The notes under the pieces: generated by a model
What the model was told of the DNA's origin: nothing
Database searches by the model: none
What the model saw: the letters and a program-made list of their open reading frames with translations, nothing else
Source of the DNA: Halichondria panicea
Lineage: Eukaryota; Porifera; Demospongiae; Suberitida; Halichondriidae
Reading direction: 5' to 3'
Assembly (NCBI RefSeq): GCF_963675165.1
Contig: NC_087377.1
Coordinates: forward strand, 2,464,824 to 2,528,823
DNA: 64,000 bases
Part shown: one piece after another, positions 1 through 64,000 of the stretch
Layout: each line of letters opens with the position of its first letter
How positions within the stretch are numbered: position 1 is the first letter of the stretch
Position numbers and translations under genes: made by a program

Positions 1-510
1 CATCACTGGCTCAGCTCTCAAGTAATGTGGAATCACAGATAGAAGTCAAGAGAGAAACTGTTGTATCATGGTGGAATCACAATAGCAGTTTCCTTTCGGG
101 ACAAGGGTAATAATTATTGGAAAGTCCGGACCAATTCGGGACAGTTGGCACCTATGTGCTTCGTGCTGCATGAGGCCTGATTCATAGAATGACATGGTTC
201 AGTGTGATGGCTGTGAGACCAGTGGTATACTACTGTACATGCATGAAACGTGTGTGTGTGTGAGGATCGAGAGCTGCATTCAGTAACTGGCACTGCATAA
301 ACTGTGAAGACCATAGAAGACTGTATTGGTGTATTTTGAGAATGCACTGTCACATAATGTTACCGCTGTTGCGCTGGGGGCCTAAAATGTTAAAATTCTA
401 GGCCCGGGGGGGCCCAATCTCATGGGGCCTAAAATTTTATGACACCGGTACCGCCAAAATGTTAATAATATCCGCTGCTTAAGTATTGCAACACTCTTGC
501 GACCGTATAG
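1..510. other. No gene recognised
   Basis: I see no exon with supporting splice sites or recognisable protein here. There is a G/C-homopolymer-rich stretch around 375-470 containing imperfect repeats of a 'gggcctaaaat' motif. Short open frames on either strand look accidental. Confidence 0.5.
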
Positions 511-825
511 TTAACCGAATAGCCGCGGTTGACGCTTTGAAGCGTCAATACGTGAATAGCTGGTAGCCGCGGTTGACGCTTTGAAGCGTCAACCGCACAT
601 TACTCTACTCTTAATTAATTTGTGGTGAGCTACAACCTTCCAGAGCTCCACAGCTTTGCAAGGCTTCTCTCGAAGGTCAACAGAAGCCGTACTGAGTCCG
701 ATCACCATAGGTTAGCAATCAAAAATTTGCTGAAATTTTCATGTGAAATTTGTATTTCAATATCAATCTCAAAAGTGAACATACATTATAATAAATACAA
801 TTACAATTAATTCTATGGTACAACA

Positions 826-1035
826 ATGACTAAGAGGCCTCTGTACACAGGGGATGAGGTACTCCTAGGTATCCTGGATAGTAGTCACAGTGAGTAGACC
901 TTCTCAGACCCATATGATGGTGGTGGTTCCATGGCAGATAGCAGTGACGATAGTTTCACAGACCTGCATGAGGAAGAAGGAGTATTACCAACCAAGCAGA
1001 CCACCTCTAGAATCAATTGTTCTTACACACAGTAG
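826..1035 (+). pseudogene. Acidic reading-frame remnant inside the TTAA element
   Basis: An ATG at 826 opens 23 codons ending in an in-frame TAG at 895-897. The same frame then continues open to a TAG at 1033-1035. The second part is rich in Asp, Ser and Glu (MADSSDDSFTDLHEEEG), which is the composition seen at the N-terminus of piggyBac-type transposases. I cannot find the catalytic DDD region, so this is at most a decayed N-terminal remnant. The link to a transposase is inference from composition and from its place inside a TTAA-bounded element. Confidence 0.3.
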
Positions 1036-1909
1036 AACATAACCTCCTCAGAGACAAACACCAGCCAACAAGCCAGCCATAAAGAAATTGAATTTTAAAT
1101 GTACCTTTGTTTGGGGTGGTGCCTAAAAGATCAAAAGATTATCATGCAATCAATACACACACTAAATTGAATAATAACATTCAGCCACATAATTATAATT
1201 GAATTGCTATAATAGACAGCAGACTAAAAATTAGGAATGTACAGGCACTAACTCACAAGCCAACAAACCTAAAAAAGTCTATTGAGAATGGCCATACACA
1301 AAGTACAGTACATCTCATACAAGGGTGCCAAATAATTATGAATCATGCAACCTTAGACATAATTATGTATAGGCTCCCACAAGCAAACTGACATGCAATG
1401 GAACTCATAGGCACATATAAAGCAATTGTGATCCTACAACAAACTGGGAGTTCATAAAAAGATTCAACTTTGGACACAGAAGAATTACAATGCATATCAC
1501 AGGCAAACACACAAGCCAACTAATCACACAAGCCAACTAATGACAAATTATGACCTAATCCTAGCTGGGGAGCATAACACAACCAACAAGCCTATTATGT
1601 TGGGAAGAAAATGTCCTTACACAAGTAAACAGTACACTCATAAGCCCAACAGCCTTTGCTTTCCCCTGAAAAGGTCAGAACATTATTATGCAATCAACCT
1701 CTGTACAAGTCATGTACAGTGAGCCTAATAGTAGTGAGCCTAATTGATTAGTAGCCTAATTGAATTGTAACCTTGGAAGCAAGCAGAAACTTCACACAAG
1801 CCTAGGCACAAGAATTAACTTTTGGCAGCACTGATAATGTAAATTGTTAGCAACATAAAGTATCATGCCACAGGCACACACAGGGGGCACACACGCACGC
1901 ACGGGCGGG

Positions 1910-1953
<44 letters not shown>

Positions 1954-2186
1954 CGCGGGCACCAATAGTGAGTACACATGCAGCTATTAACAGAATACAT
2001 TGTGGATGAGACCAACAGATAGCTAAGCATAACACCTTTACATTGCAACACTGCTGAGCGTACATATTATAGGCTTCTGTATTTTAAACTCGGGCTTCAA
2101 CACACTGCTGGTGCAAGTATAGTTTACAAGCTACGTAGGTAAGCGTATAGTATTATCAGCTAAAAACATACGCACACAAAGCTTAC

Positions 2187-3032
2187 CTCTAAAGTAATCT
2201 CTCGCTCTGTCCTTGGCTGGTTGACTCTTCGACTGTTCAGATAGAACTACAAGGTAGCTTGAAGAGAACTGTTACTGTTACTAAGGGGTGCATCTTTCTT
2301 TGCCACACTGAAACAAATAAATTGAATATCAAACAATGTACACTACACTCTAAAAACAGGCTCTAAACTAACTCAGCTTCTACACCAGTATACTTTACAC
2401 ACTCATAAGCTATCTAGGCAAGTGCATAAGCATATTAAATCAGCTCAGAGGCTTCTGAAGGCTTATACTAGCTACATAATCCTTGCTATATACGCACACA
2501 AAGCTTACCTCTGAAGTGATCCCTTGCTCTGGCCCTTGGCTGGTTGACTGTTTCGTTGGAAACCAGGAGATCCTGACACAGTAACTACTGTAGACTACTT
2601 TAGTAAGAAGTTGAATAAAGAAAACTGTCACTGTTTCCAAGTTATGCATCTTTCTTTGCTAGAGGCAAATGCTGAAAAAGAGAAAATAATTTGAATATCA
2701 AACGTTGTCGACTACACTCTAAAAACAGGCTCTAAACTCACAAAGCTACTCTTCCAGTATATTTCACACACTCAGAGGCTATCTAGGTAGGTGGACAAGC
2801 ATATTAAATCAGCTCAAAAGGCTTCTAAAGGCTGAACTAGGAAAATGATGATCGCTATACACACACAGAGCTTACTTGTGAAATGATCCTTCGCTGGGGC
2901 CTTGGCTGGTATACTCCTCCGTTCAAAACTTAGAGATCCTGGCAGAGTAGCTATTCTAGACTAGTTTGCAACAAAGTTGCCTGCAGAAAACTACTACTAC
3001 TTCTTAGCTACGCATCTTTCTTTGCTAAGAGC
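2187..3032 (-). repeat. Three tandem exon-like repeats, 320-370 bp period
   Basis: Read on the minus strand, a segment beginning with an acceptor (tttcag or ctctag) followed by 'GCAAAGAAAGATGC' and ending in a gtaagct donor occurs three times. The donors lie near 2186, 2508 and 2874, and the acceptors near 2308, 2659 and 3032. Spacer sequences between them ('ctaaaaacaggctctaaac', 'catattaaatcagctca') also repeat, so the exon and its intron were triplicated together. Only the middle copy is open for about 47 codons. The first copy has a one-base length difference that breaks the frame. This could be a non-coding transcript or a decayed gene carried in the element. Confidence 0.5.
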
Positions 3033-3397
3033 TGATAATGAAAGTAATTTAAAATTAATTAGATTTTGGTTCCACGGTGGGCGGTACTACGTATGAAATC
3101 ATAACCGCGGCTATTCGGTTAATGGACAAAATGTAAGCTTTAAAGCACCAGAAAACACATGGATAGGAGAATATAAAACCAGTTATGGTAGGTAGGATTT
3201 GAAGGATACCCTTGCTGGCATACATAGAAGGGATAATGATGAGACAACAGGCAGGCTTTAATCAATTACCTCAGTAGATAGCAAACACATTAAAATCGAG
3301 ACAGCAATCAAAATCCATGGCGTATGCAATTGCCACGCCAATTTTTGTAACTTATTATCAATTGAAAACAACGTTGTCATGTATACTATGCATATCG

Positions 3398-3590
3398 TAT
3401 AGTGGGTAATCATAACGGCGAGTAAAAATATTTGTTATTTTTGTGGGGAATCTTCATGGCCTACACGAAATTTTCACCTACGAAAACGTAGGTATGCTTA
3501 TACAGTAACGCATACTATACTCGCGAAAATCACCATTTCCCATTCAGTGAAACGAATCTCACGAACATTTACCCACTATGATTATATGGT
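3398..3590. mobile_element. Degenerate MITE of the 'accgtatagcgggtaa' family
   Basis: The block starts with 'gtatagtgggtaa' and ends with 'tacccactat', an imperfect inverted pair. Its interior has the same 'gttatttttgtggg' and 'cgaatctcacgaac' type words as the better-preserved copies near 15163, 38879 and 63404. No coding sequence is present. Confidence 0.5.
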
Positions 3591-3929
3591 AGTAAGACTT
3601 TTGCTCAGAAGTAGAGATACAAAAACCTGTTCACATTTCTTAAGCTCAGATGGCACCAATGCAAAACTGTGAAAATACTTTCAATGTAAGTACAACCAGA
3701 AGTCTCGAGGTCAGCTGCGCGTTTACCTCCTCAAGAGAAGGCCACACACAGATTGAAGCCAGTACAAGAGCACTGACTTACACTTGTACCTCTGCTTCAG
3801 AGCAAAATGAGCAAAAATAAAATTGCTTCTCCTCCAAACACTTCAAGCTTTTTAAACTAGTCCGCCAATTCTTAATTTCATGAAAACATTCTCCCTTAGG
3901 TATTACAATAGAGATATAATAATACAGTC

Positions 3930-4008
3930 CTACACTTTGCCCACTTTATGTGTTACCTCATTGAAATCAATTTAGCATTATTATAAATTAGGTATGGGCA
4001 AAGTGTAG
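3930..4008. repeat. Perfect 14-bp inverted repeat (hairpin)
   Basis: Bases 3930-3943 (ctacactttgccca) are the exact reverse complement of 3995-4008, with a 51-bp loop. It lies in gene-free DNA and probably marks a small MITE. Confidence 0.7.
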
Positions 4009-4414
4009 TATCTGTTGTAATTTGTTTCACCTTATAATTATCACGGAGCTCAGACAATGGAAGATACCAGACTTGAGTTTCATTCTGATTTCTGTCACAG
4101 ATCTTGATCCTTTGATATCGTAGAAACGGAACTTGCACGCATGCAGCAGTAATTCAGTCTGCAGATGTGATGCATGTGTAGTCAGGGGGAATCAAAGTGA
4201 TAAGAACACATGCATGTTCAATGCTGTTAACAAGGTGCAACAGAGAATTTCCTAACAGCAAAACCACAATAGATAATGATTTCTTAAGCCTAAACTTGCA
4301 CCAAGCAAGAGTACTCAACAAAACAGCCCCTATAAAGGCCACCTCTGTATAATGACCAAAACATTGCTCCACAAATGTGTTCAGTGCAAGCATTCTTCAT
4401 GCAGATAATCTTGT

Positions 4415-5152
4415 ACAGCTAAGGTCCTAGACTTCATCACATAATTGTTCAATGGTTTAGGTATCCTGACAATCCCTTTATGGGTGTTACAAATGTTCAC
4501 AGTGTTTATAATTCATGATTTACTGGTTTTCAGGTACACTTTTGGTTAGAGTAATAACTTTTGAAAAATTAATAGCTTAGCTTTCAAATTTCTGTAGTAA
4601 GTTTACAGATAAATGGGCTACATTTTGATACCAAGAACATCCTATATGCTTATTCCATTGCTGAGATAACACTGAAAAGCTACATAATTTACTATTTTCT
4701 ACTGTTTTGATGACATCGCAGCTGCAAACCACAAACCAGTGATGCTTTAATCAACCACAAACGTAATTAAAAGTGGGCGGACAGTTATTGTACGCCCACT
4801 TACATTACATGTTAATTTGAGTGTCATTGATTTGTGGTTAGCAGCTTGTGATGTCATCAAAACAGTAGAAAATAGTAGAATATGTAGTTTTTCAGTGATA
4901 TTCAACAATGGAATAAGCATAGAGGATGTTCTTGGTATCAAAATGTAGCCCATTTATTTGTAAACTTACCAGAGAACTTTTAACGCTAAGCTATAAAATT
5001 TTCAGAAGATATTACTCTAACCAAAAGTGTACCTAAAAACCGGTAAATGATGAATTATAGACACTGTGAGCATATGTAAGACCCATAAAGGGATGGTCAG
5101 GATACCTAAACCATTAATCTATTGTGTGATAAAAGTCCAAGACCTTAGCTGT
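4415..5152. repeat. 738-bp fold-back (palindromic) element
   Basis: The left arm, starting 'acagctaaggtcctagac' at 4415, and the right arm, ending 'gaccttagctgt' at 5152, are near-complete reverse complements along their length, with the turn near 4780-4795. Matching words occur all along the arms, for example 'ggtttaggtatcctgac' near 4456 against 'gtcaggatacctaaacc' near 5098. Arms differ by scattered substitutions and small indels, so the palindrome is not freshly made. It has no coding potential and looks like a fold-back MITE. Confidence 0.75.
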
Positions 5153-6500
5153 TTAAGGTTAGTGTTTTATTACTCTAACCGGTTACCCACTATAACAATT
5201 TGCTGTTGTTCTATTAATCACCACAAACCCACCACCTTATGTTTCAATGGAAACATTTTTGATACGTTGTAGTTCAGTCATTCATCTACACACGGGTATC
5301 AACACCATTTCTTAGAAATGCTCCAATCAAAAGATATTTACATTTAAGTACAACTACTCACACATTTGTGGTAATCTACTCTCTAGACTAAATGAACTGT
5401 ACATACTATAAGCTTTTCAACACTGCTATCACAGGTTTGGTTTGGCCCTAACGATATACTACATGGTACTCTTCTTTTGCAAGTGAAAGTCTGCAATCCA
5501 CTGTGTGTATGGATGTGATGACTGAGAGGTGTAATGACTAGGACAGAATAGGTGTGGCTTAGTAGATTAGATGATAGATTAGGCATGGGTTCGATTCCCT
5601 TGGGGGACTTTTCTTACATTTTTTTAATAATTTCTCTAATACTACATACTTCCTCTCAAGTCATAGAATCAAGTTGGGGCATCGCCCGCTTTCACGGAAA
5701 CCAGGCAACAACATTAATTTTTTTGTAGAAGTGGCCAAAATAGTTCAACTAACACTAAAAGTATTTTGATCATATCTAACAATCTAATAGTGGTTTTGCT
5801 GTGGCATGCACTCTGTTGCAAGTCACTGTATACATTTCCCACTCTGCACAAAACCCACAAGTGTGTGACTGAGGCAAAACAGTTGGTAAACCACAGACAT
5901 AAGACACTGCCTACTTCTCACAACATGAGTAACAACTGTAGCTAGAGAATAAAGGACTGCAAGCCTCTCTGTACCAGCTATCCTCTCTGTACCAGCAATT
6001 CAAGCCTCTCTGCACCAGATACCCTTGATATTGTAAGCAATTCCTATACTAGGTTTGTGAGCTACTACTACTAGTCACACAGACTGAATGTCTGGAGCTA
6101 TAAGAGAGAAACTGTCTCCTCAGCGTCGGGGCAAGGTACTTTAGATAGTTCTATATAGTTTTTTTACATGTATACTGGAAAATACCCTCTAGACCTACTT
6201 TGAGTGTAACCAGTAATATATTCCCCATACATGCACCCAGCAATACTATGTTCACCTGATGGGATGTTGTGGGGGGGGGGGGGGGCTGCATGGGGTAACT
6301 GGATTAAGACTCTCATGCAGGGGGGTGGAGTCTTGTACACCCTTGCAGCTGGAAGGCCTGGGAGAGAAAAAAAGGATGAAATGTGAAGACATCTGCAGAA
6401 CAACAATTAACGTTGTTAGCATGCATGATTGCTGAATACACTGTATATAGTTTATACAATTAATTTTAATTATACTGAATATAAATGTTTCCTCACTAGT
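5153..6500. other. Gene-free stretch with tRNA-like relic and homopolymer
   Basis: No convincing exon was found. Notable items are a tRNA-like A-box/B-box pair (5555-5599), short repeated words 'cctctctgtaccag' around 5960-6020, and a run of about 15 G near 6270. Confidence 0.4.
5548..5610 (+). mobile_element. tRNA-derived relic (possible SINE head)
   Basis: TGGCTTAGTAG at 5555-5565 fits the RNA polymerase III A box, and GGTTCGATTCC at 5588-5598 fits the B box. The two are about 11 bases too close for a normal tRNA, and the flanking bases do not form an acceptor stem. This is therefore not a functional tRNA. A run of T follows shortly. A tRNA-derived SINE or tRNA pseudogene is the simplest reading. 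Confidence 0.35.
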
Positions 6501-6501
6501 G

Positions 6502-6826
6502 TAGCGCCTCCATGATTATGCAGCCAGTCAGTGACATCAATCTCGCTCGCTGGTTTGTGTTGTCACTAAGAGTTGAGACATCTGCAAAACAGCAAAACAG
6601 GCAATAATTGTTAGCTGGTTGCAGAATACAGACTGCAGAATTATTAATGCACAGAATAATATTATTGTGACAATGACCTAACAGCAAAACTCATGCTTGC
6701 GCTTACTAGTTATACATATATACAACTATAGGATTTTATTATACACAGCAATCCACTTACCATCAGTTGCTTGGGTGGTTGGAAAGACACTATTTTCCTC
6801 TGGTGAGTTTCTTCATCCTCCACGAG
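6502..6826 (-). CDS. Possible 3' exons of an unrecognised minus-strand gene
   Basis: On the minus strand an open segment (about 6765-6826, ending PPKQLM) stops at a clean gtaagt donor. Next comes a 'gctgttttgcag' acceptor near 6582, with a short open exon to about 6502. A similar acceptor followed by 'ATGTCT' occurs again near 6392, so the terminal exon may be duplicated. The joined protein matches nothing I recognise and the upstream exon lacks a clear acceptor. This could be a real small gene or chance splice signals. Confidence 0.2.
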
Positions 6827-7228
6827 GAGGTTGCGCAATCAGTAGATCTACGCATGTGCAGAAATAGTGAGCCCCACCCCCCTTCTTGTTTTTGCACACA
6901 TGGACTGTTTCCCATGTTTAATATAGCTATGGCAGCTAGCTGTGGGCCTCAAGGATCCCACTTCTGTACAAGCCAACTCCTGGAAGGAGGAGTAGGTATA
7001 ATGTTTGCATTCCCAAGTTTATGTTCATTTTTTATTCTGGTTCTCAATAACATTGCTGCTGAATTATTAGCAAGAGCGGGTGCATGTGATACACAACTGT
7101 TACAAGACTAATAGTTGATGGTTTCAAATGTTCAAGACTATGGACTTCAGAGAACTGATCTCTCGTTCCCTCGTGACATCCCAGCAGCTGGCTATCTTGT
7201 TAACTGCGACTTCTCTTTAGTTTACCTG

Positions 7229-7254
7229 AGAGAGAGAGAGAGAGAGAGAGAGAG
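7229..7254. repeat. (GA)n microsatellite
   Basis: A pure GA dinucleotide run of about 13 units. Confidence 0.9.
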
Positions 7255-7597
7255 GTTATCATGCAAACAATGTAGGAGGAGGGTCTAATGTGTATAATAA
7301 TCAATTTTCAGTTAATAAAGGTATTGACTAAATATTGACCAGGTGCATGTTTCCTTTACCATTCAATCAATGGGTATCCCAACTCTTTGAAATCGGATGT
7401 TCGTAGTACAACCTAAAATTTAGCTATAAAATTCTGAAAAGTACATGCACCCATTTATACTGAATAATTATATAGCCCAAGCTATGGACAATTTGGGCCT
7501 GACCGATCTAAAAACACCATTATTGGACGTTCCAAACAAATATACTGTGTTTGGTCCTGCTTGGTCTAAATACAGTTACCATAAGACCTCAATTTAA

Positions 7598-8243
7598 TTA
7601 AAGTGACACTTTTAAATTGGAGGTAGGTACACCTAGTACCAAGAATAGAGAGAGTATCGAACGTAGGCATACTGTGTATCGAAAGTAGATGTCATCACCC
7701 ACACTTGGATTGTCAAATTTCCCCGTATGTCCCGAGGGGGGGGGGGTAGTGGGGCAACACCAGAGGAGGTCTGACATGCGTGCACGAATCACTATATAGT
7801 TCAGTGCATTGTGGTCACGTGATATGTCCAGGCCAAATGCACTAGCACTTGTAGTGATTCCTGCACGCATGTCGGACCTCCCCGACCTCTGGGGCAACAC
7901 ATTGATGATAGGTGCACTACAACAAAGGGAGCTAGAGAGCTAGTCTATAGATAGAGTATCTGGGTCCACTCAATAAGACATGACACTACTCACCCTAGCA
8001 TTGTCCAGCTCCCTCTGCAGACTAGCCACCATATCCACCAGCAGCAGCACTTAGTCAGGATGCCTTGAGACAGTCACTCTCTGGCTAGCTCTCTCTCTTC
8101 ACTGCTTGTAGCCTTGTGTGCATGGAGCCATCTCTGTTAGAAACTGGGATCTATATACTGAGCTATATATACTGTTTCAATGCTGCCTAGCTGTGAAGCT
8201 CTTAGTCTAGTCAGAGTCCAGTCTACGGTAGCTATACAGTCGA
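7598..8243 (-). repeat. Inverted copy of the first-exon/promoter module plus MITE seen at 17823-18440
   Basis: Read on the minus strand, this block repeats the sequence at 17823-18440 and its unit-2 copy: the stretch upstream of a start codon, the 13-codon first exon, its donor, and the following 'gtccgacatgcgtgcacg' hairpin-rich MITE with a G/C homopolymer. Conservation includes non-coding parts, so it is a segmental copy rather than a protein-level similarity. Unlike the unit copies it is not followed by a recognisable Death-domain exon. It may be an orphan promoter and first exon, or the ancestral position. Confidence 0.75.
7994..8032 (-). CDS. Orphan first exon encoding MVASLQRELDNAR
   Basis: ATG at 8032-8030 (minus) starts 13 codons reading MVASLQRELDNAR and ends at a gtgagt donor. 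The same exon with the same donor occurs at 18037-18075 and 41237-41275. The short peptide is amphipathic and could begin a coiled coil. No downstream exon was found on the minus strand before the region becomes unrelated sequence, so it is probably a non-productive copy. Confidence 0.45.
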
Positions 8244-9454
8244 ATGGCCAAGGCAAAATTTACCTCACGAACCGGAAGTACTTCCTGTTGTCTATCTGGA
8301 TCTGCGGTTTCAAGCTCAATTTCTGCACTAACTTTAGCTCAGTGTAACTTTTTATTCCTTGCATGTATACAATATATATTTGCATCTTCTTTATTGTTAT
8401 TGCATCCTCTTCATAACAATATGTATATCACAATTTTAACACAGAGTCTTGCTTTACAACGAGAGCTTTTTGTGCAGCCACCAAATCTTGCGGTTTTGAC
8501 CTACCTGCACATTAGCCGATGTAAAAAACGGTTCCGCACTCCCTCCCAGCTCCAAAGTTTGCATATCAATAGTTTAAAGGCTGATGCCGAATATTTCCAA
8601 AAAACTGGACTGTTCTACTGGATATTCATTACGGTAGAGCATGTCAAAGTGGGCGTACTTCACACACCAACCACATGGTGTTACTAGTTGAGCCACTTGT
8701 CTGAGTTCTGGCAAGGTATAAAGACAATGCACATACATCAACAAACTTATATCATCTATTCTACAACACACTAAATTAATAGAATGATCATGAAATTGCT
8801 AGAAGAAAGTTACGTCATGTAAGTTCAGCAGTACATTCAGGCCGATATGCACCGATTGTGCAAACAATGCATGCATGTGCTCTCTCTGTGTAAGAAAACT
8901 AGAGAGACCTCTCCAAATTTTTCCACCCCAAATCCTGGAAGTGCTGCAGCAACTCCAAGCTGCTGAGTCGTTTCTCGATATACAACCTGAAAACTATAGT
9001 TGCTTGCTTTGTAGGAAGAATGTTATATATAGCGTCTCACCTATAGATGCATGGAGAAAGAATAAGGTATTGTCAAACTGTTATAATTCATTGTACAATA
9101 TTTATTCAAATTACAGCACCACAAAATTAGTAGCTATGATTTTCTAGTGGCTCATAATTTGCACAAAATAGAATTCTAGTTTTTTGGTGCTTACTAATAG
9201 TCTAAGAGTGGCGCTTAACGTCAAGTAATGGAAGCTGTTCACTGTATAACCACCTTGATTTCAGGCCGCGTTTTTAAGCGCCAGTAATACAAGCACCCAT
9301 TCTGGAATTGTATTACAGCACTCAATCGCAATTATTATTTGAACTAGGCACTTCTATTTAGGGTGGTGCTGTATTAAAATTAGCACAATTTCCTCCAATT
9401 TATGCTACTCTTTTTTAATGGTATACTATAATTAAAACAGTCGATCATTACTAC
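8244..9454. other. No recognised gene; weak open frames
   Basis: Two plus-strand open frames (8244-8687 and 8875-9147) have no splice support or recognised domain. The second contains two CxxC pairs (CSLC and CLLC) about 40 residues apart, which is suggestive of a small zinc-binding segment but not enough to call. The segment 9180-9380 contains inverted 'ggtgctta'/'aagcgcc' words typical of MITE remnants. Confidence 0.35.
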
Positions 9455-9654
9455 NNNNNNNNNNNNNNNNNNNNNNNNNNNNNNNNNNNNNNNNNNNNNN
9501 NNNNNNNNNNNNNNNNNNNNNNNNNNNNNNNNNNNNNNNNNNNNNNNNNNNNNNNNNNNNNNNNNNNNNNNNNNNNNNNNNNNNNNNNNNNNNNNNNNNN
9601 NNNNNNNNNNNNNNNNNNNNNNNNNNNNNNNNNNNNNNNNNNNNNNNNNNNNNN
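9455..9654. other. Assembly gap of 200 N
   Basis: Exactly 200 unknown bases. The round number suggests a placeholder of unknown true length. It lies just upstream of the duplicated unit, where the 5' exons of the first ROC-COR gene would be expected. Confidence 0.95.
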
Positions 9655-9830
9655 CGATTCGTGTGTTCCCGGACCCCATACAGAGGACTCGTCCCGACCA
9701 CCCCACATCACTGGTGAGAGGCTCATGCAGAGGACTCATAATTAGAAACCTGCCATTTCATTCTTTAATGCCGTTACATACACGTATACGTATTGCTAAC
9801 ATTTCCTACTGCATATGTATAATTATACAG

Positions 9831-9894
9831 ATCCTCTAGCCCCAGGACACCACAAAAGATTATTGGGATCAGGTGAAAAAGTTGAAACTATAAT
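9831..9894 (+). pseudogene. Exon fragment paralogous to the 15516 linker exon, cut by a MITE
   Basis: After a 'tatacag' acceptor, the sequence reads DPLAPGHHKRLLGSGEKVET. The linker exon at 15516 reads DPLASGQRKMSLPSDEKVET in the same phase. The match stops exactly where an inverted-repeat element begins at about 9895. The rest of the exon and its donor are not seen next to the element. The fragment shows that another copy of the ROC-COR/Ig/Death gene family lies, or lay, to the left of this unit. Confidence 0.55.
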
Positions 9895-10166
9895 TACGCA
9901 ACTCCAATAGACTGTGCACAAAAAGCATTCCTCCACTCCTACGTCACAGATACTGGCTGTTGTAACCGCAACAAGCAGGAAAGGCAATGAATAAAATTAG
10001 TAACACTGTTATTCATTGCCTTTCTACCCCAGTTGTAAATGAATAACATTAGTGATAATCATCAATATGTTATTCATTGAAAGTTGATTCACAGTTTATA
10101 CAACAGCATGTGGTTGTGACGTAGGCCTGAAGGAACGCCTACTATGGTTTTAAGTGGAGTTGCGTA
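9895..10166. mobile_element. 272-bp MITE with 12-bp inverted ends
   Basis: TACGCAACTCCA at 9895-9906 is the exact reverse complement of 10155-10166, and both ends start with TA, as expected for TA-targeting (mariner-type) elements. Inside there are further inverted words ('ggcaatgaataa' against 'ttattcattgcc'; 'cctacgtcac' against 'gtgacgtagg'). It sits inside the linker-exon copy described at 9831. Confidence 0.6.
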
Positions 10167-10474
10167 CTCTTCCTAATGAACTCTTGGTGTTACATATCCT
10201 ATGTGATTAGTAATATGCTACTCCCCTACCATGTTAGGTTTATTAATGCTGAGTCAGCTAAACATGTTTTAATCCTCACCCAGAGGACGCAGGAGCAATA
10301 GTCTAATAATTACGGTCTTAATGACGAATGTTATTCATTGCCTTTCCTACAGCAGTTGAGATTTTTATCAGCCTCAAGTGATTCTGACCTTTTTTCAGTG
10401 TACGGCCTATAGTCAGTCATTGGAGTTGGTTTTTATGTACTGACTGTCAGACAATTGTCTCATTCCTCCTCCAG

Positions 10475-13400
10475 TGACCTCTGACCCTCTGTCTGGTCAA
10501 CAGACACCCAGTGCTGGCGATGAACAACCAGAAACAACTGGTAGGAGACTCTATTATAGCCCAACAATGATCATGTGCCTACCCATCTACTGTAGAACGA
10601 AGACCTTTCGGTTATATACTGTGTTACATGACTTGTTACTTGTACACCTCAGATACTCAAAATGATTCCACACAACTTTCAACGGATGACCAAACCTTGT
10701 CAAGTGAGTAATACCAGGGCATACAGTGCATGGGGAGGAAAGTGGACCAATTTACCCTCCCCCCCATAATGTTATAGGCTATAATTATTATAATGTGTAT
10801 TCAATTACTACCTTGTATGATTGAGTATGTGAAAAGACAACGTATATAAAGCCGCCCAGAATTCAATCACCTAAGAACACCTAATTAAACTGGGCACATG
10901 TCCTATTTCCCTGTATAGTGTTCATTTTAATATTTCTATTGAATCAGTGATTCTGATTGTCTTAAAGTGTTATAGCTGAAGTCACGTATCATGTTAACAC
11001 TAGCCAATAATGCACAAATGTGTTAGTATGTATTCATTTGGTGTTTTTTTAATTATTGTCAGCTTTGTCAACATTGCTGGTTGTGTTTGCAGGCACTCCA
11101 TTGACTGAGGAAGACTCTGATGCTCTAGAAAAGCTGCTCCTAGACAACAAAATCTCTTTGACTGGTGAAAGGACATATGAGACAGTAGTTCACCACCTTC
11201 GTGAGCTCGGACATATGGAACTTGCAGCCAACCTGAGGGAAAACCTCGACAAAGGTGGGTAGTAGTTAGTAAGAGCCGTGGGTAGTAGTAGGTGGGTTGC
11301 TGTATTGAAGTTACACTCACCTGTGTTGAATATTGCATTGCATGAAGCCCCTCAAGATGAAAGGGGGAACATAACAGCCATAACTTTAGTACTGTAGATA
11401 TGAGACCTTTTAAATAATATTATGTTTATACTATTTTATAGTTGAATAGCACAATCGAGGGCATAACGTACTTATGATGGTAGATATTGCACGTTGTGAT
11501 ACTTCAATATATATTCCATTACTACAATAACGAATATGATGTACTGTATCGTTATACATTTTGAATGAGCTGCCTTACGTTGCTGTTCCATTTTTACGCC
11601 AGTGGTTCAACGACTGTTTTAAAAATGCAACGGGTAAATTATTCTGCGCATGTGGCGACTATAATGTAGTTTGGAGATTTCTTTTGTAACTCAGACTGTT
11701 TAGTTTGTCTCTTAGGTGGCGCCTTTATTATTATGCCTCGACTGTTTTGTTTGTCTCTACTTTAATACAGCAACCCACCTACTACACACAAGTGTTTTCT
11801 TTTCAGTTTAATTATCCTTCTTTCTTGCTTCCTTGCGGTCTTGGTATAAAGCCACAACAATTAATACTACAACGCAATGATGCAATAGATGCGTGTACAT
11901 CAGTCCATTATTTTACACACTTTCTTCTCATGTTTTTTATAGACTGCTTGTTATAGATACTAATTATACTTTCTGTTCGATAATACAAATCACATCTATT
12001 GAGCAAAAGCGTATCATGGCGAGAGGCATTAGAACACAGCGCAGCTTGATCACTCGTTTCTTTTACAGTATGTTAATTTTCTGTTTGAAATGTGTCACCT
12101 ATAGTAAATGCTGTTTCCCTGCAGTTATCAAATGGCAGCGTCGATACCTCGATAGACTCATGACTCTAATGGTTGATAAAGAAACAATCGATATGTGCAC
12201 TCTGAAACTGTGTCTCGTTGGTCCCCCTCACGTTGGGAAGACAACCACACTCAATCGTCTACTGCAAGTGTATGAAAACATTCAATCAGCTGGAGACAAA
12301 GCGAAACATCCAAGCACTCTACTAGCTAACTGTATCCAAGTTATGGCGTTGATTAATAAAGATGAGTGGATATCTTCCAAGGATGTCGATGAAGAAGCCA
12401 AGATGATATTTGGTTATCTATGTGGCAATTTAACTCTCGATGAAATAGATATACCCAATGAAGAATCGACAAAGGCCACCCGATCTGAAGAAACAGTACC
12501 TTACAAAGTCCACACACAAACTGTACAACAAGCCACACTTACCGACTCTGAGGATAAAGCCGCTGTAACCCACAGCAACAAACTAGCACAGGTCATTCTT
12601 CGACTGCAAAAGCTGATAAAGAGCGGAAACTACTCCCAAATGGCCAAATGTCTTGGCAACACCTTGCTGAACATAAACGATGTCGGAGGCCAACCAGAAT
12701 TCCTAGAAATGCTACCAGCCCTGAGCAATGGTCCTGCCATGTATCTAGTGTTCTTGGATCTGAGCAAGGAACTTGACAAGCCCTACAAGATTCCCTTCTG
12801 TCGTGATGGCAAAGTCATCACTCCTTATAAATCAATGCACACAGTGAAAACCGCAGTCTCTCAAATCCTCTCATCCATTGCTAGTGTGCGTCACATGTCG
12901 GAAATTTCGAAGCCTCTCTTAAAAACTCCTCAGTTGAAGGAAAAATTTGAAGCTTTTCTCGCTGTCCCTCCAGTGGCAGCCCTAATAGGTACCCACAAAG
13001 ATAAGCTTGGTGGAGACTCAACAGATGGTCCAGAAAAAGAACGATTGACCAGAGACAAAATGGTGGAGATAAACACAGCATTGAAGCCCATCACCAAAAC
13101 TTTCGAGAACATTTTAGTTTTTCCTAAGCAAGAAAATGAGGCTTCTGATGACACATCTAATAAAGAAGCTAATTGCTCTTCTGACAGGATGTCCTTTTTT
13201 GCCCTCGATAACGATAAAGGCACGGAGAATGCTGAAATTTCTCCATTACGTGGCTTATTGAATAAACTATTTTACTCTCGCTTCGGCAAAACCTCTCTTC
13301 CAATACCCAAAAATTGGCTTGTACTAGGAATTATTCTCCGAAAGGAATATCAAATTGCCACAGTAGCAGACTGTATCGAAATAGGCAAAAGGTTGGAGAT

Positions 13401-16400
13401 GGATGAAGAAGAAACCACAATCTGCCTCCTCTACCTTCATAGTATAGGATCGATCCTGTACTATACGGATGTTCCCAATGATGATGATCCACGCTGGCTC
13501 CTCAAAGGTCACGTCATCTGCTTACCTCAAGTGATCTTCGATAGCATAAGCCAACTGATAATCGTTTCGATGCAGAATGTTCATGATGGAGGCCTCAACA
13601 CCGAGTTTGAGATAGCAGAATTGATCAGGAAAGGTCAGTTTACACTAGAGGCCATCGAGAGACATTGCAAAGTAGATGTTCAAGTTTCCAAAAATCTGAA
13701 AAACAATTTACTAATACCATCCGGACCGCTTGTGAAACTTCTCAAGTACCTCAACCTTCTCTCTGATATCACACACAAAGATGAAGATGGTGAACGAATC
13801 ACGTACCTCATGCCGGCTATATTGGAGTGTGCTTCACCAGAGGAGCTGACCAACCCATCTCAACCAGACATCAACAACCCAGAACCACTCCACATCACAT
13901 TTAGTTTTGGTTACGTACCAACAGGAGTCTTCTGTGGGCTCATCACTCGACTAGTTTCCCAAGGCCCTCATAAAATTCTCGGATTGACGTGGGAATTGGT
14001 GGAAGATGGCATCAAACGAAACTGCGTCTCCTTTTATGTTGACTACGTACACAAAGTGACACTGCTCTCTCACGACAGAAGCTACGAGATACGAGTTGAA
14101 CGCAATGCAAAACAGATGGATTTATCTCTTCACGATCTTTGCTCCCACACTTTGTCAGCAATCCTGTATATGCTCAAGAACCTGTTCCCAAAGTTGATCC
14201 TCAGTGTTGCATTTCAATGCTCCTGTCCCAAACACGCAGCAAGCAAGAGTCTCAACAACCTTTGCACCCTTGTTCAAGGCCGAAAGATCTACTTCCTGTG
14301 TGGTAGAAGTCCCGTCACCCTCAGTGAAGCACAACAAGTGTGGTTGGGGAAGGTGAGCTATTCTCCTGCATGCATGTTGGCGATGTGTGATCTAAGCTAA
14401 TACTCATGTACAGCATTTGGGGAAAAGAGACCGTTTGTTATAATAATTATGGCTGATAATGACTTTGTGTGTATGTGTACAGATAGGGTGAAGTTTTTTA
14501 GGGTGTGCAAGTACAATAGTATAGGACTAAACTTGGTGTACTGTTACATGCAGCATTAATCAGAAGGTATAAAAAATAATAAGCTTGTGTGTTCTATATA
14601 CGTCGACAAGTTTGTTTAGTTTGTTAATGTGTCTCGCATTTTCATTTCCCCTTTTTTGTCTTGTCCCTACAGCACGTGTGTCTAGGAAACAGGACGGAAC
14701 TAAAGGTGCTAAAGTTTGCTGAAGATGGTTTCTCCTTCCACTGGAGCAAAGAGGGCTCCAGACGTCAGATTAAGACAACTGATGATCGGCCCAACACTGT
14801 CAGCTTCGCGAGTGTGAGAGAGGAGGACTTTGGTCACTACCAGTGTGAAGTGAAGGATGCAGCTGCTGGGAAAGTGCTCCTCACTCTCTACACAGCTCTC
14901 TACAAAGAGGACACAAGTCAGTTATCTAACCTCAAGTATCCCCGTTGTCCTAGTTGATCCCATTTATCACATACTAAGTTGTGATTTTCTACTTATTATA
15001 CATAACCAGTCAGTGTACACAGTGTTTACTTCCTCTGCCCCACAATGACAACAGAACTCTTACAATTAACTGCCCAATTCTATTTACCATAATTATGTGT
15101 GAAGCTTTTTATTTGCTAGGGGGCCACTTGTGTATTTAAAGTGTTTGCATTACATTAACTACCGTATAGCGGGTAATTTTCGAGGGGTAAAATATTCGTT
15201 ATTTCCGTGGGCAAGCTCCCTATGAAAACAGTTACCAGAACGCATGCAATGCAGTACAGGCAATAACAGACAAAAATTACCGTTTTCGATTTGTCAATGA
15301 ATGCCATGGATTTTTACCCCACGAATATTACCCACTATCTATCTTACTTCCAATAAACAAAGTTCTATCAGATCGTAATTCCATGTATCATAATCGGATT
15401 GCTATATTCGAAAGCCTTCAGTCTGGAAAATACATGATCTTGATTCCTACAGGCCCGGCATTCCCCATTAATATTAGTGTGTCTAGCTGTATCTGTTCCT
15501 ACACACTACGTACAGATCCTCTAGCCTCAGGACAGCGCAAAATGTCATTGCCATCAGACGAAAAAGTTGAAACTCTGCCAAAGCGTCCAAAGAATGATGT
15601 CACTGTACAAGGTATGCATGATCTATATATATTATAGATCTCCCATTAATTTTATCATAAGCTCTATACTTACATGTATTAAAACTTTACATAACCAATG
15701 TACACAGTGTTTACTTCCTTTGCCCCACAATGACAACAGAACTCTTACAACTGCCCAATTCCATTTACCATAATTATGTGTGTAGCTTTTTATTTGGAAA
15801 GTCATTTTCAGCTTGTTCTCTGCCCCCAAAAACTAAAATTTTACCATATTATGTATAATAGTGTGAAGCTTTTTATTTATGGCATTCTTTAGCTCCTAGG
15901 TCTAAGAGTAACTTGACCGTAACATTGTGTAATGAAGTGGTACTCTTGTGCATGACTGTTATATTGTCATATCCTCCTCACAGGTAATGCAGTGACTCCA
16001 CTAGCCACTCCACACACAACCACTCAGTCAGGTAGCAGATACTGTGCATTGGTTTGTATTGTGAATTAGGTCAACATTACATCTGTATACAGTTCTAATA
16101 GGAAATGATGTCATCACTCAGCAATGTATGTTTCATGTGTACAGTTCATGAGACGACAGCGACTGCAGCTCAGTTGAGTCGTGAGTGCTCTGATGAAGCT
16201 CTTCTCCAGTTGTCTACTGAGATTGCTGGCTATGACAGATACAAGTACAGGCTGGGCCTCAGTGATGCTGAGATTGGTGCTATCGATCGGAGTACTTCCA
16301 TCGTTGATAACATCCCAGGGAGGTTTCACGCTGCTCTAAAGAAGTGGAAGAGTAAAAGCATCATTCTCGACAATCCATCCAATTCAACAGCTACTTACGG

Positions 16401-17591
16401 TCGATTAGTGGAAATTGCCTCAGAGATTGAGGACGGAGAGGCAGTTCGCAGCATTCACAAGACCTGTGTCAAGGATACACGTGAGTTACCTTTGTGAGCT
16501 TGCTCGTGTATAATTATAGTGCCACGATAATTATAGTGAACTCTGTACAGCATTCTAAATGTTGGCGACATAATTATGATTGTACTGTCAATGTCATTGG
16601 TATACAGCTCTCTCCTTGCATGTTTCCACGCTTTTTGGTGCTTTTCCTGCCCAATCCTGTAGCATTTTTCACATTGCAAGTGTGTTTGTTGGAACTTGAA
16701 TATTGATTTTAGTGTGAAGGGATTAAGCTTATAATTAAGGGAACCACTTGGGAATGATGCAATGAGCGGCTAGGGGAGGCTAGCTTGTTGCTATAAATGC
16801 TGGCACGCGCAAAGTAATCACGCGTGACATAATAATTGTACAAGTATAAAAATTATAGTCAGTGTAAGTTCAGTATAATATTATAGTCTAAAGTGGTTGA
16901 GTGTATATAGCCTTACAGTTGTATTGTGTACATACATGGTCTCGTATGTGGTGTACAGTTCAGAGTATTATAAGCTACTACGTGCGTTACATTGTCATTG
17001 TAAGGTACTTTGATCTGTACAGCTAAACCACATCAGACGATAGTGACAGCGACTGCCGCTCAGTTGAGTCAAGAGTGCTCGGATGAAGCTCTTCTTCAGT
17101 TGTCTACCGAGATTGCTGGCTATGACAGATACAAACTCAGGCTGGGCCTCAGTGATGCTAAGATTGACGCTATCGATAAGTGTCCTTCCATGGTTGATAA
17201 TATCCCAGGAAGATTTCTCGCTGCTCTGAAGATGTGGAAGAGTAAAAGTATTCTCGAAATGTATCCATTGAATTCAACAGCTACTTACGGTCGATTAGTG
17301 GAGATTGCTGCAAAGATTGAGGACGGAGAAGCAGTTCGCAGCATTCACAAGGCCTGTGTGGAGCATACATGTGAGTTACAAATGTACCTAGTTTATGATC
17401 ACTTCGACCATTACCTTTGTGAGCTTGCTTGTCAGTACAGTAGTGCCATGCAATAGTGAATTGTATAATTATAGTAAGAACAGCATTCCAAGTGTTTGCA
17501 ATACACACTGTCAAAATGGTATTGGATATATACTGCAAGTGTAGGTTTGCTAGTTGCTGACTCTTGTGTCTCCCTCCCTCCTCATGCAGGA
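10475..17591 (+). CDS. ROC-COR (ROCO-type) GTPase with Ig-like and two Death-like domains, unit 1 copy; 5' end missing
   Basis: Predicted exons are 10475-10540, 10653-10703, 11093-11254, 12125-14352, 14673-14916, 15516-15611, 15984-16031, 16145-16480, 17023-17370 and 17590-. The 2.2-kb exon carries a GTPase domain with P-loop GPPHVGKTT (from about 12218), G3 motif DVGGQ (12679-12693) and G4-type THKD (12991-13002), the form used by ROC domains. A COR-like region follows, with LHSIGSILYY and VICLPQVIFDSISQLI. Next come one Ig-like exon, a Ser/Pro-rich linker and two Death-like exons. Frames and phases agree across all joins. The first exons need an upstream partner: the first has no ATG, and the gap lies upstream. 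ROCO proteins are GTP-dependent scaffolds and Death folds recruit partners, so an intracellular signalling or innate-immune receptor role is inferred. An alternative ATG at 12016 is in frame with the big exon through the intron. Confidence 0.75.
11093..11254 (+). CDS. Short all-helical exon of the ROC-COR gene
   Basis: The 54-residue exon reads TPLTEEDSDALEKLLLDNKI and then a segment ending HMELAANLRENLDK. The pattern of Leu and charged residues predicts three or four short helices and resembles part of a CARD/Death-fold bundle, but it is too short to assign. The exon is phase 1 at both ends. The unit-2 copy (34712-34873) encodes the same peptide. Confidence 0.6.
14673..14916 (+). CDS. Ig-like domain exon of the ROC-COR gene
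   Basis: The 81-residue exon carries the hallmarks of an Ig fold: an HWSKEG core tryptophan, then EEDFGHYQCEVKD (the D-x-G-x-Y-x-C motif before the F strand) and a final beta strand KVLLTLYTAL. The first conserved Cys position is occupied by HVCLG near the exon start. Joined to a GTPase it would be cytoplasmic, as in MALT1, where Ig-like folds mediate protein contacts. The unit-2 exon (38391-38634) differs at only two or three residues. Confidence 0.7.
15163..15342. mobile_element. MITE of the 'accgtatagcggg' family in the intron after the Ig exon
   Basis: It starts 'ccgtatagcgggtaatttt' next to TA and ends 'attacccactatc', an imperfect inverted pair. The same element lies at the orthologous place in unit 2 (about 38879-39053) and near 63404-63612. 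No coding potential. Confidence 0.65.
16145..16480 (+). CDS. Death-like domain exon 1 of unit 1
   Basis: The exon encodes about 111 residues with the Death-fold signature YRLGLSDAEIGAID, then RFHAALKKWKSKS and TYGRLVEIASEIEDGEAV. These are helices with the conserved aliphatic, Trp and Leu positions of Death domains. It is phase 1 at both ends. Its flanks, including the 48-bp exon at 15984-16031, match the Death-like exon at 25393 better than the exon at the corresponding place in unit 2 (39490). The last base before the donor is C. Confidence 0.7.
17023..17370 (+). CDS. Death-like domain exon 2 of unit 1
   Basis: It has the same fold and signature as the previous exon (LRLGLSDAKIDAID, RFLAALKMWKSKS), with the distinctive SILEMYPLNST segment shared with 26299 and 49499. 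The exon ends with T before a gtgagt donor. Joining to the next acceptor at 17590 would create TGA directly across the splice. Reading through the donor instead stays open for about 28 residues to 17456. Confidence 0.7.
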
Positions 17592-18036
17592 CTGGAGGTC
17601 ATGGATCAGTCAACACCATCAGACACTACCAACACTATAGAACCATAAGCACATTTGCACATTATTTTGTTTTGTTTGACGCTTATTGTGGTAATGAATG
17701 AAGTGGCATGAGTTTTTTTTTTACTGACAATGTTCTTGGTATGGATCATTCAACTTGGGAACAAATATTAGCCAGTAATCTGGTAAAGTATCACTGCAGT
17801 AATGAATTTATAAATTTGCACATGGCCTACTGAGCTAGCTATCGTAGACTCGACTCTGCATGCTATAGACTAGACTAAGAGCTTCACAGCTAGGCAGCAT
17901 TGAAATAGTATAAATGTTATAGCTCCAGTTGCTAACAGAGATGGCTCCATGCACACGAGGAGCAGTGTAGAGAGAGAGAGCTAGCCAGAGAGTGACTGTC
18001 TCGAGGCATCCTGACTGAGTGCTGCTGCTGGTGGAT
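17592..18036 (+). promoter_or_regulatory. 3' tail of the ROC-COR gene, then upstream region of the MVASLQRELDNAR exon
   Basis: The terminal exon can continue in one frame to a TAA about 55 bases after the acceptor (LEVMDQSTPSDTTNTIEP) when the preceding exon does not end in T. From about 17823 to the ATG at 18037 the sequence is repeated upstream of the same first exon at 8033-8240 (inverted) and in unit 2. Conservation with the exon suggests a promoter and 5' UTR. A purine-rich GAGAGAG tract lies at about 17970. No TATA box was identified. Confidence 0.4.
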
Positions 18037-19063
18037 ATGGTGGCTAGTCTGCAGAGGGAGCTGGACAATGCTAGGGTGAGTAGTGTCAGGTCTTATTGAG
18101 TGGACCTAGATACTCTATCTATAGACTAGCTCTCTAGCTCCCTTTGTTGTAGTGCACCTATCATCAATGTGTTGCCCCAGAGGTCCGACATGCGTGCACG
18201 AATCACTACAAATGTTAGTGCATTTGGCCTGGACTTATCACATGACATGACCACAATGCACTGAACTTATAGTGATTCGTGCACGCATGTCGGACCTCCT
18301 CTGGTGTTGCCCCACTACCCCCCCCCCCGGGACATACGGGGAAATTTGATCTAATTTGGCCTGAAATGTTGGCCCCATATATACGGGGGGATTTGACCTG
18401 GCTTTGCGTAGTAAAGACTGCTTTTATAACCTGTTGATGTCATCATCATTTGTTACAAGCAAGCAACTTTACCTTTTCTATTTAAGTGAATCCGAAAAAA
18501 GGCTTGTACATAATTTATACATGTTGTAATCTATGTCAGAGTATACAATTTCTAAAGCTGGTCACTTTCCCTAAAAGTACATAATTATACATGTTTGTGA
18601 TCTAATTGTAGTATAATCTTATGTCATCGTATACAATTTCCTAAAAATAACGAATAATAATAATTATTATGTTCACATGTGTGTACAGGAGGATTGTCAG
18701 CAGAGGAGCATCCTAGCAAAACTGACCAAACAGTAGAAATTCCAAAACTGTTTCTGACTGGAGCTGATCCAAATAATTCGCGATAGTCTCAAAAATGCAA
18801 GCAAAGATTGGTTTGATTTAGGATTGGCTCTCGGAGTGAATATTACTGACTTGAAAGACATTGAAGACCAACACGCTAGTAACAAACGACGCCTAACAGA
18901 GATGGTGGGCAAGCGTCTTGAAGTCACTCATCCACCCATGACATGGCCTTACATATGTGAATGTCTAAGGAGTCCTACTGTTGAGCGTAACGATGTAGCC
19001 GAGGAAATTGAAGGCAAGTATGTGAGGACAGCAACTGCAGTTGCTCATAGTGCCACCAATTGA
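18037..19063 (+). pseudogene. Short gene with coiled-coil start exon and a frameshifted Death-domain exon, unit 1
   Basis: Exon 1 (18037-18075) encodes MVASLQRELDNAR. Exon 2 begins at 18689 after 'gtgtacag'. In the phase joined to exon 1 it reads 15 more residues and stops (LAKLTKQ then TAG). In the next frame it reads EIPKLFLTGADPN, matching the paralogous exon at the right window edge. A frameshift near 18773-18777 then leads into a clear Death domain (WFDLGLALGVNITDL, RRLTEMVGKRLEV, WPYICECLRS). At least one indel therefore separates domain parts; the paralogue has two extra bases there. The domain then runs into EIEG and either a GC donor or a stop at 19061-19063. The same break exists in unit 2, so it predates the duplication or conversion. 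Likely a pseudogene; alternative splicing of two frames is less likely. Confidence 0.6.
18150..18410. mobile_element. MITE with nested hairpin in the intron
   Basis: The block starts 'gcacctatcatcaatgtgtt' and contains an internal hairpin between 'ggtccgacatgcgtgcacga' near 18181 and its reverse complement near 18279. A C-homopolymer and 'gggacatacgggg' follow. It shares its left end with the complete MITE at 27300-27621 but lacks a matching right end. Copies are present at 41350 and, inverted, at 7680-7925. Confidence 0.6.
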
Positions 19064-19379
19064 TCATGAGAACCTGACAAGGTACGTTTGTACTAATGTA
19101 TTATTATGATCCTTTACTGATATATACTTTTTTTATTGCATAGCTTGAAGGGGACGAATAAAGTAAAGAAGCATAAAGAAGCATACATGCAAGAATTAAG
19201 TAAAGAATTGACTGACTCTGTGCTAACAATGTCGTCTATATAGCCATTATTATAAAGTATGAGTACTGTGACATGTTCAAGCATTGTTCATTTGTTCCTT
19301 GTAAGGGATCAGCATCTTATTCTTATAGAATAATTATTTATAATTGAGGTGTTTGTTTGACGATCCTTACCCACTGGCC

Positions 19380-20031
19380 ATGTGGTACAATGGGGTCAAG
19401 GAAGTACTTGCACTAGCGCTACTCGCGAGCACGGCGCTGCTATTACTAACCGTCTACCTCAACAACACAAGTCTCTCCTGTCATAAAGAGCTACCACGAG
19501 TACAGCATCCTGTACAGAAAGGTGTGTGGATCTACCAGCCATTATATTCTGCACCTAGTATCAATCATCTCTATAAAAATAATAATGTCTTATTCATTTT
19601 CCTCGTACAGCTATCGGTGGGTCAGGTATCCAGCACTGAACAGAATATTGACCAGCGACTACTAACACTCAGTCTAAAACCAGACATTGAGCTCAGGGGA
19701 AAGGTGATGTAATGAAATAATGACTATAATTATTTCACCTTTCCCCTGAGCTCAATGTCAATGTATACTTTATACGAGGCAATAATATTTCAGAAGCTAT
19801 CTTTGATTGGCAACAACTTGAGTTCAATTACAATTCTAAAGAATGTATTTTGTAGCTTTTTGAAAGGCCTATCAAATGGTGTGTTTAGATTAGCGATTGC
19901 TTTAATTTATAATGTCAGTAATTTGCCCCGGCCCTCTCTCCTAGGTTGGTTGCAGGAATATGAAGCGTCTCATGCTGTACGTGAGTGACAGTCTACCAAT
20001 GTACACTCTGGACTGGCCCTGGGTGGACTAA
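19380..20031 (+). CDS. Small predicted signal-anchor/membrane protein, unit 1
   Basis: Three phase-0 exons (19380-19523, 19611-19703, 19945-20031) join into a 107-residue open frame starting MWYNGVKEVLALALLAS. A single hydrophobic stretch of about 20 residues (VLALALLASTALLLLTVYL) follows a short N-terminus, giving a signal peptide or type II anchor. The remainder is polar and ends YTLDWPWVD. I do not recognise the family. The second donor lies inside a 24-bp inverted repeat (19683-19706 with 19736-19759). The exon could also be a 5' fragment of a larger gene. Confidence 0.35.
19683..19759. repeat. 24-bp perfect inverted repeat spanning a splice donor
   Basis: Bases 19683-19706 are the exact reverse complement of 19736-19759, separated by 29 bases that themselves contain 'gaaataa'/'ttatttc'. 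The left arm covers the end of a predicted exon and its gt donor. A transcript could fold so that the donor is base-paired. It is also present in unit 2 at 42883-42959. Confidence 0.7.
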
Positions 20032-20296
20032 AACAAGTAAGCTATCATAGACTATAATTATTAGCTGCAGCATTGGAAGATGTAATTATATGTCATGCAC
20101 AACATGCAGGTACATGTATCTGCCTAAAATGTTCCCAAGTTCTGGCTATTTTTAATATTCAATTTCCTGACAAATTTGCTTTTGATAGCCTAACGTGCGA
20201 CTCTAGATGGTTATTTATGTCCAGAGGTGGTTAGTACCAACCACCACCACCGACCAGTGTGGGCACATCCCTGTACATGTACTTGAACACTTATTA

Positions 20297-20400
20297 CACA
20301 CCCCTCACCCATCCACTCCACCCACACACACACCCCACCCACACACTCACCCACACATGCACACACTCCACACCCATACACACCCTCACACTTCCCACAG
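20297..20400 (+). repeat. CA-rich tract ending in a 3' splice site
   Basis: A run of CACACCC/CACACA units about 100 bp long ends in 'cttcccacag', the acceptor of the TPRKB-like exon. The same arrangement recurs at other introns in this window. Confidence 0.7.
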
Positions 20401-21424
20401 GTTGCTAGTACGTTCCACGTTCTGTGTGCAGTGTACAAAGCTGTAGTGGCCAGAGAACCAGACTAGAAGTGTCTACTCTGAAATAATTTTCTCTCTCTCT
20501 CCTTCAACGAACGTAAGCAGTGATGGTGTATGACATCATGATTATGACATCTTTGTGTACAGATCAGCGAATCTTTCAAGAGATTGGGAATTAAAGACAC
20601 TTCGCAAAATATTCTCCTATAGTGGCACTGCATTCAAATGAGGCTGATGCAAAGGTATCGTGCATTTAGTGCATTCAGTAGCTGAAATTTCTTATCATAC
20701 CACTACCTCTAGATCGATCTAGCCACTACCCACATCATCTGAAAAGCCTCTGTCTAAGCGTTAATTCACATTCTTGGAGCCGTTCAAAGATTCTTTTTTC
20801 CCCCCTCCCTTTCTTCCACTATTATGCATTTCTTTGATCACTACAACCTGTAACCATTCATTATTTTCTCACTCAGGCGTCTGATTTATTGGGCATGATT
20901 GAGGGTGACCTAACACCATTGCAAGGCATCCACTCGTGTAATAATACACAGAGTATAATCAAGGTAACCATCTCAAAGCACAACCTTTTATCAAAGAGCT
21001 TTTATCGTGGCAGTTTCTTAATACGATTTAAGTAATAACACACGGCCTGGAAGTACATGTACACTTTTTTACTAGAACTTCTGTCTTACATAAGCATCAA
21101 ATACAATTAACGCTAGTAACGCGAACATACTGTACAGGGTTGCATCCAAGGGCCCCCCCTGGTCACAATTTCTACCCCCCCCCCTAGGATCTGTCAGATT
21201 CATTAATAGGCATATAATTCTGATAACTTCGCCCCACCTACATTTTTCATTTCCCCAATTCGCCCCCCCTGATTCAAAATCCTGGATACAGCCCTGATAC
21301 AGTGAACACACCACACACCCACACACACCCACACACCCACACCCACCCACACACACAGGAGTACAAGATTCCTTCTGAAGAGCTGATCATAATTATACTC
21401 ACTAGTGAACTGTGTAGTTACTAG
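20401..21424 (+). pseudogene. TPRKB: Truncated TPRKB (CGI-121 / KEOPS subunit)-like fragment, unit 1
   Basis: Four exons (20401-20512, 20563-20654, 20877-20963, 21359-21424) encode, in order, STFHVLCAVYKAV, SEIIFSLSPSTN, ISESFKRLGIKDTS, DLLGMIEGDLTPLQ and EYKIPSEELIIIIL. This is the order and spacing of TPRKB/Cgi121 from about residue 50 to the C-terminus. TPRKB is a small regulatory subunit of the KEOPS complex that makes t6A in tRNA. The first ~50 residues are not found upstream. Exon 1 needs a one-base correction near 20457, and exon 2 needs one near 20622 (ILL, then TAG, then VALHSNEADAK in another frame). Truncation plus two frameshifts indicates a decayed gene fragment. The last exon follows a (CA)n tract directly. 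Confidence 0.75.
21310..21358 (+). repeat. CA-rich tract forming the acceptor of the last TPRKB-like exon
   Basis: CACACCCACACA repeats run straight into 'cacacacag' followed by the exon. No separate polypyrimidine tract is visible. Confidence 0.75.
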
Positions 21425-22114
21425 GCTAGTCATCAAACACGTTACCTAGGTCACCATAGTTAATGTGTTGTGTGGTGGCTATAATCATTATCAAGAGTTC
21501 ATGAACTCTTGTCATTATCAACACCCACACATTCTACTTCTCTAGATCTAATGGAAGTCTATAAACTTGCATATAGACGCCTTTTGAGTGGGCCAATAAT
21601 AATGATGTCTCTATAATCAAGGCATATAATCTTTTCAGTGCAGTTGGCAAACAACGAACGATTATATATATGGAATGGGCCTTGAATGGACTTGTTTTGC
21701 GACGGCATGTACTTGTACTTGCGCAATTTTATGTTTTGTGACGTTGACTCTTGTACCTATAGCTATGCTAATATTTATAATAGCAAGAATCACTACGTAC
21801 ATGTGCACGATTGTTTCTCTTATAAGTTATTAGCAATTGCAAAGCAATGAATTGTTGAAAAAAAGTTACTGCCTAATGAAAGGCAAGACTGCTGCGGCGC
21901 CTACAGCTCAATACTGATAGTGCACTAGCCTCGATCCCAGGCCGCACTTCCCACTTCCCTAGTGATGAAGGAATCGATCTTAGATCATGTTTGCCATAAA
22001 TACTGCAATTTGATTGGCTAAAGGAAGTGTTCTACCAACTTAGAAAATCATATACTTATTTAGATCATGTTTGTCATAAATACTGCAATCTGATTGGTTA
22101 GAGGAATGTTCTAT

Positions 22115-22200
22115 CCAATTTAGAAAATCATGTACTTCAATAGAAAATCATGTACTTCAATAGAAAATCATGTACTTCACTTAGAAAATCATGTAGCAAA
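22115..22200. repeat. Tandem 'tagaaaatcatgtactt' repeats
   Basis: Four near-identical 20-bp units in a row, followed by a degenerate fifth. They are embedded in a larger region with repeated 'gattggcta' words. Copy at +23,200. Confidence 0.75.
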
Positions 22201-22756
22201 GATTAGATAAGAACATTCAAATCTGATTGGCTAAATACTCATGGTTGCTATGATCTAAAATGCTTAGACACTGTTTAGGAAGTTTCCACATGATTTAGAA
22301 GTCTGTCCTCAGGGCTAGTAGAACCCTCACTGCGTTCGGGATACTACAACCAGCCCTTTGGGCTTCTAAATCATGTAGAAACAGTTTATATCCCATTGCT
22401 ACGTTGTTGCCAAGTGCAATATGCAGCATAATGCACTGCTGAAAGTCACAATGCACTAACCGCAAAGTCATAATGCATAACCACAAAACGCCCCTCTGCC
22501 AATTAGACAGACAATTAAAATTATCATGAGAAATTAATAACAAGTATCAAAGTAAAGCCATGCAGGAATGTTCAGGTCGAGCCACGCCTAACTAAGCCAC
22601 GCCCAACTAGTTCTCGACCTTGTGATGCATGTCAATTCTGTTTCACCATAGCACTAGAAGCAGCTCTTTTTGCTGGGGGCTTGAGCTGTCTTGCAGCAGT
22701 GTAGAGGCGAGCTTCTTGGCTTGGTTGTGATGCCGAGGATAGAACACGTGGAGGGT

Positions 22757-23650
22757 TGTTCGATAGTCTCGCACCAGCCCCGATTAAAAATAGTTATTTA
22801 CTGATTCAGTCCGTATATCAGAGGAGTAGGAAGATGTTTTTGTAAGGGGGTGCTTTACAAATCTGGGGGTCCGGGGGCTTGCCCCAGGAAAATTTTGGCA
22901 CTCTACATTCCCGGAGATTAATTCTGAGCAAATTTGGTATAAAATTATCAGTATCAAAATTTTTATGCTATATACTTTAAATCTATTAAGTGGGTATGAA
23001 TATACAATAAAAAAGATTGCATTGCATGTGTCATTGTACTTCGGAGGAACGTTTCAATCTTCGCAGTGAATGTTTTAACTACAGCATGTCTATTTTAGGA
23101 TCCAATTACACTTGATCTATAGTCTAGCTACCCTCTTTAGTAGCTGTTCATGGCTACCATTGATGTCAAAAATGAGAGGAGACTTGCTTGTTGCAGATTC
23201 GCAATGTGCTTGCTCGAGATATCTACGATGTGGTTCATCTAGCTGACCTTTGTACTGTGTACGTAACTATGCTAGTATAGCTAGCTAGCTAGCTAGCTAC
23301 TAGCTGGACTTCTAGCTAGCTGCTTCATGGAGCAAGTAGGTAAGGTAGCTTGAGATAAGGGGGTGCTCCAGCACCCTGAGCACCCGTGCTTCCTACGCCA
23401 CTGTATATATCCTAGGTGATGTCAATTCTGATGTTCAAATGACTGTTTTGCTGTTTTTGCAGTAAATAAATCAGTTGTTGACTGGTTGCCTAGTAATTAT
23501 GGTTTATAAACAACCTCAGCCTCGGGCTGCGCCCTCGGCATTGGTTGTTTATAAGCCATGATTACTAGTCAACCAGTCAATAACTATAACTTATGGACCT
23601 AGCGTTCAAATAGAAAACAATTGGGGCTGGCTGTGCGAGACTAGTTGTTC
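22757..23650. mobile_element. Nested inverted-repeat element
   Basis: The outer arms 'tagtctcgcaccagcccc' and 'ggggctggctgtgcgagacta' are inverted. Inside, 'tatcagaggagtaggaag' and 'cttcctacgccactgtata' form a second inverted pair around 22815-23410. A C/G-rich 'gggggtccgggggcttgcccc' lies between. This looks like one DNA element inserted into another. No transposase frame survives. Confidence 0.5.
23474..23584. repeat. Long hairpin with ~38-bp arms
   Basis: The arm starting 'ttgactggttgcctagtaat' is mirrored by the arm ending 'gattactagtcaaccagtca', with a short GC-rich turn containing 'gcctcgggctgcgccctcgg'. The arms also include the mirrored 'ggtttataaacaacc' words. It is non-coding and repeated at +23,200. 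Confidence 0.7.
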
Positions 23651-23781
23651 GAGCAGAAGTAACACTGAGCTGTTTCTTCGCAGCAGTAAGTTTAGTAGCC
23701 ACATCCACCTAGTCATTTTCATAGCTACTATAATTAAATCTGTGCGCTGCTATTTTTAGAACATACGTTTTATCTCTACAG

Positions 23782-26700
23782 TTCAACCACATGAGACGAT
23801 AGTGACAGCGACTACAGCTCAGTTGAGTCAAGAGCGCTCGGATGAAGCTCTTCTCCAGTTGTCTACTGAGATTGCTGTCTATGACAGATACAAGCACAGG
23901 CTGGGCCTCAGTAATGCTGAGATTAGTGCTATCGATCGGACTGTTGATAACATCCCAGGGAGGTTTCACGCTGCTCTAAAGAAGTGGAAGAGTAAAAGCA
24001 TCATTCTCGACTATCCATCCAATTCAACAGCTACTTACGATCGATTAGTGGAAATTGCCTCAGAGATTGAGGACGGAGGGGCAGTTCGCAGCATTCACAA
24101 GGCCTGTGTGGAGCATACCAGTGAGTTACCTACTGAATGATCACTTTCACCATTACCTTTGTGAGCTTGCTCGTGTATAATTATAGTGCCACGATAATTA
24201 TAGTGAACTCTGTACAGCATTCTAAATGTTGGCGACATAATTATGATTGTACTGTCAATGTCATTGGTATACAGCTCTCTCCTTGCATGTTTCCACGCTT
24301 TTTGGTGCTTTTCCTGCCCAGTCCTGTAACTTTTTACGGCTCTGCTATAATGCAGCCATTAATTTTAGACTTGAACTTTTGGCAAGTATTTTAATAAAGA
24401 TTACGTCATTATTAACTTTTTGGCTTTGTGTTCCAACCTCCTCTGGTATTACATAACCAGTGTACACAGTGTTTACTTCCTCTGCCCACAATCACAGCAG
24501 AACTCTTACAACCGCATCGCCTGTCTAATCATAGATTGAATAGCGGAAGTAGCGTCACGTGACATTTTACATTGAATTTGCAGCATGGCACCAGAGAGCC
24601 TTTGATGTCAATCCGTGTTACGGTTGCTCAACACGCAGGAAACGAAATTAATGTTTCATGAATTATGATCACTATAAAAGATATTCAGAGCCCCCCTAAA
24701 ACGTTTTTTCTCATGCCCCCTAATGGTGAGCTTCAGTTAATTGGAAAATAAAAAATACATTTTTGTGAAGATAGCTAGAGGTACAAAACGTTCTTTGTCA
24801 CGCTATGAAATCTTTATGTACTTAGAATGCTTCTAGTATAGCTAAGACTGTGCAACTCATCGGTGTACTGTGTCCCATAATTATGGTTTCAAGTGTCAGT
24901 TGGAAGTGCAAGTTTAGTACAAATGCAGTATAATCTAGCAGACAGTCGAAGGTACTCAACGTTAGATACATAGCCCCCCCCGGCGTAATGCAGATATAAT
25001 TCAAGGTAACTTCAATCCCTCTGCCTATTCAATCTATTGTCTAATATACATTGAAGGTTGCTATCAGGGGATCCACTTTGGAATTTTAGCACTATATACA
25101 GGTCAATCTTGATTAAATTAGCTAGCTTCAGTCTAAATGATTTGAGTATACATAGCTTGATCGTAACATTGTGTAATTACAACAACTGTAAGTGCGGGAC
25201 TCTTGTGTATGACTGTTATATTGTCATATCCTCCTCACAGGTAATGCAGTGACTCCACTAGCCACTCCACACACAACCACTCAGTCAGGTAGCAGATACT
25301 GTGCATTGGTTTGTATTGTCAACATTACATCTGTATACGGTTCTAATAGGAAATGATGTCATCAGTTAACAATGTATGTTTCATCTGTACAGCTCATGAG
25401 ACGACAGCGACTGCAGCTCAGTTGAGTCGTGAGTGCTCCGATGAAGCTCTTCTCCAGTTGTCTACTGAGATTGCTGGCTATGACAGATACAAGTACAGGC
25501 TGGGCTTCAGTGATGCTGAGATTGGTGCTATCGATCGGAGTCCTTCCATCGTTGATAACATTCCAGGGAGGTTTCACGCTGCTCTAAAGAAGTGGAAGAG
25601 TAAAAGCATCATTCTCGACAATCCATCCAATTCAACAGCTACTTACGATCGATTAGTGGAGATTGCTACAAAGATTGAGGACGGAGAGGCAGTTCGCAGC
25701 ATTCACAAGGCCTGTGTGGAGCATACCAGTGAGTTACCTACTGAATGATCACTTTCACCATTACCTTTGTGAGCTTGCTCGTGTATAATTATAGTGCCAC
25801 GATAATTATAGTGAACTCTGTACAGCATTCTAAATGTTGGCGACATAATTATGATTGTACTGTCAATGTCATTGGTATACAGCTCTCTCCTTGCATGTTT
25901 CCACGCTTTTTGGTGCTTTCCCTGCATGCCCAATCCTATAACTTTTCACATTGCAAGTGCATGTGTTTGTTGGAACTTGATTTCTAGTGTGAAGGGATTA
26001 AGCTTATAATTAAGGGAACCACTTGGGAATGATGCAATGAGCGGCTATATAGGGGAGGCTAGCTTGTTCGCTGTAAAAGCTGGCACACGCAAAGTAATCA
26101 CGCGTGACATACGTAATAATTGTACAAGTATAAAAATTATAGTCAATGTAAGTTCAGTATTCTAAAGTGGTTGAGTGTATATATAGCCTTACAGTTGTAT
26201 TGTGTACATACATGGTCTCGTATGTGGTGTATAGTTCAGAGTATTATAAGCTACTACGTGCGTTACATTGTCATTGTAAGGTACTTTGATCTGTACAGTT
26301 CAACCACATCAGACGATAGTGATAGCGACTGCCGCTCAGTTGAGTAGTGAGTGCTCGGATGAAGCTCTTCTTCAGTTGTCTACCGAGATTGCTGGCTATG
26401 ACAGATACAAGCTCAGGCTGGGCCTCAGTGATGCCAAGATTGACGCTATCGATAAGTGTCCTTCCATGGTCGATAATATCCCAGGGAGATTTCTCGCTGC
26501 TCTGAAGATGTGGAAGAGTAAAAGTATTCTCGAAATGTATCCATTGAATTCAACAGCTACTTACGATCGATTAGTGGAGATTGCCTCAGAGATTGAGGAC
26601 GGAGAGGCAGTTTGCAGCATTCACAAGGCCTGTGTGGAGCATACATGTGAGTTACAAATGTACCTAGTTTATGATCACTTTGACCATTACCTTTGTGAGC

Positions 26701-26867
26701 TTGCTTGTCAGTACAGTAGTGCCATGCAATAGTGAATTGTATAATTATAGTAAGAACAGCATTCCAAGTGTTTGCAATACACACTGTCAAAATGGTATTG
26801 GATATATACTGCAAGTGTAGGTTTGCTAGTTGCTGACTCTTGTGTCTCCCTCCCTCCTCATGCAGGA
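23782..26867 (+). CDS. Orphan array of three Death-like exons, unit 1
   Basis: Exons are 23782-24120, 25241-25288 (linker reading GNAVTPLATPHTTTQS), 25393-25728, 26299-26646 and a terminal exon from 26866. All internal exons are phase 1 at both ends and join in frame into about 350 residues containing three Death-like domains (signatures LGLSNAEISAID, LGFSDAEIGAID, LGLSDAKIDAID). No start codon, GTPase or Ig exon precedes them; upstream sequence is transposon DNA. The final Death exon ends in T and the next exon begins GA, giving TGA at the junction. The array may be a donor pool for exon exchange with the ROC-COR genes, the 3' part of a gene whose 5' end was lost, or exons spliced from far upstream. 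Confidence 0.6.
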
Positions 26868-27299
26868 CTGGAGGTCATGGATCAGTCAAGACCATCATAC
26901 ACTACCAACACTTAGACACTTAGGACAATGGCCTGGATTTATCTATTTTAAGTTTGTTTACTTGCTCTTGTTATTTATTTTGTGTGTGCAATTGAATTAT
27001 TCTCCTCTAGACATCCTCTCCATTGTAGTTGGTATGGGATCACTTCAGTTGCAGCGTCTTGTTAGAGTTAGTGTCTTTAGGGAAAGCAATAATTACGACC
27101 ATTACCTACTCACGGTGAATCTGCCAGCAGGTGTCAGTCTAGTACAGTACAGTGCAGTGCAGTGCATGCTAGTGGCGGTGCTATAGGATAAGAATGGATG
27201 AATGCATGAAAGGATGGAGGTGAGGGGAAATGCTTTGTAGAGACGGTACCTGTTATAGGCTCCTAATAATGATCTTCCACTGTTTTTGTTCATAATTAT
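26868..27299. other. Downstream of the Death array; no clear gene
   Basis: A segment starting after 'ctcctctag' near 27010 is open for about 60 codons (DILSIVVGMGSLQLQRL) but matches nothing known and has no obvious donor. It may be part of a 3' UTR. Confidence 0.3.
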
Positions 27300-27621
27300 G
27301 CACCTATCAATGTGTTGCCCCACTACCCCCCCCCCCCCCCCCCCCCCGGGACATACGAGGGGATTTGACTCAATTTGACCTGACATTTTGGCCCCATACT
27401 GGGGGATTTGGCCTGGCTTTGCGTAGTAAAGACTGCTTTTATAGCCTGTTTTTATGCAGGCAACTGCTTGGGGCTTAAAACCCCCCTGTTGACTGGGGGA
27501 TTTGAACACAGAATCCTCCCCCACCTGGGGGAATTTGACCTGAGGTATGGTCAAATCCCCCATATAACCCCGACCACTCCCGGGGGGGCCGGGGGGGGTG
27601 GGGCAACACATTGATAGGTGC
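27300..27621. mobile_element. Complete 322-bp MITE with 24-bp inverted ends and ATTAT target duplication
   Basis: The left end 27300-27323 (gcacctatcaatgtgttgcc...) is the exact reverse complement of 27598-27621. The element is flanked by ATTAT on both sides (27295-27299 and 27622-27626), a clean 5-bp target-site duplication. The interior holds long C and G runs and repeated 'gggggatttg' words, so the minus strand shows a spurious long open frame. Related incomplete copies are at 18150 and 7680. Confidence 0.8.
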
Positions 27622-27626
27622 ATTAT

Positions 27627-28160
27627 TTCCCGATAGTACTGCTTGCCCATGTGTTAGACTTTATTGGTGGAGGGTGCTCAATATTGAGCAACCATACGCT
27701 AGCTGAGTTGGCATGGGCTGAGAGATTTCCCTATGTCATGGTATTTTAAACTACAGTATGGTATATACCATATAAGGCCAAGGATTAGCTTGAGGTTCGC
27801 TTGGTAAATGTCGCTTGCACCTATAATAAGTGTGTGTATGGGGGGGGGGGTAGATATGTGTTACTGGTGGTGCCAGTAATATCTTTATACGTACATGCAT
27901 GTATGGACATGTGGGACTATTGGAGGTCTGACCTTTCACTAATTATGACCTTTTAATGACATTCTACCAAATTGCTTGATAGCTTATTGTAGCTACAATT
28001 ACTGATAATTGTACTTCCTCAAAGCATTCCACTAGAAAAGGGGATGATCTTTGCTTTGTTTACTGTGAAAGGGGACACCTCTCTGAAAAGGGGGAGGATC
28101 TGAGCAATGTTTACTGATAAACAAGGCTGAAAGGGGCGAAATTTCCATAAACTATTCTTT
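27627..28160. other. No gene; spacer before the satellite
   Basis: It contains a run of about 10 G near 27840 and a segment at about 27915-27970 that is closely matched in inverted orientation by the filler at the duplication junction (34003-34053). No exon was found. Confidence 0.4.
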
Positions 28161-29538
28161 ATGTGTGGTCCCACTGTGTGCACTGTAGCTATAGTGTACA
28201 GAGCCTATAGTGTGGTCCCACTGTGTGCACTGTAGCTAGTGTACAGAGCCTATAGTGTGGTCCCACTGTGTGCACTGTAGCTAGTGTACAGAGCCTATAG
28301 TGTGGCCCCACTGTGTGCACTGTAGCTAGTGTACAGAGCCTATAGTGTGGTCCCACTGTGTGCACTGTAGCTAGTGTACAGAGCCTATAGTGTGGTCCCC
28401 ACTGTGTGCACTGTAGCTAGTGTACAGAGCCTATAGTGTGGTTCCACTGTGTGCACTGTGTGCACTGTAGCTAGTGTACAGAGCCTATAGTGTGGTCCCA
28501 CTGTGTACACTGTAGCTAGTGTACAGAGCCTATAGTGTGGTCCCCACTGTGTTTACACTGTAGCTAGTGTACAGAGCCTATAGTGTGGTTCCACTGTGTG
28601 CACTGTAGCTGGTGTCCAGAGCCTATAGTGTGGTCCCACTGTGTACACTGTAGCTAGTGTACAGAGCCTATAGTGTGGTCCCACTGTGTGCACTGTAGCT
28701 AGTGTACAGAGCCTATAGTGTGGTCCCACTGTGTACACTGTAGCTAGTGTACAGAGCCTATAGTGTGGTCCCCACTGTGTTTACACTGTAGCTAGTGTAC
28801 GGAGCCTATAGTGTGGTCCCCACTGTGCGCACTGTAGCTAGTGTACGGAGCCTATAGTGTGGTCCCCACTGTGTGCACTATAGCTAGTGTACAGAGCCTA
28901 TAGTGTGGTTCCACTGTGTGCACTGTGTGCACTGTAGCTAGTGTACAGAGCCTATAGTGTGGTCCCACTGTGTACACTGTAGCTAGTGTACAGAGCCTAT
29001 AGTGTGGTCCCCACTGTGTTTACACTGTAGCTAGTGTACAGAGCCTATAGTGTGGTTCCACTGTGTGCACTGTAGCTGGTGTCCAGAGCCTATAGTGTGG
29101 TCCCACTGTGTACACTGTAGCTAGTGTACAGAGCCTATAGTGTGGTCCCACTGTGTGCACTGTAGCTAGTGTACAGAGCCTATAGTGTGGTCCCACTGTG
29201 TACACTGTAGCTAGTGTACAGAGCCTATAGTGTGGTCCCCACTGTGTTTACACTGTAGCTAGTGTACGGAGCCTATAGTGTGGTCCCCACTGTGCGCACT
29301 GTAGCTAGTGTACGGAGCCTATAGTGTGGTCCCCACTGTGTGCACTATAGCTAGTGTACAGAGCCTATAGTGTGGTCCCACTGTGTGCACTATAGCTAGT
29401 GTACAGAGCCTGTAGTGTGGTCCCTATACTGTGTGCACTGTAGCTAGTGTACAGAGCCTATAGTGTGGTCCCCACTGTGTGCACTATAGCTAGTGTACAG
29501 AGCCTATAGTGTGGTCCCCACTGTGAGCACTGTAGCTA
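28161..29538. repeat. ~46-bp satellite with 467-bp higher-order repeat, unit 1
   Basis: About 30 tandem copies of a 45-47-bp unit whose core is 'agcctatagtgtggtcccac' followed by 'tgtagctagtgtacag'. Variants (gtgtacactg, gtgtttacactg, gtgcgcactg, ggtgtccag) recur in the same order after exactly 467 bp: the segment at 28553 repeats at 29020. The array thus has a higher-order period of about ten units. The unit length is near 45, so one minus-strand frame stays open; this is not evidence of coding. Confidence 0.9.
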
Positions 29539-29777
29539 TACGTGGTGGACTAATATGGTTTGCATTTCAATTGTAGTGAATGTGGGCTGTCTAGTCATCA
29601 AGTCTGTGGAATGTGGGGGATGAGTGGTGGTATGCGCTTAACCAATTTCATTGAACCATGTTAAGTTAAGTATAAACACGTTTACTAGTGATACTCATTT
29701 GAAAGCTCTCAATGAGACGAATCTTATAATACCCATATCATCACACCCTCACACAACACACACCCGCCCACACACAG

Positions 29778-30327
29778 GCACTGGGCATACTACTGTTCAA
29801 GCTGTGCTTCATGGATACTCCATTTGGTGACAACCCTCTAGCCATGGTCAGTGCTCAGTACAGCATTCCTGAAGACTCTCCCTACACACAAGACCTGCAC
29901 AACTTGAGAGGTAAGACCACACCCACACACACAATCCTAGTGAAATGTAGCCAGGTTTATGCATAATTATGTTAACTCTAAGCCTATAATTATAAAGACT
30001 ATTGATAGTGAGTTTTTTCTTTGTGAAATGGACCTGTTTTCAGAGCTAACTTTGAGAACACACACTAGCTACAGGTGCTATGATATTCTGCCAGCCTCAA
30101 GTGTATTGCTCTATTATTATAATGATACGTATAATTATTGTCCCCTTTGTAGGCATCATCTGTTGACCTCTGACCCTGAGCTGCGTCCCAGTATCTGGCA
30201 AGTGTGTGAGGTGGTGTCCAGGATCACAGGAACCACCAACCATGTCACTAAAATGTACTGGGACGAAGCTCAGAGTCAGAGGTCAACAATAAGCTCTATA
30301 TTTATATACCATTGGATTCGTTCTTAA
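29778..30327 (+). pseudogene. NAK-family kinase (AAK1/GAK-like) C-lobe fragment, unit 1
   Basis: The exon at 29778-29910 reads ALGILLFKLCFMDTPFGDNP followed by QYSIPEDSPYTQDLHNL. After the intron, 30153 onward reads HLLTSDPELRPSIWQVCEVV. This is the end of the protein-kinase C-lobe as found in the AAK1/BMP2K/GAK group, kinases that act in clathrin-coat assembly. Joining at the only clear donor and acceptor gives a stop after four residues, so a one-base change is needed. The N-lobe, catalytic HRD and DFG parts are absent; a satellite array occupies the upstream DNA. This is a truncated, frameshifted fragment. Confidence 0.7.
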
Positions 30328-30506
30328 AAAGCGCTTCTATCTGTATGCTGTAGAGCTGATAAGCTCCAACCAGCTAACAGTTAGCTGTTTTCGTAGCCTT
30401 AAAATTGTTACTAAACGCAATAATTATTAATGCTTGCCTATTTCTAGCACTACGGTACCTCCATGTACTACATGTACTACATGTATAATTATTTTTTATT
30501 GTGCAG

Positions 30507-31384
30507 CTAAAAGGTGTCCTCATAAATAGAACACAAATAGAAGATTGGATTAAAGGTACGTTTTTGCACATGAATTATTATTGGCACACACCACCCACGC
30601 ACTGCACACATGTTTACGGCCTCACACACACACACCCCCACACACACCCACTCCACACATCACACAGGCGAGACACAGACATACACATGACTCGTCACTA
30701 CCACCATTCGTGTTTCCCTATGATCTCGGTTACAAGAGGAACTTATCTCAAGTCATTAATTGGTCTGGGCGTAGTCAGGGCAATGGCCTCGAGTGGCAAG
30801 TGGCCAAAGGATGTTTAGAATTTTCACTGACTGTTGAACAATTAGAACAAAAGAAACTCAAGCGAAAGCAAGCAGTAAGTCATTGACACGTATTGTATTT
30901 TTTTATTAAATTGTTGCGTTTGTCCTAGGTGACTTGCCGAATTAAACAAGATTATTCTGGTTCTAGTTGCCCTTTAAACTTTGGACTCTTGCTGTGTCTG
31001 TGTACCCCACGCTTTGAACCAAAGATCAAGGTTCAAGAGGGTGATGTGTTCAGTGTCACGCGATGGGGTCGGTACTGGGTCTATGGTGACAAGACGCTAT
31101 CAGAAGGTTCGTAGATAATAATTTATTACTTTGATTTGCAGAGGCTAGCTATTCTTTGATGGTCGATATCTTCAATTAGGATTGTCCAATTACAAATCTA
31201 AAGGACTATAATAGCAAGAGTTCAATGAACTCTTGATAATAGATGTCACTTAGCGATTGCTTGCAGGCCTAAACTTCTAAATGTTTTCGTAGCTAAATTT
31301 AAGCGGCCATAACTTGTATGTGTTGCAAACATCCGATTCCCCAAAAATAATCGATAAAAAAGTTTATTATACATCCCCCACATG

Positions 31385-31419
<35 letters not shown>

Positions 31420-31612
31420 ACACACACACACGCACACACACACGCACACAGCTCTGTCTGAGAAAGGTGTGGTGGTGCGTGGATGGTTCCCTCGTTCCTG
31501 CGTGGTTGCCATAGATACCAGTGATGACTCAGAGGAGGTCACTTCAGATGACCCGGGGTCAGAGGTCAAATCAAAAGTCGTCAAGAGGAGAAAAGAACAA
31601 TCGAAACAATGA
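30507..31612 (+). pseudogene. ZDHHC6: ZDHHC6-like palmitoyltransferase C-terminal fragment, unit 1
   Basis: Four exons (30507-30555, 30668-30874, 30929-31106, 31452-31612) read LKGVLINRTQIEDWIK, FVFPYDLGYKRNLSQVINWSG, GNGLEWQVAKGCLEFSLTVE, QDYSGSSCPLNFG, RYWVYGDKTLSE and VVVRGWFPRSCVV, in the order found at the C-terminus of ZDHHC6 (its SH3-like tail). The DHHC catalytic domain and the transmembrane segments are not upstream. Exon 1 ends in phase 1 but exon 2 is open only in phase 0, so one frameshift lies at this join. The later joins agree and the last exon ends with a lysine-rich tail and TGA. ZDHHC6 is an ER S-acyltransferase; this copy cannot be catalytic. Two of its introns end in CA tracts. 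Confidence 0.75.
31376..31451 (+). repeat. (CA)n tract forming the last ZDHHC6-like acceptor
   Basis: A CA repeat with CG interruptions runs directly into 'cgcacacag' and the final exon. Confidence 0.75.
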
Positions 31613-31903
31613 ACTGTAGAACAATAATTATAGCTGATGATGTTAAACAATGGAAAATATGGGTAAGATATGATTATAATTATGACCAGGCGGAGTACAT
31701 GTACTAGCACTAGCACTAGCTCCATCTCGAGGCTACCGAGTTGATAGTCTGAAATACCCGCCTCAACCTAAAAGCTGATTTGACACAATCAGCTTCATTC
31801 CGGAAATACCTGAAATACAGAAAGCGGGTGTGGCACTTTGCTGAAAAGGGGCGAACTGAGACAAAGAAAGCTCAAGTGTGTCTATCAGTAAAGCTTCAAT
31901 ATA

Positions 31904-34900
31904 ATGGCTACTGGGCAAGACTCCGGGTGAGTGAACATGTAGACTATAATTACTACTCATGGTAGCACCTTGTGATTGCATGGAGGGAGGCTCATTCCAT
32001 TAGTAGAGTCAGAGCTGGCTATGATCAGAGGTGGAACACTGTACAGCAAAGTGACAGCTGGATATGTGCATGGTGTCACTTGTATAAACTATATACACAT
32101 ATCAAGTAATTCTCTGTATGACTGACCCCCCAACCATCTATATATTTTATACAGCGCTCAAAAGAAGCTAGCCGAGGACTTATACGAGGCCGAGGACTTA
32201 TACGAGGCTGTAGACGAACGTGACGTCGTCAAAGTTAGGTCTCTGTTGGGACATGGGGCAGACCCCAACCACCAGCTCTACTGGAGTGACGAGTGGGGAT
32301 ACAAGAAGCCTCCATTACACTTGGCTTGTGATAAGGGCCACCTTGAGATTGCGAAGACACTTGTTACCCATGGAGCTCGGACTGATAAAGGTGATGGGAC
32401 GTACAGCAAGACTCCACTTCACTGGGCATGCCAGGGAGGTGATAAGGAGATGGTGCAGTACCTGATCCAAGAGCTCAAATGTAGCACTGGTAAGCAGTCG
32501 TGTATTAATAAAATAATGTTTCTCCGTATCTAAATTTAAACAGTATAAATCCCACTTGGAGTCTGTATCATAGCAACTGGGTGGGGTTTAACTACCATAA
32601 TCTCCGCATTCCTCATAAACTCCCTTGCCTTGAGGGAACATAATAATTATGTAGGCCTATAGCGAAAAAATGTTTAGAGATTAATTTGTGTTAAATTTGC
32701 TTATATTTTACGTAGTAAAACATTTGCAATGTACGTACGTTAGTACAGTATTACTTATGCTTTTGTGTATGATGTATTTTACAGTTGAAAAATTGTCCTG
32801 ATTTGGTTGAATTACTGTACTTGACCATTTTGTTTCTCCTTTCACCATAATAATTAGTATCTGTGTGATAGTTGAACTCTGTTCCACAACAGACGTGAGG
32901 GATAAGGATAACATGACTCCTCTTCATCAGGCTTGTATATGGGGAAATAAAGACGTGGTACAGTATCTGGTGGAGGAGAGGAAGATGGATGTTGGTGAGA
33001 TTTAGTGTGCTCTTGATAGTCTAGCTCTGTATTTGTTCCCATAGCTTCTACTGTTTGTCTTTGCTTCTGCCCAGTTGATATTAGACACAGATTCTGTGTA
33101 ACTACCGTATAGCGCGAAATTTTCGAGGCACTTATATTTCGTGGATTGGCCTCTAAAAACAATTCGTTGCACAATGTTCGCGGAATGACTGCTTACCGGA
33201 AGCCACACCTTTAAATCTTTGCAAGTTATAGCAGATAATAGAACAATTTTTGTAGACTTAATTTTTGTGTAGCCACGAAATCCGCGAAAATTAAGCCCCT
33301 CGAAAATTTTGCGCTATACGGTATTTTGTTTGACTCTGTGTAATGTACAGATGTGAGGGATGGTGAGGGACAGTCACCACTGGACAATGCTCTGAAGGGT
33401 TCTGATGTTGTGTGTTATGAGGACTGTATGGATGTTGCCCTCTACCTGATGAGCCGTGGCTGTGCATGTGGTGATGAGGACAAAGCCAGGTTACTCTGTG
33501 AGGCATGTGACCTTGGCGAGCTGGGTGTCGTGAAGGAACTTGTTGAGCAATACAAAGTTGACCCCAACAGTAAGTATTAGTATGTACTTCGTGGAGAAGG
33601 CCAACTGTGATATCAGTGAGTACAACACAACCACCATGCAGTGTTATACCTTTGTTTCTACACCCACTCTTGCTCAGGTGTAACTGACTTTAATGGCAAG
33701 ACTCCTCTTGACCTTGCTACACAGGAGGGTCACACTGAAATTGTTGACTACCTCAAGTCTCTACCACAACAATGTAAGCTCACTAGGATCATGAGTACAC
33801 AGTGTGGTCCAATACAGCTACTCTCTCTATACAGCTGCTGTGACTGGAGACACTGACTCCAGGAGTGACGAGAATGGACCACCACCAACAAAGAAACGAA
33901 AAAGTAACTATTATCTCATGTGCACGTACATCTTAATTCATCTCTACCATTTATACGTCCCCGTCTCTCACACACACACCACACCCACACTTATACACAC
34001 ATTTTGGTTGAATGTCATTGAAAGGTCATAATTAGTGAAAGGTCACCTCCAATAGTTGGTTTTTATGTACTGACTGTCAGACAATTGTCTCATTCCTCCT
34101 CCAGTGACCTCTGACCCTCTGTCTGGTCAACAGACACCCAGTGCTGGCGATGAACAACCAGAAACAACTGGTAGGTGACTCTATTATAGCCCAACAATAA
34201 TCATGTGCCTACCCATCTACTGTAGAACGAAGACCTTTCGGTTATATACTGTGTTACATGACTTGTTACTTGTACACCTCAGATACTCAAAATGATTCCA
34301 CACAACTTTCAACGGATGACCAAACCTTGTCAAGTGAGTAATACCAGGGCATACAGTGCATGGGGAGGAAAGTGGACCAATTTACCCTCCCCCATAATGT
34401 TATAGGCTATAATTATTATAATGTGTATTCAATTACTACCTTGTATGATTGAGTATGTGAAAAGACAACGTATATAAAACCGCCCAGAATTCGATCACCT
34501 AAGAACACCTAATTAAACTGGGCACATGTCCTATTTCCCTGTATAGTGTTCATTTTAATATTTCTGTGATTCTGATTGTCTTAAAGTGTTATAGCTGAAG
34601 TCACGTATCATGTTAACACTAGCCAATAATGCACAAATGTGTCAGTATGTATTCATTTGGTGTTTTTTTAATTATTGTTAGCTTTGTCAACATTGCTGGT
34701 TGTGTTTGCAGGCACTCCATTGACTGAGGAAGACTCTGATGCTCTAGAAAAGCTGCTCCTAGACAACAAAATCTCTTTGACTGGTGAAAGGACATATGAG
34801 ACAGTAGTTCACCACCTTCGTGAGCTCGGACATATGGAACTTGCAGCCAACCTGAGGGAAAACCTCGACAAAGGTGGGTAGTAGTTAGTAAGAGCTGTGG

Positions 34901-37900
34901 GTAGTAGTAGGTGGGTTGCTGTATTGAAGTTACACTCACCTGTGTTGAATATTGCATTGCATGAAGCCCCTCAAGATGAAAGGGGGAACATAACAGCCAT
35001 AACTTTAGTACTGTAGATATGAGACCTTTTAAATAATATTATGTTTATACTATTTTATAGTTGAATAGCACGATCGAGGGCTTAACGTACTTATGATGGT
35101 AGATATTGCACGTTGTGATACTTCAATATATATTCCATTACTACAATAACGAATATGATGTACTGTATCGTTATACATTTTGAATGAGCTGCCTTACGTT
35201 GCTGTTCCATTTTTACGCCAGTGGTTCAATGACTGTTTTAAAAATGCAACGGGTAAATTATTACTTGAAGCCCCTAAAGATGAAAGGGGGTTATTTCACT
35301 TTAAGTATACCAGTTGATCTGGGTTTTTGAAAGAAATGATGTATTTATTATTTGTAGCACATTAGTAGACCACATTAATTTTAATGATATATATACCTAA
35401 TTTGATACCGCAAATAACCACAGTAAGTTATTAGGTTGGTGGGTGGTGCATTAGGCTCCCCACCATGCCTAATAAACTTTTTTGATACCATTTGAAAGAT
35501 CTCGCTCTTAGAAAAATAATCATTGAAAAATTGAATCCACGGTATTCAATGTGAGATGCATACAGGATATAAATTATATTCGGCTTCAGTCCAAATTGCC
35601 TGTGTATAGTTGTGATGTAAACTCTCAGTGCATGTCTGTACAATATCAATAACATAACGTGTTTGAGTGTATACAGTTTAAGAATTATTGCTCTTTCTTA
35701 TATGCAGTGATTAGAGAGCAAAAGCGATATCTGAAGAAATTGGACGATCTGATGACCGACAAAGACACTATCTCCATGCAGTACCTCCGCCTACTTCTTG
35801 TCGGGCCACCATTCGTGGGGAAAACAACAACTCTTGGCCGTTTACTGAAAGATATTGAAAACATTAGTTCTGCTGGAGACAAGGCAAAGCTACGCAGTAC
35901 GCTACTCACCAATTGCCACCAAGTAGTCGCCTACATGAACAAAGATGCCACAGAATGGGTTTATTCCAAAGACGTAGAAGAGGAAGCAAAGATCCTCTTT
36001 GGCTACATGTACAGTAGCAAGGTCGATGTTCCGAGTGCCCCAACTGAGAAAAAGACAAAAACTGTCCCCGAAAGCGAAAAGCACACAAGCATACCCAAGC
36101 CACTTTCTCTTGAAAAGCCTCAGTCAAAGCTTGAAGAAGAAACACGCTCTGAAATACAAGAGAATGCTCACCAACAAAACAGGCTCATACCCATCAAAGC
36201 TAGATTACAAAAACTGATAAAGAACGGAAACTACTCCGAAATGGCCAAATGTCTCGGCAACACCTTGCTAAACATCAACGATGTTGGAGGACAACCTGCC
36301 TTCCTAGAAATGCTACCAGCCGTATGTAATGGTCCTGCCATGTATCTAGTGTTCTTGGATCTAAGCAAGGAACTTAACGAACCCTACGATATTCCCTTCA
36401 GTCGTGACGACACAGTCATTACTCCATTCAAAGCTGCTCACACAGTGGAAGCCACAGTCTCTCAAATCCTCTCAGCAGTTGCCAGTATCCATCACGTCTC
36501 TCAAGAAGATGCCAAGTACAAAACCACCTCCAAATTGAGCGAGAAGTTTGAAAAGTTCCAACAAGTTCGTCCGGTAGCAGCTTTGATCGGTACTCACGTG
36601 GACAAGTTGGAGAATCCAAAAGAGAAAATCAAGCAAGTCAACGATGCTCTGAAAGCAACCACTCAAAAGTTTGCTGAGATCCTTGTATCACCTCCGTCAG
36701 ATTCTGAATCTTCCTTTTTTGCCGTGGACAACTTTGCTGGAACGGAACAGTCTGACATTGCCCCGATTCGTGATTTCCTGAGCGATGTTTTTGCGTCTCA
36801 TTTCAAGGATGCATCTCTGCCCATCAAACCGAAATGGCTCCTACTGGGCACACTACTGCGGATGGAGTACTCAATCGTGTCGATGGAAGACTGTCTAGAA
36901 ATCGGGAGATTGTTGGAGATGGATGAAGAAGATACCAAATTCTGTCTTTGGTAAGCTTGTAATTTTTGTATTCCTTCCAATTAATGCATATATGTACGGC
37001 AAACATTTAATACAGTAATTACCTCCAATACATGTACGTACGATTTGTGTGTCCATTATTATTCTGTTATAGTTCTCACCTAACCCCCCCCCACACCCAC
37101 CCACACACACACACACACACACCCACCCACACACACACACACACACAGGTACCTACAGAAGATTGGATCCATACTCCATTACGGGAATGTACCCAATGAT
37201 ATCGATGGCTGGCTAAGCAACCACATGTTCTGCACCCCTGAAGTGATCTTCACTAGCATCAGCCAACTGATCCTTGCTGCTTTACGCATCCTCCATTCTG
37301 AAGGCATTGTCCTCGAGATTGAGCGAGCAGACTTGATCAAGATGGGACAGTTTTCACTGGAGGCCATTATCAAGTACTGTAATGGTCCTGATGTTGCAAA
37401 ACTGCTCAAGAAAGGAGAGATTATCCCAGCCAAGCATCTCATCATACTGCTGCAACATCTCAACCTTCTCTCAGAAATTGTCCACAAAGATGCCAATGAT
37501 TCGAAGGTCACTCGAAGCACGTACCTCATGCCGGCTGTTTTGGACTGTGCTTTACAAGACGAGCTAGCCAACCCACCTCAACCAGACACCAACAACCCAG
37601 AACCACTCCACATCGCATTCAGCTTTGGTTACGTACCAACAGGAGTCTTCTGCGGGCTCATCACTCGACTAGTTTCCCAAGGCCCTCACGGAATTCTAGG
37701 ATTGATGTGGGAATTGGTGGAAGATGGCGTCAAACGAAACTGCGTCTCCTTTTATGTTGACTACGTACACAAAGTGACACTGCTCTCTCACGACAGAAGC
37801 TACGAGATACGAGTTGAACGCAATGCAAAACAGATGGATTTATCTCTTCACGATCTTTGCTCCCACACTTTGTCAGCAATCCTGTATATGCTCAAGAACC

Positions 37901-40793
37901 TGTTCCCAAAGTTGATCCTCAGTGTTGCATTTCAATGCTCCTGTCCCAAACACGCAGCAAGCAAGAGTCTCAACAACCTTTGCACCCTTGTTCAAGGCCG
38001 AAAGATCTACTTCCTGTGTGGTAGAAGTCCCGTCACCCTCAGTGAAGCACAACAAGTGTGGTTGGGGAAGGTGAGCTATTCTCCTGCATGCATGTTGGCG
38101 ATGTGTGATCTAAGCTAATACTCATGTACAGCATTTGGAGAAAAGAGACCGTTTGTTATAATAATTATGGCTGATAATGACTTTGTGTGTATGTGTACAG
38201 ATAGGGTGAAGTTTTTTAGGGTGTGCAAGTACAATAGTATAGGACTAAACTTGGTGTACTGTTACATGCAGCATTAATCAGAAGGTATAAAAAATAATAA
38301 GCTTGTGTGTTCTATATACGTGGACAAGTTTGTTTAGTTTGTTAATGTGTCTCGCATTTTCATTTCCCCTTTTTTGTCTTGTCCCTACAGCACGTGTGTC
38401 TAGGAAATAGGACGGAACTAGAGGTGCTAAAGTTTGCTGAGGATGGTTTCTCCTTCCACTGGAGCAAAGAGGGCTCCAGACGTCAGATTAAGACAACTGA
38501 TGATCGGCCCAACACTGTCAGCTTCCCGAGTGTGAGAGAGGAGGACTTTGGTCACTACCAGTGTGAAGTGAAGGATGCAGCTGCTGGGAAAGTGCTCCTC
38601 ACTCTCTACACAGCTCTCTACAAAGAGGACACAAGTCAGTTATCTAACCTCAAGTATCCCCGTTGTCCTAGTTGATCCCATTTATCACATACTAAGTTGT
38701 GATTTTCTACTTATTATACATAACCAGTCAGTGTACACAGTGTTTACTTCCTCTGCCCCACAATGACAACAGAACTCTTACAACTGCCCAATTCTATTTA
38801 CCATAATTATGTGTGAAGCTTTTTATTTGCTAGGGGGCCACTTGTGTATTTAAAGTGTTTGCATTACATTAACTACCGTATAGCGGGTAATTTTCGAGGG
38901 GTAAAATATTCGTTATTTCCGTGGGCAAGCTCCCTATGAAAACAGTTTACCAAAACGCATGCAATGCAGTACAGGCAATAACAGACAAAAATTACCGTTT
39001 TCGATTTGTCAATGAATGCCATGGATTTTTACTCCACGAATATTACCCACTATCTATCTTACTCCCAGTTCTATCAGATCGTAATTCCATGTAGCTATCA
39101 TAATCGGATTGCTATATTCGAAAGCCTTCAGTCTGGAAAATACATGATCTTGATTCCTACAGGCCCCATTAATATTAGTGTGTCTAGCTGTATCTGTTCC
39201 TACACACTACGTACAGATCTTCTAGCCTCAGGCCAGCGCAAAAGGTCATTGCCATCAGATGTAGAAGTTGAATCTCTGTCGAAGCGTCCAAAGAATGATG
39301 TCACTGTACAAGGTATAATTATCTGCAGTTTAAATAACATTCAGTAAAACATGTGTTTGTATACTGATTTTAATTGTGTGTGTAGACAGTTTTATGGTAT
39401 AATTATAATTTAATAATTTACGCTGTGCCCATCATGGTGTCATACAGAGGAAATGATGTCACTTAACTGTGTATGTTTTATCTGTACAGTTCAACAACAT
39501 AAGACGACAGCGACTACAGCTCAGTTGAGTCAAGAGTGCTCGGATGAAGCTCTTCTCCAGTTGTCTACCGAGATAGCTGGCTATGACAAATACAAGCTCA
39601 GGCTGGGCCTCAGTGATGCTGAGATTGAGAATATCGATCAAACCATTGATAATATCCCAGGGAGATTTCACGCTGCTCTAAAGAAGTGGAAGAGTAAAAG
39701 CATCAATTTCGATAATCCATCGAAATCGTCAGCTACTTACGGTCGATTAGTGGAAATTTCCTCAGAGATTGAGGACGGAGAGGCAGTTCGCAGCATTCAC
39801 AAGGCCTGTGTCAAGGATACATGTGAGTTACCTTATTAACTTTGTGAGCTTGCTCGTCATGCAGTTGTGCCATGCAATAATAGTATACAGCATTCTAAGT
39901 ACTATAATTGTACATGTACATGTCATTGGTACGACTCTCCTATAATTATACTAGCTTATTTCCCCTGCCTAATCCATTTTTTCACATGTTTGTTGGAACT
40001 TTAATATTGATTTTAGCATAAGCTAATTAAGGGAACAACTTAATGTGATCACTATAATTATTCACGACATAATTATTGTACAAGTATAGCAATCTAAATT
40101 GAAGCAATCTTCAATTATAGCCTTGACAGTTGTATTGTGTATGGGGTCTCATGTGACAGTGATAAAATATTTGGTGTACATTTCAGAGTATAGCGTTGTA
40201 TGTCATTGGAAATAATGTGATCTGTACAGTTCAGCCACATGAGACGATAGTGACAGCGACTGCAGCTCAGTTGAGTCAAGAGTGCTCGGATGAAGCTCTT
40301 CTCCAGTTGTCTACCGAGATTGCTGGCTATGACAGATACAAGCACAGGCTGGGCCTCAGTGATGCTGACATTGGTGCTATTGATCTGACAATTGTTGGTA
40401 TTCCAGGGAAATTCCTCGCTGCTCTAAAGAAGTGGAAGAGTAAAAATATTCTCCAATTCAATCCATTGAATTCAACAGCTACTTACGGTCGATTAGTGGA
40501 AATTGCTGCAAAGATTGAGGACGGAGAGGCAGTTCGCAGCATTCACAAGGCCTGTGTGGAGCATACATGTGAGTTACAAATAATTATACCTAGTGAATGA
40601 TCACTTCGACCATTACCTTTGTGAGCTTGCTTGTCAGTACAGTAGTGCCATGCAATAGTGAATTGTATAATTATAGTAAGAACAGCATTCCAAGTGTTTG
40701 CAATACACACTGTCAAAATGGTATTGGATATATACTGCAAGTGTAGGTTTGCTAGTTGCTGACTCTTGTGTCTCCCTCCCTCCTCATGCAGGA
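31904..40793 (+). CDS. Predicted chimeric gene across the duplication junction: ankyrin repeats + ROC-COR GTPase + Ig + two Death-like domains
   Basis: Ankyrin exons are 31904-31926, 32155-32489, 32893-32994, 33351-33569, 33678-33773 and 33835-33903. ROC-COR exons of unit 2 follow: 34105-34170, 34283-34333, 34712-34873, 35708-36950, 37149-38070, 38391-38634, 39217-39312, 39490-39822, 40230-40568 and 40792-. The last ankyrin exon ends in phase 1 (after PPPTKKRK, a nuclear-localisation-like run), and the first ROC-COR exon needs phase 1. The join is therefore in frame, and the total of 4302 coding bases ends at a TGA formed across the final splice (1433 residues). Seen: P-loop GPPFVGKTT, DVGGQ (36280-36294), THVD (36592-36603), and the COR, Ig and Death exons. 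The ankyrin part starts MATGQDSG and contains PLHLACDKGHLEIAKTLV and similar repeats. Transcription of the fusion is inferred; two separate genes, or read-through termination inside 34 kb, are alternatives. Confidence 0.6.
33105..33321. mobile_element. TA-flanked MITE (mariner-type ends) inside an ankyrin-gene intron
   Basis: The left end CCGTATAGCGCGAAATTTTC and right end GAAAATTTTGCGCTATACGG are inverted with one base difference, and TA flanks both sides (33103-33104 and 33322-33323). The element ends just 28 bases before the 3' splice site of ankyrin exon 4. The unit-2 copy is at 56305-56521. Confidence 0.75.
34003..34053. other. Filler sequence at the tandem-duplication junction
   Basis: These about 51 bases belong to neither flank of the duplicated unit. 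They closely resemble, in inverted orientation, the sequence at about 27915-27970 ('gaatgtcatt', 'aaggtcataattagtgaaag', 'acctccaatag'), roughly 6 kb upstream in unit 1. This looks like a templated insertion made during the rearrangement, or a small dispersed repeat that mediated it. Confidence 0.65.
35708..38070 (+). CDS. ROC-COR coding exons of unit 2, split by an extra intron
   Basis: The region equivalent to the single 2.2-kb exon of unit 1 is here divided into 35708-36950 and 37149-38070 by a 198-bp intron whose 3' half is a (CA)n/CACCC tract. The join (TTC TGT CTT TG / G TAC) restores an uninterrupted frame reading CLWYLQKIGSILHY, aligned with CLLYLHSIGSILYY in unit 1. The N-terminal two-thirds differs clearly from unit 1 at protein level. 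From about 37731 the DNA becomes almost identical to unit 1 from 14013. Confidence 0.8.
38879..39053. mobile_element. MITE of the 'accgtatagcggg' family, unit 2
   Basis: Orthologous to the copy at 15163-15342, with a few base differences. Confidence 0.6.
39490..39822 (+). CDS. Death-like domain exon 1 of unit 2
   Basis: It encodes LRLGLSDAEIENIDQTID with RFHAALKKWKSKSINFDNPS, a version distinct from the unit-1 exon at the same place. It is phase 1 at both ends. No GNAVTP-type linker exon precedes it, unlike unit 1. Confidence 0.7.
40230..40568 (+). CDS. Death-like domain exon 2 of unit 2
   Basis: It encodes HRLGLSDADIGAIDLTIVGI, RFLAALKKW-type helices (here KFLAALKKWKSK) and the shared TYGRLVEIAAKIEDGEAV. 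It ends in T before the donor, so joining to the acceptor at 40792 gives TGA. Confidence 0.7.
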
Positions 40794-41236
40794 CTGGAGG
40801 TCATGGATCAGTCAACACCATCAGACACTACCAACACTATAGAACCATAAGCACATTTGCACATTATTTTGTTTTGTTTGACGCTTATTGTGGTAATGAA
40901 TGAAGTGGCATGAGTTTTTTTTACTGACAATGTTCTTGGTATGGATCCTTCAACTTGGGAACAAATATTAGCCAGTAATCTGGTAAAGTATCACTGCAGT
41001 AATGAATTTATAAATTTGCACATGGCCTACTGAGCTAGCTATCGTAGACTCGACTCTGCATGCTATAGACTAGACTAAGAGCTTCACAGCTAGGCAGCAT
41101 TGAAATAGTATAAATGTTATAGCTCCAGTTGCTAACAGAGATGGCTCCATGCACACGAGGAGCAGTGTAGAGAGAGAGAGCTAGCCAGAGAGTGACTGTC
41201 TCGAGGCATCCTGACTGAGTGCTGCTGCTGGTGGAT

Positions 41237-42263
41237 ATGGTGGCTAGTCTGCAGAGGGAGCTGGACAATGCTAGGGTGAGTAGTGTCAGGTCTTATTGAG
41301 TGGACCTAGATACTCTATCTATAGACTAGCTCTCTAGCTCCCTTTGTTGTAGTGCACCTATCATCAATGTGTTGCCCCAGAGGTCCGACATGCGTGCACG
41401 AATCACTACAAATGTTAGTGCATTTGGCCTGGACTTATCACATGACATGACCACAATGCACTGAACTTATAGTGATTCGTGCACGCATGTCGGACCTCCT
41501 CTGGTGTTGCCCCACTACCCCCCCCCCCGGGACATACGGGGAAATTTGATCTAATTTGGCCTGAAATGTTGGCCCCATATATACGGGGGGATTTGACCTG
41601 GCTTTGCGTAGTAAAGACTGCTTTTATAACCTGTTGATGTCATCATCATTTGTTACAAGCAAGCAACTTTACCTTTTCTATTTAAGTGAATCCGAAAAAA
41701 GGCTTGTACATAATTTATACATGTTGTAATCTATGTCAGAGTATACAATTTCTAAAGCTGGTCACTTTCCCTAAAAGTACATAATTATACATGTTTGTGA
41801 TCTAATTGTAGTATAATCTTATGTCATCGTATACAATTTCCTAAAAATAACGAATAATAATAATTATTATGTTCACATGTGTGTACAGGAGGATTGTCAG
41901 CAGAGGAGCATCCTAGCAAAACTGACCAAACAGTAGAAATTCCAAAACTGTTTCTGACTGGAGCTGATCCAAATAATTCGCGATAGTCTCAAAAATGCAA
42001 GCAAAGATTGGTTTGATTTAGGATTGGCTCTCGGAGTGAATATTACTGACTTGAAAGACATTGAAGACCAACACGCTAGTAACAAACGACGCCTAACAGA
42101 GATGGTGGGCAAGCGTCTTGAAGTCACTCATCCACCCATGACATGGCCTTACATATGTGAATGTCTAAGGAGTCCTACTGTTGAGCGTAACGATGTAGCC
42201 GAGGAAATTGAAGGCAAGTATGTGAGGACAGCAACTGCAGTTGCTCATAGTGCCACCAATTGA
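41237..42263 (+). pseudogene. Coiled-coil/Death gene with frameshift, unit 2
   Basis: Copy at +23,200 of the 18037-19063 gene with the same first exon (41237-41275) and the same frameshift before the Death domain. No repairing difference was seen. Confidence 0.6.
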
Positions 42264-42579
42264 TCATGAGAACCTGACAAGGTACGTTTGTACTAATGTA
42301 TTATTATGATCCTTTACTGATATATACTTTTTTTATTGCATAGCTTGAAGGGGACGAATAAAGTAAAGAAGCATAAAGAAGCATACATGCAAGAATTAAG
42401 TAAAGAATTGACTGACTCTGTGCTAACAATGTCGTCTATATAGCCATTATTATAAAGTATGAGTACTGTGACATGTTCAAGCATTGTTCATTTGTTCCTT
42501 GTAAGGGATCAGCATCTTATTCTTATAGAATAATTATTTATAATTGAGGTGTTTGTTTGACGATCCTTACCCACTGGCC

Positions 42580-43231
42580 ATGTGGTACAATGGGGTCAAG
42601 GAAGTACTTGCACTAGCGCTACTCGCGAGCACGGCGCTGCTATTACTAACCGTCTACCTCAACAACACAAGTCTCTCCTGTCATAAAGAGCTACCACGAG
42701 TACAGCATCCTGTACAGAAAGGTGTGTGGATCTACCAGCCATTATATTCTGCACCTAGTATCAATCATCTCTATAAAAATAATAATGTCTTATTCATTTT
42801 CCTCGTACAGCTATCGGTGGGTCAGGTATCCAGCACTGAACAGAATATTGACCAGCGACTACTAACACTCAGTCTAAAACCAGACATTGAGCTCAGGGGA
42901 AAGGTGATGTAATGAAATAATGACTATAATTATTTCACCTTTCCCCTGAGCTCAATGTCAATGTATACTTTATACGAGGCAATAATATTTCAGAAGCTAT
43001 CTTTGATTGGCAACAACTTGAGTTCAATTACAATTCTAAAGAATGTATTTTGTAGCTTTTTGAAAGGCCTATCAAATGGTGTGTTTAGATTAGCGATTGC
43101 TTTAATTTATAATGTCAGTAATTTGCCCCGGCCCTCTCTCCTAGGTTGGTTGCAGGAATATGAAGCGTCTCATGCTGTACGTGAGTGACAGTCTACCAAT
43201 GTACACTCTGGACTGGCCCTGGGTGGACTAA
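42580..43231 (+). CDS. Small predicted membrane protein, unit 2
   Basis: Identical in predicted exons (42580-42723, 42811-42903, 43145-43231) to the unit-1 gene at 19380, including the inverted repeat over the second donor. Confidence 0.35.
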
Positions 43232-43600
43232 AACAAGTAAGCTATCATAGACTATAATTATTAGCTGCAGCATTGGAAGATGTAATTATATGTCATGCAC
43301 AACATGCAGGTACATGTATCTGCCTAAAATGTTCCCAAGTTCTGGCTATTTTTAATATTCAATTTCCTGACAAATTTGCTTTTGATAGCCTAACGTGCGA
43401 CTCTAGATGGTTATTTATGTCCAGAGGTGGTTAGTACCAACCACCACCACCGACCAGTGTGGGCACATCCCTGTACATGTACTTGAACACTTATTACACA
43501 CCCCTCACCCATCCACTCCACCCACACACACACCCCACCCACACACTCACCCACACATGCACACACTCCACACCCATACACACCCTCACACTTCCCACAG

Positions 43601-44624
43601 GTTGCTAGTACGTTCCACGTTCTGTGTGCAGTGTACAAAGCTGTAGTGGCCAGAGAACCAGACTAGAAGTGTCTACTCTGAAATAATTTTCTCTCTCTCT
43701 CCTTCAACGAACGTAAGCAGTGATGGTGTATGACATCATGATTATGACATCTTTGTGTACAGATCAGCGAATCTTTCAAGAGATTGGGAATTAAAGACAC
43801 TTCGCAAAATATTCTCCTATAGTGGCACTGCATTCAAATGAGGCTGATGCAAAGGTATCGTGCATTTAGTGCATTCAGTAGCTGAAATTTCTTATCATAC
43901 CACTACCTCTAGATCGATCTAGCCACTACCCACATCATCTGAAAAGCCTCTGTCTAAGCGTTAATTCACATTCTTGGAGCCGTTCAAAGATTCTTTTTTC
44001 CCCCCTCCCTTTCTTCCACTATTATGCATTTCTTTGATCACTACAACCTGTAACCATTCATTATTTTCTCACTCAGGCGTCTGATTTATTGGGCATGATT
44101 GAGGGTGACCTAACACCATTGCAAGGCATCCACTCGTGTAATAATACACAGAGTATAATCAAGGTAACCATCTCAAAGCACAACCTTTTATCAAAGAGCT
44201 TTTATCGTGGCAGTTTCTTAATACGATTTAAGTAATAACACACGGCCTGGAAGTACATGTACACTTTTTTACTAGAACTTCTGTCTTACATAAGCATCAA
44301 ATACAATTAACGCTAGTAACGCGAACATACTGTACAGGGTTGCATCCAAGGGCCCCCCCTGGTCACAATTTCTACCCCCCCCCCTAGGATCTGTCAGATT
44401 CATTAATAGGCATATAATTCTGATAACTTCGCCCCACCTACATTTTTCATTTCCCCAATTCGCCCCCCCTGATTCAAAATCCTGGATACAGCCCTGATAC
44501 AGTGAACACACCACACACCCACACACACCCACACACCCACACCCACCCACACACACAGGAGTACAAGATTCCTTCTGAAGAGCTGATCATAATTATACTC
44601 ACTAGTGAACTGTGTAGTTACTAG
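43601..44624 (+). pseudogene. TPRKB: Truncated TPRKB-like fragment, unit 2
   Basis: Copy at +23,200 of the unit-1 fragment with the same missing N-terminus and the same two frameshifts. The lesions are therefore older than the duplication, or were homogenised. Confidence 0.7.
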
Positions 44625-46981
44625 GCTAGTCATCAAACACGTTACCTAGGTCACCATAGTTAATGTGTTGTGTGGTGGCTATAATCATTATCAAGAGTTC
44701 ATGAACTCTTGTCATTATCAACACCCACACATTCTACTTCTCTAGATCTAATGGAAGTCTATAAACTTGCATATAGACGCCTTTTGAGTGGGCCAATAAT
44801 AATGATGTCTCTATAATCAAGGCATATAATCTTTTCAGTGCAGTTGGCAAACAACGAACGATTATATATATGGAATGGGCCTTGAATGGACTTGTTTTGC
44901 GACGGCATGTACTTGTACTTGCGCAATTTTATGTTTTGTGACGTTGACTCTTGTACCTATAGCTATGCTAATATTTATAATAGCAAGAATCACTACGTAC
45001 ATGTGCACGATTGTTTCTCTTATAAGTTATTAGCAATTGCAAAGCAATGAATTGTTGAAAAAAAGTTACTGCCTAATGAAAGGCAAGACTGCTGCGGCGC
45101 CTACAGCTCAATACTGATAGTGCACTAGCCTCGATCCCAGGCCGCACTTCCCACTTCCCTAGTGATGAAGGAATCGATCTTAGATCATGTTTGCCATAAA
45201 TACTGCAATTTGATTGGCTAAAGGAAGTGTTCTACCAACTTAGAAAATCATATACTTATTTAGATCATGTTTGTCATAAATACTGCAATCTGATTGGTTA
45301 GAGGAATGTTCTATCCAATTTAGAAAATCATGTACTTCAATAGAAAATCATGTACTTCAATAGAAAATCATGTACTTCACTTAGAAAATCATGTAGCAAA
45401 GATTAGATAAGAACATTCAAATCTGATTGGCTAAATACTCATGGTTGCTATGATCTAAAATGCTTAGACACTGTTTAGGAAGTTTCCACATGATTTAGAA
45501 GTCTGTCCTCAGGGCTAGTAGAACCCTCACTGCGTTCGGGATACTACAACCAGCCCTTTGGGCTTCTAAATCATGTAGAAACAGTTTATATCCCATTGCT
45601 ACGTTGTTGCCAAGTGCAATATGCAGCATAATGCACTGCTGAAAGTCACAATGCACTAACCGCAAAGTCATAATGCATAACCACAAAACGCCCCTCTGCC
45701 AATTAGACAGACAATTAAAATTATCATGAGAAATTAATAACAAGTATCAAAGTAAAGCCATGCAGGAATGTTCAGGTCGAGCCACGCCTAACTAAGCCAC
45801 GCCCAACTAGTTCTCGACCTTGTGATGCATGTCAATTCTGTTTCACCATAGCACTAGAAGCAGCTCTTTTTGCTGGGGGCTTGAGCTGTCTTGCAGCAGT
45901 GTAGAGGCGAGCTTCTTGGCTTGGTTGTGATGCCGAGGATAGAACACGTGGAGGGTTGTTCGATAGTCTCGCACCAGCCCCGATTAAAAATAGTTATTTA
46001 CTGATTCAGTCCGTATATCAGAGGAGTAGGAAGATGTTTTTGTAAGGGGGTGCTTTACAAATCTGGGGGTCCGGGGGCTTGCCCCAGGAAAATTTTGGCA
46101 CTCTACATTCCCGGAGATTAATTCTGAGCAAATTTGGTATAAAATTATCAGTATCAAAATTTTTATGCTATATACTTTAAATCTATTAAGTGGGTATGAA
46201 TATACAATAAAAAAGATTGCATTGCATGTGTCATTGTACTTCGGAGGAACGTTTCAATCTTCGCAGTGAATGTTTTAACTACAGCATGTCTATTTTAGGA
46301 TCCAATTACACTTGATCTATAGTCTAGCTACCCTCTTTAGTAGCTGTTCATGGCTACCATTGATGTCAAAAATGAGAGGAGACTTGCTTGTTGCAGATTC
46401 GCAATGTGCTTGCTCGAGATATCTACGATGTGGTTCATCTAGCTGACCTTTGTACTGTGTACGTAACTATGCTAGTATAGCTAGCTAGCTAGCTAGCTAC
46501 TAGCTGGACTTCTAGCTAGCTGCTTCATGGAGCAAGTAGGTAAGGTAGCTTGAGATAAGGGGGTGCTCCAGCACCCTGAGCACCCGTGCTTCCTACGCCA
46601 CTGTATATATCCTAGGTGATGTCAATTCTGATGTTCAAATGACTGTTTTGCTGTTTTTGCAGTAAATAAATCAGTTGTTGACTGGTTGCCTAGTAATTAT
46701 GGTTTATAAACAACCTCAGCCTCGGGCTGCGCCCTCGGCATTGGTTGTTTATAAGCCATGATTACTAGTCAACCAGTCAATAACTATAACTTATGGACCT
46801 AGCGTTCAAATAGAAAACAATTGGGGCTGGCTGTGCGAGACTAGTTGTTCGAGCAGAAGTAACACTGAGCTGTTTCTTCGCAGCAGTAAGTTTAGTAGCC
46901 ACATCCACCTAGTCATTTTCATAGCTACTATAATTAAATCTGTGCGCTGCTATTTTTAGAACATACGTTTTATCTCTACAG
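44625..46981. other. Transposon-rich interval, unit 2
   Basis: It has the same content as 21425-23781: tandem 20-bp repeats, the nested inverted-repeat element (45957-46850) and the long hairpin (46674-46784). No gene seen. Confidence 0.6.
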
Positions 46982-49900
46982 TTCAACCACATGAGACGAT
47001 AGTGACAGCGACTACAGCTCAGTTGAGTCAAGAGCGCTCGGATGAAGCTCTTCTCCAGTTGTCTACCGAGATTGCTGTCTATGACAGATACAAGCACAGG
47101 CTGGGCCTCAGTAATGCTGAGATTAGTGCTATCGATCGGACTGTTGATAACATCCCAGGGAGGTTTCACGCTGCTCTAAAGAAGTGGAAGAGTAAAAGCA
47201 TCATTCTCGACTATCCATCCAATTCAACAGCTACTTACGATCGATTAGTGGAAATTGCCTCAGAGATTGAGGACGGAGGGGCAGTTCGCAGCATTCACAA
47301 GGCCTGTGTGGAGCATACCAGTGAGTTACCTACTGAATGATCACTTTCACCATTACCTTTGTGAGCTTGCTCGTGTATAATTATAGTGCCACGATAATTA
47401 TAGTGAACTCTGTACAGCATTCTAAATGTTGGCGACATAATTATGATTGTACTGTCAATGTCATTGGTATACAGCTCTCTCCTTGCATGTTTCCACGCTT
47501 TTTGGTGCTTTTCCTGCCCAGTCCTGTAACTTTTTACGGCTCTGCTATAATGCAGCCATTAATTTTAGACTTGAACTTTTGGCAAGTATTTTAATAAAGA
47601 TTACGTCATTATTAACTTTTTGGCTTTGTGTTCCAACCTCCTCTGGTATTACATAACCAGTGTACACAGTGTTTACTTCCTCTGCCCACAATCACAGCAG
47701 AACTCTTACAACCGCATCGCCTGTCTAATCATAGATTGAATAGCGGAAGTAGCGTCACGTGACATTTTACATTGAATTTGCAGCATGGCACCAGAGAGCC
47801 TTTGATGTCAATCCGTGTTACGGTTGCTCAACACGCAGGAAACGAAATTAATGTTTCATGAATTATGATCACTATAAAAGATATTCAGAGCCCCCCTAAA
47901 ACGTTTTTTCTCATGCCCCCTAATGGTGAGCTTCAGTTAATTGGAAAATAAAAAATACATTTTTGTGAAGATAGCTAGAGGTACAAAACGTTCTTTGTCA
48001 CGCTATGAAATCTTTATGTACTTAGAATGCTTCTAGTATAGCTAAGACTGTGCAACTCATCGGTGTACTGTGTCCCATAATTATGGTTTCAAGTGTCAGT
48101 TGGAAGTGCAAGTTTAGTACAAATGCAGTATAATCTAGCAGACAGTCGAAGGTACTCAACGTTAGATACATAGCCCCCCCCGGCGTAATGCAGATATAAT
48201 TCAAGGTAACTTCAATCCCTCTGCCTATTCAATCTATTGTCTAATATACATTGAAGGTTGCTATCAGGGGATCCACTTTGGAATTTTAGCACTATATACA
48301 GGTCAATCTTGATTAAATTAGCTAGCTTCAGTCTAAATGATTTGAGTATACATAGCTTGATCGTAACATTGTGTAATTACAACAACTGTAAGTGCGGGAC
48401 TCTTGTGTATGACTGTTATATTGTCATATCCTCCTCACAGGTAATGCAGTGACTCCACTAGCCACTCCACACACAACCACTCAGTCAGGTAGCAGATACT
48501 GTGCATTGGTTTGTATTGTCAACATTACATCTGTATACGGTTCTAATAGGAAATGATGTCATCAGTTAACAATGTATGTTTCATCTGTACAGCTCATGAG
48601 ACGACAGCGACTGCAGCTCAGTTGAGTCGTGAGTGCTCCGATGAAGCTCTTCTCCAGTTGTCTACTGAGATTGCTGGCTATGACAGATACAAGTACAGGC
48701 TGGGCTTCAGTGATGCTGAGATTGGTGCTATCGATCGGAGTCCTTCCATCGTTGATAACATTCCAGGGAGGTTTCACGCTGCTCTAAAGAAGTGGAAGAG
48801 TAAAAGCATCATTCTCGACAATCCATCCAATTCAACAGCTACTTACGATCGATTAGTGGAGATTGCTACAAAGATTGAGGACGGAGAGGCAGTTCGCAGC
48901 ATTCACAAGGCCTGTGTGGAGCATACCAGTGAGTTACCTACTGAATGATCACTTTCACCATTACCTTTGTGAGCTTGCTCGTGTATAATTATAGTGCCAC
49001 GATAATTATAGTGAACTCTGTACAGCATTCTAAATGTTGGCGACATAATTATGATTGTACTGTCAATGTCATTGGTATACAGCTCTCTCCTTGCATGTTT
49101 CCACGCTTTTTGGTGCTTTCCCTGCATGCCCAATCCTATAACTTTTCACATTGCAAGTGCATGTGTTTGTTGGAACTTGATTTCTAGTGTGAAGGGATTA
49201 AGCTTATAATTAAGGGAACCACTTGGGAATGATGCAATGAGCGGCTATATAGGGGAGGCTAGCTTGTTCGCTGTAAAAGCTGGCACACGCAAAGTAATCA
49301 CGCGTGACATACGTAATAATTGTACAAGTATAAAAATTATAGTCAATGTAAGTTCAGTATTCTAAAGTGGTTGAGTGTATATATAGCCTTACAGTTGTAT
49401 TGTGTACATACATGGTCTCGTATGTGGTGTATAGTTCAGAGTATTATAAGCTACTACGTGCGTTACATTGTCATTGTAAGGTACTTTGATCTGTACAGTT
49501 CAACCACATCAGACGATAGTGATAGCGACTGCCGCTCAGTTGAGTAGTGAGTGCTCGGATGAAGCTCTTCTTCAGTTGTCTACCGAGATTGCTGGCTATG
49601 ACAGATACAAGCTCAGGCTGGGCCTCAGTGATGCCAAGATTGACGCTATCGATAAGTGTCCTTCCATGGTCGATAATATCCCAGGGAGATTTCTCGCTGC
49701 TCTGAAGATGTGGAAGAGTAAAAGTATTCTCGAAATGTATCCATTGAATTCAACAGCTACTTACGATCGATTAGTGGAGATTGCCTCAGAGATTGAGGAC
49801 GGAGAGGCAGTTTGCAGCATTCACAAGGCCTGTGTGGAGCATACATGTGAGTTACAAATGTACCTAGTTTATGATCACTTTGACCATTACCTTTGTGAGC

Positions 49901-50067
49901 TTGCTTGTCAGTACAGTAGTGCCATGCAATAGTGAATTGTATAATTATAGTAAGAACAGCATTCCAAGTGTTTGCAATACACACTGTCAAAATGGTATTG
50001 GATATATACTGCAAGTGTAGGTTTGCTAGTTGCTGACTCTTGTGTCTCCCTCCCTCCTCATGCAGGA
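46982..50067 (+). CDS. Orphan Death-like exon array, unit 2
   Basis: Exons 46982-47320, 48441-48488, 48593-48928, 49499-49846 and 50066- repeat the unit-1 array at +23,200. A single T/C difference (23866/47066) is synonymous (ACT/ACC, Thr). It has no start exon, as in unit 1. Confidence 0.6.
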
Positions 50068-50499
50068 CTGGAGGTCATGGATCAGTCAAGACCATCATAC
50101 ACTACCAACACTTAGACACTTAGGACAATGGCCTGGATTTATCTATTTTAAGTTTGTTTACTTGCTCTTGTTATTTATTTTGTGTGTGCAATTGAATTAT
50201 TCTCCTCTAGACATCCTCTCCATTGTAGTTGGTATGGGATCACTTCAGTTGCAGCGTCTTGTTAGAGTTAGTGTCTTTAGGGAAAGCAATAATTACGACC
50301 ATTACCTACTCACGGTGAATCTGCCAGCAGGTGTCAGTCTAGTACAGTACAGTGCAGTGCAGTGCATGCTAGTGGCGGTGCTATAGGATAAGAATGGATG
50401 AATGCATGAAAGGATGGAGGTGAGGGGAAATGCTTTGTAGAGACGGTACCTGTTATAGGCTCCTAATAATGATCTTCCACTGTTTTTGTTCATAATTAT

Positions 50500-50821
50500 G
50501 CACCTATCAATGTGTTGCCCCACTACCCCCCCCCCCCCCCCCCCCCCGGGACATACGAGGGGATTTGACTCAATTTGACCTGACATTTTGGCCCCATACT
50601 GGGGGATTTGGCCTGGCTTTGCGTAGTAAAGACTGCTTTTATAGCCTGTTTTTATGCAGGCAACTGCTTGGGGCTTAAAACCCCCCTGTTGACTGGGGGA
50701 TTTGAACACAGAATCCTCCCCCACCTGGGGGAATTTGACCTGAGGTATGGTCAAATCCCCCATATAACCCCGACCACTCCCGGGGGGGCCGGGGGGGGTG
50801 GGGCAACACATTGATAGGTGC
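50500..50821. mobile_element. 322-bp MITE, unit 2
   Basis: Copy of 27300-27621 with the same ends and the same ATTAT flanks. It was present before the unit was duplicated. Confidence 0.8.
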
Positions 50822-51360
50822 ATTATTTCCCGATAGTACTGCTTGCCCATGTGTTAGACTTTATTGGTGGAGGGTGCTCAATATTGAGCAACCATACGCT
50901 AGCTGAGTTGGCATGGGCTGAGAGATTTCCCTATGTCATGGTATTTTAAACTACAGTATGGTATATACCATATAAGGCCAAGGATTAGCTTGAGGTTCGC
51001 TTGGTAAATGTCGCTTGCACCTATAATAAGTGTGTGTATGGGGGGGGGGGTAGATATGTGTTACTGGTGGTGCCAGTAATATCTTTATACGTACATGCAT
51101 GTATGGACATGTGGGACTATTGGAGGTCTGACCTTTCACTAATTATGACCTTTTAATGACATTCTACCAAATTGCTTGATAGCTTATTGTAGCTACAATT
51201 ACTGATAATTGTACTTCCTCAAAGCATTCCACTAGAAAAGGGGATGATCTTTGCTTTGTTTACTGTGAAAGGGGACACCTCTCTGAAAAGGGGGAGGATC
51301 TGAGCAATGTTTACTGATAAACAAGGCTGAAAGGGGCGAAATTTCCATAAACTATTCTTT

Positions 51361-52738
51361 ATGTGTGGTCCCACTGTGTGCACTGTAGCTATAGTGTACA
51401 GAGCCTATAGTGTGGTCCCACTGTGTGCACTGTAGCTAGTGTACAGAGCCTATAGTGTGGTCCCACTGTGTGCACTGTAGCTAGTGTACAGAGCCTATAG
51501 TGTGGCCCCACTGTGTGCACTGTAGCTAGTGTACAGAGCCTATAGTGTGGTCCCACTGTGTGCACTGTAGCTAGTGTACAGAGCCTATAGTGTGGTCCCC
51601 ACTGTGTGCACTGTAGCTAGTGTACAGAGCCTATAGTGTGGTTCCACTGTGTGCACTGTGTGCACTGTAGCTAGTGTACAGAGCCTATAGTGTGGTCCCA
51701 CTGTGTACACTGTAGCTAGTGTACAGAGCCTATAGTGTGGTCCCCACTGTGTTTACACTGTAGCTAGTGTACAGAGCCTATAGTGTGGTTCCACTGTGTG
51801 CACTGTAGCTGGTGTCCAGAGCCTATAGTGTGGTCCCACTGTGTACACTGTAGCTAGTGTACAGAGCCTATAGTGTGGTCCCACTGTGTGCACTGTAGCT
51901 AGTGTACAGAGCCTATAGTGTGGTCCCACTGTGTACACTGTAGCTAGTGTACAGAGCCTATAGTGTGGTCCCCACTGTGTTTACACTGTAGCTAGTGTAC
52001 GGAGCCTATAGTGTGGTCCCCACTGTGCGCACTGTAGCTAGTGTACGGAGCCTATAGTGTGGTCCCCACTGTGTGCACTATAGCTAGTGTACAGAGCCTA
52101 TAGTGTGGTTCCACTGTGTGCACTGTGTGCACTGTAGCTAGTGTACAGAGCCTATAGTGTGGTCCCACTGTGTACACTGTAGCTAGTGTACAGAGCCTAT
52201 AGTGTGGTCCCCACTGTGTTTACACTGTAGCTAGTGTACAGAGCCTATAGTGTGGTTCCACTGTGTGCACTGTAGCTGGTGTCCAGAGCCTATAGTGTGG
52301 TCCCACTGTGTACACTGTAGCTAGTGTACAGAGCCTATAGTGTGGTCCCACTGTGTGCACTGTAGCTAGTGTACAGAGCCTATAGTGTGGTCCCACTGTG
52401 TACACTGTAGCTAGTGTACAGAGCCTATAGTGTGGTCCCCACTGTGTTTACACTGTAGCTAGTGTACGGAGCCTATAGTGTGGTCCCCACTGTGCGCACT
52501 GTAGCTAGTGTACGGAGCCTATAGTGTGGTCCCCACTGTGTGCACTATAGCTAGTGTACAGAGCCTATAGTGTGGTCCCACTGTGTGCACTATAGCTAGT
52601 GTACAGAGCCTGTAGTGTGGTCCCTATACTGTGTGCACTGTAGCTAGTGTACAGAGCCTATAGTGTGGTCCCCACTGTGTGCACTATAGCTAGTGTACAG
52701 AGCCTATAGTGTGGTCCCCACTGTGAGCACTGTAGCTA
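51361..52738. repeat. ~46-bp satellite with 467-bp higher-order repeat, unit 2
   Basis: It has the same unit order and the same total length as in unit 1. Satellites normally change copy number fast, so unchanged length argues for a very recent duplication or for an assembly artefact. Confidence 0.9.
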
Positions 52739-52977
52739 TACGTGGTGGACTAATATGGTTTGCATTTCAATTGTAGTGAATGTGGGCTGTCTAGTCATCA
52801 AGTCTGTGGAATGTGGGGGATGAGTGGTGGTATGCGCTTAACCAATTTCATTGAACCATGTTAAGTTAAGTATAAACACGTTTACTAGTGATACTCATTT
52901 GAAAGCTCTCAATGAGACGAATCTTATAATACCCATATCATCACACCCTCACACAACACACACCCGCCCACACACAG

Positions 52978-53527
52978 GCACTGGGCATACTACTGTTCAA
53001 GCTGTGCTTCATGGATACTCCATTTGGTGACAACCCTCTAGCCATGGTCAGTGCTCAGTACAGCATTCCTGAAGACTCTCCCTACACACAAGACCTGCAC
53101 AACTTGAGAGGTAAGACCACACCCACACACACAATCCTAGTGAAATGTAGCCAGGTTTATGCATAATTATGTTAACTCTAAGCCTATAATTATAAAGACT
53201 ATTGATAGTGAGTTTTTTCTTTGTGAAATGGACCTGTTTTCAGAGCTAACTTTGAGAACACACACTAGCTACAGGTGCTATGATATTCTGCCAGCCTCAA
53301 GTGTATTGCTCTATTATTATAATGATACGTATAATTATTGTCCCCTTTGTAGGCATCATCTGTTGACCTCTGACCCTGAGCTGCGTCCCAGTATCTGGCA
53401 AGTGTGTGAGGTGGTGTCCAGGATCACAGGAACCACCAACCATGTCACTAAAATGTACTGGGACGAAGCTCAGAGTCAGAGGTCAACAATAAGCTCTATA
53501 TTTATATACCATTGGATTCGTTCTTAA
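52978..53527 (+). pseudogene. NAK-family kinase C-lobe fragment, unit 2
   Basis: Copy at +23,200 of 29778-30327 with the same truncated start and the same one-base frame break. Confidence 0.7.
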
Positions 53528-53706
53528 AAAGCGCTTCTATCTGTATGCTGTAGAGCTGATAAGCTCCAACCAGCTAACAGTTAGCTGTTTTCGTAGCCTT
53601 AAAATTGTTACTAAACGCAATAATTATTAATGCTTGCCTATTTCTAGCACTACGGTACCTCCATGTACTACATGTACTACATGTATAATTATTTTTTATT
53701 GTGCAG

Positions 53707-54584
53707 CTAAAAGGTGTCCTCATAAATAGAACACAAATAGAAGATTGGATTAAAGGTACGTTTTTGCACATGAATTATTATTGGCACACACCACCCACGC
53801 ACTGCACACATGTTTACGGCCTCACACACACACACCCCCACACACACCCACTCCACACATCACACAGGCGAGACACAGACATACACATGACTCGTCACTA
53901 CCACCATTCGTGTTTCCCTATGATCTCGGTTACAAGAGGAACTTATCTCAAGTCATTAATTGGTCTGGGCGTAGTCAGGGCAATGGCCTCGAGTGGCAAG
54001 TGGCCAAAGGATGTTTAGAATTTTCACTGACTGTTGAACAATTAGAACAAAAGAAACTCAAGCGAAAGCAAGCAGTAAGTCATTGACACGTATTGTATTT
54101 TTTTATTAAATTGTTGCGTTTGTCCTAGGTGACTTGCCGAATTAAACAAGATTATTCTGGTTCTAGTTGCCCTTTAAACTTTGGACTCTTGCTGTGTCTG
54201 TGTACCCCACGCTTTGAACCAAAGATCAAGGTTCAAGAGGGTGATGTGTTCAGTGTCACGCGATGGGGTCGGTACTGGGTCTATGGTGACAAGACGCTAT
54301 CAGAAGGTTCGTAGATAATAATTTATTACTTTGATTTGCAGAGGCTAGCTATTCTTTGATGGTCGATATCTTCAATTAGGATTGTCCAATTACAAATCTA
54401 AAGGACTATAATAGCAAGAGTTCAATGAACTCTTGATAATAGATGTCACTTAGCGATTGCTTGCAGGCCTAAACTTCTAAATGTTTTCGTAGCTAAATTT
54501 AAGCGGCCATAACTTGTATGTGTTGCAAACATCCGATTCCCCAAAAATAATCGATAAAAAAGTTTATTATACATCCCCCACATG

Positions 54585-54619
<35 letters not shown>

Positions 54620-54812
54620 ACACACACACACGCACACACACACGCACACAGCTCTGTCTGAGAAAGGTGTGGTGGTGCGTGGATGGTTCCCTCGTTCCTG
54701 CGTGGTTGCCATAGATACCAGTGATGACTCAGAGGAGGTCACTTCAGATGACCCGGGGTCAGAGGTCAAATCAAAAGTCGTCAAGAGGAGAAAAGAACAA
54801 TCGAAACAATGA
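53707..54812 (+). pseudogene. ZDHHC6: ZDHHC6-like C-terminal fragment, unit 2
   Basis: Copy at +23,200 of 30507-31612; same exons, same frame conflict between exons 1 and 2. Confidence 0.7.
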
Positions 54813-55103
54813 ACTGTAGAACAATAATTATAGCTGATGATGTTAAACAATGGAAAATATGGGTAAGATATGATTATAATTATGACCAGGCGGAGTACAT
54901 GTACTAGCACTAGCACTAGCTCCATCTCGAGGCTACCGAGTTGATAGTCTGAAATACCCGCCTCAACCTAAAAGCTGATTTGACACAATCAGCTTCATTC
55001 CGGAAATACCTGAAATACAGAAAGCGGGTGTGGCACTTTGCTGAAAAGGGGCGAACTGAGACAAAGAAAGCTCAAGTGTGTCTATCAGTAAAGCTTCAAT
55101 ATA

Positions 55104-57748
55104 ATGGCTACTGGGCAAGACTCCGGGTGAGTGAACATGTAGACTATAATTACTACTCATGGTAGCACCTTGTGATTGCATGGAGGGAGGCTCATTCCAT
55201 TAGTAGAGTCAGAGCTGGCTATGATCAGAGGTGGAACACTGTACAGCAAAGTGACAGCTGGATATGTGCATGGTGTCACTTGTATAAACTATATACACAT
55301 ATCAAGTAATTCTCTGTATGACTGACCCCCCAACCATCTATATATTTTATACAGCGCTCAAAAGAAGCTAGCCGAGGACTTATACGAGGCCGAGGACTTA
55401 TACGAGGCTGTAGACGAACGTGACGTCGTCAAAGTTAGGTCTCTGTTGGGACATGGGGCAGACCCCAACCACCAGCTCTACTGGAGTGACGAGTGGGGAT
55501 ACAAGAAGCCTCCATTACACTTGGCTTGTGATAAGGGCCACCTTGAGATTGCGAAGACACTTGTTACCCATGGAGCTCGGACTGATAAAGGTGATGGGAC
55601 GTACAGCAAGACTCCACTTCACTGGGCATGCCAGGGAGGTGATAAGGAGATGGTGCAGTACCTGATCCAAGAGCTCAAATGTAGCACTGGTAAGCAGTCG
55701 TGTATTAATAAAATAATGTTTCTCCGTATCTAAATTTAAACAGTATAAATCCCACTTGGAGTCTGTATCATAGCAACTGGGTGGGGTTTAACTACCATAA
55801 TCTCCGCATTCCTCATAAACTCCCTTGCCTTGAGGGAACATAATAATTATGTAGGCCTATAGCGAAAAAATGTTTAGAGATTAATTTGTGTTAAATTTGC
55901 TTATATTTTACGTAGTAAAACATTTGCAATGTACGTACGTTAGTACAGTATTACTTATGCTTTTGTGTATGATGTATTTTACAGTTGAAAAATTGTCCTG
56001 ATTTGGTTGAATTACTGTACTTGACCATTTTGTTTCTCCTTTCACCATAATAATTAGTATCTGTGTGATAGTTGAACTCTGTTCCACAACAGACGTGAGG
56101 GATAAGGATAACATGACTCCTCTTCATCAGGCTTGTATATGGGGAAATAAAGACGTGGTACAGTATCTGGTGGAGGAGAGGAAGATGGATGTTGGTGAGA
56201 TTTAGTGTGCTCTTGATAGTCTAGCTCTGTATTTGTTCCCATAGCTTCTACTGTTTGTCTTTGCTTCTGCCCAGTTGATATTAGACACAGATTCTGTGTA
56301 ACTACCGTATAGCGCGAAATTTTCGAGGCACTTATATTTCGTGGATTGGCCTCTAAAAACAATTCGTTGCACAATGTTCGCGGAATGACTGCTTACCGGA
56401 AGCCACACCTTTAAATCTTTGCAAGTTATAGCAGATAATAGAACAATTTTTGTAGACTTAATTTTTGTGTAGCCACGAAATCCGCGAAAATTAAGCCCCT
56501 CGAAAATTTTGCGCTATACGGTATTTTGTTTGACTCTGTGTAATGTACAGATGTGAGGGATGGTGAGGGACAGTCACCACTGGACAATGCTCTGAAGGGT
56601 TCTGATGTTGTGTGTTATGAGGACTGTATGGATGTTGCCCTCTACCTGATGAGCCGTGGCTGTGCATGTGGTGATGAGGACAAAGCCAGGTTACTCTGTG
56701 AGGCATGTGACCTTGGCGAGCTGGGTGTCGTGAAGGAACTTGTTGAGCAATACAAAGTTGACCCCAACAGTAAGTATTAGTATGTACTTCGTGGAGAAGG
56801 CCAACTGTGATATCAGTGAGTACAACACAACCACCATGCAGTGTTATACCTTTGTTTCTACACCCACTCTTGCTCAGGTGTAACTGACTTTAATGGCAAG
56901 ACTCCTCTTGACCTTGCTACACAGGAGGGTCACACTGAAATTGTTGACTACCTCAAGTCTCTACCACAACAATGTAAGCTCACTAGGATCATGAGTACAC
57001 AGTGTGGTCCAATACAGCTACTCTCTCTATACAGCTGCTGTGACTGGAGACACTGACTCCAGGAGTGACGAGAATGGACCACCACCAACAAAGAAACGAA
57101 AAAGTAACTATTATCTCATGTGCACGTACATCTTAATTCATCTCTACCATTTATACGTCCCCGTCTCTCACACACACACCACACCCACACTTATACACAC
57201 ACACACATCCTCCCACCACACACACACACACACGCCCACACAGGTGCCCAGCAAGTGACTCTGAGAGTGTGTCCTAACTGTAAGGAGAGCTGTCACATCC
57301 GCTGCAAGAAATGTCCCGAATGTGAGCACGAGTTCCCTCCTTCCAGTAAGAGCAGGGCCAAACCTGACCAGGATATTGTGAAAAACCCTTCAAACCTACT
57401 GCAGATACTACAGAAAAAGGTCACTATACAGTACACACTTTATACCAAGAGTATATTAGGCATATGCGGAGAGTAACGTGACTTCCTGTATCTTTCATGG
57501 GCTTGGAATTTGCACACTGACCAATCCAAGCGTGGGTGATGTAAATGTGAAAGTAGATTACATCACCCACACTAGGATTGGTCAGTGTGCAAATTCCAAG
57601 CTTGTGACAGATACAGGAAGTCACGTTACTCTCCGCATACATCTGATATACAGTATCCTGACAGTACATACTTTATACTGTTAATATTGTATTGTACAGC
57701 CTTTAATTCACCACATCAAACAACCCCCCCCCCCACACACACACACAA

Positions 57749-57810
<62 letters not shown>

Positions 57811-57856
57811 CGCGCACACCACCCACACACACACACCACCCACACACACACACCAT

Positions 57857-57921
<65 letters not shown>

Positions 57922-58704
57922 GACCAACTGTCTCTGTTAGGATTTGACATTGTCGTACTAGTGCACAGAGATTCAAGCAAATCACATGACACGCCCAGTC
58001 GCTCACGCCACACCTACAGGAAGTTTGTGACCCCCGGACTGGCCGAGAGCTTTGTTGAATCTCCTCTGGTGTACGGCAGTTGGAAAGATTTCTGTAGTTC
58101 TGACAAGACCTCAACTGGACACGCTCAGAAATCCAAGAGCCCACGAAAGAAAAAAGGAGTACAAACGAATACCACTACTACCACTCAGGAGGGGGACAGA
58201 TCACATGATACGAGTGGAGTGTCACATGATCAAGGCAATGTATCTCAAGACAGCAATGGTGCCAATACTCAATCACAAGCAGCACAAAGCTCTACTGCTC
58301 TACTCTCTATTAGTGACAACTCAACAACGCTTTGGAATGCAATATCTTCTCTTCGCCAACAAATTGATTCCATACAGTCCAGTTTAAATGCCCCGCCCAC
58401 TCACACGTACCCTCAACACATGTACCCCACAGCTACTGGTTTAATGAACACAGGGCAATCGACCTTTGTACCCGTGCCGGGGGGTGGTCTATTCAATACA
58501 CCACTCCCCAATTTCACTGGACCTTCTTCACACAACTCAATGCTGGGACAGTCATCACGATTTAATGTGAATCCCGTGTCCTTCCCAATGTTTCCATTTT
58601 CACCTGCTCCAGCAAATTATCGTTTCCCTTCATCGATTACACCGTTAGAGTCGTCTAGGCAACCAATAAACTCTGACCCAAACACTGACTCAATAGATCC
58701 GTGA
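55104..58704 (+). CDS. Intact ankyrin-repeat protein with zinc ribbon and low-complexity tail
   Basis: Eight exons (55104-55126, 55355-55689, 56093-56194, 56551-56769, 56878-56973, 57035-57103, 57244-57419, 57919-58704) give 1806 in-frame bases, 601 residues. It starts MATGQDSG, then a repeated EDLYEA segment and about five ankyrin repeats (PPLHLACDKGHLEIAKTLV, TPLHWACQGGDKEMVQYLI, TPLHQACIWGNKDVVQYLV, TPLDLATQEGHTEIVDYL). PPPTKKRK follows, a likely nuclear-localisation run. Next is a four-cysteine zinc ribbon (CPNCKESCHIRCKKCPECEH) of the UPF0547 type. The last exon encodes LLGFDIVVLVHRDSS, a TYRKFVTPGLAESFVESPLV segment, KSPRKKKG, and a Ser/Thr/Gln/Pro-rich tail. A nuclear regulator is inferred; no catalytic site is seen. 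Exons 1-6 are duplicated at 31904-33903 and exons 7-8 are unique. An AATAAA lies at 58839-58844. Confidence 0.75.
56305..56521. mobile_element. TA-flanked MITE in ankyrin intron, unit 2
   Basis: Copy of 33105-33321 at +23,200. Confidence 0.75.
57160..57243 (+). repeat. CA-rich tract at the duplication boundary and 3' splice site
   Basis: A (CA)-rich intron end in which the right boundary of the duplication (about 57202) lies. It runs directly into 'cacacag' and the zinc-ribbon exon. Microsatellite DNA at a breakpoint is a plausible cause of the rearrangement. Confidence 0.75.
57451..57651. repeat. Near-perfect ~200-bp palindromic MITE in the intron before the last ankyrin exon
   Basis: The left arm contains 'atgcggagagtaacgtgact' and 'cttggaatttgcacactgac'; the right arm carries the reverse complements ('gtcagtgtgcaaattccaag', 'agtcacgttactctccgcat'). 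The centre contains 'gggtgatgtaa'/'ttacatcaccc'. It lies outside the duplicated unit. Confidence 0.8.
57725..57918 (+). repeat. ~190-bp (CA)n tract forming the acceptor of the last ankyrin exon
   Basis: It starts with a C run and continues as CA repeats with CACC and CG interruptions up to 'cacacacag'. It is the longest such tract in the window, and no other acceptor is visible. Confidence 0.85.
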
Positions 58705-59076
58705 ACTTTGCAATAGAATTTGAAGTTATAAAGTCATGTACGTTGTAAAAAATAATTATGCTGTAATTATTTGTTCTGTGCGTACCATATACGCTATAAA
58801 ATACTTGAATCAATTAAATGACTGTGTATCAATTACATAATAAATAGAAAGTGCTCCCATGGCCATGCTTGCATGCACATGTATAATTTCGAATTCAAAG
58901 AAGGGTATACGAATACATATACATGTAGTTGTACTATTTCACTGTGGGATAAAAGTTCTATTCAAAAAATTATACAGGTACAGCAGCAAATTTAAAAGGT
59001 ATAAAAACTTGCACAATAAAGTATTCCGACTAAACAGTACACTATATACTACAACTGTCTATTGCTGCGTATAGAT
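58705..59076. other. Convergent intergenic region (3' to 3')
   Basis: 372 bases lie between the stop of the ankyrin gene and the stop of the minus-strand hydrolase gene. It is AT-rich, with AATAAA at 58839-58844 for the plus-strand gene. No other feature was seen. Confidence 0.6.
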
Positions 59077-62000
59077 TTAGTCAGATGACATGATAAGTAT
59101 CCATGTGATACTCTTGGGGTCCATGGTGACAGCCACCACCACGTTGTAGCCTCTGTCCAACCCATACACTGCCCCCGGACTCTGTCCCTCAGGCAACACG
59201 AGTGCTTTGTCAGACAGGCCAGTGTAGTACAGTGGTAGACTGATATTGCGCGTGATGGCCACTGGAGTGGGGTTGAATATCATGGCTAGACCGCGGTGGT
59301 CAAGGTGAGGGTTCACGTGCAGCACACAGTCGTAATCTGTGCATGCGTGCAGGGAGAACATGTATAGCAATAACATCAAACTTATTTAGCTACGCTATAA
59401 TAATTATAATTATGTACAGCGTGTAATCTTCGTTGGTTAAAATGTTCGTATTCATGAACTATAATTTTATACCCATATAAATATTAATATTCTGTATTTT
59501 TGTAGAGCTGCATGACGTTGAACCTATATATTGCGGTGGAATCATTTCGTAGTTTTAGTTTTCAATACGACAATTTCCATATACGAATATATATTTATAC
59601 GGTACATAATTAATCACTTCCATTCCCTAGCTCCCATCATGCACACACCTTGCATGTCTGGTCTCCTCACATGGACTATGTCACTGATCAGAATGTCACG
59701 ATAGGTCTTGTAGAAACCCACCCACTTCTTCACCAACTGCATGGTTGCATCAGTGTCATACAACCTGCATGCATGCAGGGAGATCATTAAACCATATGGT
59801 GCATGCATTAGACTGTAAAAAATTATGTATGGTTTTTGACGCAAGTGCGTGACTATTGTGGCAACTATCAGGAAAAAACGCACGTTTGCTACAATAGTCA
59901 CGCACTCAGCGTGAAAACTACACATCATTTTATACTTTATACACATACCTGGGGCCACGATAACAAGCTGCAACTCCGTAACCAAGGTACTGTGCCAACG
60001 CCCACTCATACTCCACTAGGTGCTCAGATAGTGGCTCAAACTGAGCAGCAGAACCACCTGTTAGTATGTGGAGGGGGCGGATACATTATAATTATATAGA
60101 TTATATATAGCTAATGTGGAACGGAATATGGATAACAAAATTGAAAGCAGACATTGAAAGCTTAGAAAGAGACCTTTTTCAAATAATGTTGTGGCCAGAA
60201 ATTAAGGATTAATTAATTAAGCGCCTCAAAATTTAAGCGCTATATTTGTATACAGCATGGTATAATCATTACCCTAACATACATACATACCTCCGTGATA
60301 CACGACCAGTGGTACAAACATCCATCCCTGGGTGGGTATGTAATGGTAGGTATCATCATACATCCCCTGTCTGCTCACACTGAGGTCCTCCCAGCGAGGC
60401 AGGCTGTACTGGTTCTCATTATAACTGGAGCAAGAGGGACAAGTATTCAGCATGCATGCATGGTGAGAGGAGAATGCATGGACCATGCAAACAAACAAAT
60501 TACTGCATAGACCTAATAAATGATGTACACTGACTATAATAATTATTGCAACGTTCCTACACACAAGACTAGTAATAATGATAAAAATAATGTCCATCTC
60601 ATGCACTCAAAGTTAACTATAATTATAGAGGGGGGGGGGACAAGTAAATAATAGCCTGGAACTAACACTACATCAGGTACACTAACTACAGTACTGCAAC
60701 GTTCGTAACATAAAAAGTGAGCGATGATCTGAGCACATGTACTGATGCATGTATGTACTGATTAGCTCTGTCAAGAGCTGCTGAATGCATCTTTAGCTTC
60801 GAATCGGAAATTTCACACAAATTATGGATATTATACTAAGGTACACATAAAATTGTGCCCAAAATAAATCCCTGATCAAGACCAAACATAACGTATGCTA
60901 TAATTATATAATTATCGATCTCTTCCCCATACAAACAACACATGTACAGACATTAATTATAGTCTCACCCCATTCCAGACTTGCTTCCTCCCCAATAGAA
61001 ATAGTTGTCAGGTTGGTTGATAAACACGTTCTTTGCTCGTAGCTCAGAATAGAGCTGTGCTTGTAGTCGTGTCTGCCAGTACACGGAGTCACTGGTGGAG
61101 GTGTGGTGGGTATGGTTAGCTGAGCCGCACGTTGCACCTCCATAATTATGGTCCGTCAGTCTCAAGCATAGAGAGACCAGTTTGGTTGATGAAAGTGAAG
61201 ATGATGTCATTAATCTTGTCATACCTATACAACGAACAAATACACTAGCTATAATTATTATGACTGAATTCAGAGAGCACACGCACATTAATTTTAGAGA
61301 GACATTAATTTTGGCCTCAAAACCAAAGCAATTGCTAATCTATGTAGTGGATCAACTATCAACTAAATGCAACTTGATTAGCTCCGAAAAGAAGACCATT
61401 TCAGAAACTATAACAGAAAATAGAACACACTGTAACAAAAGCAATGATCTGCATCTATATTGTTTATACAATTATAACCGTAGTAACAACATTGTTTCAC
61501 TCACCATCCAGAAGCGAAGCAAGCATCCGGTGTTAGTTGTCCTGATTGTATATGATGAGAACACAGCTAAAACCACAACAATGTTCCACTAGGTTACAAT
61601 ACTAACAGGGAATTGAAAAAACTCTGACACCTTGTTATAGGTCTGCAACACAGAGCAAATTTAAAAGCTGTTACTAAGAGAGAAATGTGTATGACCGGGC
61701 CATGGTTGTGTGTGTGTGGATCGAGGGAGGGTATACAATTATTATAGAGCAAAGCTACTATACTATGGGCTACAGAAATTTACACACACACCTAATTGCT
61801 GGGGTGAGGTGGTTTCTTGCTGATCGAATGATGTGTTGACTTTGCTGCTGCATGTGCTATATATAATAGAGAGACGATAGGTCCATTTCACCAGGCCTGG
61901 AGGGAGTCACGTCAATACTCCTGGAGGGGGTGGGTTGAAATTAGATACTTAGATACTCAAAAGTTGTGCTCACGAGTGAGCTTCACTAGATACGATATCA

Positions 62001-63105
62001 TTTTGTAAATCTTCTGAAACAGAAGATTGAATATAGGCAATTATTAGCTGGTAATTATCGTATGAACCACCAAAAATATTAGTATAGCTCAGAATGGTGT
62101 AGGTGATGTGATAGCATCTCCTGACACCCACTCTCTGACACACGTACCTGTGTGTGCTTGACACCATCATTCCCTCAGTCTAGGAGTAGACACCATGCAG
62201 GCAGGGTGAAGGATACAATAGCACACACAGAGATATTGGGGCACTGTGGGAGGAGGGAGATGTATTGATGAGCATCATTACACTAGTCACCATAGTGAGA
62301 CATGTGTACACACGCACCTGTGTGTGCTTGATACCTCCATTCATGAGGCAGTGATTAAACCTGGGTAACAAATGTGGAACACATCGTACATGCAGTTGAT
62401 CGAGACATGAGCAAAGAAATGGCAAACTATTACAACACGTCTATACAGTGCATGGGCTAACTTTGTGGAGGAGGCTAATCACATAATTATTAATAGGTTG
62501 CCTAGCTCGCTCTATAAGCCTAGAATTATATGAATTGTTCGTAATTAAACAATAGTTACTTAATTAACACATACAAAGTCATACATTAGGCAGTACCTAT
62601 AGTTTGTATACAGGGCATAATTATTGACACCGCAGGCAACCTTCATCCAGCCTGGGACTAATGCAAGGAATAGTTTTACCAAGAAGCACCCCTCATGTTT
62701 CAGCAGCTCAGAGTGTTGCTGTCTTGACTGAAAGTAGAGGTATTTAATGTCTGAGTAGGGGAAGTCCCTGCATAGGAAAGAATAAAGAGAATGTTAAGTT
62801 TGTTTTACCACAATAATGTAGATCTATAGTTGTAAGGGGAGAAATTGACAGAGCAATACCTTGTGTGTTTGAACAAAGTTAAGCTTCAATGGCGCGACGT
62901 CGACAAGACTCAGAGTGAGTGAACATGTAGACTATAACTAACCTGACTACTCTAGTGCCACCTTTCATTGCATAGACCACTGCCTGAATGTTGGGAGGAG
63001 AGACAGGATGAAAATGGACGTACCTTCTATGTAGACCAAACCTCCGGACGCACACAATGGCATCGACCAATCAGTGAACAGGACATACGGCAAAGGTGTG
63101 TGCAC
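59077..63105 (-). CDS. Glycoside-hydrolase-like multi-exon gene (partial, with frame conflicts)
   Basis: Minus-strand exons, 5' to 3': 63105-63024 (VHTPLPYVLFTDWSMPL), 62767-62631 (SELLKHEGCFLVKLFLALVP), 62360-62318 and 62179-62148 (related short exons), about 61839-61792, 61541-61505, 61224-60969 (YDKINDIIFTFINQTGLSML, then DSVYWQTRLQAQ and FINQPDNYFYWGGSKSGMG), 60424-60291 (HYIPTQGWMFVPLVVYHGG), 60057-59949 (YEWALAQYLGYGVAACYRGP), 59764-59649 (DTDATMQLVKKWVGFYKTYR, VRRPD) and 59336-59077 (DYDCVLHVNPHLDHRGLAMI to the stop). The last five joins agree in phase. The ETDGP/NYGG part of the 61224-60969 exon needs a one-base shift near 61145, and the first joins are not all in phase. The motif set resembles secreted carbohydrate-active barrel proteins, but I cannot name the family. 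The start lies upstream of 63105 or is missed. Confidence 0.55.
59843..59905. repeat. Small hairpin MITE in an intron of the hydrolase-like gene
   Basis: 'agtgcgtgactattgt' and its reverse complement 'acaatagtcacgcact' lie about 30 bases apart. No coding role. Confidence 0.7.
62889..62914 (+). CDS. Orphan start exon (MARRRQDSE) related to ankyrin-gene exon 1
   Basis: ATG at 62889 encodes MARRRQDS plus two bases of the next codon, followed by a gtgagtgaacatgtagacta donor region. The same donor and following 20 bases flank ankyrin exon 1 (MATGQDSG) at 31904 and 55104, and the upstream 'aagcttcaat' also matches. Both exons end in phase 2. It lies on the plus strand within an intron of the minus-strand hydrolase-like gene. 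It may start a gene running toward the Death exon at 63885, although that acceptor is phase 1, or be a silent copy. Confidence 0.4.
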
Positions 63106-63403
63106 CTGGGGATTGTTAGGAGGCACTTGACAACTACTTAGCTTATAATTAATTCTATACAGCAGCTTCATAAAATTAATCATGTCAAGTATCGATCTCT
63201 TATAATTACTATTATTTTTATAATCATTACCTATAGCTACTAAAATTAATATAACGCCTTTTAGGACATAATTATAATTACCTCGTAATTATTGCATCAA
63301 TTCTCGTTTGCCTCGAATATACGAATATAACTATTAATTTAATGTGAAGTTTTTCATTATAGCTAGAGGGCCACTTGTGTAAGTGTGTGCATTGCATTAA
63401 CTA
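63106..63403. other. No gene recognised; AT-rich spacer
   Basis: An AT-rich stretch upstream of the hydrolase-like exons. From about 63350 it becomes similar to the sequence at 15115 ('agggggccacttgtgt' type words), marking the start of another related segment. Confidence 0.4.
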
Positions 63404-63612
63404 CCGTATAGCGGGTGATTTTTGAGGGGTAAAATATTCGTTATTTCCGTGGGCAAGCTGACCTCCACCCTACATGAAAACAGTTTACCGGAACGCATGC
63501 CAGGCAGTATACAGGCAATAAAGTCAACCGATATTTTTACAAACGAAAATCAACGTTTTCGATTTGTCAATGAATGCATGGATTTTTACCTCACGAATAT
63601 TACCCACTATCT
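63404..63612. mobile_element. MITE of the 'accgtatagcggg' family
   Basis: Starts 'ccgtatagcgggtgattttt' and ends 'attacccactatc'. Flanks and interior match the copies at 15163 and 38879, with more divergence and a few insertions. Confidence 0.65.
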
Positions 63613-63884
63613 ATCATCTATTATAATTATTCGAAAGCCTTCAGTCTTAAAAAGTACATTATTTTGACTCTTATCCATTCCTCATTACACGCGTTGTGTG
63701 GCTTGCATCATTAAATAATGGTATGTGCATTTTCAGAATAGTTTGTTGTACGCAGCTTGTCACACACTTTCTAACCCCAAGATGGCTTGTATAATAAAAT
63801 GCACACTCGTCATTTATTTTTGTTACAATATTTTCCTTCTAGTGTCTAAGCATTGCCTGTGATTTAATATTGACTTGTGTACAG

Positions 63885-64000
63885 GATCATCATCAGAGAA
63901 GGATACCAGCAATGGAGACCAGCCGATGGTTCTGACTGGAGCGGATATTAATACAATTTGTGAGAGTCTGAAAACTGCCACCTATAATTGGTTTGATTTA
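63885..64000 (+). CDS. Start of a Death-domain exon, cut by the window edge
   Basis: After 'gtgtacag' the phase-1 exon reads GSSSEKDTSNGDQPMVLTGA and then ADINTICESLKTATYNWFDL. It is paralogous to the exon at 18689 but without the frameshift seen there. The rest of the domain lies beyond the window. It indicates that the family cluster continues to the right. Confidence 0.6.

Follow-up and report, generated by a model that had tools for sequence, protein, structure and literature searches.

A predicted gene in the sponge Halichondria panicea joins, in frame, the ankyrin exons of one gene to the ROC-COR, Ig and Death exons of another. We consider this fused model, at a probability of about two in three, to be a real member of an existing, expanded ankyrin-ROC-COR-Ig-Death family that was made by recombination at an intron position of that family. 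The gene lies within the window analyzed here, a 64,000-base stretch corresponding to positions 2464824-2528823 of contig 1 (C1), and the genome searched comprises 131 Mb in 39 contigs. A preliminary description of this DNA had recognized the fusion and ascribed its architecture to tandem duplication on the spot. The observation was sound and the claim too large: recombination most probably added one more member to a family that was already there.

Rebuilt from the sequence, the fused model opens with an ATG at 31904 on the plus strand and consists of 15 coding exons plus two bases, giving 4302 nucleotides and 1433 amino acids with phases that match at every joint. The exons, phases, lengths and the 33903/34105 joint previously proposed were recovered exactly on rebuilding, and both breakpoints are indeed intronic. 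All splice sites are canonical (GT at 15/15 donors, AG at 15/15 acceptors), and the TGA stop is formed across the last splice, completed by two bases of the next exon (40792-40793). Since every intron flanking exons 3-9 is in phase 1, any join among these exons keeps the frame; a frame match across the junction is therefore expected and is no evidence by itself. The codon spanning the exon 6/7 splice is A followed by TG, a methionine, at which an upstream exon ending in A could start. The window contains two units, each a ROC gene followed by a copy of a near-identical block, with the following features:

10475-17369, plus strand: ROC-COR-Ig-Death gene of unit 1, a different paralogue, with a 200-N gap just upstream of it at 9455-9654
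17395-34001, plus strand: copy 1 of the near-identical block, from sequence comparison
31904-33903, plus strand: exons 1-6 of the fused gene, type A ankyrin, with exon 2-6 peptides 100% identical to the ankyrin gene of unit 2
31904-31926, plus strand: exon 1, ankyrin half
32155-32489, plus strand: exon 2, ankyrin half
32893-32994, plus strand: exon 3, ankyrin half
33351-33569, plus strand: exon 4, ankyrin half
33678-33773, plus strand: exon 5, ankyrin half
33835-33903, plus strand: exon 6, ankyrin half, carrying a KKRK run
33904-34104, plus strand: intron with the recombination junction (type A intron, repeat piece, then ROC-gene intron)
34105-34170, 34283-34333 and 34712-34873, plus strand: linker exons 7-9, all phase 1-1
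35708-36950, plus strand: exon 10, ROC-like GTPase with the motifs GPPFVGKT, DVGGQ and THVDKL, Pfam Roc below cut-off
37149-38070, plus strand: exon 11, COR-like region, Pfam COR-A below cut-off
38391-38634, plus strand: exon 12, Ig domain (Pfam ig 23.0 bits, cut-off 21.8)
39217-39312, plus strand: exon 13, at the start of the part with exons 13-15 and the stop (39217-40793)
39490-39822, plus strand: exon 14, Death domain (Pfam Death)
40230-40568, plus strand: exon 15, second Death-like exon, alone without a Pfam match
40792-40793, plus strand: the two bases completing the TGA stop
40597-57201, plus strand: copy 2 of the near-identical block, from sequence comparison
55104-58704, plus strand: ankyrin gene of unit 2 with its own zinc-ribbon-like tail (tail exons at about 57244-57419 and 57919-58704, borders placed by eye)

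A Pfam search of the 1433-residue model returned strong ankyrin matches, the ig domain at 23.0 bits and a C-terminal Death domain, a feature shared with the DAPK1 family, at 28.0 bits (cut-off 22.6), which bears out the Ig and Death assignments made earlier. The same search left Roc (15.2 bits, cut-off 27) and COR-A (14.6 bits, cut-off 35.3) below their thresholds. Roc scored similarly low in the unit-1 gene (20.9 bits) and in a copy at 1.77 Mb (14.7 bits). The fused protein carries GPPFVGKT at residue 407, DVGGQ at 566 and THVDKL at 670, which we take to be the G1, G3 and G4 motifs of a GTPase. Among profile comparisons with the PDB, profile A1 placed FtsY first (E 0.037) with the LRRK2 Roc domain at 0.2, and profile A2 was led by LRRK2 Roc (E 0.16), none of these matches being significant. 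NCBIfam likewise gave only weak matches below cut-off, with small_GTP first. The COR-A region of unit 1 reaches 25.7 bits (E 1.2e-5; cut-off 35.3) and stands in the right order after ROC. A genome scan with PF16095, a profile that also rings in one of 14 control genomes, listed 60 places, 25 of them over the cut-off; ten places of the ankyrin-ROC-COR family appeared at E 2e-5 to 6e-4, all below the cut-off, and the fused copy was absent from the list. A structure predicted for the unit-1 ROC-COR exon with three window sequences had a mean pLDDT of 33 and was unusable. The Pfam matches of the 1433-residue model include no protein kinase and no NACHT or NB-ARC with LRR, the combination sought for an NLR. 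The fused protein has no hydrophobic N-terminus, and its highest 19-residue hydropathy of 1.63 sits about at the usual membrane threshold; it is likely to be intracellular.

The junction itself is confined to the intron between exons 6 and 7. Up to 34001 the sequence is that of a type A intron with a CA-rich stretch, along which the unit-1 copy tracks unit 2 before diverging. A piece of a dispersed repeat follows at about 34000-34056, which is 91.5% identical to inverted copies at 27916-27974 and 51116-51174, up to 98% identical to copies elsewhere and identical to none among the matches listed. From 34054 onward the sequence is that of ROC genes found in an array. At its left border the repeat piece shares 2 bases with the preceding match, and at its right border 3 bases with the following one. 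Five of the array ROC genes, those that were read, share an upstream stretch, one of them over a shorter part, that is absent from the window copy before 34054. Palindrome-like elements with ends like TATAGCG also occur within introns of the fused gene, at 33104-33322 and 38878-39060.

The two copies of the 16.6-kb block differ by 2 mismatches and one 2-base indel. Type A ankyrin genes have a zinc-ribbon-like tail after exon 6, a name that rests on CxxC pairs in the sequence (11.3 bits against the Pfam double zinc ribbon, cut-off 27.3). The tail is conserved at 96.6-100% in 8 copies, unit 2 included, and at 75.9% in a ninth, with two further partial matches; this ending of the unit-2 ankyrin gene is absent from copy 1. 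Each block copy also contains a tandem repeat with a 45-base unit, about 29.6 copies and a 467-base higher order (28163-29538 and 51363-52738). Elsewhere in the window, an inverted repeat pairs 4433-4664 with 4902-5133 (232 bases, 89% complementary), and the 200 Ns at 9455-9654 lie near a switch from a mostly minus-strand array to the plus-strand ankyrin cluster. Outside it, C1:2448643-2454490 holds satellite-like repeats that recur about every 74 bases along 5.8 kb, and C1:2588824-2596597 is exactly identical over 7774 bases to C1:2621050-2628823, 32226 bases apart, a pair that is either a very recent duplicate or an assembly product.

Such near-identity raises the question of whether the junction or the duplicate is itself an assembly product, with a haplotype or repeat wrongly joined. 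The scarcity of differences between the 16.6-kb copies, the identical tandem pair 32 kb apart nearby and the 200-N gap would all fit this reading. It is nevertheless unlikely: the junction contains neither Ns nor a long shared sequence that could mislead an assembler, and the insert matches none of its listed relatives exactly (98% at best). An overlap of repeats would not create this junction either, given that no more than 2-3 bases are common to the sequences on its two sides.

The two ROC genes that precede the block copies tell a different story from the blocks. The preliminary description held that a whole ROC-to-ankyrin unit had been duplicated in tandem, which was not confirmed: the units are not alike over their whole length, as the block is alike and the ROC genes are not. 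At the protein level these genes share 52% identity in the ROC exon, 75% in the COR exon, 97.5% in Ig and 100% in exons 7-9, and they are thus different paralogues with parts in common (98.3% over 34054-35262 and 96.4% over 37513-39316). In searches with single exons, a place at 2.155 Mb gave the best match to the COR exon (94%) and the Ig exon (100%) of the window copy; five places match its ROC exon at 97%, and one at 1.80 Mb matches its last Death-like exon at 98%; the unit-1 ROC gene scores the same as a place at 1.34 Mb. The stretch 34054-35262 of the window copy matches unit 1 at 98.3%, better than it matches the 2.157 Mb copy (96.5%, 944 bases compared), which speaks against a single donor. 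Exon 7 with its flank is 98-99% like several array copies; six copies besides that of the fused gene reach 99%, unit 1 among them, and its likeness to unit 1 is therefore not special. The fused gene is a mosaic, and its ankyrin and ROC halves come from different source genes.

These shared parts leave some room for a complete 23.6-kb tandem duplication of ROC gene and block, after which gene conversion would have overwritten one of the two ROC genes in part. This alternative differs from our reading in the event and not in family or function, so that the odds of the readings weighed here are not exclusive. The 96-98% likeness of parts of the two ROC genes speaks for it, as does the greater distance of the 2.157 Mb copy over 34054-35262. 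However, exon 7 and its flank are equally like several array copies, and conversion would have had to spare a block nearly free of differences yet rewrite much of the adjacent gene, which makes this course of events improbable as well.

Searches of the whole genome place the fused gene in a larger context. DNA searches found exon 7 with its flank at at least 31 places and exon 6 with its flank at at least 38, and a protein search with ankyrin exon 2 scored 150 of 1459 candidates. At 27 of the 31 exon-7 places listed, the window counted, an ankyrin exon lies on the same strand within 8 kb upstream; among the scored candidates, those without one are the unit-1 gene and places at C1 2.273 Mb, C15 4.42 Mb and C6 5.86 Mb. 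The exon at 34105, previously taken for the first exon of a ROC gene, is thus normally preceded by ankyrin exons. An idea that the array ROC genes are without ankyrin exons, drawn from the DNA search with exon 6, was dropped once the protein search had placed ankyrin exons upstream of them.

Exons 6 and 7 lie within 400 bases of each other at 9 of the 31 places listed, the window and 8 others. When the sequences were read, all 8 shared the intron position, one of them on another contig. The exon 6-7 intron is short in four copies (C1 12.09, 8.00 and 4.80 Mb and C4 3.36 Mb), and in all of these except the one at 8.00 Mb its final run of bases is almost that of the window intron. Three further copies, at 1.77, 2.44 and 1.42 Mb, have a similar intron start and end with a palindromic element between them that resembles the elements in the window introns; in the copy at 4.55 Mb exon 6 is diverged and the intron that follows it is longer and different.

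To count the full layout, we scored COR places by distance, allowing ankyrin as far as 15 kb upstream and, on the downstream side, Ig within 3 kb and Death within 6.5 kb, a measure that does not prove a single transcript. Among the 120 COR places used after weak and fragmentary rows were dropped, 58 have ankyrin upstream, 38 of those also Ig, and 13 of those also Death; 41 have none of the other parts nearby. The 13 complete places include the window, and 12 others therefore show the same order by distance. One of the family's genes (C1 1.767-1.777 Mb) was read exon by exon and yielded 14 pieces without a stop, with AG acceptors at 13/14 and GT donors at 13/14, the exceptions, together with the exon 2 donor, falling where the alignment stops short of the exon end. 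Exons 5-12 and 14-15 of the fused model recur there in the same order; its earlier ankyrin exons depart from the model both in how many there are and in how they are ordered, and no exon 13 was found in this reading. Its Death domain scores 28.7 bits, above cut-off, with ig (17.7), Roc (14.7) and COR-A (17.5) below. For a gene at 4.80 Mb, 9 stop-free pieces were recovered, with a Death-like stretch of 19.1 bits, below cut-off, farther along. One of the array genes, at 2.09 Mb, shares the first-exon peptide and carries ankyrin exons ahead of exon 7; neither exon 4 nor exon 6 was found in it. This gene (C1 2.093-2.103 Mb) also has an extra exon-8-like exon before exon 7, as do three other array genes, and small repeated exon-like pieces ahead of exon 2. 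At C6:3.35-3.67 Mb, ankyrin, COR and Ig places form another array, with no matching Death exon within reach (18 places).

The genes form a large, much-expanded family that is possibly immune-like, and the ankyrin-ROC-COR-Ig-Death layout is the family's own and not new in the genome. What is locally new is the pairing of a type A ankyrin half with a ROC half resembling the array genes.

Whether that pairing is used is a separate matter. The junction could be real and the transcript still not read through it, with the ankyrin part ending in a short tail at about 34.03 kb and the ROC part truncated or separately started. Exon 6 read into the intron adds 42 residues before a stop, and no ankyrin exon was found upstream of the unit-1 ROC gene within the window either, although the 200-N gap lies there. 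We nevertheless hold this to be quite unlikely: a polyadenylation signal between the exons, one of the objections anticipated in the preliminary description, was looked for, and neither AATAAA nor ATTAAA occurs at 33904-34104, while the donor and acceptor are at positions used by other copies. That local tandem duplication first created the architecture is very improbable, despite the local in-frame junction and the zinc-ribbon-like tail that the type A ankyrin half keeps in 8 other copies, since neither ROC gene is a duplicate of the other and the layout, which recurs elsewhere in the genome and in diverged form on a second contig, very probably predates the window junction.

For a family member made by recombination, we propose that an ankyrin/zinc-tail gene contributed the promoter and the ankyrin exons, and an array paralogue the ROC-COR-Ig-Death exons. 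The join would have fallen in the intron where ankyrin and ROC parts of the family normally meet, at the same position, and phase 1 would have kept the frame. With its short insert and overlaps of 2-3 bases, the junction points to a template switch, which may have led from block copy 1 through the dispersed-repeat piece into an array ROC gene and back into the block; a switch out of the block and back would explain the order of the parts.

If the family encodes receptors, the ankyrin part is a candidate sensor. In seven type A copies, only 1 of the 22 residues of linker exon 6 is variable, and the ankyrin exons vary more. Designed ankyrin binders are randomised at six positions per repeat. Across the four repeats tested, located in exons 2, 3 and 5 (exon 4 and the opening portion of exon 2 do not align cleanly with the rule and were omitted), at least three different residues occur at 16/24 of these binder positions versus 5/106 others. 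The corresponding p of 9e-11 is only a guide, because the rule was picked after the alignment had been seen and the seven copies are related. A first version with five positions gave 16/20 versus 5/110. Masks slid along the repeat were also enriched, more weakly (p 0.0007 at +2, 0.004 at +3 and 0.017 at -1), and with a threshold of at least two residues the true placement gave 20/24 versus 29/106, with p 0.0003 at +2. This variation at binder positions favours a putative sensor role for the ankyrin part.

We also considered a dN/dS above 1 on the ankyrin exons, which was set aside as not significant and not clearly above 1. The ratio is 0.99 for exons 2-5 (bootstrap 0.70-1.40), so that positive selection is not demonstrated, and 1.33 for exons 3-5 (bootstrap 0.83-2.30). 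Per-exon values of 0.72, 1.39, 1.13 and 1.83 for exons 2, 3, 4 and 5 pool 21 non-independent pairs from the 7 type A copies. The set omits unit 1, which is identical to unit 2, and the 2625 kb copy, whose scores equal those of the copy at 2593 kb; it also omits three diverged copies (2587, 2619 and 4849 kb) and the 2633 kb copy, whose exon 2 was not among the sequences compared.

The sequence itself documents the gene model, the further copies, the intron position they have in common and the position-specific variation; we infer the expression of the fused gene, the mechanism of the event, ligand binding and signalling. By analogy with ROCO proteins and DAPK1, the fast-varying ankyrin face would bind a ligand, ROC-COR would then change its nucleotide state or dimerise, and the Death domains would recruit death-fold partners. 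On a broader and tentative view, which we put forward as a possibility, the genes could constitute a recombining repertoire of intracellular receptors, in which ankyrin/zinc-tail genes store diversifying arrays that ectopic recombination moves through phase-1 introns onto a ROC-COR-Ig-Death chassis, the window capturing a recent sensor swap. A ROCO family of this kind can change its sensor part without breaking the frame, and, should the swapped gene be expressed, the exchange of a sensor could be tested directly in an immune-like receptor of an invertebrate. A single fusion is by itself ordinary for this genome. Of more interest is the large ankyrin-ROC-COR-Ig-Death gene set to which it points, with a binding face that varies and a linker that hardly does in the copies examined, and with ankyrin variation that is position-specific.

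The architecture had been called unfamiliar, which is an overstatement. The ankyrin repeats of DAPK1 precede ROC, and its C-terminal layout is thus ankyrin-ROC-COR-Death without Ig; the full layout with Ig is not described in the literature searched, which covers few subscription journals and preprints and in part only sections of the papers. In the sections available, DAPK1 represents the third ROCO group, the one with a Death domain, and has a kinase before RocCOR, a C-terminal Death domain and no LRR (PMC6337361). The order of ROC-COR, putative in the fused model, and then a C-terminal Death domain without LRR is common to both; the fused model adds an Ig domain and a second Death-like exon, has no kinase match and belongs to a family of many copies instead of one. 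Brown-algal ROCO genes, proposed immune receptors that shuffle LRR exons, resemble the sponge family in being expanded and in having single-phase repeat exons that shuffle, but their repeats are LRR and not ankyrin, their exons are in phase 2 as opposed to phase 1 here, and only LRR-ROC-COR is described in the portion consulted (PMC11378527). ROC/COR combined with Death, TIR or kinase parts occurs in sea anemones and Aplysia, and sea-anemone NG3 and the ROCO-bearing TLR/MyD88-like proteins of Aplysia likewise shuffle ROC/COR with Death and immune domains; in the excerpts at hand, however, the partners are TIR with kinase, LRR or Death-like domains, without an ankyrin-Ig-Death layout (PMC5094078, PMC9334734). 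Among sponges, one species has a large NLR set, according to the part of the report available (PMC12909245). Excerpts of another describe expansions of Death-like domains with ankyrin repeats, in which TRADD-N takes the place of ROC-COR and the Death-like domains are N-terminal, and which share with the family described here a lineage-specific expansion and Death-like domains with ankyrin as the variable part (PMC8195603).
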